64,000 nucleotides of DNA from Thiotrichaceae bacterium (GTDB lineage: Bacteria > Pseudomonadota > Gammaproteobacteria > Beggiatoales > Beggiatoaceae), in contig JAABRD010000006.1 in NCBI GenBank assembly GCA_011391085.1, forward strand, positions 62,001 to 126,000, given 5' to 3'. How positions within the stretch are numbered: the first letter of the stretch is position 1; every line of letters starts with the position of its first letter. Position numbers and translations under genes: made by a program. The notes below the pieces were generated by a model, which was not told where the DNA came from, ran no database searches, and was given only the letters and a program-made list of their open reading frames with translations. Shown one piece after another: positions 1 through 64,000 of the stretch.

Positions 1-1023
1 GCCTATCATTCGCAACTGGGGTTTCCAACGGCTATCGGTTCCACGCATAGCGGGATCACCTGTTACGCCTCCAGTCATGCCCGTAAGCACCCTTGTCCAC
101 CGACCCTGGTCACTTGCCCCCTCCATGAAATCAATAAGACTGGTCAATCCATCAAAACTATCATGGAACACACCCGTGCAGATGGCACTAAACTTCAAGT
201 GGAAATTTGCGCCGCCCCTTTGCAAATCATCACCAATGGGCAAACCGAATCTTACATTGTGGAATCTGTTCGAGATTTAACACAATCCATTCTATATTCC
301 CATGAACAAAAACTCGCTTCCCTGGGTCAATTGGCAGCAGGGGTGGCCCATGACATTCATAACCCGTTATCCTCCATTCGCCTGGCCCTACAATCGGCCT
401 TACGTTCTTTGGAATCCAAAGCCCCCAATTTGAATAGTATCCAGCATTATTTACATATTGTAGATAAGCAAATTGACAAGTGCATCTTTGTCACTCGGCG
501 TCTCTTAAAACTGTCCTCCACTCATTCAGAACACCCGCAACTGGTTTGTCTAAAAGAAGTGGTGACCGACACAGTCTCGTTACTCGAATACGATGCCAAA
601 GAACGTAACATTGACATCCAATCTCAATTTGGCAATGCCCATTATCGTGTGTTAGCCATGGAAAGCGATATGCGTATGTTAGTCCTAAACCTTCTCCAAA
701 ATGCCTTCAATGCCATGCCCCAGGGTGGTCACATCCATGTCCAACTACGTTCTCGTGCTGGCAACGTTCAACTTTCTATTCAAGACTCTGGCGTGGGCAT
801 TCCGCCTCATATCCTCAACAGTATCTTTGAACCCTTCTTCAGTTACCGTCCCAGCGGCAAAAAAGGGTCCGGTCTGGGTTTGGCCATCTGTAAAAGCATT
901 GTGGAACGTCACCAAGGCCGCATTGAAGTCAGTAATACCGATCAGCGTGGCAGTCAATTTGTGGTAACGTTACCCGATGCCCAAACCCATAGTTTCAATC
1001 AACCCTTAGCTAAGGCAGTATAG
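1..1023 (+). CDS. PAS-sensor histidine kinase, 5' end outside window
   Basis: The reading frame is open from base 1, so the gene begins upstream of the window. The visible part starts in a PAS-like domain with a Cys/His cluster (C..SH.....PCP then CPL, about residues 21-42) of a type seen in PAS domains of redox or metal-linked regulators. It continues into a HisKA domain with the H-box AHDIHNP (His about residue 117) and an HATPase_c domain with N-box LLQNAFNAM, G1 box DSGVGIP and G2 box GSGLGLAI. No transmembrane segment is visible. The stop TAG directly abuts the ATG of the sigma-54 response regulator, so the two are probably one operon and a cognate pair. The signal sensed is unknown. Confidence 0.9.
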   Translation, partial: AYHSQLGFPTAIGSTHSGITCYASSHARKHPCPPTLVTCPLHEINKTGQSIKTIMEHTRADGTKLQVEICAAPLQIITNGQTESYIVESVRDLTQSILYSHEQKLASLGQLAAGVAHDIHNPLSSIRLALQSALRSLESKAPNLNSIQHYLHIVDKQIDKCIFVTRRLLKLSSTHSEHPQLVCLKEVVTDTVSLLEYDAKERNIDIQSQFGNAHYRVLAMESDMRMLVLNLLQNAFNAMPQGGHIHVQLRSRAGNVQLSIQDSGVGIPPHILNSIFEPFFSYRPSGKKGSGLGLAICKSIVERHQGRIEVSNTDQRGSQFVVTLPDAQTHSFNQPLAKAV

Positions 1024-2406
1024 ATGACCCAACCCAGTATTTTAGTGGTAGAAGACGACATGGTGCTGAACCAGTTGTTAGTCGACACGTTGAAAAATGC
1101 CGGTTATCACGTCGAAGGTGTGACCCATTTGGCACAAGCGCGTCAGTATTTGAATAATCAAGAACCTTCGTTGATTTTATTAGATGGCTGTTTGCCAGAT
1201 GGCCGTGCGGCAGACTGGTTCCCTGATTTGATGAGTTTGCCACCCGTCGTGTTGCTAACCGCATACGGTTCTATCCGCGAGGCCGTGAACGCAATTAAAG
1301 CGGGGGCTGCCGAATATCTGGTCAAACCGATTGATTTAGATGAGTTAGAATTGACTATCCAGCGCGTCTTGGAGAATGTCGCTTTGCAGAAAGATTGCCA
1401 ATTTTATAAATCCCAAGTGCAACATCAGCAAAGTAAAACCATCGTGGGAAACAGTCCCGCCATGATGAAAGTCTATGACCATATTCACAAGGTGGCCCCA
1501 ACCAACATGAGTGTTCTGGTGCATGGCGAGAGTGGCGTCGGTAAAGAACTGGTAGCCGCCGAAATTCACCGTTACAGTTCCCGTAATAACCGCAACTACG
1601 TAGCCCTGGATTGTTGTTCACTTCAGGAAAAGTTATTTGAGTCCGAACTCTTTGGGCACGAAAAAGGCTCCTTCACGGGTGCCGATAAGCAAAAAAAGGG
1701 ACTGATTGAGGGCGCCGATGGTGGCACATTGTTTTTAGATGAAATTGGAGAGATTGAACCGCCGATTCAAGCCAAATTGTTACGGGTGTTAGAAACAGGA
1801 CGTTTTCGCCGTTTGGGAGGCACCAAAGATTTGAGTTCAGACGTGCGCATTGTGGCAGCCACTAACTGCAACTTGGAGAGGATGAGTCAAGAAGGGACAT
1901 TTCGGCTGGACTTGTACTATCGTCTCAGTGGCTTTGTGATTACGATTCCAGCGTTACGCGAACGGCGTGAAGACATCCCGTTACTGGTGGACCATTTTTT
2001 ACACAATCATCGCTTCTCGCGTCGTATCAACAAGACCGTCAATCTAGCGGCCATGCGGGAATTGATTGCTTATGAGTGGCCGGGGAATATTCGGGAACTG
2101 AAAAATGTAGTGGAACGGGCTATCATTTTAGCCGGTGAGAAGCCAGTTATTTCGCCGGAACATTTAACCTTTACGACCACCACTCCTAAAAAGAACGGTT
2201 TTGAATTGAGTTTTGACCATGAACCAACGTTGGATGAAATTGAAAAACGTTATCTCCATTGGCTATTGCACAAATATTCAGGGCACCGCCTGAAAGTGGC
2301 AGAGATGTTAGGAGTCAGTGAACGCCACACGTATCGGTTACTAAAGAAATATCAACTCGCGGAGAGTCAAGACTCGCGGCGGCGGGATTTGATTTGTTTG
2401 AGGTAG
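1024..2406 (+). CDS. Sigma-54-dependent response regulator, NtrC family
   Basis: A 460-residue enhancer-binding activator. The N-terminal receiver has the acidic pair D11/D12, phospho-acceptor D54 (LILLDG) and K101. The AAA+ domain has Walker A GESGVGKE (168-175), the sigma-54 contact loop GSFTGA (215-220, with Ser where Ala is usual) and Walker B LFLDE (about 236-240). A Fis-type helix-turn-helix lies at about 430-447. It should be phosphorylated by the kinase encoded immediately upstream and drive RpoN-dependent promoters; no -24/-12 site was recognised nearby. Its stop codon TAG coincides with the first unit of the downstream GTGGATAGTGG tandem repeat. The regulon cannot be deduced from the window. 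Confidence 0.95.
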   Translation: MTQPSILVVEDDMVLNQLLVDTLKNAGYHVEGVTHLAQARQYLNNQEPSLILLDGCLPDGRAADWFPDLMSLPPVVLLTAYGSIREAVNAIKAGAAEYLVKPIDLDELELTIQRVLENVALQKDCQFYKSQVQHQQSKTIVGNSPAMMKVYDHIHKVAPTNMSVLVHGESGVGKELVAAEIHRYSSRNNRNYVALDCCSLQEKLFESELFGHEKGSFTGADKQKKGLIEGADGGTLFLDEIGEIEPPIQAKLLRVLETGRFRRLGGTKDLSSDVRIVAATNCNLERMSQEGTFRLDLYYRLSGFVITIPALRERREDIPLLVDHFLHNHRFSRRINKTVNLAAMRELIAYEWPGNIRELKNVVERAIILAGEKPVISPEHLTFTTTTPKKNGFELSFDHEPTLDEIEKRYLHWLLHKYSGHRLKVAEMLGVSERHTYRLLKKYQLAESQDSRRRDLICLR

Positions 2407-2478
2407 TGGTTTTAGTGGATAGTGGTTTTAGTGGATAATATGGATAGTGGATAATAGTGGATAGTGGATAGTGGATAG
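2403..2478. repeat. Tandem GTGGATAGTGG-type repeat
   Basis: Short direct repeats of TAGTGGATAGTGG and TAGTGGTTTTAGTGG. The first unit supplies the stop codon of the upstream regulator gene. The same repeat, or its complement CCACTATCCACTA, recurs near 6912-7170, 12084-12215 and 29186-29392. Confidence 0.85.
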
Positions 2479-2510
2479 CGAGGTGAACTATTATGAGAGA
2501 CGGTGCGTTG

Positions 2511-2562
2511 CACCCCCGCACGCGGGGGGAATCACTCCCCCGTGTACGGGGGGTTGGGGGTG
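2511..2562. repeat. GC-rich palindrome (CCCCGCACGCGGGG / CCCCCGTGTACGGGGG)
   Basis: Two adjacent C/G-run palindromes, CCCCCGCACGCGGGGGG and CCCCCGTGTACGGGGGG. The same pair forms the core of the C elements at 3709-3824 and 43279-43392 and of the truncated one near 18409. Here it lies between the regulator and the cyclase gene without the TATAGTAATATTC ends. Confidence 0.75.
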
Positions 2563-2648
2563 TACAAGGGAGAGTCACTTCCTGGGAACGATGTTTGCAA
2601 GCAGTTATTATATATTCTATCCCCGTTTCTTGCAAAACTTAATATGAC

Positions 2649-3713
2649 ATGAAAAGATTAACCTATATCAGCAAAGCTTCTCCTGAATTATCTAGTTCGG
2701 AAATACGACAGATAGAACAATTGTCTGTCGAAAATAATCGGCGTGATCAAATCACAGGCGTCTTATTATATTTAAGTGGCCTATTTTTTCAAGTTCTTGA
2801 AGGAGAAGAGGATAATTTGGATAAATTATTTGCCAAAATCTCACAAGATAAACGTCACACAGACGTGTTATGTTTAAAAATGGAAAATTTCATCACGGAC
2901 CGTAGATTTCCCGACTGGGCGATGAAAATTATCAATTTGGATAAAAATACAGATGTCCTGATGCAACCTATTAAAGTGTTGTTACAAACAGTGGCAGAAT
3001 CTTATCGCATTGTAGAGAGATACACTCAGCCTAGTGTAATTAACATCCTCAACCGTGGTCAAAATCCCCTTACCGTGTCGCCGCGAACCGTGGATAAGAT
3101 AATCTTTTTCAGTGACATTGTCGCTTTTTCTACCTTCACAGAAATCTTGCCGGTAGCGGAAGTCGTTAAGTTGGTCAACTCTTATTTCACTTTATGTACC
3201 AGAATTATCTGCGCCCATGAAGGTGAAGTCACTAAATTTATCGGTGATTGCGTCATGGCATCGTTTCCTCGCAAGCAAGCAGATGCGGCCATTTGTGCAA
3301 GTCTGGAAATTTTTAGCGAATTGCAAACATGCCGTGACCAGACAGAAGTGACAAATCCTTTACATTTCCTATATAACGGGATAGGATTGTCTTACGGCAA
3401 AGTGATTGAAGGAAATATTGGTTCCTCTCTGAAAATGGATTATACTTTATTGGGAGATACTGTGAATGTTGCCGCCCGACTGCAAGCGTTGACTCGTAGC
3501 TTACCTTATAGTTTGGCGATGACAGAGAAAGTCAAGGCATGTTGTAATCAAACACATTGGTCTTTTATCCATCTGGGCCCACATCAAGCCAAAGGTAGGC
3601 AGGAATTGATAGAAGTCTATTCCATCGAGGAGGAGGTGACTAGGAAATCCCGGGAAGTCACACAACTTGCTGAATTAATTAGATTGAATTTTAGCCGTCA
3701 GGGACAAATATAG
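2649..3713 (+). CDS. BLUF-domain photoactivated adenylate cyclase (bPAC-like)
   Basis: A 354-residue soluble protein with a flavin-binding BLUF domain (about 1-95) and a class III nucleotidyl cyclase domain (about 150-345). BLUF key residues are present: Y6, N30, Q48 and the FPDWAM motif (W90, M92). The cyclase has both metal aspartates (FFSDIVAFS, D156; KFIGDCVMASF, D200), K196 and T266 in the base-recognition positions expected for ATP, and the N273/R277 motif in LLGDTVNVAARL. From memory the whole chain lines up with bPAC of Beggiatoa sp. (about 350 residues), shifted by one residue. Predicted role: blue-light-driven cAMP synthesis. The stop TAG lies inside the terminal repeat of the following C element. 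Confidence 0.93.
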   Translation: MKRLTYISKASPELSSSEIRQIEQLSVENNRRDQITGVLLYLSGLFFQVLEGEEDNLDKLFAKISQDKRHTDVLCLKMENFITDRRFPDWAMKIINLDKNTDVLMQPIKVLLQTVAESYRIVERYTQPSVINILNRGQNPLTVSPRTVDKIIFFSDIVAFSTFTEILPVAEVVKLVNSYFTLCTRIICAHEGEVTKFIGDCVMASFPRKQADAAICASLEIFSELQTCRDQTEVTNPLHFLYNGIGLSYGKVIEGNIGSSLKMDYTLLGDTVNVAARLQALTRSLPYSLAMTEKVKACCNQTHWSFIHLGPHQAKGRQELIEVYSIEEEVTRKSREVTQLAELIRLNFSRQGQI

Positions 3714-3824
3714 TAATATTCCTTCTCATTTGTACCCCCCCCCTGCCCCCCGCACGCGGGGGGGAGTCACTCCCCCCGTGTACGGGGGGCAGGGGGGTAC
3801 AAGTGATGGGGAATATTACTATAT
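3709..3824. mobile_element. C element (MITE-like, TATAGTAATATTC ends)
   Basis: Inverted termini TATAGTAATATTCC...GGAATATTACTATA, then inverted TTGTACCCCC/GGGGGTACAA, around a GC-rich palindromic core. The ends read TA-TAGT...ACTA-TA, which suits TA target duplication of Tc1/mariner/IS630 type (inference). Its left end provides the stop codon of the cyclase. Confidence 0.7.
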
Positions 3825-4139
3825 GATTAAGGTATCTCAGGATTTTTATGCAGAATGAGAAACTTAGTTTCTTTTTGGTACCGATGATGGTGGAATCCCA
3901 AAACCCGTTTTGAGACGATAGCGTAGTTTTAGGACTCCACCGTCGTCCCAAAACGTGTTTTGGGACCCCACCGTTGAATAAGCACCTATTAGATGGCGTT
4001 GCACACAAGGTAATCCTAATTCACAGACACCGTTATGAGATGGCAATAGCACGCCCCCTTGACTGTTTTTCAATTCCCAATTTAGAATATCCCTCTTAAT
4101 ACTTTTACACTTGACATTCATAAGGAGAACGATAAGGCA
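3714..4139. other. Repeat-filled gap before the ricin-like gene
   Basis: After the C element come a half copy of the AGAAACTTAGTTTCTT repeat (about 3859-3875) and three degenerate copies of a CCCAAAACGNGTTTTGGGAC palindrome (about 3879-3975), which recurs as a perfect palindrome at 52757-52796. No gene was recognised. Confidence 0.6.
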
Positions 4140-4610
4140 ATGATGAAACCTCTTTACCTAACCACTACGTTTGTAGCCACTTTAACTGTGTCTGGCGCCG
4201 CTGGTGCTTACGGCTTACTTATGCACCCCGCTACCGCCGAAATAGGATGCTTGTCAGTCAAAGACGATGATGCGGTGTTAGCATTGGCAGATGCCTGCAA
4301 AAATGCCGAAGCAAACACACGTTGGGAACTCGAAAAATTAGACGGCGATGCCGTCCTCATTCACCATGCCCCTGAAGGACAACCTGCGGATTGCTTGACC
4401 TTTGTGGGCGAAAAAGTGGTACTCCAATCTTGTAGTAAAACCAATGACAAGCAACAATGGAAAATGTCTGATAATGGTCAAAAAACCACGATCAGCAATG
4501 GCGAAAACTGCTTGTCTGCCTTCGTGCATCCCAAAGGCACCACAGTAGATTTTCAAAAATGTCAAGGTGCTGATGACGACACTGACTGGGTTTGGGAACT
4601 CGGTAAGTAA
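4140..4610 (+). CDS. Small exported ricin-type beta-trefoil protein
   Basis: A 156-residue protein with an N-terminal signal sequence or single anchor (about 1-33, hydrophobic with an Ala-rich end). The rest resembles one ricin B-type lectin unit: repeated CLSV/CLTF/CLSA strands, cysteine pairs, and QQW near W111 and a DWVWEL ending in place of the QxW signatures. Such domains bind carbohydrates; the ligand here is unknown. AAGGAG lies at 4122-4127, 12 bases before the first of two tandem ATG codons. It stands alone between repeats with no operon partner. The family call rests on pattern only. Confidence 0.65.
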   Translation: MMKPLYLTTTFVATLTVSGAAGAYGLLMHPATAEIGCLSVKDDDAVLALADACKNAEANTRWELEKLDGDAVLIHHAPEGQPADCLTFVGEKVVLQSCSKTNDKQQWKMSDNGQKTTISNGENCLSAFVHPKGTTVDFQKCQGADDDTDWVWELGK

Positions 4611-4616
4611 TCAGAT

Positions 4617-4753
4617 GGTGAGACAATGTGGGTTCTTGTGGTTTCTGTAGGGGCAACCCTTGTGGTTGCCAAAAATGGATGAAATTTGCCGTCGTCAAGG
4701 GCAACCACAAGGGTTGCCCCTACCAAGAAAATCACCCATGTTGTCTCACTACC
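4617..4753. mobile_element. Diverged A-type element with GGGGCAACCC core
   Basis: Ends GGTGAGACAATGTGGG and CCCATGTTGTCTCACTACC are a divergent form of the A termini. Inside, GTAGGGGCAACCCTTGTGG and its complement form a hairpin (4648-4723). The same core sits in A elements at 22250 and 56774-56902. Confidence 0.6.
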
Positions 4754-4768
4754 CTTTCTGGGTCAGCC

Positions 4769-5125
4769 TCAACTCTTCTGCACCACCCTAACCAACTCTG
4801 CCAACTCATTGACGCCGCGAAAATGTTTCAACCCATTTTCAATATGCGCAGCCAATGCCAATCCCAACTCGTTGCTACTCTCGATTCGACACAACTCTAC
4901 CAATATTCTTTCATACAACAACGCATATTCTCCAAGCAAGGTGGGCATCTGAAATTCAAGCCCGTCTAAGACCTTCTCCTTTTGTAACTGATAATCAAAT
5001 CCTTCTCGAAGAGAACAAACGAGGGCTAACCTTGCCAAAATATTAGGTGTGACCCCAGTTCGCCCCTTCAATATTTTCAATTGTTCAGAAGCTGTTTTTG
5101 ATAAATGGATACGATTTGGAAGCAT
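4769..5125 (-). CDS. dndE: DndE-like DNA phosphorothioation protein, orphan
   Basis: A 118-residue protein beginning MLPNRIHLSK and continuing LKGRTGVTPNIL, the signature of DndE (PF08870). The C-terminal half has the family-like LLGEYA...ALAAHIENGL pattern. DndE belongs to the DndABCDE machinery that places sulfur in the DNA backbone; it is a small protein reported to associate with DndCD and nicked DNA. Length is normal and the MLPNR start is typical. None of dndA, dndB, dndC or dndD is in the window. No clear Shine-Dalgarno is seen. It may be a leftover of a lost cluster or serve another role. Repeats flank it on both sides. Confidence 0.8.
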   Translation of the reverse strand: MLPNRIHLSKTASEQLKILKGRTGVTPNILARLALVCSLREGFDYQLQKEKVLDGLEFQMPTLLGEYALLYERILVELCRIESSNELGLALAAHIENGLKHFRGVNELAELVRVVQKS

Positions 5126-5445
5126 GTTTTGAAGGCAATGAGTAAGATAATGAATAGTGAATAATGAATAATGCCAAAATCAAGGTGGACTAGAGGCTTA
5201 CGCCTCCATGCCATTAAATGAATGAAAGAATTTACTTCAATGTAGGGTGGATTAAGCGAAGCGTATCCACCATTTCAAAAAATGCAAAAAACAGGTGGAT
5301 ACGCTTCGCTTAATCCACCCTACGCATACCTCCGCTGGAACGCAATAAGAATTATTGCGCCGTGCGCCCGTGCGTAGTTGCGCAATAATTCTTATTGCGT
5401 TCCAGCGTGAATTGTATAATTTGGTGTGAATATTACTCTATTCGT
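5126..5445. repeat. Two long palindromes between dndE and cls
   Basis: 5242-5323 is a palindrome of GTAGGGTGGATTAAGCGAAG with its complement, also found at 14457-14532. 5332-5407 is a palindrome of GGAACGCAATAAGAATTATT with its complement, which recurs inside C elements at 8424-8869, 24221-24370 and 46515-46756. A C-type right end (GTATAATTTGGTGTGAATATTACTC) follows. No gene is seen. Confidence 0.8.
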
Positions 5446-6885
5446 CTATAAAATCGGCGACATCAAACGCGCCAAGTTAATTCTCAATTGGCACCAAACC
5501 CGCTGGTCCTTCAACTCAGATAAATTCACCTGTCGCGCAACCGCAAAGTCACTTTGTAACATTTCGGTCACGGCTGTGACAAAAACAGGATCGATAACAA
5601 ACGCCGTGATTTCAAAATTCAACTTGAACGAACGATTATCCAAATTGACGGTGCCCACGCCGGCCATCACATCATCAATGAGAATAACTTTCTGGTGCAT
5701 AAATCCCGCTTGATAACGATACAGTTGCACACCCACCGACAGCATTTCATCATAATAAGAAAACGAAGCCAGTTGCACAAGGCGATGATCAGCTTTATCA
5801 GGCATCAAAATGCGCACATCCACCCCTCGTAACGCCGCCATTTGCAACGCTGCCACCATCACCTCATCTGGCACAAAATAAGGACTCGCAATCCAAAGAC
5901 GTTGTTTAGCTAAATGACAAGCATTGGCAAAAAAGAGAGTGCAAATCGGCAAACTATCCGCAGGTCCTGTGGGAAGGATCAAAACCGTAGCATCTTGGTC
6001 TGCGTCCTTTTCCACTTCCCAAAATAAGTCAGGTAGGTCATCAATTGCCCAATACCAATCTTTGAGAAAAGACCACTGTACATGAGTCACTGCGGGCCCT
6101 TGAATTTGAAGATGCGTATCCCGCCAATGGCCTATTTTAGCACATTTACCTAAATACTCATCACCCACATTCAAGCCACCGATTAAAGCCGTTCGACCAT
6201 CGACTACAACAATTTTACGGTGATTGCGGAAATTAACTTGAAAACGATTCCTTATATCCCCTTTTGTGCTATAAAAAGCTGTCACTTGAACCCCCGCCTC
6301 ATCTAATTGTTCCAGATACTCATCGGGCAACGTATGCGAACCAATTTCATCATAGATAAAATACACACGCACCCCCTGTTGCGCTTTTTCTATCAAACTT
6401 TGCTTGATAGTGTTACCAATTTCATCATCATGGACAATATAATATTGCATTAAAATATAACTTCTGGCAGAATCGATAGCCGCTAGAATGGCGCAAAAGG
6501 CTTGCTGACCATCAATGAGAAGTGTCACCGCGTTACCGCCTAAAAATGGTATACCAAATGCGTTGGCTGGCGCCTGTAAAGGCTTCAACAGAGTTGGCAA
6601 AACGGCCCCATATTTGGTAGCAACCCCATGAAGAGTCTCCTGAATAAAACGTTGATACTGGAGGTCAACTGTGCGATACACTTCCACATAACCACGAAAC
6701 GTATCTCCTCCCAATATCCAGTATAGAGGCACCGTCACATAAGGTAAAGTCACTAGGGAAATGGCCCAAGCAATGGCACCGTGCGAAGAACGGGCATTCA
6801 TGATAGCGTGTATCGCATTGATGATTCCCAATACTTCTATAAAGAATAAAAGACTGAGATTAAAAATATGATTGTCGAACCACAT
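5446..6885 (-). CDS. cls: Cardiolipin synthase (phospholipase D family)
   Basis: A 479-residue membrane enzyme of the ClsA type that makes cardiolipin from phosphatidylglycerol. Two N-terminal transmembrane helices (about 8-28 and 36-58) precede two phospholipase-D domains, each with an HKD motif: HRKIVVVD with GGLNVGDEY (about residues 215-238) and HQKVILID with GTVNLDNRSFKLNFE near 395-425. Length and order fit the family. It is monocistronic, with repeats on both sides. The start ATG is followed upstream by repeat DNA and no clear ribosome site. Confidence 0.95.
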   Translation of the reverse strand: MWFDNHIFNLSLLFFIEVLGIINAIHAIMNARSSHGAIAWAISLVTLPYVTVPLYWILGGDTFRGYVEVYRTVDLQYQRFIQETLHGVATKYGAVLPTLLKPLQAPANAFGIPFLGGNAVTLLIDGQQAFCAILAAIDSARSYILMQYYIVHDDEIGNTIKQSLIEKAQQGVRVYFIYDEIGSHTLPDEYLEQLDEAGVQVTAFYSTKGDIRNRFQVNFRNHRKIVVVDGRTALIGGLNVGDEYLGKCAKIGHWRDTHLQIQGPAVTHVQWSFLKDWYWAIDDLPDLFWEVEKDADQDATVLILPTGPADSLPICTLFFANACHLAKQRLWIASPYFVPDEVMVAALQMAALRGVDVRILMPDKADHRLVQLASFSYYDEMLSVGVQLYRYQAGFMHQKVILIDDVMAGVGTVNLDNRSFKLNFEITAFVIDPVFVTAVTEMLQSDFAVARQVNLSELKDQRVWCQLRINLARLMSPIL

Positions 6886-6904
6886 AAAGTTAATGAATTT
6901 GAGG

Positions 6905-7173
6905 GGAGAGGTAGGTAGTGGATAGTGGTTTTAGTGGATAGTGGATAGTGGATAGTGGATAGCGGATAGTGGTTTGAGTGGATAGTGAAGAATAAATTGT
7001 ACCGGACTAGAGGCTTTAGCCGGAGACGTGCCCCTGCCACCGGCTGAAGCCTCTAGTCCACCACTATCCACTAAAACCACTATCCACTATCCACTATCCA
7101 CTATCCACTAAAACCACTATCCACTATCCACTAAAACCACTATCCACTAAAACCACTATCCACTAAAACCACT
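6905..7173. repeat. Composite palindrome: TAGTGGATAG arrays around a GGACTAGAGGC hairpin
   Basis: A left array of GTGGATAGTGG (about 6912-6985), an E hairpin GGACTAGAGGCTTTAGCC...GGCTGAAGCCTCTAGTCC (7003-7058), then a right array of CCACTATCCACTA (about 7062-7173). The two arrays are mutually inverted, so the whole block is one large palindrome. The right array ends in CACTATG, whose ATG is the start of the next gene. Confidence 0.85.
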
Positions 7174-8382
7174 ATGAACGATAATACACCATCCATTGCC
7201 ATCCCGCAACCTTGGGAACGTTTATTCTCCATTGCCGCACGAGTGCTAGTGTGGGGAATACTCTTTGCCGTCCTCTACCTCCTGCGTTCCTTTTTCTCAC
7301 TGATTTTCCTCATTTTCGTCTTTTCCTATGTCCTCGCAAATGGGGTAAATCGTCTTGAACCTTATATCAAAATCCGCACTTTTCGTGTTATCTTAGTCAC
7401 CACGGTATTTTTAAGTATCATCGTGACGTTGAGTTTGTTTTTGGCGCCCCGCGTGGCCCTGCAAACGAAAGGTTTTGTCAACCAATTTCCTAGCTATCTG
7501 TGCGCCATGGATTTGCAATTATTAACCCTAAACAGCAAATATCCCTCCCTGGCGGAATTGGTTCCGAAGTTTAAAACCTTTCAAAAAAATGGAGAGGAAT
7601 GGAACAGTAGCAGTGGAAAAAGCAATTGTATACTGGGCGACCTCCGAAAATGGAAAATGGAACACTCCCCGACCGTATCCATTATCAGTCAACTACTTGG
7701 TCTTGGAGAAGAAGTGTCAGGCCAAAAATTTCTCAAACTCCTGCTTGACAACGTTGCCAATATTGCCACCACCTTGGCCACCAGCATTGTTTCTATCATC
7801 GCTACGTTTTTGTTAGCCCTGCTATTCTCGTTCCTCATCGTCTTAGACCTCCCCAAATTAAGTGCCAGTGTGGCAGAACTGGAAAACACCAAGATTCGTT
7901 TCATCTATATCGAAGTCGCCGACAGCATTCGCAGCTTTTGCAGCGTGCTAGGTCAAGCCTTTGAAGCGCAATTTATCATTGCCATCGTCAACTCTATCCT
8001 AACCGCGTTAGGTGTAGTATATCTCCTCGATTTGGGCGAACAGGTTGCTTTTCTCTCCGCCATTGTCTTCCTAATGAGTTTCATCCCCGTGGCCGGCGTC
8101 TTCATCAGTTCCGTCCCCATCTGTCTTATCGCCCTGCAAACCTCTGGCTTCCAACTGATGTTGTTAGGCATTTTGATGATCACTGTCATTCACGCCATTG
8201 AGGCATATATTTTAAATCCCGAAATTTATGGTCATCGGTTACGCATCAACCCAGTGATTGTTCTCATCATTTTGACCATTGGAGGCAAACTGTTTTACTT
8301 TTGGGGCCTCATCTTAGGCGTCCCCTTGTTCACCTATTTTTTCGGACATGCGATTCGGTTTAAAAAAGAGGAAAGTTCTTGA
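7174..8382 (+). CDS. AI-2E family transporter / PerM-like permease
   Basis: A 402-residue polytopic membrane protein with four N-terminal hydrophobic segments, a loop region (about 120-180), and further helices to about residue 395. The pattern PVAGVFISSVP (about 308-320) and the C-terminal stretch HAIEAYILNPEIYGHRLRINP (in short pieces, ILNPEIYG and LRINP) are hallmarks of the AI-2E/PerM/YdiK family. Members export small molecules or act in ion homeostasis; the substrate is not predictable. ATG follows directly on the CCACTATCC array with no Shine-Dalgarno. Confidence 0.92.
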   Translation: MNDNTPSIAIPQPWERLFSIAARVLVWGILFAVLYLLRSFFSLIFLIFVFSYVLANGVNRLEPYIKIRTFRVILVTTVFLSIIVTLSLFLAPRVALQTKGFVNQFPSYLCAMDLQLLTLNSKYPSLAELVPKFKTFQKNGEEWNSSSGKSNCILGDLRKWKMEHSPTVSIISQLLGLGEEVSGQKFLKLLLDNVANIATTLATSIVSIIATFLLALLFSFLIVLDLPKLSASVAELENTKIRFIYIEVADSIRSFCSVLGQAFEAQFIIAIVNSILTALGVVYLLDLGEQVAFLSAIVFLMSFIPVAGVFISSVPICLIALQTSGFQLMLLGILMITVIHAIEAYILNPEIYGHRLRINPVIVLIILTIGGKLFYFWGLILGVPLFTYFFGHAIRFKKEESS

Positions 8383-8384
8383 TG

Positions 8385-8420
8385 ATTCCAGAAGTCCAAA
8401 GCGTAGCTTTGGACTCCTAG
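8385..8420. repeat. AGTCCAAAGCGTAGCTTTGGACT palindrome
   Basis: Short inverted repeat directly after the permease stop. Variants lie near 18381, 27270-27303, 44331-44388, 54230 and 55012. It might act as a transcript-end hairpin but lacks a T-run. Confidence 0.7.
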
Positions 8421-8447
8421 ACTTATAGTAATATTCGTTCAAATTTG

Positions 8448-8612
8448 GGTAGTGATGCAATCTGGGTGAAATATCGTGCGGTTTCTCTTCGTCTTGAACT
8501 TTGATTTAGATGATTAAATGAGGGCTATGAAAGGAGGCTATGACTAATCAGAGTCCATCTGAAAATCATTCTAATCATAGTTCAGACATTTCACCCACAT
8601 TGCATCACTACC
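8448..8612. mobile_element. A element A1 (165 bp), 8-bp duplication
   Basis: Starts GGTAGTGATGCAATCTGGG and ends CATTGCATCACTACC. The flanks are CAAATTTG (8440-8447) and CAAATCTG (8613-8620), an 8-bp duplication with one mismatch. The interior is the common AT-rich palindromic core containing TTAGTCATAGCC-type sequence. Confidence 0.85.
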
Positions 8613-8698
8613 CAAATCTGTACGACTCTGCTTACGCGCAATAAGAATTATTGCGCCGTGCGCCCGCTATGCTACGGCGCGATACCGCGCAATAATTC

Positions 8699-8813
8699 GG
8701 TAGTGATGCAATGTGGGTGATATGTTTACCCTCACCCCCGGCCCCTCTCCCAGAGGGAGAGGGGCCGGGGATGAGGGCAACTCTATGAATATCACCCAGA
8801 TTGCATCACTACC
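8699..8813. mobile_element. A element A2 (115 bp) with GC-rich hairpin core
   Basis: A-type termini enclose CCCTCACCCCCGGCCCCTC with its complement. The perfect target duplication AATAATTC occupies 8691-8698 and 8814-8821. It interrupts the GCGCAATAATTCTTATTGCG palindrome, so it is younger than that repeat. Confidence 0.9.
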
Positions 8814-8864
8814 AATAATTCTTATTGCGCTCCAGCGGAAGTGTACAAATTTATAGAAATATTA

Positions 8865-9842
8865 CTATAATACTCCTGAACTTAAAATTCCCCCCCGTCC
8901 TCTCATGACCACTGTCACTTTCTCCGGTGAACGATACAACACACTCTTAAGTTGTACCAGCGCCCGATCAATCTCCACCTGTACCGTCAATAAAAAATAA
9001 TCACTCGTCACCGTAATACTCTTGGCCTCGACCTGTAACCCCGCGAAGGCTTCCTGAACGAGGAAATCTTGAACCGTTTCAAACGGTTTTTTATCCCTTT
9101 CGGTCACCAACTTTTGAGTTTGTTCAACACTGAGTTCGGAAGCTAATACTCTTAGCACCAGCGGCGGCGCAGTGTTGACGTTAATTAAGGTACGGGTGGG
9201 TAAAGTACAAATGTATGGTGATAATTTCTCATAACTCGCCTGATCCATCCCTGCCAATAAACGTATCTCACTAGGACTGTTGAACAACGTGTTAGACGTT
9301 CGATATGCAGGAGTTCGAATCAAATAAGCGTTGTCTTCGGCACCATCAGGAATCAACGGTTCTAGGTCAGTGTCTATCCAATCCACCATCACTTGGGCCA
9401 AACTGGGAGACAGTTCTAGTGCCGTCAACAAACGTTCTAACCGCACCACGTCTTCAGGACTCACCTTTCCTTCGGACACCAAATTATTCAGGTTAAAGCG
9501 ACCTTGTAAGTCCTCTAAAGAACCTTGGAGAGTACCACCTAAAATGGGTAACGGTGGCAATGGCGTGGCCCAAAGTTCCGTCAAATTATCCACCTGCGTC
9601 TCCTTCCCATCGTGCCATAAAATTCGCTTGGCCCAACTTTCGCCACCCAAGGCATATAGATAAGCCTGTTCAGTGTTAAGAAGATTCGCGGTGCGGTAAA
9701 TATCTAACTGCTGACGGGTCATCATGGCCACGGCGGTGAGGGTGGCAATGGCCACCACCAATAACACGGTGATCAGGGCAACGCCGTGTTCGCGTTCCCA
9801 CGCACCTGCCTTCGAACCCCAAAACTCACACCTCATGCCCAC
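8865..9842 (-). CDS. gspK: Type II secretion minor pseudopilin GspK
   Basis: A 325-residue protein with a short basic leader followed by GVALITVLLVVAIATLTAVA, the type IV pilin-like N-helix of GspK, and a large periplasmic domain with the helix-hairpin-helix-like LINVNTAPPLVLRVL region typical of the family. GspK caps the pseudopilus tip with GspI and GspJ. The GTG at 9842 is listed as the start; ATG at 9836 is equally possible. Both overlap the end of the J-domain gene, so translation is probably coupled. Other gsp genes are not adjacent (gspE lies 18 kb away). The stop codon lies in a C element terminus. Confidence 0.93.
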   Translation of the reverse strand: MGMRCEFWGSKAGAWEREHGVALITVLLVVAIATLTAVAMMTRQQLDIYRTANLLNTEQAYLYALGGESWAKRILWHDGKETQVDNLTELWATPLPPLPILGGTLQGSLEDLQGRFNLNNLVSEGKVSPEDVVRLERLLTALELSPSLAQVMVDWIDTDLEPLIPDGAEDNAYLIRTPAYRTSNTLFNSPSEIRLLAGMDQASYEKLSPYICTLPTRTLINVNTAPPLVLRVLASELSVEQTQKLVTERDKKPFETVQDFLVQEAFAGLQVEAKSITVTSDYFLLTVQVEIDRALVQLKSVLYRSPEKVTVVMRGRGGILSSGVL

Positions 9843-10734
9843 TACTCCGAATGGCTTGCATCAGTTTCTTTTCAAATATCTTGGGGGAGGCAATATAACT
9901 GGCCCGAATTTTTAACCCACCAACCCCTCTTCCCCTAGTGCCGCGCAACTTAATTGCCCCAAATCCAAACACCGTGCCTAACACACCGGAGTTAATTTCA
10001 ATATGTTCAAATTGGGCATGAGGAATTTCATTGAAAGACGACCCACCCGATTTGCCAATCACACGCTTGGAAGTAATTCGCACAGACGTGGTCAAATGCG
10101 TATATAGCGCATATAGCAAAGCCCACCCGCCCAAACCTGCTATCACCCATAGCCCAATTCTCACGTAAGCCAATTTATCTTGCAAGAAGGTCAATTGGTT
10201 GCCATACGTGTCCAACAAATCAGGTTGCACCAATAGCAAAAAAAGTGGCACCAAGATAGTGACCAGCGGTTTAACATAAATAAACCAATGTGTTTTGCCA
10301 CGATACAGCACTTTTTCGTGAGGTAACAAATCGTTATCATGTTCCGAATCACTTTTCAAGGTGGATACTTTTTTAGTATTCGCCTTCTCCGATTTGACGG
10401 ACTCACTAGCAACCGTCTTGGTTTCCGCAACCTTTGATTGAGTGTCAACACCACTTTTGGGAGAGGTGGTGGTAGATTTAGCAGGTGACGGTGAAGATTT
10501 GGATGATGTACCACCCGCCGAGATTTTTTTCAAGGAGGCATCATAAGCGGCCCGTTTTTGCGGGTCACTTAACGTCTGACAAACCAGTTTAATTTGTTTA
10601 AAATACGCTTCTGCCTGCGGATTTTTGGGATGTTTACTGGGATGATATTTTTGCAACGCTGGTTGTGTTGCTTTTTTAATTTCTTCTGGAGTCGCAGAAG
10701 GACCCACTCCTAATAATTCGTAATAATTTTTCAT
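9826..10734 (-). CDS. Degenerate J-domain protein with bacterial PH (DUF304-like) domain
   Basis: A 302-residue protein. Residues 1-70 match a DnaJ J-domain (YYELLGVGPSATPEEIKKA, later LSDPQKRAAYD), but the obligatory HPD loop reads HPS (YHPSKHP), so stimulation of DnaK is unlikely. A Ser/Lys/Thr-rich linker (about 72-130) follows, then VLYRGKTHWFIYVKP, two transmembrane helices, and a PH-like domain (SVRITSKRVIGKSG...IPHAQFEHIEI) as in YdbS/DUF304 membrane proteins. Function is unknown. It overlaps gspK by 11-17 bases and may be cotranscribed with it. Confidence 0.85.
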   Translation of the reverse strand: MKNYYELLGVGPSATPEEIKKATQPALQKYHPSKHPKNPQAEAYFKQIKLVCQTLSDPQKRAAYDASLKKISAGGTSSKSSPSPAKSTTTSPKSGVDTQSKVAETKTVASESVKSEKANTKKVSTLKSDSEHDNDLLPHEKVLYRGKTHWFIYVKPLVTILVPLFLLLVQPDLLDTYGNQLTFLQDKLAYVRIGLWVIAGLGGWALLYALYTHLTTSVRITSKRVIGKSGGSSFNEIPHAQFEHIEINSGVLGTVFGFGAIKLRGTRGRGVGGLKIRASYIASPKIFEKKLMQAIRSSGHEV

Positions 10735-10762
10735 AAGATTGTATTTTTAAAAATGCCCAGGT

Positions 10763-10820
10763 GGACTAGAGGCTTTAGCCGGTGGTGATGGTGCGACAGC
10801 CGGCTAAAGCCTCTAGTCCA
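10763..10820. repeat. E hairpin (GGACTAGAGGCTTTAGCCGG)
   Basis: Palindrome of GGACTAGAGGCTTTAGCCGG with its complement around a short variable loop. It lies between the ATPase stop and the J-domain start. Confidence 0.9.
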
Positions 10821-10854
10821 CCGTAGCGGTTCGATTTTCCAAGTTTGGAATAAC

Positions 10855-12042
10855 TCACTGTTTCTTACCACAGGGTGGCAGATAAAACACCTCTTCCAAA
10901 ATATCTTCCAAACACCATTGTGAGAAATCTTCTTCAAACACTTTACCGTCTGGCAAGCGAATCACCAATGACGAATCACGCGCCAGGGATTGTAACACAA
11001 AGGGACTGTGCGTAGTTACCATAAAATGGATCGTAGGAAACAATTCCAAGAAAATAGGCAATATCTTCCGTTGCCACTGCGGCTGTAAATGGGCATCCAC
11101 TTCATCGATAAACACCCATCCTGACGGCATCGTTTCGTTATCCTCCGCTGGAATAAATTTACGCGACAGATAAACCTGTTGCGCAATAATATTGCCAACC
11201 GTCACCAAAATATCCAGTTCCCCAGCCGACAGTAACGACAAAGAGTACAATGGACCAATTCCGACTCGGCGAAACGGCCACGGGCGAATATTAAAATCTT
11301 CCTGACTGATGTTAAATATCTTCAGCGTGTTGGTAATTTTATTGAGGGCCAACTGGGCGTATTTATTCCCCATTTTCTCGTCCAACTTCACTTCCAAAAT
11401 CAAACTTTCCACATCCGCCAATGCGGAAGTGGCCCGAATCGGATACACCCGTCGATCTCGACACGATTCAGCCATCAGTCGCGGCGTGAGACTCAGGTTT
11501 TTTTCATACTCCTCGTAATAAGGCGTCTCAAACCGTTCGGAAGGACGAAACAGAAACACACTTTTCGCAATCGGGTCACTACACGCGGGCCGATGTTTCC
11601 ATTCATTGACTATCCACTTATGCGAACTAGATATATCCAATTCTTGGCGTAATTGCAAGAGAGATTCCTGAGAGGGTGACTCTGGTTGATGGGTCAACAA
11701 GCGATATTGGTGACTCCCTCCCCCCGATTTCCAATCCATCAAAAACACGTATCCATGCCCATCTGGGCCAATTTCACTGGTGCTAAAAGCCCGCGCAAAT
11801 CGATCCGACACTGGTACAGAATTTTTACTGATAAGGTCGGGCCCCGATTCATAAGTCAGTTCCCGCAACGCATTAATCATCACCGACAACAGGGCCGATT
11901 TTCCCCCGCCGTTTGCACCTACCAGACAAATGAGTTTCTTGTGGGGAGAGATCTGAACATCCAATTCTTTAATTTTACGAAAGTTTCTAACACGAATACG
12001 TTCTAATCGTAACTGAGGGTCAAAGTTTTCCCAGTTTGCCAT
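10855..12042 (-). CDS. RecF/OLD-like AAA ATPase
   Basis: A 395-residue SMC/ABC-type ATPase. The N-terminus LERIRVRNFRKIKELDV leads into Walker A VGANGGGKSAL (about 42-52). The C-terminal half has the signature-like LSAGELDILV, Walker B GWVFIDEVDAHLQPQWQ and the H-loop VTTHSPFVLQSL. No TOPRIM nuclease domain follows, so it is not a complete OLD nuclease. Such stand-alone ATPases are common in defence and repair settings, but no partner gene is adjacent. GAGGAAAA lies upstream of the ATG. Function is open. Confidence 0.85.
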   Translation of the reverse strand: MANWENFDPQLRLERIRVRNFRKIKELDVQISPHKKLICLVGANGGGKSALLSVMINALRELTYESGPDLISKNSVPVSDRFARAFSTSEIGPDGHGYVFLMDWKSGGGSHQYRLLTHQPESPSQESLLQLRQELDISSSHKWIVNEWKHRPACSDPIAKSVFLFRPSERFETPYYEEYEKNLSLTPRLMAESCRDRRVYPIRATSALADVESLILEVKLDEKMGNKYAQLALNKITNTLKIFNISQEDFNIRPWPFRRVGIGPLYSLSLLSAGELDILVTVGNIIAQQVYLSRKFIPAEDNETMPSGWVFIDEVDAHLQPQWQRKILPIFLELFPTIHFMVTTHSPFVLQSLARDSSLVIRLPDGKVFEEDFSQWCLEDILEEVFYLPPCGKKQ

Positions 12043-12059
12043 GTCTAATTTTCCTCGTC

Positions 12060-12215
12060 AAATTTTTCTAGTGCTTCCACAATAGTGGATAGTGGATAGT
12101 GAGTCATGGTGCGGGATTTACGGCTTTAGCCAGGTGATGTGCCGCGACTTCCGGCTGAAGCCTCTACTCCACCAAAATTTTTCCACTATCCGCTATCCGC
12201 TATCCACTATCCATT
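12060..12215. repeat. Repeat block with E-like hairpin and TAGTGGATAG arrays
   Basis: A short GTGGATAGTGGATAGTG array (about 12084-12100), a degenerate E hairpin (about 12117-12170), and a CCACTATCCGCTATCC array. The final array overlaps the 3' end of the aminotransferase gene. Confidence 0.8.
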
Positions 12216-13300
12216 GCCACCGCCAGTTTTTCTAAACCTATTTGCAATTCTTCCGAATTTCTACCAAAGCCAATTCTGACACATTCGGGGCTTCCAAAAA
12301 AGTCCCCCGGTACCACAAAGACTTGGTGCTGACTTGCCAATCGTTGCGTAAACGGTCTCGTATCACTTACATTAGCAACTTGTGGAAAGAACATGCAACC
12401 CACGTTTGGAATCTTCCCAATCAGTTTGCCCTTTTCCAAGAGGGGAGACAGCACGTCTTGAACAATTTTTCTATTGTGGGAAGTGAGAGTCAACCAGTAC
12501 CTATCATACTCTTCCCTGTTGGCAAATACGAGTGAAGCCAATGTTTCGGTCAAATGAGAACCAAAATTGGCCATCAAAATTCCCACCCGGCGAATTTGTT
12601 CAAGCACGGCAGGATTGGCTATTATCCACCCACAGCGTAGAAAACTCAATCCATAGACCTTGGAAAGGCTATTGATGGAAATAACAGCGTCATGGAGTAG
12701 CGCCGCCGGCGGTTCTTTTATAAAATCATGGTATACCTCATCTATGACAATATGGACCTGGTCATGATATTGTTGCGCCACTGTCAACAGGTTTCTCAGT
12801 GATTCTTCGTTAAGGAAGGCACTGCTAGGATTATGTAAGTTAGTCAAAACAATGAGTTTTGTTTGCGGAGTCATCAAGGTATCCAGTTCATCCAAGGAAA
12901 TTTGATAATCCTCTTCGGCACGCCGGTGCAACCATGACACCCGTGTTTCTAAAAACTCTGGCATTGCCAACAATGGTTCATAAACAGGATATTCAATGAT
13001 AACATGGTCACCTTTACGTAGCAAGGTTTGGGAAACCATGACCATTGCCTGGGATGCGCTGGAGGTCACTAAAACGCGGTCATGCTGAGTTCTATAGTAG
13101 CCGGCAATGCGGTCCGCCAGAGTGACTTGGGTAGCAGGTTCCAACAATTGTCTAAAATCATTTGAACAATAATTGGCGACATGTTTTGCCAACAATTCCG
13201 TGGGGGGCTGCACATTGCTATACAGTAAGTTATAACAGTCAGGACGATCTTGAATTTGGTTGGCAAGATGGTGTATCCAAGTGAGGTAGTTGATTTTCAT
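12200..13300 (-). CDS. PLP-dependent class I/II aminotransferase
   Basis: About 366 residues from the ATG (MKINYLTW); a TTG at 13342 in the same frame is less likely. Fold type I features are SSASQAM near the phosphate-binding loop, LTNLHNPSSAF, the aspartate in VIDEVYHDF, and the Schiff-base lysine in SINSLSKVYGL followed by RCGW. Near the C-terminus VRIGFGR holds the substrate carboxylate arginine. Substrate is not predictable; no biosynthetic neighbours are present. The last residues (AMDSG) and the TAG stop are encoded by the TAGTGGATAG repeat, so the natural C-terminus may have been replaced by repeat sequence. Confidence 0.9.
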   Translation of the reverse strand: MKINYLTWIHHLANQIQDRPDCYNLLYSNVQPPTELLAKHVANYCSNDFRQLLEPATQVTLADRIAGYYRTQHDRVLVTSSASQAMVMVSQTLLRKGDHVIIEYPVYEPLLAMPEFLETRVSWLHRRAEEDYQISLDELDTLMTPQTKLIVLTNLHNPSSAFLNEESLRNLLTVAQQYHDQVHIVIDEVYHDFIKEPPAALLHDAVISINSLSKVYGLSFLRCGWIIANPAVLEQIRRVGILMANFGSHLTETLASLVFANREEYDRYWLTLTSHNRKIVQDVLSPLLEKGKLIGKIPNVGCMFFPQVANVSDTRPFTQRLASQHQVFVVPGDFFGSPECVRIGFGRNSEELQIGLEKLAVAMDSG

Positions 13301-13348
13301 TTGATTTGGTACCGAATGTTTAAAGTGTGTCACACCAGTCAAAATGTT

Positions 13349-13525
13349 GGAGTAGAGGCGTTAGCCGCAATGCCATTAAGTTAGGGTACGGTGGAGTGGA
13401 GGCTTTAGCCGGCCGGCGGTAGGCGCCCCGCAATTTGAGTGGGGGGTGATGCCTACTGCCGACCGGCTAAAGCCTCCACTCCAACGGGGGTGGGTCAAAT
13501 TTCCGGCTAAAGCCTCTACTCCAAC
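13349..13525. repeat. Nested E-type hairpins
   Basis: GGAGTGGAGGCTTTAGCCGG with its complement encloses a second palindrome (CGGTAGGC...GCCTACTGCCG). It is flanked by half copies of TAGCCGCAATGCCATTAAGT. Close relatives lie at 27486-27580 and 34421-34516. Confidence 0.85.
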
Positions 13526-13574
13526 GTTTCGATGGGTTTATGCACTCGAATGGGGATGGCACACAAGGTTATCT

Positions 13575-14438
13575 TTAAAACTTTAACAACCATTCCTTCA
13601 CCACTCGAATCTGCCTCTCGTCCATCAGCGCAGGCGCGTGTCCTACGCCTGAAAAAATCACTGAGTCGGTTTGAGAATGAGTGGCTTTCATCTCTTGAAT
13701 AATCTCTTCCGATAACAAGTCGGATTGTTCTCCATGCAAGACTAACACGGGACAACGTACTTTTTCCCATATTGGCCATAAACTCACATCGCCAAGATTG
13801 TCGGCCAGAAAGGGTAACGTAATGTTGGGATCATAACGTAACTCGTAACCTCTGTTCCCGGCCTCCCCTTCCACTTCTCGAACACTGTGGAAAGTAATAC
13901 GTTGCCATTGTGCCTCTGTCAAGGCACCAAATTGGGCATGAACCAAGCGAAAATACGTCTCCGCTTCTGCCAACGTGGCAAATCGAGGCCGCGGCTGGGA
14001 GACATAACGGGCAATCCGTTGCAATCCAGCTTGCGGTAACAGGGGGCCAATGTCATTCATCACCAAACGTCTAATCGGTGAAGTGGGCATGGAGGCAATA
14101 AACATTCCAATCAGTCCTCCCATCGAAGTACCAACCCAGTCGATGGTATGTATCTGAAGAAAGTCTAACATGGCCAATGTGTCCGCTACATAGGTGGCAT
14201 AACCGTAATCTTCGGCAGCCCTTAGCCAATCGCTTTGGCCACGGCCAGCCACGTCAATACAGAGGACGCGATACTGTTCTTGAACCATAGCAGCAGCAAA
14301 CTCATCAAAGTCTCGGCAGTTGCGAGTTAAACCGTGCAGACAAATCAATACGCGGGAACTGTGAGGGTCTCCCCAATCGGTGTAAGCAAGGGTATGACTG
14401 CCATGAGGGTCAGAACAGGTGAAGTGGTGAAGAGTCAT
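13575..14438 (-). CDS. Alpha/beta hydrolase
   Basis: A 287-residue cytosolic hydrolase. The oxyanion region is CLHGLTRN, the nucleophile elbow GTSMGG (Ser about residue 104), the acid probably D in GEQSDLL (about 238) and the catalytic His in GVGHAPALM (about 267). It resembles the esterase/haloalkane-type family, but the substrate cannot be inferred. ATG start; a palindromic repeat separates it from the adhesin gene downstream on the same strand. Confidence 0.92.
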   Translation of the reverse strand: MTLHHFTCSDPHGSHTLAYTDWGDPHSSRVLICLHGLTRNCRDFDEFAAAMVQEQYRVLCIDVAGRGQSDWLRAAEDYGYATYVADTLAMLDFLQIHTIDWVGTSMGGLIGMFIASMPTSPIRRLVMNDIGPLLPQAGLQRIARYVSQPRPRFATLAEAETYFRLVHAQFGALTEAQWQRITFHSVREVEGEAGNRGYELRYDPNITLPFLADNLGDVSLWPIWEKVRCPVLVLHGEQSDLLSEEIIQEMKATHSQTDSVIFSGVGHAPALMDERQIRVVKEWLLKF

Positions 14439-14456
14439 AAGGGATATGGAAAAAAG

Positions 14457-14532
14457 TAGGGTGGATTAAGCGAAGCGTATCCACCTGAATTTCTAACGAA
14501 CGGTGGATACGCTTCGCTTAATCCACCCTACC
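14457..14532. repeat. GTAGGGTGGATTAAGCGAAG palindrome
   Basis: Near-perfect inverted repeat with a loop of about 20 bases, the second copy of the 5242-5323 repeat. It lies three bases beyond the stop of the haemagglutinin-like gene. Confidence 0.85.
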
Positions 14533-14534
14533 TT

Positions 14535-17500
14535 TTATTTATTCCCTAAGCGGGGTAATCCACTAGGTAACAAGTCATCCTGGGGTTCGCTGACGCCTTC
14601 CCGTTCGGTGATAATAAACGAACTGGTGTTGTCGCGAAGGCCACAGGGAGTCTGCATTAAACCAGAAGCATCGAGAAACTTTTGGGAACCCAATAAGGCA
14701 TCAGGACAAAGAGACTCTTCTGGAGAACCCAGAAATAGTTGCCCATCTATTTGGAGACGAAGAGTGGCACTCAGCGAACTGTTTGAGGAAACTGCGATTT
14801 TATCAGAAGCAATATGGGCATCGCCCGCCTTTCCAAATTCCACTTCGGAGAAAATTTTGGAGTTGTTCAAAATCAGAGAATTGGACCGATTAAGCGTAAT
14901 GTTACCACTATTTTTGCGATGTTGCTTGAAATAAGCAACTAACAAACTGTCTTGCAAGAGGAGTTTGTCAGTCACATTGATCAACAAATTACCACCACCG
15001 GCGTATCTGGCTACCGTGGCCAGTTCTCCTCCTCTGAGGAGTTCTAAGTCTGTCGCAGAAATGGTCAAATCTCCCGCGTCTCCGGCATCTTCATGGTTAT
15101 AGAAGGACCTGGTGAAGATGCCACTGGTCCTGGGATACTCATCTGACAGGGCCGTTTGTGGATTGTCCAGTTGCCAAGTGCCATGAATCGCCAACTTTCC
15201 CTTGATGTTGAACGTCATTTCCCCCCCCTTCCCAGTGCCATGGGTAAACGCTGTGATTTGTCCTCTGTCTAACAGACTCAGTCGGGTTGACGTGATCTCA
15301 ATATCCCCACCGGCCCCTGCATCGCTGGCCGTTTCATCTTGAAACCAGGAACCGGTGGCAATTCGACTGGGGTAGCGTTTAGAAGAGGCACCTGACAATT
15401 TCAGAGAATCTGCGATTTGTAGAGAAATCGCCCCCCCCAGACCGCGGTTCTTACTATGTGCTTCTATCGTGCCACCTTGGAGTAAGGTGAGTGAACTGGC
15501 TTTCATTTGAATGGCACCACCGATTCCAGTAGCGGAAGTTACGCTACCGATATGTGCTTCAGTCATCATCATCTGGTCGGTGTGTACCGTCACTGCACCT
15601 CCAGCACCGGGACCTGTGGTGCGACTGTGAATAGTGGCTGGGTGAGTCATGGTCACAGTTTTCGCAGTTAACGCGACGTTTCCACCCGCCCCAGAATGTT
15701 GAGTATCACTCTCAATTTGGCCTGACAGAGTTAACTCTTCCGTGTTCATTTTCACGCTACCACCGTCACCTGCACCGGTGGTCATGGTCTGAATGAGTCC
15801 CTGGTTGGACACGGTTAGAGTTGGCGAAGTCAACTCCAAATTTCCGCCGGCACCAGTCTGTTCAGCATGAGTTTCAATTCGTCCTGACACAGTCAACCGG
15901 TCAGCATTTACTGTTACGGTACCTCCAGCACCTGTACCAGAAGTGCTACTGTGAACAAGTCCTGGATCGGTGATTGCCAGGGTCTTGGTAGTCAGGTTTA
16001 CAGGTCCACCTGAACCGATATGTTGAGTTTGACTTTCGATTCGACCTGTCATGGTCAACTGGTTAGTTTCTACTGTCACGGTACCACCTGCACCTGTACC
16101 GGAAGTGCTACTGTGAATGACGCCTGAGTCAGTGATTGCCACGTTTGGAGAGGTCAACTTCAGATTTCCGCCAGTCCCAGAATTTTGAGTATGACTTTCG
16201 ATTCGTCCCGACACCGTCATTTGGTTGGTATTCACTGTTACCGTTCCACCTGCACCAGTGCCAGTGGTGCTACTGTGAATGACGCCTGGATCGGTTATCG
16301 CCACCGTTTGGGTCGTTACATTCAAGTGTCCTCCTGAACCAGACTCTTGACTCTGACTCTCGATGCGACCAGTCATTGTCAACTGGTCGGTATTCACGGT
16401 CACGGTTCCCCCGGTACCGGCGCCCGTGGTGCTACTGTGAATGACTCCTGGGTTCGTCACCGTCACGGTTTTCGCGGTCAAATCCAGATTTCCGCCAGCG
16501 CCAAAGTGTTGAGAACGACTCTCGATGCGTCCTGATACCGTCAACTCGTCAGCCGTATTCAAGGTCACTTTCCCCCCAGCACCGGCGCCGGTGGTGCCAC
16601 TGTGAATGAGTCCGGGGTCCGTCACGGCCACAGTTTTCGCCGTCAAGTCCAGATTCCCCCCAGCACCTGAGTCTTGAGAATCACTCTCGATTCGCCCTGA
16701 CACCGTCAACTCGTCAGTATTTATGGTCACCGTCCCGCCGGCACCGGCGCCCGTGGTGCCACTGTGAACGACTCCTGGGTCGGTTATCGCCACCGTTTTA
16801 GCCGTTACATTCAAGTGCCCTCCTGAACCAGAATGAGTACGACTCGCGATTTGCCCAGACACCGTCAGTTGGTCAGTATTCACCGTCACCGTTCCACTGG
16901 CACCTGCCCCTGTGGCGTGACTCTGAACGAGTGCCTGGTCCGTCACGGCCACGGTTTTGGCAGTCAAATCCAGATTGCCACTGGCACCACTCCCGCCACT
17001 TCGAGTCTCCACTTGACCATGGTTAGCCACCGTAATGGTTTCAGCATTTAACTTGATTTCTCCCCCCGTTCCAGCATTGATGTTGGGACTTCGAGTCTCG
17101 GTGGAAATACGACTTGCTTGACCCAAGCCGGCGGTGCCCGTCACTTCCAACGTCTCCGTTTGAATGGTAATGGCGCCACCCGGTCCGGGACCCTCTGTAT
17201 CTGTGAAAATCTGGCTACCGTCTCGCACTTGCACTTGTTTGGCTTGGAGGTTTAATTGACCCGCCCGTTGCCCTTGTTGGGCATGACTGGCGATCACACT
17301 GCTACCATTTGGGGAACGCGCCCCCAACAGGGTTAAATTCCCGGCAATCTTGAGAGTGATGTCGCCTGCGCCTCCAGAACCATAACTGGTGGTAGAGAGT
17401 TCCGAACCATCCAATTCTAACGTGTCGCCGTCAATGTCGATTCGCCCGGTCTTGTTAGAGTTGGTAGTCCAATTGGAAGTTTCTATATCTGTACGAGACA

Positions 17501-18347
17501 GTTTTAATTGTCCAGCCCGAATAAAAATGTCGCCACCGTTGCCACCATTCTCACTGTTGCTGATAATCAGTGTGTTTTCAGCAGTGAGGGGACCAGTTTG
17601 GGTAGAGGGGCTAAATTCTAAACCGGTGTCACGCAAAAAGACTTCTCCAGAGGAGGCTAGACTGGCCAGATTGATGCGACCTGCGGAGGCGGATAAGACC
17701 GATTTCCAGTCCGTCCAGCGTTGCTGTTCATCTAACTTAGGAGGAGAGGTACCCGTTAATCGTAATTCGCCTCCTATCAGAGATAAAGTTTTACCTTCTG
17801 GTACTGAGAGAATACTATTTTGTGTGATAATAGGGGCGGGGGCGTTGGTTAAAAAGCCAAAAGAAGTTGCGGGTGCTATCACTAGCATGGGGTTGTCGGA
17901 AGGATGGGCATGGACTTCCGTGGTTTGCCCATCAAATCGTAACACATCAGCCGTGCTGGCATGAAAACTCCCCTGCACATCCAGTTTAGCGTGAGGGCCA
18001 AACATGATGCCATAAGGGTTGAGGAAGTACATATTGGCATTGGGAATCGTGGAACGAATCGTGCCATCAATGCTAGACGGTTGCCCACCTGTGACGCGAC
18101 TGATAATATTGGCCACATTAGCAGGACCTGTGAAGGTAGCTGTTTCGTTATTTTTTAAATTGAAGTCACGAAAACTATGGAAGAGGTTACCACTTTGTTG
18201 TAATCCCAAGTTGGCGCCAATTTGATAGTTGGGACCAGATAACACGTTGTTTTTACCCAGTGTACCATCGAGAGTCATTTGGGCCAACAAGGGTTGTCCT
18301 GTCAAGAGTAAACAGGCGGAGAGAGGTAAATGTAATTTTTTTGGCAT
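14535..18347 (-). CDS. Filamentous haemagglutinin-like TpsA exoprotein with 54-residue repeats
   Basis: A 1270-residue protein. A signal peptide (1-22, ending LLAQ) precedes the two-partner secretion domain (about 25-260), recognised by NYQIGANLGLQQSGNLFHSF, the ANVANIISRVTGG loop and FLNPYGIMFGP. The shaft includes nine consecutive repeats of 53-55 residues (DNA about 15535-16985), consensus LTAKTVAITDPGVIHSSTTG followed by AGGTVTVNTDQLTVSGRIES. The C-terminal part has further beta-helical segments and no known effector domain. Such proteins are secreted by a TpsB porin, but no TpsB gene is in the window. Likely role: surface adhesion or filament structure. Confidence 0.92.
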   Translation of the reverse strand: MPKKLHLPLSACLLLTGQPLLAQMTLDGTLGKNNVLSGPNYQIGANLGLQQSGNLFHSFRDFNLKNNETATFTGPANVANIISRVTGGQPSSIDGTIRSTIPNANMYFLNPYGIMFGPHAKLDVQGSFHASTADVLRFDGQTTEVHAHPSDNPMLVIAPATSFGFLTNAPAPIITQNSILSVPEGKTLSLIGGELRLTGTSPPKLDEQQRWTDWKSVLSASAGRINLASLASSGEVFLRDTGLEFSPSTQTGPLTAENTLIISNSENGGNGGDIFIRAGQLKLSRTDIETSNWTTNSNKTGRIDIDGDTLELDGSELSTTSYGSGGAGDITLKIAGNLTLLGARSPNGSSVIASHAQQGQRAGQLNLQAKQVQVRDGSQIFTDTEGPGPGGAITIQTETLEVTGTAGLGQASRISTETRSPNINAGTGGEIKLNAETITVANHGQVETRSGGSGASGNLDLTAKTVAVTDQALVQSHATGAGASGTVTVNTDQLTVSGQIASRTHSGSGGHLNVTAKTVAITDPGVVHSGTTGAGAGGTVTINTDELTVSGRIESDSQDSGAGGNLDLTAKTVAVTDPGLIHSGTTGAGAGGKVTLNTADELTVSGRIESRSQHFGAGGNLDLTAKTVTVTNPGVIHSSTTGAGTGGTVTVNTDQLTMTGRIESQSQESGSGGHLNVTTQTVAITDPGVIHSSTTGTGAGGTVTVNTNQMTVSGRIESHTQNSGTGGNLKLTSPNVAITDSGVIHSSTSGTGAGGTVTVETNQLTMTGRIESQTQHIGSGGPVNLTTKTLAITDPGLVHSSTSGTGAGGTVTVNADRLTVSGRIETHAEQTGAGGNLELTSPTLTVSNQGLIQTMTTGAGDGGSVKMNTEELTLSGQIESDTQHSGAGGNVALTAKTVTMTHPATIHSRTTGPGAGGAVTVHTDQMMMTEAHIGSVTSATGIGGAIQMKASSLTLLQGGTIEAHSKNRGLGGAISLQIADSLKLSGASSKRYPSRIATGSWFQDETASDAGAGGDIEITSTRLSLLDRGQITAFTHGTGKGGEMTFNIKGKLAIHGTWQLDNPQTALSDEYPRTSGIFTRSFYNHEDAGDAGDLTISATDLELLRGGELATVARYAGGGNLLINVTDKLLLQDSLLVAYFKQHRKNSGNITLNRSNSLILNNSKIFSEVEFGKAGDAHIASDKIAVSSNSSLSATLRLQIDGQLFLGSPEESLCPDALLGSQKFLDASGLMQTPCGLRDNTSSFIITEREGVSEPQDDLLPSGLPRLGNK
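15535..16985 (-). repeat. Nine 162-bp coding repeats in the haemagglutinin-like gene
   Basis: Nine tandem units of 53-55 codons, each with the pattern G(N/H)L.(L/V)T...V..T, HS.TTGAGAGGTVTVNT and (S/T)GRIES.(S/T)Q. Units are similar but not identical. One carries an extra codon (NTADEL). Long similar units favour recombinational length change of the beta-helix shaft. Confidence 0.9.
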
Positions 18348-18408
18348 TGTTAATGGTCTGTTTAAAATAATTTAAATTATCCAGGAGTCCAAAGCGTAGC
18401 TTTGCCAG

Positions 18409-18479
18409 GTATAGTAATATTCCTCATCACTTGTACCCCCCTGCCCCCCGTACACGGGGGGAGTGACTCCCACCGCGTG
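18409..18479. mobile_element. Truncated C element
   Basis: Left terminus TATAGTAATATTCC with TTGTACCCCCC and the CCCCCCGTACACGGGGGG palindrome. It breaks off at the left boundary of the D element, so D inserted into or replaced its right half. Confidence 0.6.
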
Positions 18480-18734
18480 GGTAGTGTTGCAAAGGTAATG
18501 GCTGTGGGTTTTGGAGTACGGAATTTATTCCGTTTTTTGGAGTACGGAATTTATTCCGCTGGAGTACGGAATTTATTCCGTTGGAGTACGGAATTTATTC
18601 CGTTGGAGTACGGAATTTATTCCGCTGGAGTACGGAATTTATTCCGCTGGAGTACGGAATAAATTCCGTACTCCAAAAAACGGAATAAATTCCGTACTCC
18701 AAAACCGCTATACCATTACTTGTACAACACTACC
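18480..18734. mobile_element. D element: palindrome array with GGTAGTGTTG ends
   Basis: Imperfect inverted ends (GGTAGTGTTGCAAAGGTAATGG and its complement, given here as GGTAGTGTTG...CAACACTACC) enclose seven or more units of GGAGTACGGAATTTATTCCG followed by the inverse CGGAATAAATTCCGTACTCC. Each unit contains the palindrome CGGAATTTATTCCG-like. No direct target duplication was found. The right end encodes the tail and stop of the Dam relic. Confidence 0.75.
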
Positions 18735-19024
18735 AAATTTTTAGATACATAAACCGATTCGTAAGTGATTTCGTGTCTGCCTAACAGGGTTGCCTGGGTA
18801 GAACGTCCTGCTTCTATTTCGAAACGATACAGACCCAGTTCTTTAGGTAACAATTGCCCATATCGCTGTTGGCCCGTCCGTCCATCATAGCTAAGAATAA
18901 ATAGTACATCTTTACCTGAAAAGGGTTCAAACAAAGTTTGAATGTCGTATGGAAAAAATTGCAAAATACATTTTGCCAAATTGCGTTTGCTACCTTGATA
19001 AGGAATCGGATGTGGAACTTTCAT
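18716..19024 (-). pseudogene. DNA adenine methylase relic with internal deletion
   Basis: A 102-codon open frame that joins two ends of a Dam-family methylase. Residues 1-36 (PIPYQGSKRNLAK... to FEPFSG) match the N-terminus with SAM motif I. Residues 37-96 (VLFILSYDGRTG, ELGLYRFEIEAGRSTQATLLGRHEITYES) match the C-terminus. The whole middle, including the catalytic DPPY motif, is missing, so methylation activity is not expected. The frame is preserved across the junction. The last residues VVLYK and the TAA stop come from the D element. It lies downstream of mutS on the same strand. Confidence 0.85.
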
Positions 19025-19035
19025 AAGTTTCTCTC

Positions 19036-19141
19036 GGTTAATGGAAAATGAAACAAACTATGCCGTACTTACGGCTTCAGCCGGGTGACGTGCCATTCCC
19101 CGGCTAAAGCCTCTAGTCCGGTGTTTATTTTCCATTCTCCA
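19036..19141. repeat. Composite palindrome between mutS and the Dam relic
   Basis: GGAAAATGAAAC, an E-type hairpin (about 19070-19118, ACGGCTTCAGCCGG...CCGGCTAAAGCCTCTAGTCC) and TTTTCCATTCTCCATT, again an inverted array around an E hairpin. Confidence 0.8.
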
Positions 19142-21715
19142 TTACCCCACCATCCCCTTTAACTGATACACCAATTCCAACGCTTGCCTTGGTGTCAAAT
19201 CCTCCACCAAAATAGTTTGCAACTTCGTCACCACAGAATGAGTCGTTCCTGTCGAAGGAGGTGGCGCCAAATTCAGTTTCGTTTGTTGCGGCGTCATCAA
19301 TAACTGTTGTTCTTCTAACTTCTTGAGATGACTCCGGGCTTGATTAACCACGCTTCTAGGGACACCAGCTAACAGGGCTACTTGGAGACCGTAACTTTGA
19401 CTCGCAGGTCCTGCCTTGACGGTGTGCATAAAAATCAATTTATCTCCTTGTTCCACGGCGTCCATGTGAATGTTGGCAATCATTTTATATATCTCCGGCA
19501 ACCGCGTCATTTCAAAATAATGGGTGGCAAATAACGTGTAAGCACCTATTTTGGTGGCCAAGTGTTCGGCACTGGCCCAGGCTAACGAAAGACCGTCAAA
19601 GGTACTGGTGCCACGCCCAATTTCGTCCATCAAGACGAGGCTATTGCGAGTGGCATTGTGTAAAATATTTGCCGTTTCCGTCATTTCTACCATAAACGTG
19701 GAACGTCCGCCTGCTAAATCGTCACTCGCCCCGATGCGGGTGAAAATGCCATCAATGGGTCCCAGCACCGCTTTTTGGGCGGGGACAAAGCTGCCAATGT
19801 GGGCCATCAGGACAATCAAGGCCGTTTGGCGCATATAAACAGACTTGCCAGACATGTTGGCACCCGTAATCAGTAGCATACGGTGCTGATTATCTAAAGT
19901 CAAGTCATTGGGAATAAAGGGCGTCTCTTGCACGGCTTCTACCACAGGATGCCGGCCTTCCACAATCTCAATGCCTTCCTGGTCACTGAATTGGGGAGGA
20001 TAATATTTGAGGGTATCAGCCCGTTCCGCAAAGTTATTGAGAACGTCCAGTTCCGCCAACCCCGCACTACTGTCTTGCAATTTTTTCAAATCCGCTTGAA
20101 GGATTTCTAACAGTCGTTCATACAAATATTTCTCCCGACTCAAAGCCCTCTCTTTGGCACTTAACACTTTGTCTTCAAACGCCTTCAACTCCGCAGTAAT
20201 ATAACGTTCGGCATTTTTCAACGTTTGCCGCCGATTATAGTTGGCAGGAATTTTATGGTCGCTATGTGCGCGACTGATTTCAATGTAAAAGCCTTGCACT
20301 TTGTTGTAACCCACTTTCAAGTTAGCAATCCCCGTGCGTTCCCGTTCCTGGGCTTCCAGTTTCAACAAGAATTGCCCAGCGTTTTCGCTTAAACTGCGCA
20401 ATTCATCCAGTTCGGCATCGTAGCCAGGGGCAATGACGCCGCCGTCCCGAATCAGTAGTGGAGGCGTTTCGATGACCGCCTTCCATAATAACTCCTGTAA
20501 TTTGGGGAAGCCAGAAATTTGTTGTGCTAAGGTGGTCAAGTGAGGACAGTTCACTTCTGCTAACAACGTTTGCACCTCCGGCAACAGTCCTAATGCAGTG
20601 CGCAATTGCATCAAGTCCCGTGGTCGGGCCGTTTTCAAAGCAATTCTGGCTAAGATCCGTTCAATGTCTCCAATGCCACGTAATTGTTGATATAGCGGTT
20701 CGCGAACCGATGATTCTAACAGGGCGCCGACACTTTGATGACGGGCTTGTAACAAAGTGATGTTGCGTAATGGACGATGTAACCACCGTCGCAATAAGCG
20801 ACCTCCCATAGAGGTGGCGCATTGGTCTAAAACGTTGACCAACGTTTGTTCGCGTTTGCCAATTAGGCGACTGTCTAATTCCAAATTGCGGCGCGTGGCA
20901 ACATCCATCAAGACACTCTCTTCCCGCCGTTCCCAATGCAAGTCTTGAATGTGAGGTAACACGGTTTTTTGAGTGTCACTGGCGTATTGTAACAAACAGC
21001 CGGCGGCACATAAAGCGATGGTCAAATGTTCACAACCAAACCCGGCTAAATCTTGGGTGCCAAATTGTTGGGTCAACAATCGCCGTGCCGTTGTCAATTC
21101 AAAATACCACGGCGGTTGTTTCCGAATGGCGATTTTGGGTAAATTCAGCAAATGTAATTCTTCACTGATTAACAACTCCGCAGGTCGCAACCGTTCCAAT
21201 TCACTGTTCATAGCAACTTGTCCATGCACTTCTAACACCGTGAAGCGGCCACTGGATAGTTCCAAAGTGGCAATGCCTATCATGGTTTCGTTAGCGTGAA
21301 TGGCCGCTAATAAATTCTCTTGGCGTTCTTCTAACAACGCCTCCTCCGTCAACGTCCCTGGGGTGATAATGCGAGTCACTTTGCGTTCCACCAACCCTTT
21401 ACTGGTCGCCGGGTCGCCGATTTGTTCACAAATCACTGCCGACTCGCCTTGGCGCACTAATTTGATTAAATAGTTATCAAGCGCATGATAGGGGATGCCT
21501 GCCATGGGAATCGGTTGCCCACTGCTATTTTTACTGCGCGACGTTAAGGTGATGTCTAACAACTGTGCGGCCCTGCGGGCGTCTTCAAAAAAGAGTTCAT
21601 AAAAGTCTCCCATGCGATAAAATAATAGCATGTCAGGATACTCCGTTTTGAGGCGGAGGTACTGTTGCATCGCGGGGGTGTGGTCGGAGAAAGTGAGGTC
21701 GGTATCGTTTGACAT
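19142..21715 (-). CDS. mutS: DNA mismatch repair protein MutS
   Basis: An 857-residue MutS of full length. The mismatch-reading motif is GDFYELF (residues about 36-42), where the Phe stacks on mispaired DNA. Connector, core and clamp domains follow, then the ATPase with Walker [15 protein letters not shown] (about 617-630), Walker [17 protein letters not shown] and the signature FATHYFEM. The C-terminal dimerisation tail is present ([16 protein letters not shown]). It binds base mismatches and recruits MutL. No mutL or mutH is nearby. The ATG start has no obvious Shine-Dalgarno. Confidence 0.98.
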
Positions 21716-21975
21716 GGAGGTTATTTAAAGTTTAAAACTGAGAAGTATATAGGGTGCGGGTAGTGTGTGGTGGAAACTGGCACACAAGATTGGAGATTGT
21801 CGCCGTAATATGGTAGCATTCTCAACAAATTGGTACGATTCCCTCTGGAACGCAATAAGAATTATTGCGCAACCGTCCGCCATTCCATTCGCGATAAATT
21901 TTCATATTGCGACATAATAATCGATGTTGAGTTCAAATTAAACTCTGGGGTGAGTCATCGTGAACGCGAAAATGG

Positions 21976-22113
21976 GGTAGTGATGCAATCTGGGTGAAAT
22001 ATCGTGCCGTTTCTCTTCGTCTTGAACTCTGATTGAGATGATTAAATGAGGGCTATGAAAGGAGGCTATGACTAATCAGAGTTCAGACAGTACACCCACA
22101 TTGCCTCACTACC
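21976..22113. mobile_element. A element A3 (138 bp)
   Basis: A-type ends with an internal deletion relative to the 165-bp form (part of the right-hand core is missing). Flanks are GAAAATGG and AAAAATGG, an 8-bp duplication with one mismatch. Confidence 0.8.
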
Positions 22114-22179
22114 AAAAATGGTTTATTGGTGGTCAGTTACACGCTAGGCTTGAATTGACTTAGGTTGCTATTATTATTC

Positions 22180-22208
22180 TTGACAATTAATTATAGCCAA
22201 GTTAGAAT
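22180..22208 (+). promoter_or_regulatory. Sigma-70-like promoter TTGACA-N17-TAGAAT
   Basis: A -35 box TTGACA at 22180-22185 and a -10 box TAGAAT at 22203-22208 with the ideal 17-base spacer. It points to the methyltransferase gene, whose ATG is about 440 bases on. A elements at 22250 and 22391-22555 now lie between, so the leader has probably been lengthened by insertions. Confidence 0.5.
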
Positions 22209-22390
22209 GAGTAACAGGCTTAGGATTGCCCAGCACTATTCTATTTTTTGGTAGTGATGCAATGTGGGTGATTTTCTAAGTAGGGGCAACCCTTGTGGTT
22301 GCCCGCGACGGTGGCGATTCGAAACCACAAAGTAAATTTCGTAGGTTGGAGTGAGCGTTAGCGAACTCCAACTATTTCATTGTAAATTTC

Positions 22391-22555
22391 GGTAGTGATG
22401 CAATGTGGGTGAAATGTCTGAACTCTGATTAGAATGATTTTCAGATGGACTCTGATTAGTCATAGCCTCCTTTCATAGCCCTCATTTAATCATCTAAATC
22501 AAAGTTCAAGACGAAGAGAAACTGCACGATATTTCACCCAGATTGCATCACTACC
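22391..22555. mobile_element. A element A5 (165 bp), perfect duplication
   Basis: Full-length core type with ends GGTAGTGATGCAATGTGGG and GATTGCATCACTACC. A perfect 8-bp duplication TAAATTTC lies at 22383-22390 and 22556-22563. Confidence 0.92.
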
Positions 22556-22648
22556 TAAATTTCGTAGGTTGGAGTGAGCGTTAGGCCATTGTTGGAGTTC
22601 GCTGACGCTCACTCCAACCTACAACTACTACCACTACAACTCAATTTT

Positions 22649-24220
22649 ATGGGACAACGAGTTATTTCTAACAATACGCTTTTCTATGGCGACAACTTAA
22701 CCATTTTGCGGGACTATCTGGCAGATGAGACGATAGATTTGATTTACCTCGACCCGCCGTTTAATTCCAGTCGCAATTACAACGTCCTCTATAAAGACGA
22801 AAGTGGCGCCGATGCAGAGGCGCAAATTGTGGCGTTTGAGGACACTTGGCATTGGAATCAGGGGACCGAGAATCAATATCGTGAGTTAGCTGCCGTGAGT
22901 GATAAGTTAGCCCGTTTATTGGAAACGTTGGTGGAGGTGATGGGCCGGAATCAGATGACCGCGTATTTGGTGATGATGGCGGTGCGCTTGGTGGAATTGC
23001 ATCGCGTGTTGAAACCGACGGGGAGTTTGTATTTGCATTGTGACCCGACGGCGAGTCATTATTTGAAGATGGTTTTGGATATGATTTTTGGGGTGGGGAA
23101 CTTTCAGAATGAAGTGATTTGGTGCTATGGAGAACGTGGTATTTCTAAAACTTCATACAATAAGAAACATGATGTTATCCTGTTTTATACCAAGCAGAAG
23201 GGAAAACATACCTTCAACTATAAAGCCATAGCAGAAGATTATTCGGAAAGAAGTCTAAAGAAGTTCAAACATGTTGATGAAGATGGTAGGAAGTTTAGAA
23301 TTAGAGGGCGTAATGTTCCTGAAGCAGGTAAATGGAGGCAGAAAACCGATATACCAATAGAGTATGAAAGCGAATATACTTATAGGCAATATCTGGATGA
23401 GTCTGAAGGTGTTTTAGCTCGTGATTGGTTTGAAATGGCATTTCTCAATCAAGCGGCTAATGAACGCCTCGGCTACCCCACCCAAAAACCTTTCGCCCTC
23501 TTAGAACGCATTATCCAAGCCAGTAGCAACCCCGGTGACGTGGTACTAGACCCCTTTTGTGGCTGTGGCACCGCGGTACATGCGGCCCACAAATTGAGGC
23601 GCATTTGGGCTGGCATTGACATTACTCCCCTGGCGACGACCCTAATCAAGAGTCGTCTCTACGATGCCTTCAAAATAGAAGCGAAGAAAGATTATGACCT
23701 GATTGGCGAACCGACCACCTTATCGGATGCGCAACATCTGGCCATGCAAGACCGCTATCAATTCCAATGGTGGGCATTAGGTTTGTTGCCGGCCCGCCCG
23801 TATGGAGGACAAGGAGATAGCAAACAGGGTAAGAAGGGGGCGGATAAAGGCATTGACGGGATGATTACGTTTCAAGATAGCTACGACGGAGTTGACAAAC
23901 GTATCATCATCCAAGTCAAAAGTGGCAAGGTCTCCAGCCACGACCTGCGGGATTTACATGGGACGGTGGAACGTGAAAAGAATGCCGTGATGGGGATTCT
24001 TCTCACCCTCGAACCACCCTCGCGAAATATGGAACTGGAACGAATGGAAATCGGTTATTATCATTCTACAACTCTTAACCGTGACTATCCGAAAATCCAA
24101 ATTTTTACCATCGAACAACTGCTGACAGGGACGAAACTCAAAATTCCTGGCCTGGATACCACGCTGAAACGTGCCCAGGCTGAACAAATTGGTCTGGTTG
24201 AACAAGACCCATTGTTGTAA
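22649..24220 (+). CDS. DNA methyltransferase fused to an Mrr-like nuclease domain
   Basis: About 523 residues from ATG 22649; an in-frame extension to 22574 is repeat sequence. The catalytic motif DPPFNSSRNYNV (about 35) precedes the SAM motif DPFCGCGTAVHAA (about 301), the beta-class order of N6-adenine/N4-cytosine methylases. After about residue 370 comes GADKGIDGMITF (about 398-409) and IIIQVKSGK (about 419-427), the D...QxK core of Mrr-type restriction endonucleases. One polypeptide may therefore both modify and cut DNA, with no separate specificity subunit nearby. Codon choice in the middle (23110-23420, AT-rich) differs from the flanks, suggesting a recombined specificity region. Confidence 0.85.
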   Translation: MGQRVISNNTLFYGDNLTILRDYLADETIDLIYLDPPFNSSRNYNVLYKDESGADAEAQIVAFEDTWHWNQGTENQYRELAAVSDKLARLLETLVEVMGRNQMTAYLVMMAVRLVELHRVLKPTGSLYLHCDPTASHYLKMVLDMIFGVGNFQNEVIWCYGERGISKTSYNKKHDVILFYTKQKGKHTFNYKAIAEDYSERSLKKFKHVDEDGRKFRIRGRNVPEAGKWRQKTDIPIEYESEYTYRQYLDESEGVLARDWFEMAFLNQAANERLGYPTQKPFALLERIIQASSNPGDVVLDPFCGCGTAVHAAHKLRRIWAGIDITPLATTLIKSRLYDAFKIEAKKDYDLIGEPTTLSDAQHLAMQDRYQFQWWALGLLPARPYGGQGDSKQGKKGADKGIDGMITFQDSYDGVDKRIIIQVKSGKVSSHDLRDLHGTVEREKNAVMGILLTLEPPSRNMELERMEIGYYHSTTLNRDYPKIQIFTIEQLLTGTKLKIPGLDTTLKRAQAEQIGLVEQDPLL

Positions 24221-24370
24221 TATAGTGATATTCCTATCAATTTGTACCTTATCCTCTGGAGCGCAATAAGAATTATTGCGCCCCCCTGCGCCCGCGCAGC
24301 GGCGGCGCAAAGCACAATAATTCTTATTGTGCTCCAGAGGAAGTCGTACAATTTGATTGGAATATGACTA
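24221..24370. mobile_element. C element with GCGCAATAAGAATTATTGCG core
   Basis: Ends TATAGTGATATTCC and GGAATATGACTA, inner TTGTAC/GTACAA, and a GAGCGCAATAAGAATTATTG palindrome. It starts directly after the TAA of the methyltransferase gene. Confidence 0.7.
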
Positions 24371-24546
24371 AGTAGTGAAGCAGAAATTTTCTGGTATAAT
24401 GACGCCTTTACCCTCACCCCCAGCCCCTCTCCCTACGGGCGTGGGGAGAAAACCACTGAGGTTGCCTGTCTCCCCTCTCCCTCTGGGAGAGGGGCCGGGG
24501 GTGAGGGCGACGATTGAAAATACCGTAAAATTTCTGCTTCGGTACT
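24371..24546. mobile_element. B element B1 (176 bp) flanked by TA
   Basis: Ends AGTAGTGAAGCAGAAATTTT and the complement AAAATTTCTGCTTCGGTACT, flanked by TA at 24369-24370 and 24547-24548. The core is the CCCTCACCCCCAGCCCCTC hairpin also found in A elements. The downstream TPR gene takes its TAA stop from this junction. Confidence 0.85.
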
Positions 24547-26234
24547 TATACTTGGCTATCTGCACACAAGGTACTCAATTTTCCCCTGCCTGCTAAAGCC
24601 TCCAGTCCCGCGGTGCCACCTTTTAGGGGATTACCTTTACCGTTGTCATGCCACCCCACTTTTTTCAGAAACTTCGCTTCCAAATCCCTTCGCAACGCCC
24701 GCAATGCTTCCCCCCATTCTTTCTGCACAGTTTGCCGATACACGGTGAATCCTCGAAACCAGGGGGATTCTTTACCTTCTACCATCCAACGCCATTCAGG
24801 AGGATGCGGAACTAACACTCGTGCCGTCTTCCCTAACCCCGCCCGCAGGTGCATATTGGTGTTGCTGACGCCGATATAGTCATGGAGTAGGAATAACAGT
24901 GCTAACATCTCTTCTAACGTTTCATTTAAGGCACTCAAATCGTGAACGTGGCGACCTAGAGTTTGGCTGAACCTAGCAAGGTCTTCCCTTGTGGGATGAC
25001 GTTGTAAAATCAACACCGTTGCAGGCAGAGGACGTAATATTTCCGCTAACACTTCGGGAGTCACTTCTTTGTATAACGAGTGATGGATGCTGTCTGACTT
25101 CACCGATTTCTCTGGCGCCGTCCCCGCCCGCCAAGTCACGCCTATATATGGAGGAGGTCCCAGTGACACTAATTGGCGATGTAATTTCTCCACCGTTTTG
25201 GGTAAGACGGATAAGGGTAACGGTGGTGGAACTTTTTCAATGCTATCCATTTCCAAAGCCACGGGTAAATCTCCAATTAACAATGAATGGTCCACTGGGA
25301 AATTCGCTTCTTGAGATTCCTCTAACCAGTGATCTAACCAAGGCTGGCGTTGCAAAATACTGGCAATTTTTTTCCCGCCGCGATAAGCCAACCATGCCCC
25401 TCGCGCTTTTAGAAGAAGGGCGAATCGTAGAAAAAATATCTCGTCTCCCAATCCTTGTTCACGGTTTAGTAATACGCGCTGACCTTGTAAAGTAGTCGGC
25501 AATATGGTGACTTGGGGAGAAGAGGGGCGGTATCTCCATAAGTATTCGCGCCACCCTTGGGCAAATTGACCGGTTCTTAATAAGACGGTGTAGTAATGAC
25601 AATGGGCTGCTACATTGTCTGGTTGAGTTTCGATAACTTGTTGATAACAGCGTCCTGCTTCCTCCATTTTATCTAAGGCTTCCCAAGCAGAACCTAAATT
25701 TTCCAAGGCGTCTATGAAGTTGGGAGAATATTGTAAAGCCTGTTGAAACGAGTCGACAGCCTCTGTCAAGCAGCCTTGCTGTTTCAATGCGACTCCTAGA
25801 TTATTATACGTTCCTGCATCCGCCGGTTGCAATTGTAAAGCGTGTCTAAAATAGGTAATAGCTGTTTCTAAATCATCTTGTTGGGAAACACAGATGCCTA
25901 AATTGTTATAGGCTAATGCCACCTCCTCTCCCTGAGAGGTTAATCGTAACGCCGTGTGATAAGATTGCATCGCCTCCTCCAAACGCCCCACGGTTCGCAA
26001 GACATTCCCTAAATTATTATGAAAGCCTGCGCTGTGAGGTTGGAGGAGTAGAGATTGTTTCATGTAATCAATCGCTTGTTCATGGTTTCCTCGACGTGCC
26101 GCGATGACGCCTAAAAAATGTAAAGATTCGGGATGTTGAGGGTGCTGTTGTAGGAGGTGTTGATATAGGGTTTCGGCTTCGGTTAGGTGACCGGTTTGGA
26201 GGTGTTGTTTGGCGATTTCTAGGGTTGTGGACAT
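24546..26234 (-). CDS. Tetratricopeptide-repeat protein with glycosyltransferase-like C-terminal region
   Basis: A 562-residue protein. At least six TPR units span about 1-235 (ALRLTSQGEEVALAYNNLGI, YNNLGVALKQQGCLTEAVDS and similar). The remainder (about 240-530) resembles the domain found after TPRs in many proteobacterial proteins of glycosyltransferase-9/O-GlcNAc-transferase type: NREQGLGDEIFFLRF, VTWRAGT and VSNTNMHLRAGLGK. Likely a sugar transfer role, not proven. The last ~25 residues (GLEALAG... to ADSQV) are encoded by repeat DNA and the TAA lies at the edge of B1, so the native C-terminus has been replaced. Confidence 0.82.
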   Translation of the reverse strand: MSTTLEIAKQHLQTGHLTEAETLYQHLLQQHPQHPESLHFLGVIAARRGNHEQAIDYMKQSLLLQPHSAGFHNNLGNVLRTVGRLEEAMQSYHTALRLTSQGEEVALAYNNLGICVSQQDDLETAITYFRHALQLQPADAGTYNNLGVALKQQGCLTEAVDSFQQALQYSPNFIDALENLGSAWEALDKMEEAGRCYQQVIETQPDNVAAHCHYYTVLLRTGQFAQGWREYLWRYRPSSPQVTILPTTLQGQRVLLNREQGLGDEIFFLRFALLLKARGAWLAYRGGKKIASILQRQPWLDHWLEESQEANFPVDHSLLIGDLPVALEMDSIEKVPPPLPLSVLPKTVEKLHRQLVSLGPPPYIGVTWRAGTAPEKSVKSDSIHHSLYKEVTPEVLAEILRPLPATVLILQRHPTREDLARFSQTLGRHVHDLSALNETLEEMLALLFLLHDYIGVSNTNMHLRAGLGKTARVLVPHPPEWRWMVEGKESPWFRGFTVYRQTVQKEWGEALRALRRDLEAKFLKKVGWHDNGKGNPLKGGTAGLEALAGRGKLSTLCADSQV

Positions 26235-26307
26235 AAATGATGTTTTTCTTAGAAATTCAAAAATACTGCATCTAAGTTAAGAAGTTGAAGTGGCGAAACA
26301 ATTAAAA

Positions 26308-26443
26308 TAGCGGTGGACTAGAGGCTTTAGCCGGTGGGGGGCAGAACAGAATTGAAATTGCAGTGCCCTCCCTCCGGCTGAAGCCTCTAGTCCAGCTATT
26401 GCAGTGCCCTCCCTCCGGCTAAAGCCTCTAGTCCACCTGTCGA
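26308..26443. repeat. E hairpins, three arms
   Basis: GGACTAGAGGCTTTAGCCGG followed by two inverted arms ending CTCTAGTCC, with GGGGGCAGAACAGAATTGAA as loop. The same loop sequence occurs in the E copies near 27615 and 35180. Confidence 0.85.
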
Positions 26444-26463
26444 TTAAGTTCGGGGGTTGTGTC

Positions 26464-27240
26464 CTATACAGGTATCCAATCCGATTCAAAAGGTAAGTTC
26501 CCGATGCTACCTTCTGAACCGTTTCCATACCACACATAAAGTTCTCCAGTGCCTAGATTCCACCAGAGAATATCGGCCAGTCCATCACCATCGTAATCAT
26601 CTGCGGTAAATGGTATCCAATTCGTTTCGATAGGTACGCCGCTCACAGGAAATTGGTCGCCGCCGGTAATCCATTGATAGAGTTCGCCAGTTTCCAGGTT
26701 CCACCATAAAATATCGTCGAGTCCATCGCCATCAAAGTCAGCCGTGGTTACAGGAACCCACCCTGTTTCTGGATCGACTCCACCCAATGAACTTTCTGTA
26801 CCATCACCAAACCATACATAGAGTTCTCCCGTTTCCCAATTCCACCAGAGGATGTCACCATATTCATCGCCGTCTAGTTCGGCCCCACTGCCAGGAATCC
26901 AACCGGTGTCGATGGGTACAGAACCTAGAGGTCCGTCATTTCCATTGCCTAGCCAGACATAGACTTCGCCGGTGATGTCATTGCGCCAGAGTATATCTGG
27001 TTGGCTGTCATAGTCATAGTCATAGCATCCGAAGGCAACCCAGCCTGTGTCGGGTGGGACATTTCCATGGGGATAGCTATCCCGGCTAGTTGTCCATAAG
27101 TACAAATCACCCGTGGTAGAGTTGTGCCACAAAATGTCACCTTTATTGTCACCATCAAAGTCGCAGGTGGTGGCCCAGGTAGTTGTGGGGAGAGTGAGAA
27201 CAGAAAGGGTTAGACCAAGGATAGATTTTTTTAGTTTCAT
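26464..27240 (-). CDS. Exported FG-GAP/VCBS-like repeat protein
   Basis: A 258-residue protein with a signal peptide (1-23, ending TTWA) and five tandem repeats of about 46-48 residues. Each has a calcium-loop-like DFDGDGLDDILWWN, TGELYVW.G and .G.VP.(E/D)TGWIP. Such repeats form beta-propeller blades, but five blades and no other domain is a small version. It should be periplasmic or surface-exposed. The repeats are very regular, pointing to recent internal duplication. No partner gene is adjacent. Confidence 0.85.
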   Translation of the reverse strand: MKLKKSILGLTLSVLTLPTTTWATTCDFDGDNKGDILWHNSTTGDLYLWTTSRDSYPHGNVPPDTGWVAFGCYDYDYDSQPDILWRNDITGEVYVWLGNGNDGPLGSVPIDTGWIPGSGAELDGDEYGDILWWNWETGELYVWFGDGTESSLGGVDPETGWVPVTTADFDGDGLDDILWWNLETGELYQWITGGDQFPVSGVPIETNWIPFTADDYDGDGLADILWWNLGTGELYVWYGNGSEGSIGNLPFESDWIPV

Positions 27241-27720
27241 AGAGGATGTCTCTGTTGTTGAATTGATAGAATCAGGAGTTCAAAGCTATGCTTTGGACTC
27301 CTGATTATCTGATTATTTAATAAGTGTAGCAAACTGATAGAAGGGAGTCAATGTTTTCAATTCAACAGGGGGGATCGTTTGCATGGGGTGGAAGGTAAGA
27401 GAATTGTTGTCAGGGCTTACGCAACCACTTTTGTAACTCGTTGAGTTGACCTCCCTATTCCTCAATGCTATTAAGTTAAGGTACGTTGGAGTGGAGGCTT
27501 TAGCCGGCCTTCGGTAGGCGCCCCGCAATTTGAGTGGGGGGTGATGCCTACGGCCGGCCGGCTAAAGCCTCCACTCCACCGGGATTTTCCTTAACTTAAT
27601 GGCATTGAGGCTTTAGCCGGTGGGGGCAGAACAGAATATTAAAATCGCAATGCTCCTCATCGGCTAAAGCCTCTAGTCCACCTTTAATTTTTTCCATTTT
27701 CCATTCTCCATTCATTCTGT
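27241..27720. repeat. Repeat-filled gap upstream of gspE
   Basis: An AGGAGTTCAAAGCTATGCTT palindrome (27270-27303), about 150 bases without recognised content, a large nested E palindrome (27486-27580), a second E hairpin (about 27605-27682) and a TTTTCCATTTTCCATTCTCC array that ends at the gspE start codon. Confidence 0.75.
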
Positions 27721-29184
27721 ATGACCCTAAACTTACCTTTTACTTTTGCCAAACGTCACGGCGTTATTGTCACTCAGTTGGAAGAAAATAGCGCGACGGT
27801 TTGTTATCGCCCAGAAATAACGTTTCAAACGTTAAATGAGGTGCGACGGTGGGTGGGGAGACCTTTGAATTTACAAGCGGTGTCGCTACCGCAGTTTGAG
27901 ACGTTATTGACCACTTACTATGAACACAAAGCTTCTCACTCGATGCAATCGATGGAAGGTTTGGGGGAGGAATTAAACTTATTTGAAGTAGCCCAGCAAT
28001 TGTCTTCTGAACCAGAAGATTTGTTGGAAAGCGATGACGATGCGCCGATTATTCGTTTGATTAATGCGTTGTTTTCCGAAGCTATCAAAGAAAATGCGTC
28101 GGATATTCACATTGAACCTTTTGAGACGCGGTTAGTGGTGCGTTTTCGGGTGGATGGTGTGTTGCGTGAAGTGTTACAACCTCGCCGGGTGTTAGCACCG
28201 TTATTGGCGTCGCGAATCAAAGTTATGGCAAAATTGGATATAGCAGAAAAACGATTGCCTCAAGATGGACGAATTTCGTTGCGAATCGCCGGGCGGGCCG
28301 TGGATGTGCGCGTCTCAACCATTCCCTGTGGGCATGGGGAACGGGTGGTGTTACGTTTGTTAGATAAACAAGCGGGACGGTTGGATTTGGAACAGTTGGG
28401 AATGGCAACTGAGACGTTGGGGCGGTTGCGTGATCTGTTGCAAAGTCCACATGGTATCATGTTAGTGACAGGTCCCACCGGTTCTGGGAAGACCACGAGT
28501 TTGTATGCGATGTTGAATTATTTGAATGACCGTAGTAGCAATATTATGACGGTGGAAGACCCTATCGAGTATTATTTGGATGGTGTTGGACAAACACAAG
28601 TGAATTTGAAGGTCGATATGACTTTTGCACGGGGATTACGGGCGATTTTGCGACAAGACCCAGACATCGTGATGGTGGGGGAGATTCGTGATGTGGAGAC
28701 GGCACAAATTGCAGTGCAAGCGAGTTTAACAGGGCATTTGGTGTTGTCAACGTTGCATACAAATACAGCGATTGGGGCGATGACGCGGTTACGAGATATG
28801 GGCATTGAAGCGTTTTTATTGTCCTCCAGCTTGGTTGGAGTGATGTCGCAACGCTTAGTACGTTTATTGTGTCCGCATTGCAAAATCCGTTATTCTGCCA
28901 ACCCAACCGAAATGCAGGTGTTACAATTACAGGAACCCACAATGTTACATACTCATGGGGGATGTGAAAAGTGCAATTTAATTGGCTATCGTGGGCGGAC
29001 GGGAATTTATGAGTTAGTGGGAATCGATAATACCTTGCGTACTATGATTCATGATGTGGCTGGGCAACATCTTTTGGAAACGTATGCCCATCAACATAGT
29101 CCTGACTTGCAACAAGATGGTATTCGGCGAGTGTTGGCAGGGGATACCACATTTGAGGAGTTGTTGAGGGTGACGAAAGAATAG
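27721..29184 (+). CDS. gspE: Type II secretion ATPase GspE
   Basis: A 487-residue hexameric secretion ATPase that powers pseudopilus assembly on the inner membrane through GspL. An N1E-like domain precedes SDIHIEPFE, Walker A GPTGSGKTTS (about 249-258), the Asp box MTVEDPIEY, Walker B DIVMVGEIRD and the His box STLHTN. The zinc tetracysteine motif is present (LCPHC...GCEKCNLIGYRGR). Length is normal. It stands alone; gspK is 18 kb away and no other gsp genes are in the window. The start directly follows a TCCATT array and no Shine-Dalgarno is seen. Confidence 0.97.
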   Translation: MTLNLPFTFAKRHGVIVTQLEENSATVCYRPEITFQTLNEVRRWVGRPLNLQAVSLPQFETLLTTYYEHKASHSMQSMEGLGEELNLFEVAQQLSSEPEDLLESDDDAPIIRLINALFSEAIKENASDIHIEPFETRLVVRFRVDGVLREVLQPRRVLAPLLASRIKVMAKLDIAEKRLPQDGRISLRIAGRAVDVRVSTIPCGHGERVVLRLLDKQAGRLDLEQLGMATETLGRLRDLLQSPHGIMLVTGPTGSGKTTSLYAMLNYLNDRSSNIMTVEDPIEYYLDGVGQTQVNLKVDMTFARGLRAILRQDPDIVMVGEIRDVETAQIAVQASLTGHLVLSTLHTNTAIGAMTRLRDMGIEAFLLSSSLVGVMSQRLVRLLCPHCKIRYSANPTEMQVLQLQEPTMLHTHGGCEKCNLIGYRGRTGIYELVGIDNTLRTMIHDVAGQHLLETYAHQHSPDLQQDGIRRVLAGDTTFEELLRVTKE

Positions 29185-29185
29185 T

Positions 29186-29395
29186 GTGATAGCGGTTTTA
29201 GTGGATAGTGGATAGCGGTTTTAGTGGATAGTGGATAGTGGATAGTGGAAAAATAAGGGGGGTGGACTAGAGGCTTTAGCCGGAGACGTGCCCCTGCCAC
29301 CGGCTGAAGCCTCTAGTCCCGCATATTATCATTCTCCACTATCCACTATCCATTCTCCACTATCCACTATCCATTCTCCACTATCCACTAATTGC
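29186..29395. repeat. Composite palindrome: TAGTGGATAG arrays around an E hairpin
   Basis: GTGGATAGTGG array (29186-29247), E hairpin (29267-29319) and inverse CCACTATCCATTCTCC array (to about 29392). The same architecture and the same loop AGACGTGCCCCTGCCAC as at 7003-7058. Confidence 0.88.
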
Positions 29396-29462
29396 CATCC
29401 CCACCCATTTCAAGTATCATAAAGACGGTCACCGTTGAAAAATAACAATAAAGGTAGGTAAG

Positions 29463-30233
29463 ATGTCAAAATCTTCTCTCATTGTGGCAATCTTATGGAT
29501 TGCTTTATGTATTATCTCGTTTGGCTTATGGGTGTCATTTGCGGCCACAGAGGCTTATGACATCTATTTATATTACTCAAGCACACTAGAATTTGCCACC
29601 GCTTCCGTGGCGGCTTTCTTTTGCTACCATAATCTGAGGTTTTTTTCACCACGGGATCCAATACGAAAGGCTTGGTTATTTTTGAGTCGAGGACTCTCAT
29701 TTTGGAGTTTAGGGGCACTACTCAATTTACTTTATCCTCTCACGCACGAGAGTATAAAATCCCCTTTTCCTTGGTACTCCGATCTGGGCTATTTGATGTT
29801 CATTCCATTTGTGTTGGCAGCATTGATAGTACTTAGAATGAGTGCTAATGTGTCTGCCCCCTTTTGGGCCTGGATAGTCGCTTTCGTGATGGCCATGCTG
29901 ATTTCTGGCATCGTGCTGGTAATCAATGCGGAAACGCTGAAAGAGATAGGAATTGCAGCATTTATGGCTACAATGGCTTATGTCGTGGTGAATCCCATGT
30001 TATTGGCAATGATTATAGTCACTGCATCAGTCCTGATAGGCCACCCCATTTGTCGCCCCTGGTGGATGGCTTTGGCAGGATTGTTTTTACTTTCCATGGG
30101 CAACTTTCTGCACGTACTCTTTCACAATTTGGGTCAACAGCCAGCAATTTTGCTAGACCTCGTTTGGCCGGTTTCTTTTGGAATGATTGCGGTAGCGGCT
30201 ACCATGACGTGTTCCATTTATCGAAAAACCTAG
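29463..30233 (+). CDS. Polytopic membrane protein of unknown function
   Basis: A 256-residue integral membrane protein with seven to eight hydrophobic segments (about 6-28, 40-58, 76-96, 104-125, 132-155, 163-190, 200-220 and 228-250). AAGGTAGGTAAG precedes the ATG. The layout resembles the membrane sensory module at the N-terminus of some kinases or diguanylate cyclases, but no output domain follows and the frame ends with a normal stop. No family was recognised. A strong terminator follows at 30332. Confidence 0.75.
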   Translation: MSKSSLIVAILWIALCIISFGLWVSFAATEAYDIYLYYSSTLEFATASVAAFFCYHNLRFFSPRDPIRKAWLFLSRGLSFWSLGALLNLLYPLTHESIKSPFPWYSDLGYLMFIPFVLAALIVLRMSANVSAPFWAWIVAFVMAMLISGIVLVINAETLKEIGIAAFMATMAYVVVNPMLLAMIIVTASVLIGHPICRPWWMALAGLFLLSMGNFLHVLFHNLGQQPAILLDLVWPVSFGMIAVAATMTCSIYRKT

Positions 30234-30331
30234 TTGGGAACTGCAAATATAAATTTGTGGTTTACTAAAATATACTTCAGGAACCATTTAAAGGTTAAGT
30301 TTGCCTCCACTGTTAAGGTTTGGCAATGTTC

Positions 30332-30371
30332 AGCTTTCCTAAACTTAAAAAGTTTAGGAAAGCTATCTTTT
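30332..30371 (+). terminator. Rho-independent terminator after the membrane protein gene
   Basis: Perfect 15-bp stem AGCTTTCCTAAACTT with its complement, AAA loop, then ATCTTTT. It lies about 100 bases downstream of the stop codon at 30233. Confidence 0.75.
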
Positions 30372-30379
30372 AAACAAAA

Positions 30380-30551
30380 TCGGTGATGTTCACTTCTGGA
30401 TGAACTGTGATGGATGTGATGAATGTGATAAGCATGATGAATAGACGCCGTCATCCTCATTCTTTCTAATCACATACATCATACCTATCACGCACATCAC
30501 AGTTCAACCCCAGAGTTCATCACTCTCAAAACACATTTACGGAGAACCTCC
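30380..30551. other. Imperfect palindrome upstream of the NDUFA9-like gene
   Basis: TGAACTGTGATGGATGTGATG near 30402 and the inverse ATCACGCACATCACAGTTCA near 30496 form a long imperfect inverted repeat around GACGCCGTCATCCTCATTC. It is similar in style but not sequence to the A core. No ORF. Confidence 0.5.
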
Positions 30552-31526
30552 ATGCGCAAAATTTGTCTCTTAGGTGGCACTGGCTTTATCGGCAAACACC
30601 TTGCCAATCGTCTCGTAAACCAAGGTTATCGAGTACGAGTCTTAACGCGACAACGTGAAAAACATCGCGACTTATTGGTGCTACCAACCCTCGAATTGGT
30701 CTCTGCCAACGTCTATGATCAAGAACAACTTAAAGCAAATTTAAGAGGTTGTGACGCCGTCATCAATCTTGTTGGCATCCTCAACGAAACAAGCTGTGAC
30801 GGGGCTGGGTTTCGCAAAGCCCATGTCGAATTGCCGCAAAAAGTGGTGGCTGCCTGTCAAGCCAATCAGATTCCGCGGTTATTGCATCTCAGTGCCCTTC
30901 ATGCGGATGCTACCAACGGACCTAGTCACTATTTACGAACCAAAGGTGAAGGTGAAAATATTGTTCATGCCAGCGGTCTCAATGTGACCAGTTTTCGGCC
31001 CTCGGTGATTTTTGGGGAAGATGATTCCTTCTTTAATCGATTTGCGACTTTACTACGCCTCTCAGCGACTGCCTCCCTGGGCATTTTGCCGGTGACATTT
31101 ATGCTACCCAGTGCCGCTGCCAAATTTGCCCCGGTTTGGGTCGCAGATGTCATCGACGTGATGGTACAAACTTTGGAGGAACCGAAACATTTTGGACAAC
31201 GTTATCATCTGTGTGGTCCTAAAGTGTATACTCTACAAGAACTGGTTGCTTACACGGCCAAACTGGTTAACCTCAACGCTTTGATTATTCCTTTGAATGA
31301 CAATTTTTCAAGATTAACAGCGCGAGTCATGGAATATGTCCCAGGCAAACCATTTTCCATGGACAACTACCTCTCTTCTCAAGTGGACAGCGTCTGTAGC
31401 GAAAATCATTTTTCGCAATTGGGAATCGAACCGCATTCCATAGAAGCGGTGATGCCCAGATATTTTACTTACTCTGCCAACAAGGCAAAACAGTATTCAC
31501 AGTTTCGGTATTATGCACGTCGGTAA
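30552..31526 (+). CDS. NDUFA9-like NAD(P)-binding SDR protein
   Basis: A 324-residue atypical short-chain dehydrogenase. The N-terminal Rossmann motif is LLGGTGFIGKHLANRL (about 5-20), followed by CDAVINLVGIL and HLSALHADATNGPSHYLRTKGEGE, where Y and K replace the usual YxxxK at the typical position. This is the pattern of bacterial relatives of the complex I subunit NDUFA9, often annotated as complex I-associated or sugar-epimerase-like. Activity is unknown. GGAGAACCTCC precedes the ATG. It is followed by repeats and then cca. Confidence 0.9.
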   Translation: MRKICLLGGTGFIGKHLANRLVNQGYRVRVLTRQREKHRDLLVLPTLELVSANVYDQEQLKANLRGCDAVINLVGILNETSCDGAGFRKAHVELPQKVVAACQANQIPRLLHLSALHADATNGPSHYLRTKGEGENIVHASGLNVTSFRPSVIFGEDDSFFNRFATLLRLSATASLGILPVTFMLPSAAAKFAPVWVADVIDVMVQTLEEPKHFGQRYHLCGPKVYTLQELVAYTAKLVNLNALIIPLNDNFSRLTARVMEYVPGKPFSMDNYLSSQVDSVCSENHFSQLGIEPHSIEAVMPRYFTYSANKAKQYSQFRYYARR

Positions 31527-31531
31527 ACGGT

Positions 31532-31680
31532 TCTACCCTCACCCCCGGGCCCTCTCCCAGGGGGGAGAGGAGAGTCTCAAACATAGTAGGGTGCGTCCTA
31601 CGCACCACTCTGGCACCCTGCACTTTCCCAAATGGTGCGTGATGGTGCGTGGGACGCACCCTACCTTAAAAAATCACAAG
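31532..31680. repeat. Repeat pair between the SDR gene and cca
   Basis: A CCCTCACCCCCGGGCCCTCTC half hairpin (31535-31569) and a palindrome GTAGGGTGCGTCCTACGCACC...GGTGCGTGGGACGCACCCTAC (31588-31665; in parts GTAGGGTGCGTCC and GGACGCACCCTAC). An ORF reads through it into cca but is repeat-derived. Confidence 0.75.
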
Positions 31681-31689
31681 AAACCCACT

Positions 31690-32958
31690 ATGCAAATCTA
31701 TCAAGTTGGTGGCGCAGTGCGTGATAAACTTCTGGGAATCCCTTGTCAAGACCAAGACTGGGTCGTCGTCGGCGCCTCCCCAGAAGAGTTGTTAGCCCTG
31801 GGCTACACACGGGTCGGAAAAGACTTCCCGGTCTTTTTACATGCCGTCACTCATGAAGAATATGCCCTCGCCCGTACCGAAAGAAAAACCCAACCTGGTT
31901 ACACCGGTTTTGAAGTGTATGCTTCGCCCGACGTCACCTTGAAGGATGACTTACGGCGGCGAGATTTGACCATCAATGCCATGGCGGAAGACGCCGCTGG
32001 TAACTTGATGGATCCATTCAACGGTCTAGCCGACTTGCGGGCCGGTGTGTTGCGCCACGTATCCCCCGCGTTTGTGGAAGACCCAGTGCGCATTTTACGA
32101 GTTGCCCGGTTTGCGGCCCGGTGGAATTTCCGAGTAGCTGAGGAAACGTTAACCTTGATGAAAGAAATGGTACACCAAGGTGAGGTCGACGCCTTAGTGG
32201 CTGAACGAGTGTGGCAAGAAACTGTGCGGGCCTTAGGCGAACCGCACCCAGATGTATTTATTCAAGTCTTACGAGATTGTGGGGCACTGGCGCGAATCTT
32301 CCCAGAAATTGACCGCCTCTTTGGCATCCCCCAACCGCCCCAATATCATCCAGAAGTTGACACCGGCCAGCACCTTCTGCTATGTTTACAACAAGCGTGT
32401 CAGATGACGAAAGATACTCAAATCCTGTTTGCCGTTCTTACCCACGACGTTGGCAAAGGCACCACGCCAGATGACCAATGGCCACATCACATTGAACACG
32501 AAACTCGCGGTATTCCGTTAATAGAAGACCTCTGCATACGCTACCGCATTCCGACTCAATATCGTGACCTGGCCATTCTCGTGGCCCGTTACCATAGCCA
32601 CTGTCACCAGGCGGAGGAACTGAAACGCAAGACGTTACTGAAAACCTTGCAACACTTAGATGCCTTCCGTCGTCCACACCGCTTTGCCCAATTTTTACTC
32701 GCCTGCGAAGCCGATTCCCGTGGCCGCTTAGGCTTTGAAAATCGCCCATATCCTCAAGCGGACCTCTTTCGCCGCGCATTTCAGATTGCCAGTCAAGTCG
32801 ATGTGACCACCATTGTGGCCGCCGGCTTTCAAGGAGAAGCAATCGCTGAGGAACTGTACCGGCGCCGCTTACGTGCTTTAGCCCAACAACTTAAATCTCA
32901 TCACCCAAACCAGGAAGTGTCTAACATGGAAGACACTCACTGGAATCCAAATCTGTAG
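31690..32958 (+). CDS. cca: CCA tRNA nucleotidyltransferase (multifunctional)
   Basis: A 422-residue enzyme that builds or repairs the 3' CCA of tRNAs. ATG 31690 gives the normal N-terminus MQIYQVGGAVRDKLLG; the frame upstream is repeat. Motif A is QDQDWVVVGA (catalytic DxD), RRDLTINAMA and the PLRVARF-like region VRILRVARFAARW follow. The C-terminal HD domain, as in gammaproteobacterial Cca with phosphatase/phosphodiesterase activity, shows LTHDVGKG and the later ARYHSHCH. Length matches the E. coli type (about 412). Stands alone on the plus strand. Confidence 0.96.
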   Translation: MQIYQVGGAVRDKLLGIPCQDQDWVVVGASPEELLALGYTRVGKDFPVFLHAVTHEEYALARTERKTQPGYTGFEVYASPDVTLKDDLRRRDLTINAMAEDAAGNLMDPFNGLADLRAGVLRHVSPAFVEDPVRILRVARFAARWNFRVAEETLTLMKEMVHQGEVDALVAERVWQETVRALGEPHPDVFIQVLRDCGALARIFPEIDRLFGIPQPPQYHPEVDTGQHLLLCLQQACQMTKDTQILFAVLTHDVGKGTTPDDQWPHHIEHETRGIPLIEDLCIRYRIPTQYRDLAILVARYHSHCHQAEELKRKTLLKTLQHLDAFRRPHRFAQFLLACEADSRGRLGFENRPYPQADLFRRAFQIASQVDVTTIVAAGFQGEAIAEELYRRRLRALAQQLKSHHPNQEVSNMEDTHWNPNL

Positions 32959-32980
32959 ATTTGGCCAGAGAAAACTATAT

Positions 32981-34153
32981 ATGTCAGAAGAAAGTATTGA
33001 TTTAAAAAATGCCAAAGTTCTGATGGTAGATGATACCCCCGCGAACATTGATTTGCTACATAAAATTTTGTCCAATCAAGGTTACAAGTTATCCTTTGCG
33101 ACCAGCGGCGAAAAAGCGCTAAAAATTATCTATCGTACCCCACCCAATCTGATTTTACTTGACGTGATGATGCCTGGGATGGATGGTTTTGAAGTCTGCC
33201 GAATCTTAAAATCACAAAAGGAGACTCAAGATATCCCCGTGATTTTTATGACTGCGCTGACTGACACCGTCGATAAAGTAAAAGGTTTCAATGTGGGCGC
33301 CGTAGATTACATCACCAAACCCATTCAAAGTGAAGAACTCTTAGCGCGAGTCAGTACGCACTTAAAACTGCAAGCCCACGTCATTGAACTGAAGAAACGT
33401 AATTTGGAAAGTGAACAAGCCCGCTTTGCGGCCGAATCTGCCAGTCGGGCCAAAAGTTCCTTCTTAGCCAACATGAGTCATGAACTCCGCACTCCTCTCA
33501 ATGCAATTATTGGCTATACGGACCTAGTTCAAGAAGAAGCGTCGGACCTGGGTTATGAAACCATCATCACCGATTTGACGAAAATTCAGACGGCGGCGAA
33601 ACAATTGTTAGGCATTATCAGTGATGTTCTTGACATCACGAAAATTGAAGCCGATAAAATGGAAACCAATCCTTCGGAATTTGACGTATCCCATTTAATT
33701 AAAGATGTCATCACCGTGATACGACCGAGTCTCATGGACGGTAAACACTTCTTAAAAGTTAACTGTCCTCCTGAGATTGGCACTTTCTATACGGATGCGA
33801 TTAAAGTTCAACAAATCCTCTTCAATCTTCTCAATAATGCCGTGAAATTTACCAGACAAGGGACGATTACATTGACGGTGAATCGTTCCGCGCAGGAGAT
33901 GACGTTTCAAGTTGCTGATACAGGCATAGGTATCCCTGCAAATAAGTTAAGCATCATTTTTCAACCATTTACTCAAGCGGATAGTTCCCACACCCGTGAA
34001 TTTGGAGGCACTGGATTGGGGTTAACCATCTGTAAGCACTACTGTGATATGATGGAAGGACATATTACAGTGGAAAGCGAGGTAGGTAAGGGAAGCAAAT
34101 TCACCGTCAGGTTGCCTTTTCAAAATGCGACACAGCCAATTTCTTCTAAGTAG
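32981..34153 (+). CDS. Response-regulator/histidine kinase fusion
   Basis: A 390-residue cytosolic protein with an N-terminal receiver (D61 in [14 protein letters not shown] near 110 in YITKP), a short coiled linker, HisKA with [15 protein letters not shown] (His about 167) and HATPase_c (LLNNAVKFT, DTGIGIP, GGTGLGL). The receiver-first order suggests that an upstream kinase controls it. It is a clear paralogue of the first two-thirds of the hybrid kinase at 44436, with almost the same receiver text ([21 protein letters not shown]). Only 22 bases separate it from cca. Output partner unknown. Confidence 0.93.
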   Translation: MSEESIDLKNAKVLMVDDTPANIDLLHKILSNQGYKLSFATSGEKALKIIYRTPPNLILLDVMMPGMDGFEVCRILKSQKETQDIPVIFMTALTDTVDKVKGFNVGAVDYITKPIQSEELLARVSTHLKLQAHVIELKKRNLESEQARFAAESASRAKSSFLANMSHELRTPLNAIIGYTDLVQEEASDLGYETIITDLTKIQTAAKQLLGIISDVLDITKIEADKMETNPSEFDVSHLIKDVITVIRPSLMDGKHFLKVNCPPEIGTFYTDAIKVQQILFNLLNNAVKFTRQGTITLTVNRSAQEMTFQVADTGIGIPANKLSIIFQPFTQADSSHTREFGGTGLGLTICKHYCDMMEGHITVESEVGKGSKFTVRLPFQNATQPISSK

Positions 34154-34225
34154 CAAGTTACTTTATGGTTAACGACCTTTGGGTATTTTTCGACCACCCC
34201 AAAGGTCTGTCAATAATGAATAAGG

Positions 34226-34390
34226 GGTAGTGATACAATGTGGGTGAAATGTCTGAACTCTGATTTAAATGATTTTCAGATGGACTATGATTAGTCAAGC
34301 CTCCTTTCATAGCCTTCATTTAATCATCTCAATCAGAGTTCAAGACCTAAGAGAAACCGCACGATATTTCACCCAGATTGCATCACTACC
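34226..34390. mobile_element. A element A6 (165 bp)
   Basis: GGTAGTGATACAATGTGGG...TTGCATCACTACC with the common AT-rich palindromic core. Flanks GAATAAGG and GAACAAAG match at six of eight bases, consistent with an older insertion. Confidence 0.8.
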
Positions 34391-34420
34391 GAACAAAGAA
34401 TGAATAAGAAAAACACCGCT

Positions 34421-34516
34421 GGAGTGGAGGCTTTAGCCGGCTGGCGGTAGGCACACTCCATGTCTCAAGACAAGGGGAATGCCTACTGCCAGCCGGCTAA
34501 AGCCTCCACTCCAGCG
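34421..34516. repeat. Nested E palindrome
   Basis: GGAGTGGAGGCTTTAGCCGG with its complement, enclosing GGCGGTAGGC...GCCTACTGCC. Related to 13380-13490 and 27486-27580. Confidence 0.85.
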
Positions 34517-34533
34517 ATGTTTCATTTCATTAT

Positions 34534-35046
34534 TCATTGCAGACGGCGCACTTGCCAGGTAGGACTCCCTTCCTCATTCATTAGTTGATGACGAATTAAC
34601 CATTCCCGGGCCTCCTCTGCATCTTGTTCAAACCAAGCGCGACTGTTACCGAGACGAAAGCTATAACCCCAAGCGTCCATATCGGTCCACATTCGTGCTT
34701 TACCCATTTCTGGTAAACCATCGGCCAACACAATTTGTAAATAACAGACTGCATTCTCCTCCTCATACTCGCCTCCCGCATCCGTATGTAAACCTTGGCG
34801 CCGCACTTCATCCATACAAATGCAATGACAAGCCTCATGTAACAGCGAATGAATGGGCGTATCAGAACGTACCAACACTTGCGTCCCAATCAACCCGGCC
34901 TCACTGTCACCCCAAAAACTGCCAGGAATCGAGGCGTCATTTTCCACCATGACGAGAGTCAAACCAAAACGTTTTAAGAGAGAATGCAAAGTTGTGAAGG
35001 GGACTTGGGAACAGGTTAATACTGAAATTGATTTGGAATGGTTCAT
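34534..35046 (-). CDS. HExxH putative metalloprotein, uncharacterised
   Basis: A 170-residue protein with no signal peptide. HEACH (about residues 70-74) matches the zinc-binding HExxH pattern, and an acidic EYEEENAVCYLQ about 20 residues later could supply the third ligand, as in gluzincin-type peptidases such as ImmA/IrrE relatives. The rest has no recognised domain. AGAAGAAC lies upstream of the ATG. No neighbouring regulator or toxin pairs with it. Peptidase activity is a guess from the motif alone. Confidence 0.7.
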   Translation of the reverse strand: MNHSKSISVLTCSQVPFTTLHSLLKRFGLTLVMVENDASIPGSFWGDSEAGLIGTQVLVRSDTPIHSLLHEACHCICMDEVRRQGLHTDAGGEYEEENAVCYLQIVLADGLPEMGKARMWTDMDAWGYSFRLGNSRAWFEQDAEEAREWLIRHQLMNEEGSPTWQVRRLQ

Positions 35047-35495
35047 CGTTGTTCTTCTTCATAATTGAGTCGTTATTGTGATGGTCATAATGTTACTGAG
35101 GCTTTAGTCGCAATGCCATTTAGAGATAAATACTCCCAAAATTAACCACCAGGTGGACTAGAGGCTTTAGCCGGAGGGTGCAGAACAGAATTGAAATCAC
35201 GGGTAGTGATGCAATCTGGGTAAAATATCGTGCGGTTTCTCTTAGGTCTTGAACTCTGATTGAAATGATTAAATGAGGACTATGAAAGGAGGCTTGACGA
35301 ATCATAGTCCATCTGAAAATCATTCTAATCAGAGTTCAGACAGTACACCCACATTGCATCACTACCAAATCACCGTGCCCCCCACCGGCTAAAGCCTCTA
35401 GTCCACCGCTATTTTAATTTCGGGGGGATGTTTTCCTTAACTTAATGGCATTGCGGCTAAAGCCTCTACTCCAATTTACTATTATTGCTACAACA
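35047..35495. repeat. Gap with an E hairpin interrupted by A7
   Basis: Half copies of the GAGGCTTTAGTCGCAATGCCA repeat, then an E hairpin whose arms (35153-35201 and 35367-35403) are separated by A7, then a TTAACTTAATGGCATTGCGGC half repeat and CAACACTACC, a lone D-type end. No gene. Confidence 0.8.
35202..35366. mobile_element. A element A7 (165 bp) inside an E hairpin
   Basis: Full-length A element. Flanks AAATCACG (35194-35201) and AAATCACC (35367-35374) form the 8-bp duplication. It lies in the loop of an E hairpin, so it is younger than that repeat. Confidence 0.88.
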
Positions 35496-35870
35496 CTACC
35501 TGTTATTCAACATCTGCTTAAATATCTCCGCCATCTTCTGTTCCACCTGCTGAACAGACAATTCTGGTTTATTATCCAGAGGTAACGGTTCTTCTGTGGG
35601 AGGAGGCTGAGGCGAGGACATGTTAGGTTCTTCCACAAACCGAAATGCCGTCGAGACATTTCTTTCCGAATGATTCTGCATCATCACTGGCTTTTCCTCA
35701 CAACGCCATTCATAATTATTTAACCGATTCGGGGCATCTTGTCTGTCAATATCTATCAACTCTGTCAAATGCGTCTGAATGAGGTGACTGAGAGTTGTCC
35801 CACGTTTTGCCGCATACTCCTGGGCGGCCCGCAAGAGAGAACTTTCAATAGCAATAGTCAAGTTTGGCAT
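35496..35870 (-). CDS. Small ribbon-helix-helix-type protein (DUF6364-like)
   Basis: About 124 residues from the ATG at 35870 (MPNLTIAIESSLLRAAQEYA). The N-terminal 45 residues look like a ribbon-helix-helix antitoxin (DUF6364-like). The rest is a low-complexity Pro/Glu-rich tail ending in a helical segment (VEQKMAEIFKQMLNN). An in-frame extension upstream to 36125 translates three E repeats (GLEALAGDVPQPPAKASSPT) and is not a real N-terminus. No toxin gene is adjacent, so it is an orphan. Function unknown beyond probable DNA binding. Confidence 0.7.
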   Translation of the reverse strand: MPNLTIAIESSLLRAAQEYAAKRGTTLSHLIQTHLTELIDIDRQDAPNRLNNYEWRCEEKPVMMQNHSERNVSTAFRFVEEPNMSSPQPPPTEEPLPLDNKPELSVQQVEQKMAEIFKQMLNNR

Positions 35871-35914
35871 GGACTTTAATGGAAAATGGAAAATGGATAA
35901 TATAGTAAATGTTG

Positions 35915-36120
35915 TCGGACTAGAGGCTTTAGCCGGTGGTCGTGGCACGTCACCGGCTAAAGCCTCTAGTCCAGTGTTCATTATTGTCGGACTAGAGGCT
36001 TTAGCCGGTGGTTGTGGTACGTCACCGGCTAAAGCCTCTAGTCCGGTGTTCATTATTGTCGGACTAGAGGCTTTAGCCGGTGGTTGTGGCACGTCACTGG
36101 CTAAAGCCTCTAGTCCGGTG
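35915..36120. repeat. Three tandem E hairpins
   Basis: Three consecutive copies of GGACTAGAGGCTTTAGCCGG...CCGGCTAAAGCCTCTAGTCC, each with a GTCGTGGCACGT-like loop and separated by GTTCATTATT. They lie between the divergent RHH and CoA-transferase genes, and are nearly identical, so recently duplicated. Confidence 0.9.
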
Positions 36121-36152
36121 TTCATTGTTCATTATTCATTTTCCATTATCCT

Positions 36153-38051
36153 ATGACCCCCGAATCTACTCATCCCATTTTATCCCCTCCCCCGCTGGCC
36201 AAAACCGGCAAAGTAATGACTGCTGATGAAGCCATTCGTTTAATTCGCGACGGCGATACGGTAGCCACTGGTGGTTTTGTCACCATTGGCTTTCCAGAGG
36301 ACCTGGCAACCCATTTAGAAAAATTCTTTCTGGCCACGGGACAACCAAGAGACCTTACCTTAGTTTATGCGGCAGGTCAAGGAGACCGTGGACATCGCGG
36401 TTTAAATCATTTTGGTCACGAAGGTCTAGTGCGACGTGTCATTGGAGGACATTGGGGATTAGTGCCAAAGTTACAAAAATTGGCGATTGATAATAAAATA
36501 GAAGCTTATAATTTCCCTCAAGGTGTCCTCACTCACCTCTTTCGTGACACGGCTGCCCATAAACCAGGTACGTTGACGACGATAGGATTAGATACCTTTG
36601 TCGACCCGCGCCTTGGAGGAGGCAAACTCAATGAGAGGACGACCACCGACCTGGTGCAATTGTTGACCATCGATGGCCAAGAATACCTTTTCTACAAAGC
36701 CCTTCCTATTCAGGTCGCCTTATTACGTGGCACCACCGCAGATGTGGATGGTAACATTACCATGGAAAAGGAGGCACTCACGTTAGAAGTCTTGGCCTTG
36801 GCTACGGTGGCCCACAATTCTGGTGGCCTTGTCATTGTGCAAGTCGAACGGATTGCCCAACAGGGGACTTTGAAACCCAAAGAAGTTAAAATTCCCGGTG
36901 TTCTAGTTGACGCAGTCGTCGTCGCCGACCCCAAACATCATTGGCAAACCTTTGCCGAAGTCTATAATCCTGGCTTTAGCGGCGAACTCGTCATTCCTAC
37001 CCAATCAATTCCTCCCATGACAATGGATGCGCGAAAAATCATTGCCCGCCGCGCCGCCTTGGAATTACGGCCACATAATGTCGTCAACTTAGGCATTGGA
37101 ATGCCCGAAGGGGTGGCCAGTGTCGTCTATGAAGAACAATTGATGGACCTCATTACTCTCACCGCCGAACCAGGGATTATTGGTGGTATTCCCGCAGGTG
37201 GTTTAAACTTCGGGGCTGCCACCAATCCCCAGGCGATTATTGACCAACCAGCCCAATTTGACTATTACGATGGCGGCGGTTTAGACGTGACTTGTTTAGG
37301 ACTGGCCCAAGCAGACCGGCATGGAAATGTCAATGTTAGCAAATTTGGGCGAACTTTAGCAGGGGCCGGGGGATTTATCAATATCAGTCAAAGTGCCAAA
37401 AAAGTTCTCTTCTTGGGCACCTTTACGATTCGTAGCCAAGTGGTGATAGAAGCCCAAGAACTGCATGTCCACCACGATAGCGGTAAAGTGCATAAATTCA
37501 TTGAGGAGGTCGAACATCGCACATTTAGCGGCGCGTATGCCACTCGAAAAGGACAAACTGTCTTATATATCACGGAACGTTGCGTATTTCAACTCACGAA
37601 AGCGGGACTGGAACTGATAGAAATTGCCCCAGGGATAGATTTAGAACCACACATTCTCGCCCTCATGGAGTTTCGCCCGCTTCTCAAACGACCTCTGCGC
37701 CTGATGGATAAACGCATCTTTTCGCCAGAACCGATGGGACTCAAGGGGGACCTGGTCTCGCTTCCAATGGAAGCACGGTTTACTTACGATGCGCAACGGG
37801 AACTGGGTTTTATCAATTTAGAATGGTATGTGGTGAGAACCCCCGCCGATATTGAAGCCATCGCAAAAGCGGTGAGAACCCTATTGGCCCCGTTACATAA
37901 GAAAGTATCAGTGATCGTGAACTATGACAATTTTGTTCTCTTCCCAGAGATGAAAGAGGTTTACATTGACATGGTGAAGAATTTGGCAGATAAATACTTT
38001 TCTCGTCTGACTCGGTATACCACTAGCACGTTTTTAAGGATGAAAGGGTAG
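36153..38051 (+). CDS. Fused alpha/beta CoA transferase (acetate/ketoacid type)
   Basis: A 632-residue family I CoA transferase with both subunits in one chain, as in propionate CoA-transferase. The alpha half begins [22 protein letters not shown] and carries the CoA loop-like [10 protein letters not shown]. The beta half begins [13 protein letters not shown] near residue 290, and the catalytic Glu is likely in [15 protein letters not shown] (about 345). A C-terminal extension of roughly 100 residues (after [15 protein letters not shown]) is longer than in the typical enzyme and has no assigned function. Acyl substrate unknown. ATG follows a TTCATT/TCCATT array with no Shine-Dalgarno. Confidence 0.93.
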
Positions 38052-38058
38052 TGAGACC

Positions 38059-38280
38059 GGTAGTGTTGCAAAGGTAATGGTTATGGGTTTTGGAGTACGG
38101 AATTTATTCCGTTTCAAGCGGAATTAATTCCGTACTCCAACGGAATTAATTCCGTACTCCAACGGAATGAATTCCGTACTCCAACGGAATTAATTCCGTA
38201 CTCCAACGGAATTAATTCCGTACTCCAACGGAATGAATTCCGTATACCAAAACTGCTATACCATTACTTGTACAACACTA
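38059..38280. mobile_element. D element: palindrome array
   Basis: Ends GGTAGTGTTGCAAAGG and CTTGTACAACACTACC enclose one GGAGTACGGAATTTATTCCG and six units of CGGAATTAATTCCGTACTCC, i.e. the same design as 18480-18734 with a different, largely EcoRI-like GAATTC/GAATTAATTC centre. It starts seven bases after the CoA-transferase stop. Confidence 0.85.
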
Positions 38281-38282
38281 CC

Positions 38283-38304
38283 AAAATTTCTGCTTCACTA
38301 CTTA
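38283..38304. repeat. Solo right end of a B element
   Basis: AAAATTTCTGCTTCACTACTTA directly abuts the D element; no matching left end is present. Confidence 0.6.
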
Positions 38305-38310
38305 CTACCG

Positions 38311-39021
38311 TTATTTCAACCCTTCCAACGATTGTAACACCATTCTCACCGTGTCCCCCTTTTCCAAATGTTCCACTTGCACAGGCAAATAATATAAAAC
38401 AGGGGCACACCATAAGGTCGTCCGACGTTTTTTATCGGCGGAGACCCGTTCATATTTCAAGGTGTTAAATTCGCCCAGGTCGGTTCTCACTTTCTCTTCA
38501 CCCACGAAAATGGGGCTATAAACTTTGATTTTGCCATCATCCGCCACAGTGTAAGACAATTGACGTTTGCCCTGTTGCAAGTCTTGCATCAAGACAATTT
38601 GGTACAACTGGTCATCCAAGGTACCTTCTGGAATCGTCAATTCCCAAGGAGAATCGGCCGTGTTTTTAGCCTGTTTGGCAGACCAATCAAAGGTAATATG
38701 GACGTGTTTTTGCTTTTTTGAACCCGTGTGGTCGTAGGAATACTCCAACGGTTGGATTTTGCCCGCAATCAGAGAGAACAAACTACGTTCCTCAATTTTA
38801 TCATCACGGAATAAGGCCAAGACGCCTGTGGTTAAAGTTCTAGCTTCATACACCATTTTCCCATCGGGTTGTTGGTACAAACGACGTGTTCCCTCGCCAA
38901 TGGAAAAGCCTCTGGCATACAACTTATACTGGGCCGAAAAGGGCGGTGGAAAATAATCATCTGCCACCGCTAAGTAGTGGCTACCTAAAAATAACAGCAA
39001 GGCCGTCAACACTTTTTTCAT
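38311..39021 (-). CDS. DUF3108 periplasmic protein
   Basis: A 236-residue protein with a signal peptide (1-20, ending AVA) and the DUF3108 beta-rich fold: FSAQYKLYARGFSIGEGTRRL, LFSLIAGKIQPLEYSY and LGEFNTLKYERV. The family is periplasmic or outer-membrane associated and uncharacterised; in gammaproteobacteria it often appears alone. GGAGAAC precedes the ATG. It is divergent from hldE. Confidence 0.9.
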   Translation of the reverse strand: MKKVLTALLLFLGSHYLAVADDYFPPPFSAQYKLYARGFSIGEGTRRLYQQPDGKMVYEARTLTTGVLALFRDDKIEERSLFSLIAGKIQPLEYSYDHTGSKKQKHVHITFDWSAKQAKNTADSPWELTIPEGTLDDQLYQIVLMQDLQQGKRQLSYTVADDGKIKVYSPIFVGEEKVRTDLGEFNTLKYERVSADKKRRTTLWCAPVLYYLPVQVEHLEKGDTVRMVLQSLEGLK

Positions 39022-39328
39022 GAATGTTCTCCGTCGAGTTAGTAAAGAAAGTGGTTGCCTGAGTCAGCCTGGAAAAATTTTCGCAGAGAAACTAAGTTTA
39101 TTTAAGAAACTTAGTTTCTGTTCCAATTCAGACAGGGTTTAGGATAAAATGACATTTTATATGAAGTCAAGTTTTTTGAGAAAATGGGGAATGGAAAATG
39201 GAAAATATATGCCGGACTAGAGGCTTCAGCCGGTAGGTATGGCACTTTTTCCGGCTGAAGCCTCTAGTCCATCCCTGTTTTTTCATTCTCCATTTTCCAT
39301 TTTCCATTAAAACCATTCTCTATTTTCT
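39022..39328. repeat. Divergent gap with AGAAACTAAGTTT and composite E palindromes
   Basis: AGAAACTAAGTTT...AAACTTAGTTTCT hairpin (39086-39119), then an inverted pair of GGAAAATGGAAAAT and ATTTTCCATTTTCC arrays around an E hairpin (39212-39270). The right array runs into the start codon of hldE. No promoter was confidently recognised. Confidence 0.75.
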
Positions 39329-40747
39329 ATGAATTTCTCTATTCCCCCCTTTAAATCCGCCCAGGTTCTCATTGTCGGTGATGTGATGTTAGACCGCTAC
39401 TGGCACGGCCTCACGTCGCGGATTTCACCCGAAGCCCCCGTGCCCGTCGTACATGTTAAACAGCAAGAAGAACGTCCAGGAGGCGCTGGTAACGTCGCCT
39501 GGAATGTTGCAGCTTTGGGTAGCCAAGCCACTTTAATTGGTATCACAGGCGCCGACGAGGCCGCCCAACATTTAATTACATTATTAACTACTGCGGGTGT
39601 AACATCTGATTTTATTCAATTGGCAGACATTCACACCATTACTAAATTACGAGTCCTCAGTCGTCATCAACAATTGATACGTCTGGATTTTGAAGATAAT
39701 TTTCACACCTTGCCAAGGTCGTCTCTCGATGCTAAAATGCAAGCCCATCTTGATAAAGTGAACGTGGTTATCTTATCAGACTATGGCAAAGGCACGTTAG
39801 CCAATGTGGCGACTCTCATTCGTCAAATTCGTGCCCTCAACAAACCCGTGTTAGTTGATCCCAAAGGACGCGAGTTTAGCAAATATCGAGGGGCCACGAT
39901 TATCACACCCAACTTGGCAGAATTTGAGGCGGTCGTGGGTGATTGTACCACTCAAGACCAGTTAGTGGAAAAGGGTGAAAATTTACGCGACAGTTTAGCA
40001 CTAGAAGCCTTGTTGATTACTCGTAGTCAAGACGGAATGACGTTATTACGCCGCGGGCAACCAGCCTTGCACCTCCCCGCCCATGCCCGTGAAGTATTTG
40101 ATGTCACGGGTGCAGGCGATACCGTGATAGCGGTTTTGGCCGCAGCCTTGGCCACCGGTCAAGAGTTAGTCAGTGCCACCGCGTTGGCCAACTTTGCCGC
40201 AGGATTGGTCGTCGCCAAATTAGGGGCAGCGACAGTGACCGTCACAGAGTTAGAATATGCCTTACATACGCAAAGTGAACGAGGCATTTATTCTGACGTG
40301 GAAACGTTACAGAGAACGGTTAAAGCGGCCCAGGCCAATGGCGAAAAGGTGGTTATGACCAACGGCTGTTTTGACATTTTACATGCTGGGCATATTCAAT
40401 ATTTGACCCAAGCGCGTCAACTGGGGGACCGTTTGATTGTCGCCGTCAACGATGACGATTCGGTGCAACGTTTAAAAGGCCCTCCTCGTCCTATCAATCC
40501 CTTGTCACAACGTCTAGCCGTGTTAAATGCCCTAGAATGCGTTGACTGGGTTATCCCATTTTCACCAGACACCCCTGAACAATTGATTTGTGACATTTTA
40601 CCGGATATTTTAGTCAAGGGAGGAGATTACCAAGTCTCTCAAATTGCGGGCAGTCAATGTGTATTGGCAAATGGGGGACAAGTGTTGGTATTAGATTTTT
40701 TAGCAGGTTGTTCCACCACAAGAATTATTGCGGCATCGCAAAAATAG
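39329..40747 (+). CDS. hldE: Bifunctional heptose-7-P kinase / heptose-1-P adenylyltransferase
   Basis: A 472-residue HldE. The N-terminal ribokinase-type kinase (about 1-315) has VGDVMLDRYWHG, RPGGAGNVAWN and the catalytic DVTGAGDTV (Asp about 262). The C-terminal nucleotidyltransferase (about 340-472) has TNGCFDILHAGHIQYL with the HxGH motif. It phosphorylates heptose 7-phosphate at C1 and then, after GmhB, adenylylates heptose 1-phosphate for LPS inner core. hldD follows on the same strand after an A element, so an ancestral hldE-hldD operon seems to have been interrupted by an insertion. Confidence 0.97.
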   Translation: MNFSIPPFKSAQVLIVGDVMLDRYWHGLTSRISPEAPVPVVHVKQQEERPGGAGNVAWNVAALGSQATLIGITGADEAAQHLITLLTTAGVTSDFIQLADIHTITKLRVLSRHQQLIRLDFEDNFHTLPRSSLDAKMQAHLDKVNVVILSDYGKGTLANVATLIRQIRALNKPVLVDPKGREFSKYRGATIITPNLAEFEAVVGDCTTQDQLVEKGENLRDSLALEALLITRSQDGMTLLRRGQPALHLPAHAREVFDVTGAGDTVIAVLAAALATGQELVSATALANFAAGLVVAKLGAATVTVTELEYALHTQSERGIYSDVETLQRTVKAAQANGEKVVMTNGCFDILHAGHIQYLTQARQLGDRLIVAVNDDDSVQRLKGPPRPINPLSQRLAVLNALECVDWVIPFSPDTPEQLICDILPDILVKGGDYQVSQIAGSQCVLANGGQVLVLDFLAGCSTTRIIAASQK

Positions 40748-40754
40748 GGATGCT

Positions 40755-40790
40755 GAGAAACTAAGTTTCTTGAAGAAACTTAGTTTCTTT
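40755..40790 (+). terminator. Hairpin AGAAACTAAGTTTCTT after hldE
   Basis: GAGAAACTAAGTTTCTTGAAGAAACTTAGTTTC-type stem (AAACTAAGTTTCTT pairing with AAGAAACTTAGTTT) followed by CTTT. It belongs to a dispersed repeat family but is placed where it could end the hldE transcript. Confidence 0.5.
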
Positions 40791-40956
40791 GATAGGGATG
40801 CAATGTGGGTGATATGTCTGAACTTTGATTAGAATGATTTTCAGATGAACTATGATTAGTAAAATCTCCTTATCAGAGTCCTCATTTAATCATCTCAATC
40901 AGAGTTCAAGACCGACGAGAAACCGTGCATTATTTCACTCAGATTGCATCACTACC
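40791..40956. mobile_element. A element A8 between hldE and hldD
   Basis: About 166 bp with a degenerate left end GATAGGGATGCAATG and intact right end TTGCATCACTACC. The perfect 8-bp duplication GTTTCTTT lies at 40783-40790 and 40957-40964. It hit the tail of the AGAAACTTAGTTTCTTT repeat. Confidence 0.9.
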
Positions 40957-41010
40957 GTTTCTTTGATGTCGTTGTGTCACTTATTCACTGTTTATTATCC
41001 ATTATCCATT

Positions 41011-41961
41011 ATGATTATCGTCACCGGCGGCGCAGGTTTTATTGGTAGTAACATTGTCAAAGCGTTGAACAAACGTAGTTATAAAAACATCCTGGTCATA
41101 GATAATCTGACCGATGGCCACAAGTTTAAAAATTTAGCAGACTGTGACATCCTAGATTATTATGATAAACAGACCTTCTTAGACAAAATGTTGAAACGGG
41201 AATATTTTGCTACTTCCCTAGAAGCAATCTTTCATCAAGGCGCCTGTTCTTCCACCACGGAATGGAATGGCCACTACATGATGCAAAACAACTATGAATA
41301 TTCCAAAGTTGTGTTTCATTACTGTTTAGCGCGTCAAGTCCCATTTATCTATGCGTCCAGTGCTTCGGTCTATGGAGGAGGTAACACATTTAAAGAAGAA
41401 CGTGGCTATGAAGTTCCGTTAAATGTCTATGGCTACTCTAAATTTTTATTTGACCAATATGTGCGTCAACGATTATCGGTAGCCACTTCCCAAATCGTGG
41501 GGTTACGTTATTTCAACGTCTATGGCCCCCGAGAACAACATAAAGGTAGCATGGCCAGTGTCGCTTATCACTTGAATCAACAACTGTTAGCAGGTGACGA
41601 AGTAAGACTTTTCGAAGGTTGCGATGGTTATGGGAATGGTGAACAACGACGTGATTTCGTCTATATTGGGGACGTAGCAGACGTGAATTTATGGTTTTTA
41701 GACCATTCTAAGAAATCAGGAATTTTTAATGTTGGCACAGGTCACAGTCAAACGTTTAACGACGTAGCGCGTGCCGTAGTGGCTTGGCATGGACGCGGTA
41801 AACTTAGATATATTCCATTTCCTGAACACCTGCGCGGGAAGTATCAAAGTTTTACCGAAGCAGATATTAGCACATTGCGAGACATTGGGTATGAGAAACG
41901 GTTTCGGACCGTGGAGGAGGGAGTGAAGGAGTATTTGGATTGGTTAAATCGCGGTGGTTAA
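41011..41961 (+). CDS. hldD: ADP-L-glycero-D-manno-heptose 6-epimerase
   Basis: A 316-residue SDR epimerase; ATG 41011 gives the usual [21 protein letters not shown]-terminus, and the in-frame region upstream is A-element sequence. Other HldD marks are [49 protein letters not shown] (catalytic YxxxK) and [10 protein letters not shown]. It interconverts the ADP-heptose epimers for LPS core. The start codon follows TTATCCATTATCCATT directly, without a Shine-Dalgarno. Confidence 0.97.
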
Positions 41962-41967
41962 CTGGGA

Positions 41968-42123
41968 TTCGGTGGACTAGAGGCTTCAGCCGGTGGGAAA
42001 ACCGCGAAGGAAAACAGTCCCCCGAAATTAACCGACAGGTGGACTAGAGGCTTTAGCCGGGGGCCGTTCCCCCGCGATTTCAATTATGTTCGGCCCCCAC
42101 CGGCTAAAGCCTCTAGTCCACCG
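41968..42123. repeat. E hairpins, nested
   Basis: GGACTAGAGGCTTCAGCCGG half copy and a complete E hairpin (about 42040-42121) with a CGTTCCCCCGCGATTTC loop. Confidence 0.8.
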
Positions 42124-42146
42124 GCGCTATGTTGGGTGTTTAATAA

Positions 42147-42177
42147 GAAACCGAGTTTTTGGAAAAAACTCGGTTTC
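42147..42177. terminator. Bidirectional terminator between hldD and the Rpn gene
   Basis: GAAACCGAGTTTTT-GG-AAAAAACTCGGTTTC, a near-perfect 14-15 bp stem with A/T runs on both sides of the loop. It lies between two convergent genes and is likely to serve both strands. Confidence 0.6.
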
Positions 42178-42190
42178 TCACCCTTTCTCC

Positions 42191-43270
42191 TTATTCTTCA
42201 AAAACCCGTTCCAACCGCGGGGCGTCTAACACCCGCAAACTCCATGCCACTAATTGTTCCGCCTCCGCCTGTTGTAAACGGCTGTGAACCCACGGGGGTA
42301 ACTCGCCAAAACGCTGATGTAACTGACGTTCCAGCAGGTGGGCTTCTCCTTCTAGTTTACCTTCGGCCCGGCCTTCGGCCCGGCCTTCGGCCCGGCCCTT
42401 GGTTTCACCTTCCCGCCGCCCCATTTCGCGCATTCGGCGCAGAAATGGCGTATCTATCAACAATTCTTCTTCAGGGTCTAACAAACTTTCAATCATGGTG
42501 ATTAATTCCTCATCTTCGGTTAACGAGACTAAAATGGTGAATAACTGCTTGCGCATAGTGAGGTCTGCCACGCTACGAATTTTTTCCACAACGTAGGGAA
42601 TCGTTTCGGTGGGCTTCTTAATGCTGGTCAGACCGACTAATGCCAGCAGTGGGATTTTCCCCAACGCCAACAACTGTTCCGCAGGCATTTGCCATAATCG
42701 TATCACACGATAACGCCATTCCAAAGTGACCTGCCCTGTCAATGGGCAAGTACGTTTATGATGGCCTTCATCTTTGCTACCCGCCCAGCGTCCAATGTAA
42801 ATTACCACGCTACACGTTGGCCGTTTGTAAGTTTGGTCAATGCGCGTCAAATATTCCAGCATCCGTTCTGGCACTGGAAAACGGCTCCGACGACCTTGAA
42901 ATTCGACGTGTAAATTCACTTCCATGGCCGTTGAGGTGGTGACCGCTAAAAAAATCCTATCCACAAACGTTTTCGGTTGCGCCGGCAATTCGACATTCAA
43001 CGGGGACACACTTTGAATGGGAGTGTCTAATAACCAGGTGGCAAAATCGATGGTAAAATCGTCTATCAAATTTTTGGTAGTGATGCAATGTGGGTGATAT
43101 GTTTACCCTCACCCCCGGCCCCTCTCCCAGAGGGAGAGGGGAGAAAACCGTTGGTTCCGCCACACTCCCCTCTCCCTCTGGGAGAGGGGCCGGGGGTGAG
43201 GGCAACTCCATGAATATCACCCAAATTGCATCACTACCAAATTTTTCAACAAATCATCCGAGGTGGTCAT
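42191..43270 (-). pseudogene. Rpn-family (PD-(D/E)XK) gene split by an A element
   Basis: The body 42191-43069 encodes most of a recombination-promoting-nuclease/transposase-like protein (VNLHVEFQGRR in the nuclease core, an EGRAEGRAEGRAEG linker from a 12-bp repeat, and a C-terminal DUF4351 with RQLHQRFGELPPWV). The first codons (ATG at 43270, MTTSDDLLKNL) lie on the far side of A9. Removing A9 and one copy of its AAATTTTT duplication joins them in frame as LLKNLIDDFTIDFATWLL. As it stands, the 5' piece stops after 17 codons inside A9, and the body has only a TTG start. Confidence 0.88.
43076..43238. mobile_element. A element A9 (163 bp) disrupting the Rpn gene
   Basis: Ends GGTAGTGATGCAATGTGGG and ATTGCATCACTACC with the CCCTCACCCCCGGCCCCTC hairpin core. 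Perfect 8-bp duplication AAATTTTT at 43068-43075 and 43239-43246. Confidence 0.95.
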
Positions 43271-43278
43271 AAGTTAAG

Positions 43279-43392
43279 TATAGTGATATTCACTTATTCT
43301 TGTACCCCCCAACCCCCCGTACACGGGGGGAGTGACCCCCCCCTGCGTGCTGGGGGGGCTGGGGGGTACAAAAATGAATGAATATTACTATA
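43279..43392. mobile_element. C element (114 bp)
   Basis: TATAGTGATATTC...GAATATTACTATA with inner TTGTACCCCCC/GGGGGGTACAA and a GC-rich core (CCCCCGTACACGGGGGG). It begins nine bases upstream of the original start codon of the Rpn gene. Confidence 0.75.
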
Positions 43393-43555
43393 TTTGGTGG
43401 TCAAGTGTAAGAGGAATAGAATATTAAGATAATCGAGAAGTTTCTGATTGTCAAGGAACGGTCTTTGAGAAACCAAATTTCTTTGGCATGGTTGCGTAAG
43501 TCCTCTGAATGTGTTTTTAGCAATTGCCAATATTTCGAACTTTATGATAAACTTA

Positions 43556-43570
43556 ATCTGTTAAACAGAT
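43556..43570. promoter_or_regulatory. Candidate VapB operator
   Basis: Perfect inverted repeat ATCTGT-TAA-ACAGAT 22 bases before the vapB start codon, where an autoregulating antitoxin would bind. A TATGAT box lies just upstream at 43543-43548. Confidence 0.45.
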
Positions 43571-43592
43571 AACTTTTGAGGAAAACATTTCT

Positions 43593-43895
43593 ATGATGAC
43601 CATTACCATTGACGAAGAGGAACTGATGACCGCTTTAAAACAAGCCGCCCTGAACCAGGCGACCACCGTGGAGGCTATCGTCAAACAAGCCTTGCGATGG
43701 CATTTGCCATCTTTGCCGTCAACCGAAGACACGGAACCTGCACCACTGCCTTTGGATGATGCGGCGTTGCGGAAGAAGTATCCGTTTATTGGGATTTGGC
43801 AGACCGGTAAAAGCGACCTTTCGGAACAAACGGAAGATATTTTGGCCCGCGAAATGGGACAAGGGAGGGTTGATAAATGCACCGCAACAAGGTAG
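43593..43895 (+). CDS. vapB: VapB-like antitoxin
   Basis: A 100-residue protein with an N-terminal ribbon-helix-helix-like segment (MTITIDEEELMTALKQAALN) and an acidic C-terminal arm (FIGIWQTGKSDLSEQTEDIL) that should wrap the toxin. It overlaps the toxin gene by 19 bases. TTGAGGAAAAC precedes the two tandem ATG codons. Gene symbol is by analogy to VapBC; the sequence family of the antitoxin was not identified further. Confidence 0.8.
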   Translation: MMTITIDEEELMTALKQAALNQATTVEAIVKQALRWHLPSLPSTEDTEPAPLPLDDAALRKKYPFIGIWQTGKSDLSEQTEDILAREMGQGRVDKCTATR

Positions 43896-44302
43896 GTTTG
43901 CTAGATACCGGTTTTTTGGTAGCCGTGTTAAATGCCCAGGACAAACACCATCATGCCTGTCAACAAGCCTTATTGAAAGAAGCAAGGCCACCACTGTTAC
44001 CAGATATGGTGATACCGGAGTTGGCTTATATGATTTTGCGAGAAGGAAGTTATCCCGTGTTGATTGCATTTCTCAACTCCATTGTCCAAGGTAATATACG
44101 TGTCGAAAAAACCACGTCCAACGACTTAGCCAGAACCGCAGAATTATTGAAAAAATATGCGGACACGCGCGTCGATTTTGTAGATTGTGTGATTGTTGCC
44201 ATTGCAGAACGATTGAAGATACAACGGATTTTGACTGTGGACCGACGTGATTTTCAATTGTTTCGGCCGTTGCATTGTTCACATTTTGAGATTGTTCCTT
44301 GA
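43877..44302 (+). CDS. vapC: PIN-domain toxin VapC
   Basis: A 141-residue PIN ribonuclease. Acidic active-site residues are all present: D in LLDTGFLVA (about 10), E in VIPELAYM (about 48), D in VDFVDCVIVAIAE (about 101) and D in LTVDRRDF (about 120). GGGAGGG lies a few bases upstream of the ATG inside vapB. VapC toxins cleave tRNA or rRNA and are neutralised by the upstream antitoxin. Appears intact, unlike the PIN gene near 53.7 kb. Confidence 0.9.
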   Translation: MHRNKVGLLDTGFLVAVLNAQDKHHHACQQALLKEARPPLLPDMVIPELAYMILREGSYPVLIAFLNSIVQGNIRVEKTTSNDLARTAELLKKYADTRVDFVDCVIVAIAERLKIQRILTVDRRDFQLFRPLHCSHFEIVP

Positions 44303-44330
44303 CACCGTGGAAATTTACTTTTAAGCTCAT

Positions 44331-44388
44331 TCAGGAGTTCAAAGCGTAGCTTTGTCCGTCACCTAGCAAAGCTAGGCTTTGGACTCCT
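44331..44388. repeat. AGGAGTTCAAAGCGTAGCTTTG palindrome
   Basis: Inverted repeat of AGGAGTTCAAAG and CTTTGGACTCCT with nested AGCTTTG/CAAAGCT, downstream of vapC. Confidence 0.75.
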
Positions 44389-44435
44389 TGGTTTGATATC
44401 TACCTTTGTACTACGACCCTAAGAATAACTATAAA

Positions 44436-46460
44436 ATGATGAACACCAATCCACAACAAGAGACTCTTTTAATCGTCGATGACGTTCCCGCCAATGTCAG
44501 TGTCCTCCTCGAATTTCTCACGGATGCAGGCTTTAAAGTGCTGGTTGCTAAAGATGGCAAAGCGGCTTTAAAGAAAACTGAACAGGCACTTCCAGATTTG
44601 GTTTTGTTAGATGTCATGATGCCTGGCATGAATGGTTTTGAGGTCTGCAAAATCTTAAAATCCAAAGAGAATACCAAAGACATTCCAATCATTTTTATGA
44701 CCGCCCTGGCTGACACCGTGGACAAGGTCAAAGGCTTCTCTTTAGGCGCCGTGGACTACATCACCAAACCCTTTCAGCAAGAAGAAGTCTTAGCCCGTGT
44801 CAATAATCATCTGAAAATGCGCAAACTCCAAAAGCAGTTAGAAGAACATGCGTTGGAGTTAGAAAAGCGCAATGTGCAACATCGACAAGCGCGTGTGGAG
44901 GCCGAACAAGCCCGCAATGAGGCCGAATTGGCAAATCGGGCGAAAAGCACTTTTTTGGCGAATATGAGTCATGAGTTGCGCACTCCTCTCAACGCCATTA
45001 TTGGTTACAGTGAAATGTTAAAGGAAGAACTGCAAGACGAGGGGTTAGGAGATTATGTTCCAGATCTAGAAAAAATTTATGGTGCAGGGAAACATTTATT
45101 GGGACTGATCAATGATATGTTGGACTTATCCAAGATTGAGGCCGGCAAAATGGAATTGTTTTGTGAAAAATTTGATCTTGCCACACTTATCGATGAAGTA
45201 GAAAGCACCGTGCAACCACTGATGGGGAAAAATAACAACCTCCTATCGATCAAACGTCCTCCCCAGTTAGGAGAAATGTGTACAGATATGACCAAATTGC
45301 GCCAAATGCTGTTAAATCTCCTCAGCAATGCCGCTAAGTTCACGGAAAATGGCACGATTTGTCTGAAGATAGACCGACTTGCCGAGGAGAATGGGTTCAC
45401 TTTCACGGTGTCTGACAACGGTGTGGGAATGACCGAAGCACAACAACAGAAGTTGTTTCAACCATTTACTCAAGCCGATTCTTCTACGACTCGTCGTTAC
45501 GGAGGAACTGGTTTGGGATTAGCCATTACCAAGCAATTTGCCGAAATGATGGGTGGCGCTGTCATGGTACAAAGTGAATTTGGTAAAGGCAGCGCATTCA
45601 CATTATCTCTTCCCTGTCATGGTCAAGCGATACCCAAACCGACAGTAACCGAAGCTAAACCTGAAGAGGAGAAACTGGTCGGCGAAGGGATTGTATTAGT
45701 GATTGACAATGACATAGCCGCGTGTGACCTGTTTAAACAAACTTTAAGTCAATTGGGTTATGCAGTTGCCGTGGCCACGCGGAGAGAAGAGGGGCTGCAA
45801 TTGGCTAACAAACTGCGTCCAGATGCCATCTTGTTGAACACCAACATGCCAGAGGGTTGGCAAGTGCTTTCCACACTTCGAAATGATTCTTTGTTAGCCC
45901 ATATCCCTGTGATTATCGAGTCTCTGGAGGAGGATAAACAGAGAGGGTATGCTTTAGGGGCGACGGAGTGCCTTGACAAAGCACTGGTGCATAATCAGTT
46001 GGCCACCGTGTTAGACAAGTATCATATTGGTGACAAATCTCGGTGCTTGATTATGCTAGTCGATGATGAAGTTATCCAACTGGAAGCCATGACCATGATG
46101 CTGGAAACGGCGGGTTGGCACGTCTTCCCAGCAGAAAATGGTCAAGTGGCCTTGGAACATCTGGAGGATAAGAGACCCTCTTTGATTTTATTGGACTTGA
46201 ATATGCCAGTCATGGACGGTTTTGAATTTCTCAATCACTTTCATAAAAATGAGAAATGGCAAACTATCCCGGTCATCGTGTTGAGTGGAAAAAATCTCAC
46301 GGTGGAGGAACAAATGTTTTTGAATCAACATGTTCAAGCAAGATTTAACAAAACAGCTTTTCAGAGGGAGGAACTGATTTCGCAAATTCATGGATTGATT
46401 GCACGTTCCGCGGCGGTCCGGGAGATGCACAAGGAGGAGGTGAAAAAGAAGATTTGGTAA
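44436..46460 (+). CDS. Hybrid histidine kinase REC-HK-REC-REC
   Basis: About 674 residues from ATG 44436 ([16 protein letters not shown]). Order: receiver 1 (D59 in [13 protein letters not shown]), coiled linker with [16 protein letters not shown], HisKA ([15 protein letters not shown], His about 179), HATPase_c ([24 protein letters not shown]), receiver 2 and receiver 3 (D587 in [13 protein letters not shown]). In receiver 2 the phospho-acceptor is replaced by Asn 468 ([12 protein letters not shown]), so it should not be phosphorylated and may be structural. The front two-thirds is paralogous to the kinase at 32981. No transmembrane helix, so the signal is cytosolic or from a partner. Confidence 0.93.
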
Positions 46461-46492
46461 ATTCCAGGAGTCCAACGCTTAGTTCAAAATTA

Positions 46493-46937
46493 GGTAGTGA
46501 TGCAATCAGGGTGATATAGTAGTATTCCAATTAAATTGTACGATTCTCTCTTACGTGCCATAAGAATTATTGCACCCCCTGCGCCCGCGTCGGCGCGAAG
46601 CGCAAACATTTGGAGGGCGTTCCAGAGGGAATGGTACCAGTTTGAGGGAATCTCACTCTCTTGCGCGTTGCGCCGACGCTACGCGGGCGCAGGGGGTGCA
46701 ATAATTCTTATTGCACTCCAGAGGATAAGGTACAAATTGATAGGAATATCACTATATATTTCCCCTCACCCCCGGCCCCTCTCCCAGGGGGAGAGGTGCG
46801 AAAACCGCTGGTTACGCCACACTCCCCTCTCCCTCTGGGAGAGGTGCGAAAACCGCTGGTTACGCCACACTCCCCTCTCCCTCTGGGAGAGGGGCCGGGG
46901 GTGAGGGGAAACATATCACCCAGATTGCATCACTACC
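46493..46937. mobile_element. Composite A element A10 with nested C element
   Basis: A left end GGTAGTGATGCAATCAGGG and right end ATTGCATCACTACC lie 445 bases apart. Between them are a complete C element (46515-46756, ATAAGAATTATTGCACCCCC core) and the CCCTCACCCCCGGCCCCTC hairpin with a duplicated arm. The flanks do not match, so the two ends may come from different insertions. Confidence 0.65.
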
Positions 46938-47393
46938 AATATGAATATACCACAAAAAATAAGTTTTTTAAGAAACTTAGTTTCACGATGATAAATTTCA
47001 AAAACGCATTGCAAAATGCGTCGCTATTTCATAAAAAACCTTTTGACGGACTGCTGAAAATCAGCACCTACTGTTGAAAATCAGCAGTTCACATATTTTT
47101 ATCTACATTTTAATTAGAATATAAAATATTTAATATACAATGAGTTATATAATTTAACTGAGATTTAATATTTAATTTTTTATAGTGCGTGATAAGGATT
47201 TTTCCTAAATTAATCTAAGTAAAATCCTTATATTCACACATCGGGCGTGAAATATCCATAAAAAATAGATTATTTATATGGCATACAATCTGCTTAAATA
47301 TGTGGGTGTCACTAACTTGATGTACAACTGACTGGTTCCTTCAAGTCAGAACTGTACATTCTAAATAACTCAACAATACTTTGGAGGTTGTTT
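46938..47393. other. AT-rich leader region of the fibro-slime gene
   Basis: Mostly unique AT-rich sequence of about 450 bases. It includes an AAGTTTTTTAAGAAACTTAG hairpin (about 46961-46981), paired CTGAAAATCAGCA motifs (about 47051-47092) and the inverted repeat described at 47321-47358. No ORF. It probably contains the promoter, but no clear -35/-10 pair was chosen. Confidence 0.5.
47321..47358 (+). promoter_or_regulatory. Inverted repeat in the 5' leader of the fibro-slime gene
   Basis: TGTACAACTGACT and AGTCAGAACTGTACA flank a ten-base loop, ending 35 bases before the ATG. It could be an operator or an mRNA hairpin near the ribosome site GGAGG (47383-47387). Confidence 0.4.
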
Positions 47394-50300
47394 ATGATAT
47401 TCACTCAACGAAAAATAGTTCTTGCTATAGCCACGGTCTTAGCAGGAATGACCAGTACGATTGCTTACGCAGGAAATGACAACAAAGCCGCAAAAGATGG
47501 TGTTGCAACCCCTGCTACAGGAACTGCAACAACGGCGAACGTTACACCAGTTTCAAGTACCGCCCAGGCGACCACCAATGCCAGCAGTACCCTCGTCTCT
47601 TGGCAAGATGACAAAGGAACTAACTCTTACGAAGTCAAACTCAAGGAACACAAAGACAAAACCTGGACTTACACCGTCACCGAGAAAGGTGGCAAGAGTT
47701 TAAGTCACTGGGTCTTGGGCATCGGTTCTTGCCAAGGGAAAATCACGTCTGCCGCCGGTCCTTCCAGCACCCAGAGTAGCAATGCGGTAGGTACCGATGG
47801 AAGCACCGGATTTGTTGGAATCAAATGGGATACCAACGAAGAATTTACCACGGGCGACTTCAGCATCACGTTGGACCAAAACTATGCCGACGGGGCTACC
47901 AAAGCGTTAGCAAAGGCTGGCACAGGGGCTGCCACCAACGGTATTGTTGGACCAGATTGTGGTCAGCCGGTGACAGCGACTCCTCCCGCAACGACCACAC
48001 CAACGACGCCTCCAGCGGCAACGACTCCTCCTCCTGCAACGACCACCCCCCCTACGTCTGGTGCAACGACTCCCCCTGCGGCTGGTACCACCACCCCAGA
48101 CAGTGTCACCATAGAAGGCATCGTGCGTGACTTCTCTGGCTATGGCACCGCCAAACATCCGGACTTTGAACAAGCCAGTTATAAATCTGGTACAGCGTGT
48201 GTTCTGGCCTCTTTAGGAAGTGATGGCAAACCCGTCGATAATTCGGCTAATGACAGTTGCGGAATCTCTAAATTAGGTGACTGGTATAATGGGGCTGACC
48301 CTGCCACTACCACTACATACACGGCGGTTCTGAAAAAGGATGCCAATGGTCTGTACACCTTTGACAGTAAGTCTCTTCCCGGGGCAACCAATGGTGGTTT
48401 CTTCCCTATTGACGGGAAATTGTTAGGCAACGATGGGAAGACTCATAACTTCCACTTCACTTATGAAGTGCATACCAAGTTCACCTATAAGAAGGGACAA
48501 ACGTTCTCTTTCACCGGCGATGATGATGTTTGGATTTTCATCAATAGCAAATTGGTAGTCGATCTGGGCGGTGTTCACGCCGCTAAATCTGGTTCGGTGA
48601 ACCTCGATACGTTGGGATTGACCGAAGGTCAAACATATCCTCTCGACGGTTTCTTTGCTGAACGGCATACTTCTGAATCCAATTTCAAAATGCAGACCAA
48701 TATGCCTTTGGTCGTAGCAGAAGAGAAAGTGGGTCCCGATGTATGGGCGCATGATCCAGCCCCAGACCAAGGTGTCGAACCCAACAGCGTCAGCAAGACC
48801 CTCTGGGTGAGTCCAGATGTATGGGTACGCAACCAAGATGATGGTGTCAACAAACACCAAAACGTCAAGGTCGGACAAGATAACTTTGTCAACGTCAACG
48901 TCGCCAACCGCGGTGCCTTACCTGCCAAAGATACCACGGTCGAAGTCTATCGCATGAATAAAGGCGCCGGCTTAGGCAACGCCTGGCCCAAAGGCTGGGA
49001 CTTAGTGGGCACCACCAAGATAGCTGAACTTGCACCTGGTGCGGGCCAAAAAGTCGTTGTGAAATGGTCCAAAGAAGCCATTCCCAAACCCGGTCACTAC
49101 TGCTTCTATGTGCGGTTGATGAGTGCCGATGACCCCCTCAAGCCGAATGCGGACACGACGAATGCGTTACAAAATACACGTAACAGCAACAACATCGTCT
49201 GGCGTAACTTTGACGTGGTAGGTCTCTTAACCCAAGCCACTTCTAAGTTTGAAGTGATGGCCCAAAATTCCAAGCCGACCCCAGCCACAGTCAATATTGC
49301 CATTACCGAACCAGAGAACATGTTGCCCAATAAAGGTGCCAAAGTCATCGTTGACTTAGGCCCATTGTATGACCGTTGGGTGAACGCAGGTGCGCAAGGC
49401 AACAATGTCAAACCACTGGGTGGCACCGAAGTGGAATTATTGACTTCCGATGCGAAGATTATCGGGATTCCCATGAATGGCGATGAGGAGGTTCAACTCA
49501 GCGTCCGCGTGGAAGCGACGGAACCAATGCCCGTGGCAGGCACGTCTAAAGAATACCACTTCAGTATGCAAGAAGAAGTGGATGGTGAACTGGCCGGTGG
49601 TGTTGACTTCCTAGTCCAAGCCCGTGCCCAAGACACCGATACCGACGGTGACGGTCTCAAAGATGTGGCCGATACCGACGATGACAATGATGAAATGCCC
49701 GATGATTGGGAACTGGCCAATGCCTTAAATCCGCTGGATAAAGTGGATGCCGAAGCTGATGCAGACGGTGATGGGGCAACCAATTTGACCGAGTACCTGG
49801 GTAAGACCAGTCCCACCGACAAGAACGTGTTTCCAAAGCTGGACGTGTGGGTCTCTGACCCGGCCCCAGACCAAGGTATGGAACCTAACACCGTCAGTAA
49901 GAACATCTGGGTGAGTCCCGATGTGTGGATTCGTAACCAAAATGACAGTAGTTTGCAACACCAAAATGTCAAGCAAGGTCAAGACAACTTCGTCTCCGTT
50001 CGTGTCCGCAACCGCGGTAACTTACCCGCGCAGAACACCAAGGTCGAAGTCTATTACATCAAAGCCAATTTAGGCCGCGCTTGGCCCAAAGATTGGAAAC
50101 TGGTAGGTACCGGCCTAGTCAGTGACTTAGCCGTTGGGGCACAACAAATTGTTAGCATTCCCTGGACCAAAGATAAAGTTCCAGGCCCGGGTCACTACTG
50201 CTTCTATGTACGGCTGTTGAATGACGCCGACCCCATGACCGTCAAAGAGGCTAACAATGCGGAACAGAACACTCGCAATAACAACAATATTGCGTGGCGG

Positions 50301-52604
50301 AACTTCGACATTATTGGATTGACAGCTAAACCCACTGAGAAGTTTGAAGTCACGGTGCAAAACTCTAACACCAAGCCATCTATCATTGACCTGGTGATAG
50401 AAGAACCCGAAAAGATGTTAGACAATAAAGGTGCGAAAGTCATAGTCGACTTAGGCCCCTTGTATGACCGTTGGGTAGCCGCAGGTGGCAAAGGCGAAAA
50501 CGTCAAACCCGTTGGTGGTACGCTAGTGGAATTAGAAACCACGACTGCGAAAATCTTAGGTATTCCGATGGAAGCGGAAGAAGAAGTCCCAATCAGTGTG
50601 CGCGTGGAAGCCACCGAACCCATGCCAGCCGATGGCGTCACCCATGAATATCATTTCAGTATGCAAGAATTGATAGATGGTGAACTGGCCGGCGGTGTCG
50701 ACTTTGCCGTGATAGCACGCGGACAAGACGCTGATACGGATGGTGACGGTATCAAAGATGTTGTTGATGAAGACGATGACAACGATACCATTCCTGACGC
50801 TTGGGAAGCCGAACATGGTTTGAACCCCATGGATAAAGCAGATGCCGAAGCAGATGCGGATGCAGATGGTGCCTCCAATTTGGCCGAGTATCAAGCCAAT
50901 ACCAATCCCAATGACAAGATGGTGTTACCCAAGGTCGATGTGTGGGTTGCCGACCCGACTCCAGACCAAGGTGTCGAACCTAACACGGTCAGCAAGAATA
51001 TTTGGATCAGTCCAGATATTTGGTTACGCAATCAAAACGATGGTAGCTTGCAACACCAGAACGTCAAGCAAGGTCAAGACAACTTTGTCTCGGTCCGCGT
51101 GAAGAACCGTGGCAATTTGTCTGCCAAAGACACCAAAGTGGAAGTCTATTACATCAAGGCAAGTCTAGGTCGCGCTTGGCCGAAAGACTGGACGCCAGTG
51201 GGTACTGCAACGGTGGCAGACCTCGCCCCCAATGCCCAACAGATCGTCAGCATTCCTTGGGCCAAGGATAAAGTTCCAGGTCCAGGTCACTACTGCTTCT
51301 ATGTACGTTTGGTGAACAGTGCGGACCCAATGGTCTTCCCAGAAGGCAAGAATGCCGAACAGAATACGCGCAATAACAACAACATTGCGTGGCGGAACTT
51401 CGACATTATCGGCTTGACCACGAAAGTGACTGACAAATACACGGTCACGGCACAAAATCCGAACGATCAACCCACTTCGATCAACCTCAACTTTGAAGAA
51501 CCAGAAGGGTTGGTTAATAACACTGGCGCCAAAGTTCTGGTTGACTTAGGACCCTTGTTTGACCGTTGGGTGGAAAATGGTGCGCAAGGTGAAAATGTCA
51601 CCCCCGTGGAAGGCACCACGATGGTTGAATTAACCGATACCCCAGCCAAGATTATCGGTCTGCCTATGGACGCGGACGAAGAACTGCCTATTACCATCCA
51701 AGTGGTTGCCACTGAACCAGCCCCCGAACCGGGTACTTCGCACGAATACCACTTCAGTATTCAAGAAGAGGTGGATGGCGAAATCATTGGTGGTGTGGAC
51801 ACCACTATTATCACCCGTGCCCAAGAGACGGATACTGATAATGACGGTACGCCAGACGTTGCCGATGAGGATGATGACGACGACAATATCCCCGATGCGT
51901 GGGAGAATGACAATGGTCTGAACCCTCTGGATACGGTGGATGCGGAAGAAGACATGGATGGCGATGGCTACACCAATGTGGAAGAGTATGCCAGTGACAC
52001 CAATCCCAATGAACTGAAATCTCATCCAGGGACGCCGTGGGCGATGACTGTGATGGGTGGCTTCTATGAAAGTGACGAGAGTATATGTAGCTACTTCATA
52101 GATCACAAGGCCAGACTGGACGAAGCGGGCAACAACCTCAGCGGGTGGTCTGCGGCCAAATGGATTCCTATTCATGCGTGGCTAGAGACGTACAATCCAG
52201 CCGGTGAACTCACGGGCAACTTGAAAATCAAACTTGCCAGTGCGGATGCTGACAGCATGAAGATTTGCCCAGCAGGCGTTATGACGGGTGCTTGCGTCGT
52301 TTCCAAAGCGACTGGCGAACGGGAGTTAATCAGTGGTGAAGACGGCAAGGTTAATTTCACTCTCATGGTTAACTGGCCTGAATTTTCCAAGGAAGCTGCC
52401 CAACATGCCAAAGATGTTCAGGACAATGGGGCCACCCCAGATGATAACTATCGTGTCACCATGACTTATGCCCTGAATGTCGAAGGTGGCAAGACGGGTC
52501 AAGCCATCGTTGGCAACTTGGAGAAGACTCTCTTATGGAATCCTGCCATGATGATAGAAGGTGGTTGTGTTCTGACCTTGAAGAGAGAACGTATTCTTCG
52601 TTAG
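47394..52604 (+). CDS. Large fibro-slime domain surface protein with three repeated modules
   Basis: A 1736-residue exported protein; ATG 47394 with GGAGG six bases upstream. Signal peptide about 1-26 (ending AYA). A Thr/Pro-rich linker (about 195-235) leads to a fibro-slime/PA14-like domain (about 238-440) with FTGDDDVWIFINSKLVVDLGG and FFAERHTSESNF. Three modules of 364-369 residues follow (starting near 448, 817 and 1181), each with a CARDB-like part (VWV.DPAPDQG.EPN..S, NRGNLPA..TKVEVYYIK) and a calcium-binding DTDGDGLKDV type-3 repeat. A unique 190-residue C-terminal domain ends the protein. No sortase or outer-membrane anchor is visible. Likely a sheath, slime or adhesion component. Confidence 0.88.
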   Translation: MIFTQRKIVLAIATVLAGMTSTIAYAGNDNKAAKDGVATPATGTATTANVTPVSSTAQATTNASSTLVSWQDDKGTNSYEVKLKEHKDKTWTYTVTEKGGKSLSHWVLGIGSCQGKITSAAGPSSTQSSNAVGTDGSTGFVGIKWDTNEEFTTGDFSITLDQNYADGATKALAKAGTGAATNGIVGPDCGQPVTATPPATTTPTTPPAATTPPPATTTPPTSGATTPPAAGTTTPDSVTIEGIVRDFSGYGTAKHPDFEQASYKSGTACVLASLGSDGKPVDNSANDSCGISKLGDWYNGADPATTTTYTAVLKKDANGLYTFDSKSLPGATNGGFFPIDGKLLGNDGKTHNFHFTYEVHTKFTYKKGQTFSFTGDDDVWIFINSKLVVDLGGVHAAKSGSVNLDTLGLTEGQTYPLDGFFAERHTSESNFKMQTNMPLVVAEEKVGPDVWAHDPAPDQGVEPNSVSKTLWVSPDVWVRNQDDGVNKHQNVKVGQDNFVNVNVANRGALPAKDTTVEVYRMNKGAGLGNAWPKGWDLVGTTKIAELAPGAGQKVVVKWSKEAIPKPGHYCFYVRLMSADDPLKPNADTTNALQNTRNSNNIVWRNFDVVGLLTQATSKFEVMAQNSKPTPATVNIAITEPENMLPNKGAKVIVDLGPLYDRWVNAGAQGNNVKPLGGTEVELLTSDAKIIGIPMNGDEEVQLSVRVEATEPMPVAGTSKEYHFSMQEEVDGELAGGVDFLVQARAQDTDTDGDGLKDVADTDDDNDEMPDDWELANALNPLDKVDAEADADGDGATNLTEYLGKTSPTDKNVFPKLDVWVSDPAPDQGMEPNTVSKNIWVSPDVWIRNQNDSSLQHQNVKQGQDNFVSVRVRNRGNLPAQNTKVEVYYIKANLGRAWPKDWKLVGTGLVSDLAVGAQQIVSIPWTKDKVPGPGHYCFYVRLLNDADPMTVKEANNAEQNTRNNNNIAWRNFDIIGLTAKPTEKFEVTVQNSNTKPSIIDLVIEEPEKMLDNKGAKVIVDLGPLYDRWVAAGGKGENVKPVGGTLVELETTTAKILGIPMEAEEEVPISVRVEATEPMPADGVTHEYHFSMQELIDGELAGGVDFAVIARGQDADTDGDGIKDVVDEDDDNDTIPDAWEAEHGLNPMDKADAEADADADGASNLAEYQANTNPNDKMVLPKVDVWVADPTPDQGVEPNTVSKNIWISPDIWLRNQNDGSLQHQNVKQGQDNFVSVRVKNRGNLSAKDTKVEVYYIKASLGRAWPKDWTPVGTATVADLAPNAQQIVSIPWAKDKVPGPGHYCFYVRLVNSADPMVFPEGKNAEQNTRNNNNIAWRNFDIIGLTTKVTDKYTVTAQNPNDQPTSINLNFEEPEGLVNNTGAKVLVDLGPLFDRWVENGAQGENVTPVEGTTMVELTDTPAKIIGLPMDADEELPITIQVVATEPAPEPGTSHEYHFSIQEEVDGEIIGGVDTTIITRAQETDTDNDGTPDVADEDDDDDNIPDAWENDNGLNPLDTVDAEEDMDGDGYTNVEEYASDTNPNELKSHPGTPWAMTVMGGFYESDESICSYFIDHKARLDEAGNNLSGWSAAKWIPIHAWLETYNPAGELTGNLKIKLASADADSMKICPAGVMTGACVVSKATGERELISGEDGKVNFTLMVNWPEFSKEAAQHAKDVQDNGATPDDNYRVTMTYALNVEGGKTGQAIVGNLEKTLLWNPAMMIEGGCVLTLKRERILR

Positions 52605-53103
52605 AAGGTTATACACCACCGAAATTCGGTAGTGAGGCAATGTGGGTTAACTGTCTGAACTCTGATTAGAATGATTCTCAGATTAACTATGATTAGTGAA
52701 GTTTCTTCATAGTTCTCATTTAATCATCTCAATCATAGTTCAAGACTGAGTTGTGCTACGGTGGGGTCCCAAAACGGGTTTTGGGACCCCACCGTATTTT
52801 TTTGTACAAATTTGTACTATCCCCTTCCAATTCCCCTTTATTTCCTTGACACATCTGGCATTGTCCACTATGATGGATGGCCTTTATGGCTTTTTTATAA
52901 TCACATTCCCATAAATTTGCACATAATCTTCTGGAGCACAAATAATTGTGCCTTGTGCTGTAGCATAACGGGCGCAGGGGGCGCAATAATTCTGATTGCG
53001 CTCCAGTTGGATGCGCTCCAGTTGGAATCGTATAAGTTTAGGGGAATATTGCTATAATTCATAATTGCCAAACTTTGCCAATCTCATTCATAAGGGGAAC
53101 TAC
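52605..53103. other. Gap with A remnant, terminator and C remnant
   Basis: Left part of an A element (from 52628, GGTAGTGAGGCAATGTGGG; core but no right end), the terminator at 52757, about 120 unique AT-rich bases, and a GCGCAATAATTCTGATTGCGC fragment with a C-type right end GGGGAATATTGCTATA near 53041. No gene. Confidence 0.65.
52757..52803 (+). terminator. Perfect palindrome plus T-run after the fibro-slime gene
   Basis: TACGGTGGGGTCCCAAAAC with its exact complement forms a 40-base palindrome followed by TTTTTTT. About 150 bases downstream of the stop. Degenerate copies occur at 3879-3975. Confidence 0.65.
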
Positions 53104-53331
53104 ATGTACAAATTGACCATTCCTAAATTCCTTCGCTTCTTACTCACCTTCCTCCTCCTCATTATACTTCTCATTGCAGGGTGGTATTTTGGGGAATTTC
53201 TAAAAACGCTAGAAGGTTCTGCATTGGGTACGTTAGTCACACTCACGACAGGAATCTGGTTTTTTTGGGATAAAATTGACGCTAGACCAACTGTTGGAAA
53301 CGGCGCCTACGGAAGAAGGCATTTATGTTAG
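53104..53331 (+). CDS. Small membrane protein, probably truncated
   Basis: About 75 residues with two hydrophobic segments (about 10-30 and 40-57). AAGGGGAAC precedes the ATG well. After WDKI the frame enters DNA that in the next frame encodes an AAA-like fragment, so the last residues (DARPTVGNGAYGRRHLC) look accidental. The original gene was probably longer. No family recognised. Confidence 0.5.
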   Translation: MYKLTIPKFLRFLLTFLLLIILLIAGWYFGEFLKTLEGSALGTLVTLTTGIWFFWDKIDARPTVGNGAYGRRHLC

Positions 53332-53410
53332 CCATTTACATCATCATCTGTTAACTCTACAAGATGCGAAGTTAGACCAGGTGATGAAACAAGTGGTACA
53401 CTCCACCAGT
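53276..53410 (+). pseudogene. Fragment of an AAA-like (AAA_35, STAND-type) ATPase
   Basis: About 42 codons reading LTLDQLLETAPTEEGIYVSHL, then HHHLLTLQDAKLDQVMKQVV. This matches, from memory, the region after the ATPase core of AAA-like domain (PF14516) proteins, typically LL..APTE.GIYSDHLRRHL. There is no start and no remaining core. A second, separate relic of the same family lies at 54337. Confidence 0.6.
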
Positions 53411-53455
53411 GCCTCTAGTCCCGCGGTCCCGTTCACTCTAAAGGAAATATCAACT

Positions 53456-53704
53456 ATGCAAATCACTTTAACACTTCCCGATAACTTACCGTTATCCCAA
53501 ATTCAACAGCAAATTCAGTCTCTCTTAAATGACCATTGGCAATTCGAATGGAGACCTTCTCCAACCTCAATTTTGGACACGGCCATTGACCTTCATGACC
53601 CATGGTGTAACCCTGACATAGATTTGCCTTGTGTCGATACCGGCATTGCCGATTTAGCCGTTCATCACGATTATTATTTGTATGGTACTCTTCCCCAGAC
53701 CTGA
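53456..53704 (+). CDS. Antitoxin partner of the split PIN toxin
   Basis: About 82 residues from ATG 53456 with AAAGGAAAT upstream. The N-terminus MQITLTLPDNLPLSQIQQQI and the C-terminal VDTGIADLAVHHDYYLYGT are of the kind found directly before PIN toxins in gammaproteobacteria and cyanobacteria. Its stop lies one base before the TTG start of the PIN gene. The longer in-frame ORF to 53276 is the AAA fragment joined by chance. It may still be made although its toxin is broken. Confidence 0.7.
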   Translation: MQITLTLPDNLPLSQIQQQIQSLLNDHWQFEWRPSPTSILDTAIDLHDPWCNPDIDLPCVDTGIADLAVHHDYYLYGTLPQT

Positions 53705-53705
53705 A

Positions 53706-54205
53706 TTGAATCTAATTTTTGTCGATACCGCGGCACTCATTGCGCTTGGAAATAAGTACTGAAGCAGTAATTTTGCGGTATTTTCCCTCACCCCCGACCC
53801 CTCTCCCAGAGGGAGAGGGGCGAAACAAAATACGAGAAAATTTCTGCTTCAGTACTTAGCCGGGATACTCTTCATGAAACTGCTACTCAAATTCGACAAC
53901 AGTTGGTTAAACATCGCAGTCGTTTTCTTACCACCAATTTGGTGATTGCAGAATTTTGTAATAGCTTTAGTGCCGTTAGGTTGCGTTCCACCGCCATTCA
54001 AATGGTGGATAGTATTTATCAGTCTTCTCATTGGGAATATGTGCATATTGACCCCATCTGGATGAGAAAAGGGCTGGAATTGTTTAAACAGATGGATGAC
54101 AAAGATTGGGGATTGGTAGATTGTACAAGTATTGTGGTAGCCAGACAGTTTGATGTCAAGGTAGTTTTCACTACTGATCATCATTTCACTCAAGCAGGAT
54201 TTTAG
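53706..54205 (+). pseudogene. PIN-domain toxin gene split by B element B2
   Basis: The 5' part (from TTG 53706) reads NLIFVDTAALIALGN, with the first PIN aspartate. The 3' part (from 53858) reads SRDTLHETATQIRQQL and continues with NLVIAEFCNS, DWGLVDCTSIVVA and VFTTDHHF, the remaining PIN motifs. B2 lies between. Deleting B2 plus one TA joins ...LGN-SRDTLHE... in frame, giving a full toxin of about 132 residues. With B2 present translation stops at a TGA at once. The PIN residues are otherwise intact, so inactivation is recent. Confidence 0.9.
53755..53856. mobile_element. B element B2 (102 bp) inside the PIN gene
   Basis: Ends AGTACTGAAGCAGTAATTTT and AAAATTTCTGCTTCAGTACT, flanked by TA at 53753-53754 and 53857-53858. 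The core is a single CCCTCACCCCCGACCCCTC hairpin, the shortest B copy in the window. Confidence 0.93.
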
Positions 54206-54336
54206 ATATTATTATGATGTCACCCTCCAGGCGTCCAAAGCATAGCCTTGTAACAATCAAAGCAACCCAAAACCTCGCGGGGCCACCGGCTTCCGCCTCT
54301 CGTCCCGCAGGGTCTTCTTTTTAACAGGTAACTTTT

Positions 54337-54741
54337 ATGACTTCTCAACCCTTTATTTACAAAATCGGTGGCAGTCTTGAAAAAGACGCCCCCAGTTATG
54401 TCACTCGTCAAGCCGATACCGAATTGGGGCAGGGTTAGCAAAGGAGACGGTGGCGCAGAGGGTGCGGGAGAAGATTGTGCAACGTTGGGAAATGCAAGAC
54501 AATCCGCAGCATTTGCGCACCATTCGGGACCGCATTTTGGAAGGTGGAGGGTCGGCAACGGGGAAGTTATTGGGAGGATTGTATCAACAAGTGTTGCAAC
54601 GGCCCAATTTGCCCTTGGGAGACACGCCCGAACAATCGCAAGCGCAAAGTTTGTTGCAGTTATCGGGGCTGGTGGTGAAACGAGGGAGTGGCTTGCAGGC
54701 GGAGGGGCAGAAGTTAGACCATAGCGACTATCAATTTAGGA
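54337..54741 (+). pseudogene. Deleted AAA-like (STAND-type) ATPase gene
   Basis: ATG 54337 opens MTSQPFIYKIGGSLEKDAPS and YVTRQADTELGQG, the N-terminus of AAA_35 proteins, and stops at 54436-54438. In another frame from about 54438 the text is AKETVAQRVREKIVQRWEMQDN, PQHLRTIRDRIL and LLGGLYQQVL, the winged-helix-like region that normally comes after the ATPase. The P-loop and sensor parts in between are gone. The 3' end runs into the TACGGAATTTATTCCG array at about 54742. So the gene lost its core and its downstream (often WD40) part. Confidence 0.75.
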
Positions 54742-54921
54742 AGTTGGAGTACGGAATTTATTCCGTGTCGGGGGCCAGACGGAATAAATTCCGTACTCCA
54801 ACGGCCAGACGGAATAAATTCCGTACTCCAACGGCTGGACGGAATAAATTCCGTACTCCAACGGCTGGACGGAATAAATTCCGTACTCCAACGGCTGGAC
54901 GGAATAAATTCCGTACTCCAA
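54742..54921. repeat. Array of CGGAATAAATTCCGTACTCC units
   Basis: One GGAGTACGGAATTTATTCCG and five inverse CGGAATAAATTCCGTACTCC units spaced by AACGGCTGGA. Same unit as in the D elements but with a different spacer and without the GGTAGTGTTG ends. Units are near-identical. Confidence 0.88.
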
Positions 54922-54997
54922 CTTCCTTTTACGGAATGAATTGTCTCGTTCCCACGCGCCCGCGGGGGGCGTGGGCGTTGCAGGTGGAGTGGAGGCT

Positions 54998-56050
54998 TTA
55001 GCCGGTGATAGTCTTTGCTTTGGACTCCTGGGGTAGATTTCTACCCGTTTTTACAAAAATCTCCAGAAATCTTTGCGACTCTTGTAACTTGTATAAATAA
55101 TTCAATAAATCTGGAGAATCAGTAGAGGTGCGGGTTACGGCATGTTGATAACACTCGATGGCTTCTTGTAAATCGGCAATTTCCCTGTGACACCGATAAC
55201 GTTCATACAACCCGTCGCCTAAGAGACTGAAAAGTTCGGGTAGCCGAGAAGAATCTGCTGGGGTTAAGCGAAGGGCGTGCCGAAAACGGCCAATGGTTTC
55301 CTGTAAGTCTGTTGGTTGACCCAATTGTGAATAACGGTTCTGCAAGGCTGTACCAAGATGAGTCAGGGTGCTGGGTAAATCGGGTGAAGAAGTGGGCATC
55401 ATCAAAACGGCTTGTTCCAAGTATTCAATGGCGCGGTTCACCTCTTCCACGTCCTTGGTATTCTGATAATGGTCACCCCACGCAACGCCAAGATTATTCA
55501 ACACGATAGGCAAATAGGGAGAGTCTTTCGTCAATTTGATTCTCAATTTTTCCCAATAGGATAAAGCCTGGTTCAAATCTGCCAGATTTTGTTTCTCCCA
55601 ATACCGGCGCACATAAATTCCTGCGACATTGTTGAATATTGCCGATTGTAATTCTTCATTAAGATCGGCCACACTGGGATGCTTTAACACCTGTTTCCAA
55701 GCGACTATCGCTTCTTCCAAGGTTTCCTGGCGCCGGTTTTTTAGATATTTGGTATGTTTGGTTTGGGCCGTCGTGAGAACTTCTTGGAGAGAGAAAACGG
55801 TTTTTGGTGTCGCCATTGCTTCTCTCAACGTTTGTAACCAGGTTTGACGGGCAACCAACGCTTCCATTATATCTTCTTCGACGCGACCTTTGACCTGGTC
55901 TATCAGTTCACTCAATTGTAAATCAGTTTCTTTGGTCAACAATTCTGGATATTTTTCCAGCACCGTGAGATTGTCTTCAGGTGTTTCAGCTTCTAGTAAT
56001 TCGCGCAATGCTTCTGAAATGGTGTCGGCGTCAAGATAGAATGTGTTCAT
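54998..56050 (-). CDS. TPR protein of CHAT-associated type, C-terminus lost
   Basis: A 350-residue protein. After an alpha-helical N-terminal part (1-130), TPR units of the TDSPDLP type follow (YLPIVLNNLGVAWGDHYQNT, DLPSTLTHLGTALQNRYSQL, RLPELFSLLGDGLYERYRCH). This repeat style is common in proteins that end in a CHAT caspase-like domain. Here the frame ends in repeat DNA: the tail NLPQESKAKTITG and the TAA come from a TTTGGACTCC repeat and an E arm. No CHAT or other effector domain follows. GGAGGAAAC precedes the ATG. Probably truncated by repeat invasion. Confidence 0.75.
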   Translation of the reverse strand: MNTFYLDADTISEALRELLEAETPEDNLTVLEKYPELLTKETDLQLSELIDQVKGRVEEDIMEALVARQTWLQTLREAMATPKTVFSLQEVLTTAQTKHTKYLKNRRQETLEEAIVAWKQVLKHPSVADLNEELQSAIFNNVAGIYVRRYWEKQNLADLNQALSYWEKLRIKLTKDSPYLPIVLNNLGVAWGDHYQNTKDVEEVNRAIEYLEQAVLMMPTSSPDLPSTLTHLGTALQNRYSQLGQPTDLQETIGRFRHALRLTPADSSRLPELFSLLGDGLYERYRCHREIADLQEAIECYQHAVTRTSTDSPDLLNYLYKLQESQRFLEIFVKTGRNLPQESKAKTITG

Positions 56051-56181
56051 TAGTTTCCTCCAAAGGAGATGAGAAACTTAGTTTCTTTGGCAGAGTTGCG
56101 TAAGTCCTCTCTAAAACAGAAATTTTCTCGTATTTTCGGGAGTGCGAAAATGTGGATGATAGAGTCTTCTATTCCTAATGC

Positions 56182-56622
56182 TTATTCGACCAAATTCGCT
56201 TTATCGTATTCTCGAATCGCCGCTAACGTGACCAGTTCAAAGAGGCGGAAGCTATTTATCACCTGATAGGAAGAGATACCCTTCTCATAAGGCAAAAAGT
56301 ATTCAGATAGCAGAATATCGGCCCGCGGCATAGAAAAACGTGACAAGATGACCGTGGTGTTCAACTCGTTCAAAAAAGCTAACTTACTTGAATCGGTGGC
56401 ACTGTCTTTGAAACCTAACATACTTAGGTATTTGAGGATTTTCTGGTCTTGATGTACTTTAACTAAAATGACTGCCCCAAATTCGGTAGTCACCCGTATA
56501 TCATTGTCCTCATCAAGCGTTGCGGTCATAAAAGCGTTTTCAAAAAGTTGTAAAACATTTCCAGGAGTCACCTGGTCTTCTTCAAGCAGTGAAAATTTTT
56601 TCATGTCTTCTGTATTTACCAC
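56182..56622 (-). CDS. YbjN-like protein
   Basis: A 146-residue protein with GTG start at 56622 or ATG at 56604 (MKKFSLLEEDQVTPG). The pattern LFENAFMTATLDEDNDIRV, LKYLSMLGF and LAFLNELNTTVILSRFSM resembles the YbjN/bacterial sensory transduction regulator family, related to type III chaperone-like folds. No enzyme residues are seen. Located upstream of the TPR gene on the same strand, about 130 bases apart. Family assignment is moderate. Confidence 0.6.
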   Translation of the reverse strand: MVNTEDMKKFSLLEEDQVTPGNVLQLFENAFMTATLDEDNDIRVTTEFGAVILVKVHQDQKILKYLSMLGFKDSATDSSKLAFLNELNTTVILSRFSMPRADILLSEYFLPYEKGISSYQVINSFRLFELVTLAAIREYDKANLVE

Positions 56623-56773
56623 GTCAATAAATCGGGAGGTTAACCTTTCTTGTCAGTTATTGTAGGGTGGGCAACGTCTTTTCGTTGCCCACCATCCATC
56701 CATGATATTTGGGAATGTTAGAGTTGGTTGGCAACGGTAAACCGCGTGGCCCAACCCCACACGACTCTGGGTT

Positions 56774-56902
56774 GGTAGTGATGCAATGTGGGTGATGGGA
56801 TTGTAGGGGCAACCCTTGTGGTTGCCCTTTGTGGGTAAGAGTCGCCACCACCTTGGGCAACCACAAGGGTTGCCCCTACCTCACCCACATTGCATCACTA
56901 CC
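56774..56902. mobile_element. A element A12 (129 bp) with GGGGCAACCC core
   Basis: A-type ends around a GTAGGGGCAACCCTTGTGG hairpin. Perfect 8-bp duplication TCTGGGTT at 56766-56773 and 56903-56910. Confidence 0.93.
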
Positions 56903-56930
56903 TCTGGGTTAAACCTGACAGGTGCTTCTA

Positions 56931-57106
56931 AGTACCGACGCAGAAATTTTACCGTGTTTTCAATCGTCGCCCTCACCTCCGGCCCCTCTTCCAGAGGGAG
57001 AGGGGGAAACGGCGGCACCAGTGGTTTTCTCCCCTCTCCCTCTGGGAGAGGGGCCGGGGGTGAGGGCAAGGACGTCGTTATACCAGAAAATTTCTGCTTC
57101 ACTACT
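56931..57106. mobile_element. B element B3 (176 bp)
   Basis: Ends AGTACCGACGCAGAAATTTT and AAAATTTCTGCTTCACTACT flanked by TA at 56929-56930 and 57107-57108. Core CCCTCACCTCCGGCCCCTC hairpin with a second arm. Same length as B1. Confidence 0.88.
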
Positions 57107-57153
57107 TACGACCTGTCAGGTTTGATTAAAGACACGAAAAACCTCCTCAACGA

Positions 57154-57567
57154 TTACCAACAATCTTTAGTAGTCTCACTACCACCTGCATTTTTCGCAG
57201 TTCTCTCGCCCGTCTGCGTTAGGAAAAAATCCCGGCAAGTTTCATCTTTCAGTTGCATAGAACCTTCTTTTGGGACGGCTGTCAGAGTGTATGTGGATTT
57301 GCCAGCGCCGGTGATACTGAAGTCATAATACTTTTTGTCGGCCCAGACCATGCCCAATTTCACCATATCACTTGTATAAGAGTTCGTATCTGACCGAATA
57401 TCTTCCTGCTTTTGCGCCATCTCCATCAATGTCGTCTTTGCTTCTGTGCGACGCGATTTCATGATGTAGTTGTCGTAAGCGGGGTAAGCAACCACGGCTA
57501 TCAGACCGATGATGGCAATGGTAATCAGCAATTCGATCAACGAAAAGCCGCGTGATGTTTTTAACAT
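57154..57567 (-). CDS. pilE: Type IV pilin (PilE-like)
   Basis: A 137-residue prepilin. The leader MLKTSRG is followed by FSLIELLITIAIIGLIAVVA with the conserved Glu5 and the usual Phe1 after the cleavage Gly. The globular part has two cysteines forming the C-terminal D-region (C about 117 and 136). GAGGAGGAAC is an excellent ribosome site. It follows the pilY1 gene on the same strand, as minor pilin genes of the pilVWXY1E cluster do; hence the pilE call. Confidence 0.9.
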   Translation of the reverse strand: MLKTSRGFSLIELLITIAIIGLIAVVAYPAYDNYIMKSRRTEAKTTLMEMAQKQEDIRSDTNSYTSDMVKLGMVWADKKYYDFSITGAGKSTYTLTAVPKEGSMQLKDETCRDFFLTQTGERTAKNAGGSETTKDCW

Positions 57568-57605
57568 GAAGTTCCTCCTCTTAATGAGATTTGGTTTAAC
57601 AACAA

Positions 57606-57775
57606 AATAAGGTAGTGATGCAAGGTGGGGTAGTATACTTCCTCACCCTCACCCCCGGCCCCTCTCCCAGAGAGAGAGGGGAGGGTAGCAGAATCAGTGG
57701 TTTTCTCCCCTCTCCCTCTGGGAGAGGGGCCGGGGGTGAGGGCAAACTGAGTTTCTTTAAGAAACTCAGTAGCTA
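57606..57775. repeat. A left end, CCCTCACCCCC hairpin and AAACTGAGTTTC hairpin
   Basis: GGTAGTGATGCAAGGTGGG (57611), a GC-rich hairpin pair, and ACTGAGTTTCTTTAAGAAACTCAGT (57747-57771; halves ACTGAGTTTC and GAAACTCAGT). No A right end. The last hairpin lies just after the pilY1 stop and may end its transcript on the minus strand. Confidence 0.7.
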
Positions 57776-57780
57776 CGTCT

Positions 57781-60700
57781 TTACTTCTGCATCCAGAAGA
57801 AACGTTTGATGGAGACTTCGTCCTCAGTAATCGATTTTCCTGGTCCACCATCACCTAGGGGTTCTTGGCCATTTTCCGTTCTTGTCTTTTGTGGTCCCTC
57901 AGGTGGTACTCCGGAACCTTCTACAAAACGGTCGTTTTTCGTCAGTTCCTTGTTTTGATCCACGTCAATCACGGCAGCAGCGGTAAACACATCGAGAACG
58001 TATGTGCGTTTTTTGCCTTCCGAGAAATCGCACACACTTTCGGATTGAGTAGGCGGTATATAAGTATTGAAAAATACCGTCTTCTTAGTGGAATTGTCAG
58101 CACCGTCTTCCCCAGTCTCAGTGATAAGGACTTTTGAGAAGCCTTTTTCACCAATCCAGGTTCTGTCATCACCGGCTTTTTCTTGCAGGTTGATGTACCA
58201 CCCTCTGGACTTTTTCAGTTCGAGAATGACTTTCGAATTGTTATCATCCTCCTGAATGACATTCGAAGTGGCATCGAACATCTGGTCTAGTGTGATGGAG
58301 CCGGCCCAATTGGACAAGTCATCAGTCAAGATGCCGGTCTGCGTATCGCGGAAGGCATAAAACTGATTGTGAACCACCTTTTCCAACGGATCGGTGCGGG
58401 TACCACTGACTATCGCCACTAAATCATATTTAGTGCCATCTCCTTCGGCGTACAGTTGGTCATCCAACCGAATCACTTCGGGTGGGTAGAAGAAGCGCCG
58501 TCTCTCCTCTGGTTTATCAGTTGACACCGTGGCCAACTGAATTCCTTGGGCAGTTTGACCGGCACCTAAGCCCATGGGTAAATCCACGCGCCACACTTGA
58601 CCACCCATATCACCTACATAGAGGCGGTCCGCATTGCCGTCGGCATCTGTGTCTTTAAATAGCATTTCAGAGGGAATGGCATAAGTCATTCCCGTCAGTT
58701 TCAGGTCGGCCCTGTCATCACTGCTGGCCCACCATAAACGTTCGCCCGTCATGGCATCCGCTATGAAGATTGCATTACCGCCTCCCACTTTATCCGCTGT
58801 GGGACCAAAACCTTCATCTTGGCTAGGATGATAACCGCCACCAAATAATACCACTTTGGTACCTTTCCCTTTCCATTGGATTTGCGTAACCAATGGACGG
58901 GACCAGCTTTGTCCTAGTTTTTCAAATGGGGTTTCAGGAATACCGCCCTTAATCACCCACATCAATTGCGGAGAACTGCCCGGCGCTTCCTTTGACCCTG
59001 TCACGTCAAGCGCATAGATGTTGTTGCCACCACGGCGCATACTGATGTACAACTTGACAAAATCACCATCCTCGGGGTCGACTTGGACATTGCCATTGTT
59101 GTCGAAAGTCCAGAGGGTAGGGGTGCTGTCAAGTCCATAAATATGTTCATCACCAGCTTGATTTTGCATCAACGCCATTTGCTTTGACAACAAGTCTTTA
59201 GGCAAAAATGCCCATTCTTCGTCACCCCCAATGGTTGGATCGGGATTGCCGGTATCTGCCTTCAACATGCGCAAAAGTCCGTCATTCGTACCGACAAACA
59301 GTCTCGCTTGTTGTTGTTCTACGGTTCCACCATACGTAACCACGACCGGGGAACTATGTAACGGGTCGGCAACTCTCCAACGTGGTTCTTGCGAATCGCC
59401 ATCACCATCTTCATCCATGACGTCTTGACCACGAATCCAGGTGATGACTTTTTCAAAGTCATCGGCGGGTTCGTCACCGGTAAAGAGGAAGGGTTTCAAT
59501 TCCTCATTGTCAATGGTAATCTCGTTCTTGGAGTTATCCAAGTTGACATTACGCGCATTGTCGTCATCTAGGTAGGTAAAAATCTTGCGTGTCCCAGAAT
59601 CTGGAACATGTTCACCTGCACCGCCTAAGGTGACCTCTTTACCATCTGGCATGACACTCCAGTAGCTTCTGGAACTTTCTGCAATGTAGCCCTCTTTAGA
59701 TGCTTTTTGGTTGTCAGCATCTAAAATTTCGCCCACGTTACAATCGATCCCATCTGTACTCTTCACTCCTTGGCAGATGTGATATTTTTTGACATTCCCA
59801 AACCACCGTGGGGTCCGGTCCGGTTTGAACAACGAGAAGTATACCTCCTTGTTGTGATACAAGTTGTTAAAACGGTTCAACGACACGCCACCTGCGGCAA
59901 ATAAGGTGCTGGTGGTCATCGCTTGGGAGACGATGGATTTAAACGCTGCTACCAATTCTTCTACAGAATCAGCTTTGTAAAAGTTACCACCGCCTTCTTT
60001 GGCGATTTCCTTGAGATATTTCACCGCTTCGCCGTTTTGTCTAGTGGCCTTCTCATCTTCCACGTACCCGCCTGGTTGCACGGTTGCCATTTTTTCGGGC
60101 GGCACTTCCTCATCGGTTTTACCATACTCCGAAGTGGCATAATAGTAGATGTCATCTTCCCTAACCACGGGTCGACCTTCACCATCTTTATAAACGCCGG
60201 TCCAGCCTTTCCCCAATTGGAATCCAATGGAGTGAGTGGTGACATACTGGTTGTCTTTCACCCTAGTGTTGTTGTCATTCCGGTGTAAGAATCTGGCCAG
60301 GTCGATGCCACACATTTCGGACTTACTGATTTTGATGGTCTTCGGGCCCTCCTCAGCGTCGGTCCCTCCTTCTTCAATCACACTATCCGGGTCTGGATAG
60401 GTCAAGTCGCAACTCGATTGAAATTCCTTGATCATCCCTTGAATATTTTCAGCCGACGCATTTTGGTTGGCCAAACCATCGGTCAACAACACCAGGTGAT
60501 TAGACTGACAAGGTGTTAAAATGGGGCTTGTATATTTGGCTACCCCCGAAATTTCCTCTGATGCACATATGGCTTCAAAGGGTTTCGTCGTCGTACATTC
60601 TTTCGGACGTGAGAGAATCCCACCCGTGTAAGTGCCAGGGTGACTCACCAAATATAAGGATTGGTCATGGCGAGTTTTGCCATAGTCAACCGAACCACCC

Positions 60701-63700
60701 CGGAAATACTGGGCGGATTCATACAGGCCATCCACCAGTGGCGTGTTACTGGGTGGAATGTCAATGTTTTTGACAATCTTCCGGAGTTGCCGACGCACGG
60801 TCATGATGTCCCCTTGACCACCTTCACCCAAATAACCGTCCACTTTAATGCGCAGGATAGCCGCTGTGGCAGGACCCGCCCGAAACGCATTGGCGGCCCG
60901 AAAGCCTGTGCCTGTGATGAACAGAGACAGGTTGTTGTAGGTATTCCAGTCATCGTGTTGGATGATTTCGTTAATCACTTCACGTATATCTGATGAAGTA
61001 TACGTATAGTTCTTCTGCCATGAAGTCATCTCTGGGGCAACCCACGGCACATCTTTCGTCTTCTTGCGGCCACTGAGGTCACCAGGGGCTGCGGTAAAGG
61101 GTTCTGAATCACCAGCTTTCTCGCCGCGAATGGTTAACTGAGTTGGCGGCGTGTTTGCAGCTTCTTTGCTAGTCGTGCGGGCCGTAAAAATCAATTTGGC
61201 CTCCACCACTTTAGACGTTTTGCTGATGGGGACGTCGCGGAACCGGAAACCTACCAGACGAGAATCTTCTTTGTAACCCAGTTCTAAGCTATCGCTGGTT
61301 AGGTATATATCTCCTGCTTCTGCACCGGAGACCTTTTCTTCGGAGTCGTCACTTTCAAAGGCAATTTGTCCGGAATAGGTTTGTTGGATACAACTCCCTT
61401 TTGGTACAGATTTCATGTCATATTCGACATTTAACACGGGCGCCAACACGGGGGCGTCATCGTAAGATTTGGTTATCCGCAAGGGGGAACCATCACGTTT
61501 GGAGATGATGAAGACGATACCTCCTTTCCCTCCACACCAGCCGGAACGACTGACAACAGTCTGTACCAATTCGGCCAGTTCTGGACTGGTATAAGTAGCA
61601 CCTTTTTCCCAAGTTTCCGTTATTTCCCAAGGCACCTCGGTTTGCGCCAGGGGGCGCGAACTGAGGTTTTTGGGAGTGGCCGTGAACGTTTCTGCGGCAT
61701 CACTATCTTCCACTTGAACACGCAAATTGGCTGGTTCCGCAAGTTGTTCATCACTTCTAAATTCGATGGAAGCGGTGAGAACTTTGGCACCTTGAGGGAT
61801 ATCGACATCCACGAACCGTAAGCCGACGAGTTGTTCATCACCGTCTCCCACAGTACCACCTTCACCTTCGCCGGCCCCCATACCAGCAGAATATTTCACC
61901 GTGAGTCGAGGCAGGTTAGCAAACCCTTTAAGATCAGCCACCGCAATTCCTTTGGTCTCATCTGCAAGGTCATCTTTGACGCCAATGAATCTTCTGAACC
62001 CCCCAATTTCAGGCGCAAGTTTACCGGTAAAATCTTCGGTCATGGCGTTCTCAAACATAAACACCACACTGTTTCGACTCTTCCAGTCGTCTTGGGTGAC
62101 TAACTCTTGTAAGATAGCCGATAGGTCTGTCGTTTGAACGGACGGGTCTGTGGTACCAGTTGACGGATCTGTGGTGCCGCCAGTTGACGGATCCGTGGTG
62201 CCGCCGGCTGGATCCGGCGTACCAGCAGGCGGATTAGTAGCCTGTTTGGCTGGCGTTCTAAAGGTCGTCCCAGGGGTGGATGGTGACACCGATGTCCATT
62301 CCACCGAGGCTTTGGTTTTTATGCGTTTCGACAACCAGGGGTTAGCGCTGGCAAGGTCTAGGGCGTTGCCCGTTTTTTCACCATACACGTTGAGATTTAG
62401 GTCTAACTGTGACGGATTTTGGTAATCGACATGGTCATTGCCTTGGTGAGTAAAGGTAATGTAGGCTTCGATAATGGTGGCGTTTTTGGGAATGGGTAAT
62501 TCCTGAAACCGCACACCCACCGCACTTTTAGTGCCTTTAATCACCATGCCTTTGCCACCTTCCAGGGCCTTCTTGGCTGTTTCCAATGCTTTTTTAGCCG
62601 CTTCTTCGGCGGTTTTAGCATCCTCTAAAGTCTTTTCAGCGGTATCTTTTGTGGCCTGGGCTGTATCCATTTTGGCTTTGGCACTGTCCATCTTCACCTT
62701 GAGTCGATCCACCGTTACTGATTTTGGCATAAGACTGTTCATAGTCTTTTCCTTGGCAGTCATGTCCGTTTTGGCCGCTTTCATCTCCGTATTTTTTTGG
62801 TCTCTGGCGGCTTTCTTTTCGTCCATAACGGTTTTCTTGCCGGCCAAAACTGCCTGTGCATCGGCCAACAGGGTCTTTTTCTCGTTCTGTACGCCCATCG
62901 CTTCATCTACCACCGCCTTTTTTGCGGTTCTTTCCGCATCAGCCGCTTCTTTAGCTGCCAGGGCATTGTCTTTAGCAGCCGTTGCAACATCGAGGGCCGC
63001 TTGTTTTTCGTTCAAAGTTGCTTGGGTCGCATCTTTGGTTTGTTGGGCAGGCGCAACGGCGGCCTGCTTGGTATCCAGGGTGGTTTTTTTCGCATCCATA
63101 TCCGCCTTTAACGTTGCCAAGTTACTGGGGACAGGAACCTTAGCTGCGGCTATATCATATTTCGTTTTGGCGGTCTCATATGCTGTTTGGGCACTGGTTG
63201 CCTGACTGACAGCCCTCTCGTACGCTGTGTTGGCCGTGTTAAACGCACTTTTCGCTGTACTATACGCTTGATTTGCGGTTTGGTAATTGGTAGAGGCAGT
63301 TGTATAAGCGGCCGTGGCTACCTTGTAGGCGTCATTAGCCGCGTTATACTCTGTTTTGGCAGCGTCCACCACGGCTTGGGCCGCTACCAACGCTTCCTTG
63401 GCACTGTCAACCAAAGTTTTAGCATTGTCATAATCTGTCTTGGCCGCTAGATATTCAGCATCAGCGGCGTTAAAGGCTTCCAAGGCGGTTTGATAAGCGG
63501 CTTCGGCGGCTTTAAATGCGAGTTCGGCTTCCTTGAAGGCCTGATTTTGGGTATCCAGCGTCGCTACTGCGGCGTCATAATCAGCTTTGGCAACATTATA
63601 ATTGGTGGTTGCTGTTTGTAAGTTGGTGTCAGCGGTGGTCAACTTGCTTTGCGCCGTATTAGTGGCCGTTTGCGCCTTTTTATATGCGGTCTCGGCTGCC

Positions 63701-64000
63701 TTTACTGCTGCTTGAAGTGCCACGGTGTCTTTTTCAGCAGATGCTGGAACGTAGCCCAAGTACATCCCATCGGTGGTTTGTTTGGCACCGTATTCGACGG
63801 CTTGTTCATTGTTTTCCACTTTGTATTCTTGGGTACGATTATTCCACACGCCTCTGCCTGAGATAACTTGGGCAGTGGTTTCTGCAACCGTCCAACTCAG
63901 GTGCAGTAAGGGCGGGTCATACAGTTCTTTGCGGCCGAAAAAGCCTCTGGCATTAGTGGGAGAGTCGGCGGTACTCTTAAACAGCAATACGATGCTATTG
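57781..64000 (-). CDS. pilY1: Giant PilY1-like pilus tip protein, 5' end outside window
   Basis: At least 2070 residues; the frame is open to the right edge (SIVLLFKSTADSP). Order from the visible N-terminal side: a short part with RGFFGRKELYDPPLLHLSW, an Ala-rich helical region of about 395 residues (DNA about 62553-63738), three similar beta domains with VGVRFQELPIPK / VGLRFVDVDIPQ / VGFRFRDVPISK and a PSTGGTTDPST linker, a von Willebrand A-like region (NHLVLLTDGLANQN near 60.48 kb), and the C-terminal PilY1/PilC propeller (WRVADPLHSSPVV, LFVGTNDGLL) with the calcium loop DTDADGNADRLYVGD. PilY1 primes type IV pili and mediates adhesion. The coiled-coil insert is not typical of PilY1. Confidence 0.92.
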   Translation of the reverse strand, partial: NSIVLLFKSTADSPTNARGFFGRKELYDPPLLHLSWTVAETTAQVISGRGVWNNRTQEYKVENNEQAVEYGAKQTTDGMYLGYVPASAEKDTVALQAAVKAAETAYKKAQTATNTAQSKLTTADTNLQTATTNYNVAKADYDAAVATLDTQNQAFKEAELAFKAAEAAYQTALEAFNAADAEYLAAKTDYDNAKTLVDSAKEALVAAQAVVDAAKTEYNAANDAYKVATAAYTTASTNYQTANQAYSTAKSAFNTANTAYERAVSQATSAQTAYETAKTKYDIAAAKVPVPSNLATLKADMDAKKTTLDTKQAAVAPAQQTKDATQATLNEKQAALDVATAAKDNALAAKEAADAERTAKKAVVDEAMGVQNEKKTLLADAQAVLAGKKTVMDEKKAARDQKNTEMKAAKTDMTAKEKTMNSLMPKSVTVDRLKVKMDSAKAKMDTAQATKDTAEKTLEDAKTAEEAAKKALETAKKALEGGKGMVIKGTKSAVGVRFQELPIPKNATIIEAYITFTHQGNDHVDYQNPSQLDLNLNVYGEKTGNALDLASANPWLSKRIKTKASVEWTSVSPSTPGTTFRTPAKQATNPPAGTPDPAGGTTDPSTGGTTDPSTGTTDPSVQTTDLSAILQELVTQDDWKSRNSVVFMFENAMTEDFTGKLAPEIGGFRRFIGVKDDLADETKGIAVADLKGFANLPRLTVKYSAGMGAGEGEGGTVGDGDEQLVGLRFVDVDIPQGAKVLTASIEFRSDEQLAEPANLRVQVEDSDAAETFTATPKNLSSRPLAQTEVPWEITETWEKGATYTSPELAELVQTVVSRSGWCGGKGGIVFIISKRDGSPLRITKSYDDAPVLAPVLNVEYDMKSVPKGSCIQQTYSGQIAFESDDSEEKVSGAEAGDIYLTSDSLELGYKEDSRLVGFRFRDVPISKTSKVVEAKLIFTARTTSKEAANTPPTQLTIRGEKAGDSEPFTAAPGDLSGRKKTKDVPWVAPEMTSWQKNYTYTSSDIREVINEIIQHDDWNTYNNLSLFITGTGFRAANAFRAGPATAAILRIKVDGYLGEGGQGDIMTVRRQLRKIVKNIDIPPSNTPLVDGLYESAQYFRGGSVDYGKTRHDQSLYLVSHPGTYTGGILSRPKECTTTKPFEAICASEEISGVAKYTSPILTPCQSNHLVLLTDGLANQNASAENIQGMIKEFQSSCDLTYPDPDSVIEEGGTDAEEGPKTIKISKSEMCGIDLARFLHRNDNNTRVKDNQYVTTHSIGFQLGKGWTGVYKDGEGRPVVREDDIYYYATSEYGKTDEEVPPEKMATVQPGGYVEDEKATRQNGEAVKYLKEIAKEGGGNFYKADSVEELVAAFKSIVSQAMTTSTLFAAGGVSLNRFNNLYHNKEVYFSLFKPDRTPRWFGNVKKYHICQGVKSTDGIDCNVGEILDADNQKASKEGYIAESSRSYWSVMPDGKEVTLGGAGEHVPDSGTRKIFTYLDDDNARNVNLDNSKNEITIDNEELKPFLFTGDEPADDFEKVITWIRGQDVMDEDGDGDSQEPRWRVADPLHSSPVVVTYGGTVEQQQARLFVGTNDGLLRMLKADTGNPDPTIGGDEEWAFLPKDLLSKQMALMQNQAGDEHIYGLDSTPTLWTFDNNGNVQVDPEDGDFVKLYISMRRGGNNIYALDVTGSKEAPGSSPQLMWVIKGGIPETPFEKLGQSWSRPLVTQIQWKGKGTKVVLFGGGYHPSQDEGFGPTADKVGGGNAIFIADAMTGERLWWASSDDRADLKLTGMTYAIPSEMLFKDTDADGNADRLYVGDMGGQVWRVDLPMGLGAGQTAQGIQLATVSTDKPEERRRFFYPPEVIRLDDQLYAEGDGTKYDLVAIVSGTRTDPLEKVVHNQFYAFRDTQTGILTDDLSNWAGSITLDQMFDATSNVIQEDDNNSKVILELKKSRGWYINLQEKAGDDRTWIGEKGFSKVLITETGEDGADNSTKKTVFFNTYIPPTQSESVCDFSEGKKRTYVLDVFTAAAVIDVDQNKELTKNDRFVEGSGVPPEGPQKTRTENGQEPLGDGGPGKSITEDEVSIKRFFWMQK
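62553..63738 (-). other. Ala-rich coiled-coil segment of PilY1
   Basis: About 395 residues of heptad-like Ala/Lys/Thr/Asp sequence such as AEAAYQTALEAFNAADAEYL and DAAVATLDTQNQAF, with almost no Pro, Gly or aromatic residues except a regular Tyr. The regular 7-residue spacing of A and Y points to a long rod. There is one break (KVPVPSN, near 63130). Confidence 0.85.

Follow-up and report, generated by a model that had tools for sequence, protein, structure and literature searches.

The pilY1 gene described here, from a relative of the giant sulfur bacteria, encodes a protein whose vWA domain is split by four related β-domains, the second of which carries a 395-residue α-helical rod that very probably folds back on itself as an antiparallel hairpin. 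This hairpin-in-split-vWA architecture is real and apparently undescribed, and our literature search found no report on PilY1 in Beggiatoa. The structure is well supported, and its function we infer. The reading that we favour, and consider somewhat better than evenly probable, is that of a PilY1 adhesin with a vWA domain split by four CBM96-like β-domains, in which the protein would dock through its C-terminal propeller onto the tip complex of minor pilins and would bind glycans of surfaces or matrices through its vWA/MIDAS and β-domains; the hairpin on β-domain 2 would project as a stiff side arm from the tip cluster, enlarging its reach or spacing to a degree that would depend on the species.

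The window, that is, the whole stretch of 64 000 nucleotides analysed, contains residues ~366–2437 of PilY1 (57781..64000; this and all other features given below lie on the minus strand). The contig runs on beyond the window, where the 5′ part of the gene lies, and the complete gene on the contiguous contig (L002:282-7595:-) is a single uninterrupted ORF of 2437 aa, which reaches contig position 127094, equivalent to ‘window 65094’. The 5′ end that the initial annotation had found missing has thus been recovered, and it carries an N-terminal leader, hydrophobic as judged by eye. The same annotation had proposed a PilY1 of giant size, and both the length and the identity are borne out: the C-terminal region (aa 1741–2437; 57784..59874) matches the PilY1 β-propeller family PF05567 with 46.9 bits (cut-off 28.1) when residues 1721–2437 are scanned, a match not reported in a scan of the whole 2437-aa protein, and phmmer relates PilY1 to 3hx6 with an E-value of 8.9e-8. 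The propeller includes a Ca-binding DxDxDxxxD-like loop, DTDADGNAD (aa 2148–2156), aligned with the 3hx6 chain. The genes upstream of pilY1 match GspH, N_methyl, PilW and PilX_N, corresponding to the minor-pilin set FimU/PilV/PilW/PilX, and a type IV pilin (ComP_DUS/PilE-like; 57154..57567) is encoded downstream on the same strand, so that the operon order is GspH/FimU-like, PilV-like, PilW, PilX, PilY1, pilin. The best explanation for the 2437-aa protein is a PilY1 adhesin of the type IVa pilus, its location at the tip being predicted.

The two halves of the vWA domain are separated by an insert of ~1260 residues, including the 395-residue rod. MIDAS part 1 (DxSxS) consists of D52-S54-S56, upstream of the rod, and parts 2 and 3 are T1451 and D1539, located in the second half of the domain (aa 1425–1740; 59875..60822); all five residues are invariant in 14 orthologs. 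The four β-domains are nested in the vWA fold between part 1 and parts 2–3. Parts 1 and 2 could both be located in 46 proteins, and in 45 of these the β-domain HMM matches fall between them. The PF13519 profile covers only the first half of the vWA and scores below its cut-off of 27, at 16.5 bits or, after removal of the insert, 20.9 bits; in the Thiomargarita nelsonii relative it reaches 31.6 bits (cut-off 27). The AF2 model of the latter protein displays a vWA-like strand-helix-strand-strand succession before the insert and a vWA-like helix-helix-strand-helix-strand-helix-strand-helix succession after it. The insertion sits inside the vWA fold with the MIDAS retained, as in proteins of the RrgA/PilB type; consequently, the rod and β-domains do not precede the vWA, as had been supposed, but are nested between the DxSxS motif at aa 52 and the T and D residues at aa 1451 and 1539.

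β-domain 1 spans aa ~166–410 (HMM match aa 236–403), with its end inside the window (63865..64000), and is followed by a linker and the first strand, MYLGY, of β-domain 2 (aa 411–452; 63739..63864), delimited by alignment with rodless orthologs and by modelling; in the structure model, a short strand immediately precedes the rod. Beyond the rod, β-domain 2 restarts at the strand AVGVRF (aa 848–1072; 61879..62553), and this portion contains a TTDPSTG repeat loop. β-domains 3 (aa 1073–1242; 61369..61878) and 4 (aa 1243–1424; 60823..61368) complete the array. Three related β-domains had been annotated initially, and whereas the relatedness holds, their number is four. With the β-domains of the T. 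nelsonii relative as query, Foldseek matched the chondroitin-sulfate CBM 8wab (TMt 0.66, E 9.4e-5, probability 1.00) and the alginate CBM 7vbo (TMt 0.56, probability 1.00), and no sequence-level match to any CBM was found in Pfam or among PDB sequences. The similarity of the modelled β-domains to CBM96-type carbohydrate-binding modules is thus confined to the fold, and the chances that they bind glycans seem about even. Matches of the β-domain profile to ‘Pizza’ proteins, which are sums of ~6-bit matches to designed repeats, were discounted.

The rod (62553–63738; aa 453–847) is Ala-rich, with 26% Ala and ~2.5% Pro plus Gly. The hydrophobic periodicity peaks at 3.50 residues both in aa 450–650 (AILMVFYW; power 31.5) and in aa 656–850 (ILMVFYW), with none of 500 shuffles as high in either case. 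Arm 1 (aa 453–652; 63139..63738), delimited by its heptads, the AF2 model and a Pro/Gly-free run of 201 residues (versus at most 40 elsewhere in PilY1), comprises 29 uninterrupted heptads in a single register without stops, in which one core position is 86% bulky hydrophobic and the other 93% Ala, as might befit an Alacoil (a tight antiparallel coil with an Ala core). The predicted turn, VPVPSN (aa 653–658; 63121..63138), occupies the midpoint of the rod and holds its only Pro pair. Arm 2 (aa 659–847; 62554..63120) is of similar length (189 versus 200 residues); Pro/Gly breaks interrupt its heptads near aa 682, 734–752 and 790, and its Ala core is weaker, the corresponding core position being mixed. 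The initial description of an Ala-rich coiled coil of ~395 residues therefore stands. The rod is neither a separate gene nor the product of a frameshift, since the ORF is uninterrupted and the codon-position GC of the rod (0.56/0.45/0.50) matches that of the rest of pilY1 (0.54/0.43/0.50), and it is not unstructured low-complexity sequence or a DNA-repeat artefact, given the strict heptad period, the absence of any DNA tandem repeat within the rod and the modelled helix. NCBIfam matches that might have implied kinship with SMC or PgrA were far under their cut-offs and are read as coiled-coil composition.

Both ends of the rod enter and leave between adjacent strands of β-domain 2, in a strand–strand loop where, in the alignment, rodless orthologs join strand to strand directly. 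The AF2 model of the rod is almost entirely helical, with pLDDT mostly 75–95 in arm 1; for the rod region, built from a shallow alignment, pTM is only moderate (0.42) and parts of arm 2 have low confidence. Foldseek comparison of the rod model retrieved antiparallel coiled-coil hairpins, namely the RipA N-terminal domain (TMt 0.64–0.69), colicins, Smc and JetABC; several large helical toxin subunits also ranked among the top matches, with an uninformative TM of ~0.2. In two orthologs the rods are shorter, with equal arms of 152/145 and 52/51 residues around a Cys-flanked midpoint turn, which makes an antiparallel hairpin the most likely fold; equal arms and rod ends lying in one β-domain at adjacent strands, in turn, point most likely to a hairpin side arm. 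Accordingly, we are rather confident that the rod folds as an antiparallel α-helical hairpin, with whole-arm pairing deduced from the symmetry; if straight, it would extend ~28–30 nm from the β-domain 2 loop. The hairpin tip bears no binding domain and the net charge of the rod is near zero, so that there is no direct sign of its contact partner.

β-domain insertion in the vWA is widespread in Gammaproteobacteria: a vWA split by CBM-like modules occurs in many members of this class, with 106 distinct sequences collected, some of them fragments or near-duplicates. Culturable marine Alteromonas are among the bacteria that have these β-domains. The restricted part is the hairpin only, which was found in 3 of the 43 family genomes; genome scanning relied on the alignment query, a scan with the C-terminal piece having given no matches. 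All proteins with the rod group together in a single clade (support 100/100), and the sequences indicate that the rod arose once. The rods align poorly between relatives and differ more than threefold in length, with arms of 52, 152 and 200 residues corresponding to ~8, 22 and 29 nm. An association with large cells or filaments, as suggested initially, is not supported, because most relatives in the family, among them a Ca. Thiomargarita nelsonii record, have a rodless PilY1.

From the window alone, in which the 5′ end is lacking and the start of the vWA is hence hidden, the rod and β-domains could be taken for an in-line spacer that lies N-terminal to the vWA and pushes it off the pilus. This arrangement is refuted by the MIDAS motif at aa 52 in the contiguous upstream sequence and by a rod that exits and re-enters one β-domain between adjacent strands, and we regard it as exceedingly improbable; being nested, with both ends in one β-domain, the rod does not displace the whole adhesin from the pilus, as had been imagined, but most likely forms a side arm. 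Rods of neighbouring tips might also pair side by side into four-helix bundles and so serve to join pili or cells instead of widening the reach. The heptads are long, unbroken, rich in Ala and almost neutral, no binding domain caps them, and Ala and Thr are frequent at non-core positions too, all of which would suit such helix–helix packing. This pairing seems unlikely, considering that a pilus tip is believed to hold few copies of PilY1, that the differing rod lengths of relatives suggest no obvious need for an equal-length partner and that a whole-genome search revealed no second rod gene or rod match.

Because the rod belongs to an insert inside the vWA fold and the PilY1 vWA has been implicated in mechanosensing (PMC9210963, PMC11891296), it might act as a mechanical lever or strain gauge that adds to the proposed force sensing. 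However, it is anchored in β-domain 2 and has no direct attachment to the vWA core, both of its ends exit the same loop, so that force applied to the vWA termini would bypass it, and the same vWA is kept in rodless orthologs; we consider this role very unlikely. The narrow distribution of the rod, its length variation and its poor alignment would fit a neutral or weakly selected expansion, whereby a loop insertion gained helical repeats and grew longer while serving no particular function, yet three lineages of one clade keep the rod, each with equal arms and a midpoint turn, and random decay would break such features as well as the strict 29-heptad register, which renders this explanation improbable. 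For the hairpin side arm that we prefer, a role in reach or spacing is a tentative proposal, a little short of an even chance. More speculative, and on balance doubtful, is the full outrigger reading, in which the vWA accommodates several glycan-binding modules in an array, together with a ~30 nm helical outrigger that has a species-specific length and sets the contact distance from the filament tip; were it true, the type IV pilus tip would carry a helical arm of a kind not described for these pili.

These observations add a well-delimited architecture to PilY1, the variable N-terminal half of which is thought to set the attachment targets of type IV pili. The vWA split by CBM-like modules leads to the testable idea of glycan-dependent surface contact, and the series of arm lengths within one clade offers a natural test of reach at the pilus tip. 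A 2026 survey recognises no domains other than vWFA and DUF4114 at the N-terminus of published PilY1 proteins (PMC13190605), whereas PilY1 modularity itself is already known from an earlier InterPro count of 68 PilC/PilY1 architectures (PMC8179133). The signal-peptide-like N-terminus, the vWA with a DxSxS...T...D MIDAS, the C-terminal propeller with its Ca-site-like motif and the minor-pilin operon are shared with PilY1/PilC adhesins that have an N-terminal vWA, such as Pseudomonas aeruginosa PilY1 and Myxococcus xanthus PilY1.3; unlike in these, the vWA here is split by the ~1260-residue insert with four β-domains, in a protein of 2437 aa. In M. xanthus PilY1.1 and PilY1.2, too, a PilY1 carrier bears a putative sugar-binding module at its N-terminus, but the module is a different one, DUF4114, proposed to bind exopolysaccharide (PMC9109919), and is accompanied by neither vWA nor rod. 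CBM96-type modules (7vbo, 8wab) share the overall β-fold (Foldseek TMt 0.56–0.66) and have neither detected sequence similarity to the β-domains nor a Pfam match with them. By structure comparison, the RipA N-terminal domain, the colicin E receptor-binding hairpin and the Smc/JetABC arms are antiparallel helical hairpins too, in proteins unrelated to PilY1; the colicin hairpin serves to bind a receptor and Smc arms carry a hinge domain at their ends, where the predicted PilY1 hairpin has just a plain turn. Finally, RrgA of Streptococcus pneumoniae and PilB of Streptococcus sanguinis, although unrelated to this PilY1, also carry insertions in a MIDAS-bearing vWA at the pilus tip (PMC7893114, PMC8179133), but their arms are short, consisting of β-hairpins, loops and short helices, in contrast to the whole domains and the probable ~30 nm helical hairpin found here.

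The source genome is 99.9% complete and the window covers positions 62001-126000 of its contig C107, which extends further, to 138862, so that pilY1, at the right end of the window, is complete on the contig: a single ORF of 2437 codons on the minus strand (282-7595 of locus L002, the region carrying the complete gene). The 5' end, which the initial annotation listed as missing, was thus recovered and by inspection encodes a hydrophobic leader, MKRLRTFFTSLLISLLAGYAAPGWTGDD...; no second match to this protein was found within its own genome. The C-terminal part matched the PilY1 propeller model (46.9 bits; cut-off 28.1) and the solved Pseudomonas aeruginosa propeller 3hx6 (E 8.9e-8), with DTDADGNAD aligned at the position of that chain's Ca site; the propeller model was not reported in the scan of the whole protein, and the evidence for the propeller is therefore the fragment scan. 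Judged by its sequence, the 2437-aa protein is a PilY1. Genes for a GspH-type pilin, an N-methylated pilin, PilW and PilX lie upstream and one for a ComP/PilE-like pilin downstream, which is the gene order of a standard minor-pilin/pilY1 operon.

The PilX of this operon (L002:7877-8632) has a long GSGTGDSG repeat tail. Between pilX and pilY1, just upstream of the latter, lies an array (L002:7650-7850) of a dispersed palindromic repeat around GGAATAAATTCCGTACTCC, which forms arrays with a period of about 22-30 (also at window 18512-18704, 38092-38226 and 54746-54919) and has 21 matches in the window versus 0.02 expected. A long tandem array of 162-base units (window 15820-16906) lies within a 1270-aa ORF, possibly encoding a repetitive surface protein. 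Loci L062 and L063 (genomes G032 and G017), the latter the counterpart of Ca. Thiomargarita nelsonii locus L084, each contain three pilY1-like genes in tandem (1053-1648 aa), one of them without beta-domains.

The vWA domain is split. Its first MIDAS element, DNSGSM (D52, S54, S56), stands at the N-terminus, and the Thr (NTPLVDGLYES, T1451) and Asp (LVLLTDG, D1539) follow about 1400 residues later; all five residues are invariant across 14 orthologs. Among the 46 proteins in which both the first and second MIDAS elements were located by pattern, 45 have beta-domain HMM matches between them. Structure modelling of a Ca. T. nelsonii relative (mean pLDDT 74.6) placed vWA-like elements on both sides of the insert: strand 46-52, helix 67-81 and strands 86-93 and 109-115 precede it, and helices 713-723 and 732-744, strand 825-831, helices, strand 890-897, a helix, strand 916-922 and a last helix follow it in that order. 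This layout is consistent with a single vWA fold interrupted past its third strand.

The four beta-domains (aa about 236-403, 848-1020, 1086-1231 and 1277-1419) had no Pfam match and no meaningful sequence match to solved structures. By fold, the relative's model resembles the chondroitin-sulfate-binding CBM 8wab (E 9.4e-5, TMt 0.66) and 7vbo (TMt 0.56), the alginate CBM that founded CBM96 (PMC9971899); these matches make glycan binding a reasonable inference. Beta-domains were found in 106 distinct sequences, some of them fragments or near-duplicates, and number two in Alteromonas and three in Sedimenticola, four being common in the Beggiatoaceae, the window's own family. A TTDPSTG-type tandem repeat of period 24 (window 62141-62234) forms a loop in beta-domain 2 that the aligned orthologs lack.

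The Ala-rich rod (window 62553-63738, minus strand; aa 453-847) interrupts beta-domain 2. In the alignment, the LG-motif strand of rodless orthologs leads directly to VGVRF, and the corresponding place here reads MYLGY, rod, AVGVRF; since both ends lie at adjacent strands, the rod must double back. Arm 1 (aa 453-652) comprises 29 heptads in a single register, one core position being 86% bulky hydrophobic and the other 93% Ala, with a Fourier peak at 3.50 residues, equally strong in 0 of 500 shuffles. Arm 2 has the same period, with breaks near 682, 734-752 and 790, and the sole Pro pair (654/656) marks the midpoint. AF2 modelling of beta-domain 2 with the rod (19-sequence alignment; mean pLDDT 70.8, pTM 0.42) predicted nearly the whole rod as helix, arm 1 mostly at 75-95 and arm 2 less certain. 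Foldseek matches of the rod model include antiparallel hairpins: the N-terminal domain of RipA (TMt 0.64-0.69) is one example, and colicin E3/E9 and an Smc coiled-coil segment are others. We infer that the arms pair over their full length.

Shorter rods occur in the same-genus genome G001 (309 residues) and in G011 (117 residues), both recorded at NCBI as Thiomargarita sp. from 'SulCav' metagenomes; midway along, each of these rods has a turn flanked by Cys. Placing the turns by eye, on the basis of Pro and Cys, gives arms of 52/51 (G011), 152/145 (G001) and 200/189 residues (window), or about 8, 22 and 29 nm at 0.1485 nm per residue. The pre-rod segment was matched across its length in 3 of 43 family genomes, the rod-bearing three only; the next best match, in genome G061, has no rod when its sequence is read. 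The three rod-bearing proteins group as one clade (support 100/100) in a 35-sequence tree built on the vWA-C and propeller region, and within the clade the protein with the shortest rod is sister to the other two. This pattern fits a single gain followed by lengthening.

In the PilY1 family the propeller docks to minor pilins, as the C-terminal propeller would here; the vWA/MIDAS and beta-domains are candidate binding surfaces and the hairpin is a putative stiff side arm, which may provide longer reach, space the tips or zip to other arms. Insertions also protrude from the vWA domain at the pilus tip in RrgA and Streptococcus sanguinis PilB (PMC7893114, PMC8179133), but these are small, unlike those described here. 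A putative sugar-binding module, DUF4114, is known on Myxococcus xanthus PilY1 (PMC9109919), and a 2026 survey recognised vWFA and DUF4114 as the only N-terminal domains of published PilY1 proteins (PMC13190605). Given that 68 architectures have been counted in InterPro (PMC8179133), modularity was already known, and what is new here is the particular arrangement.
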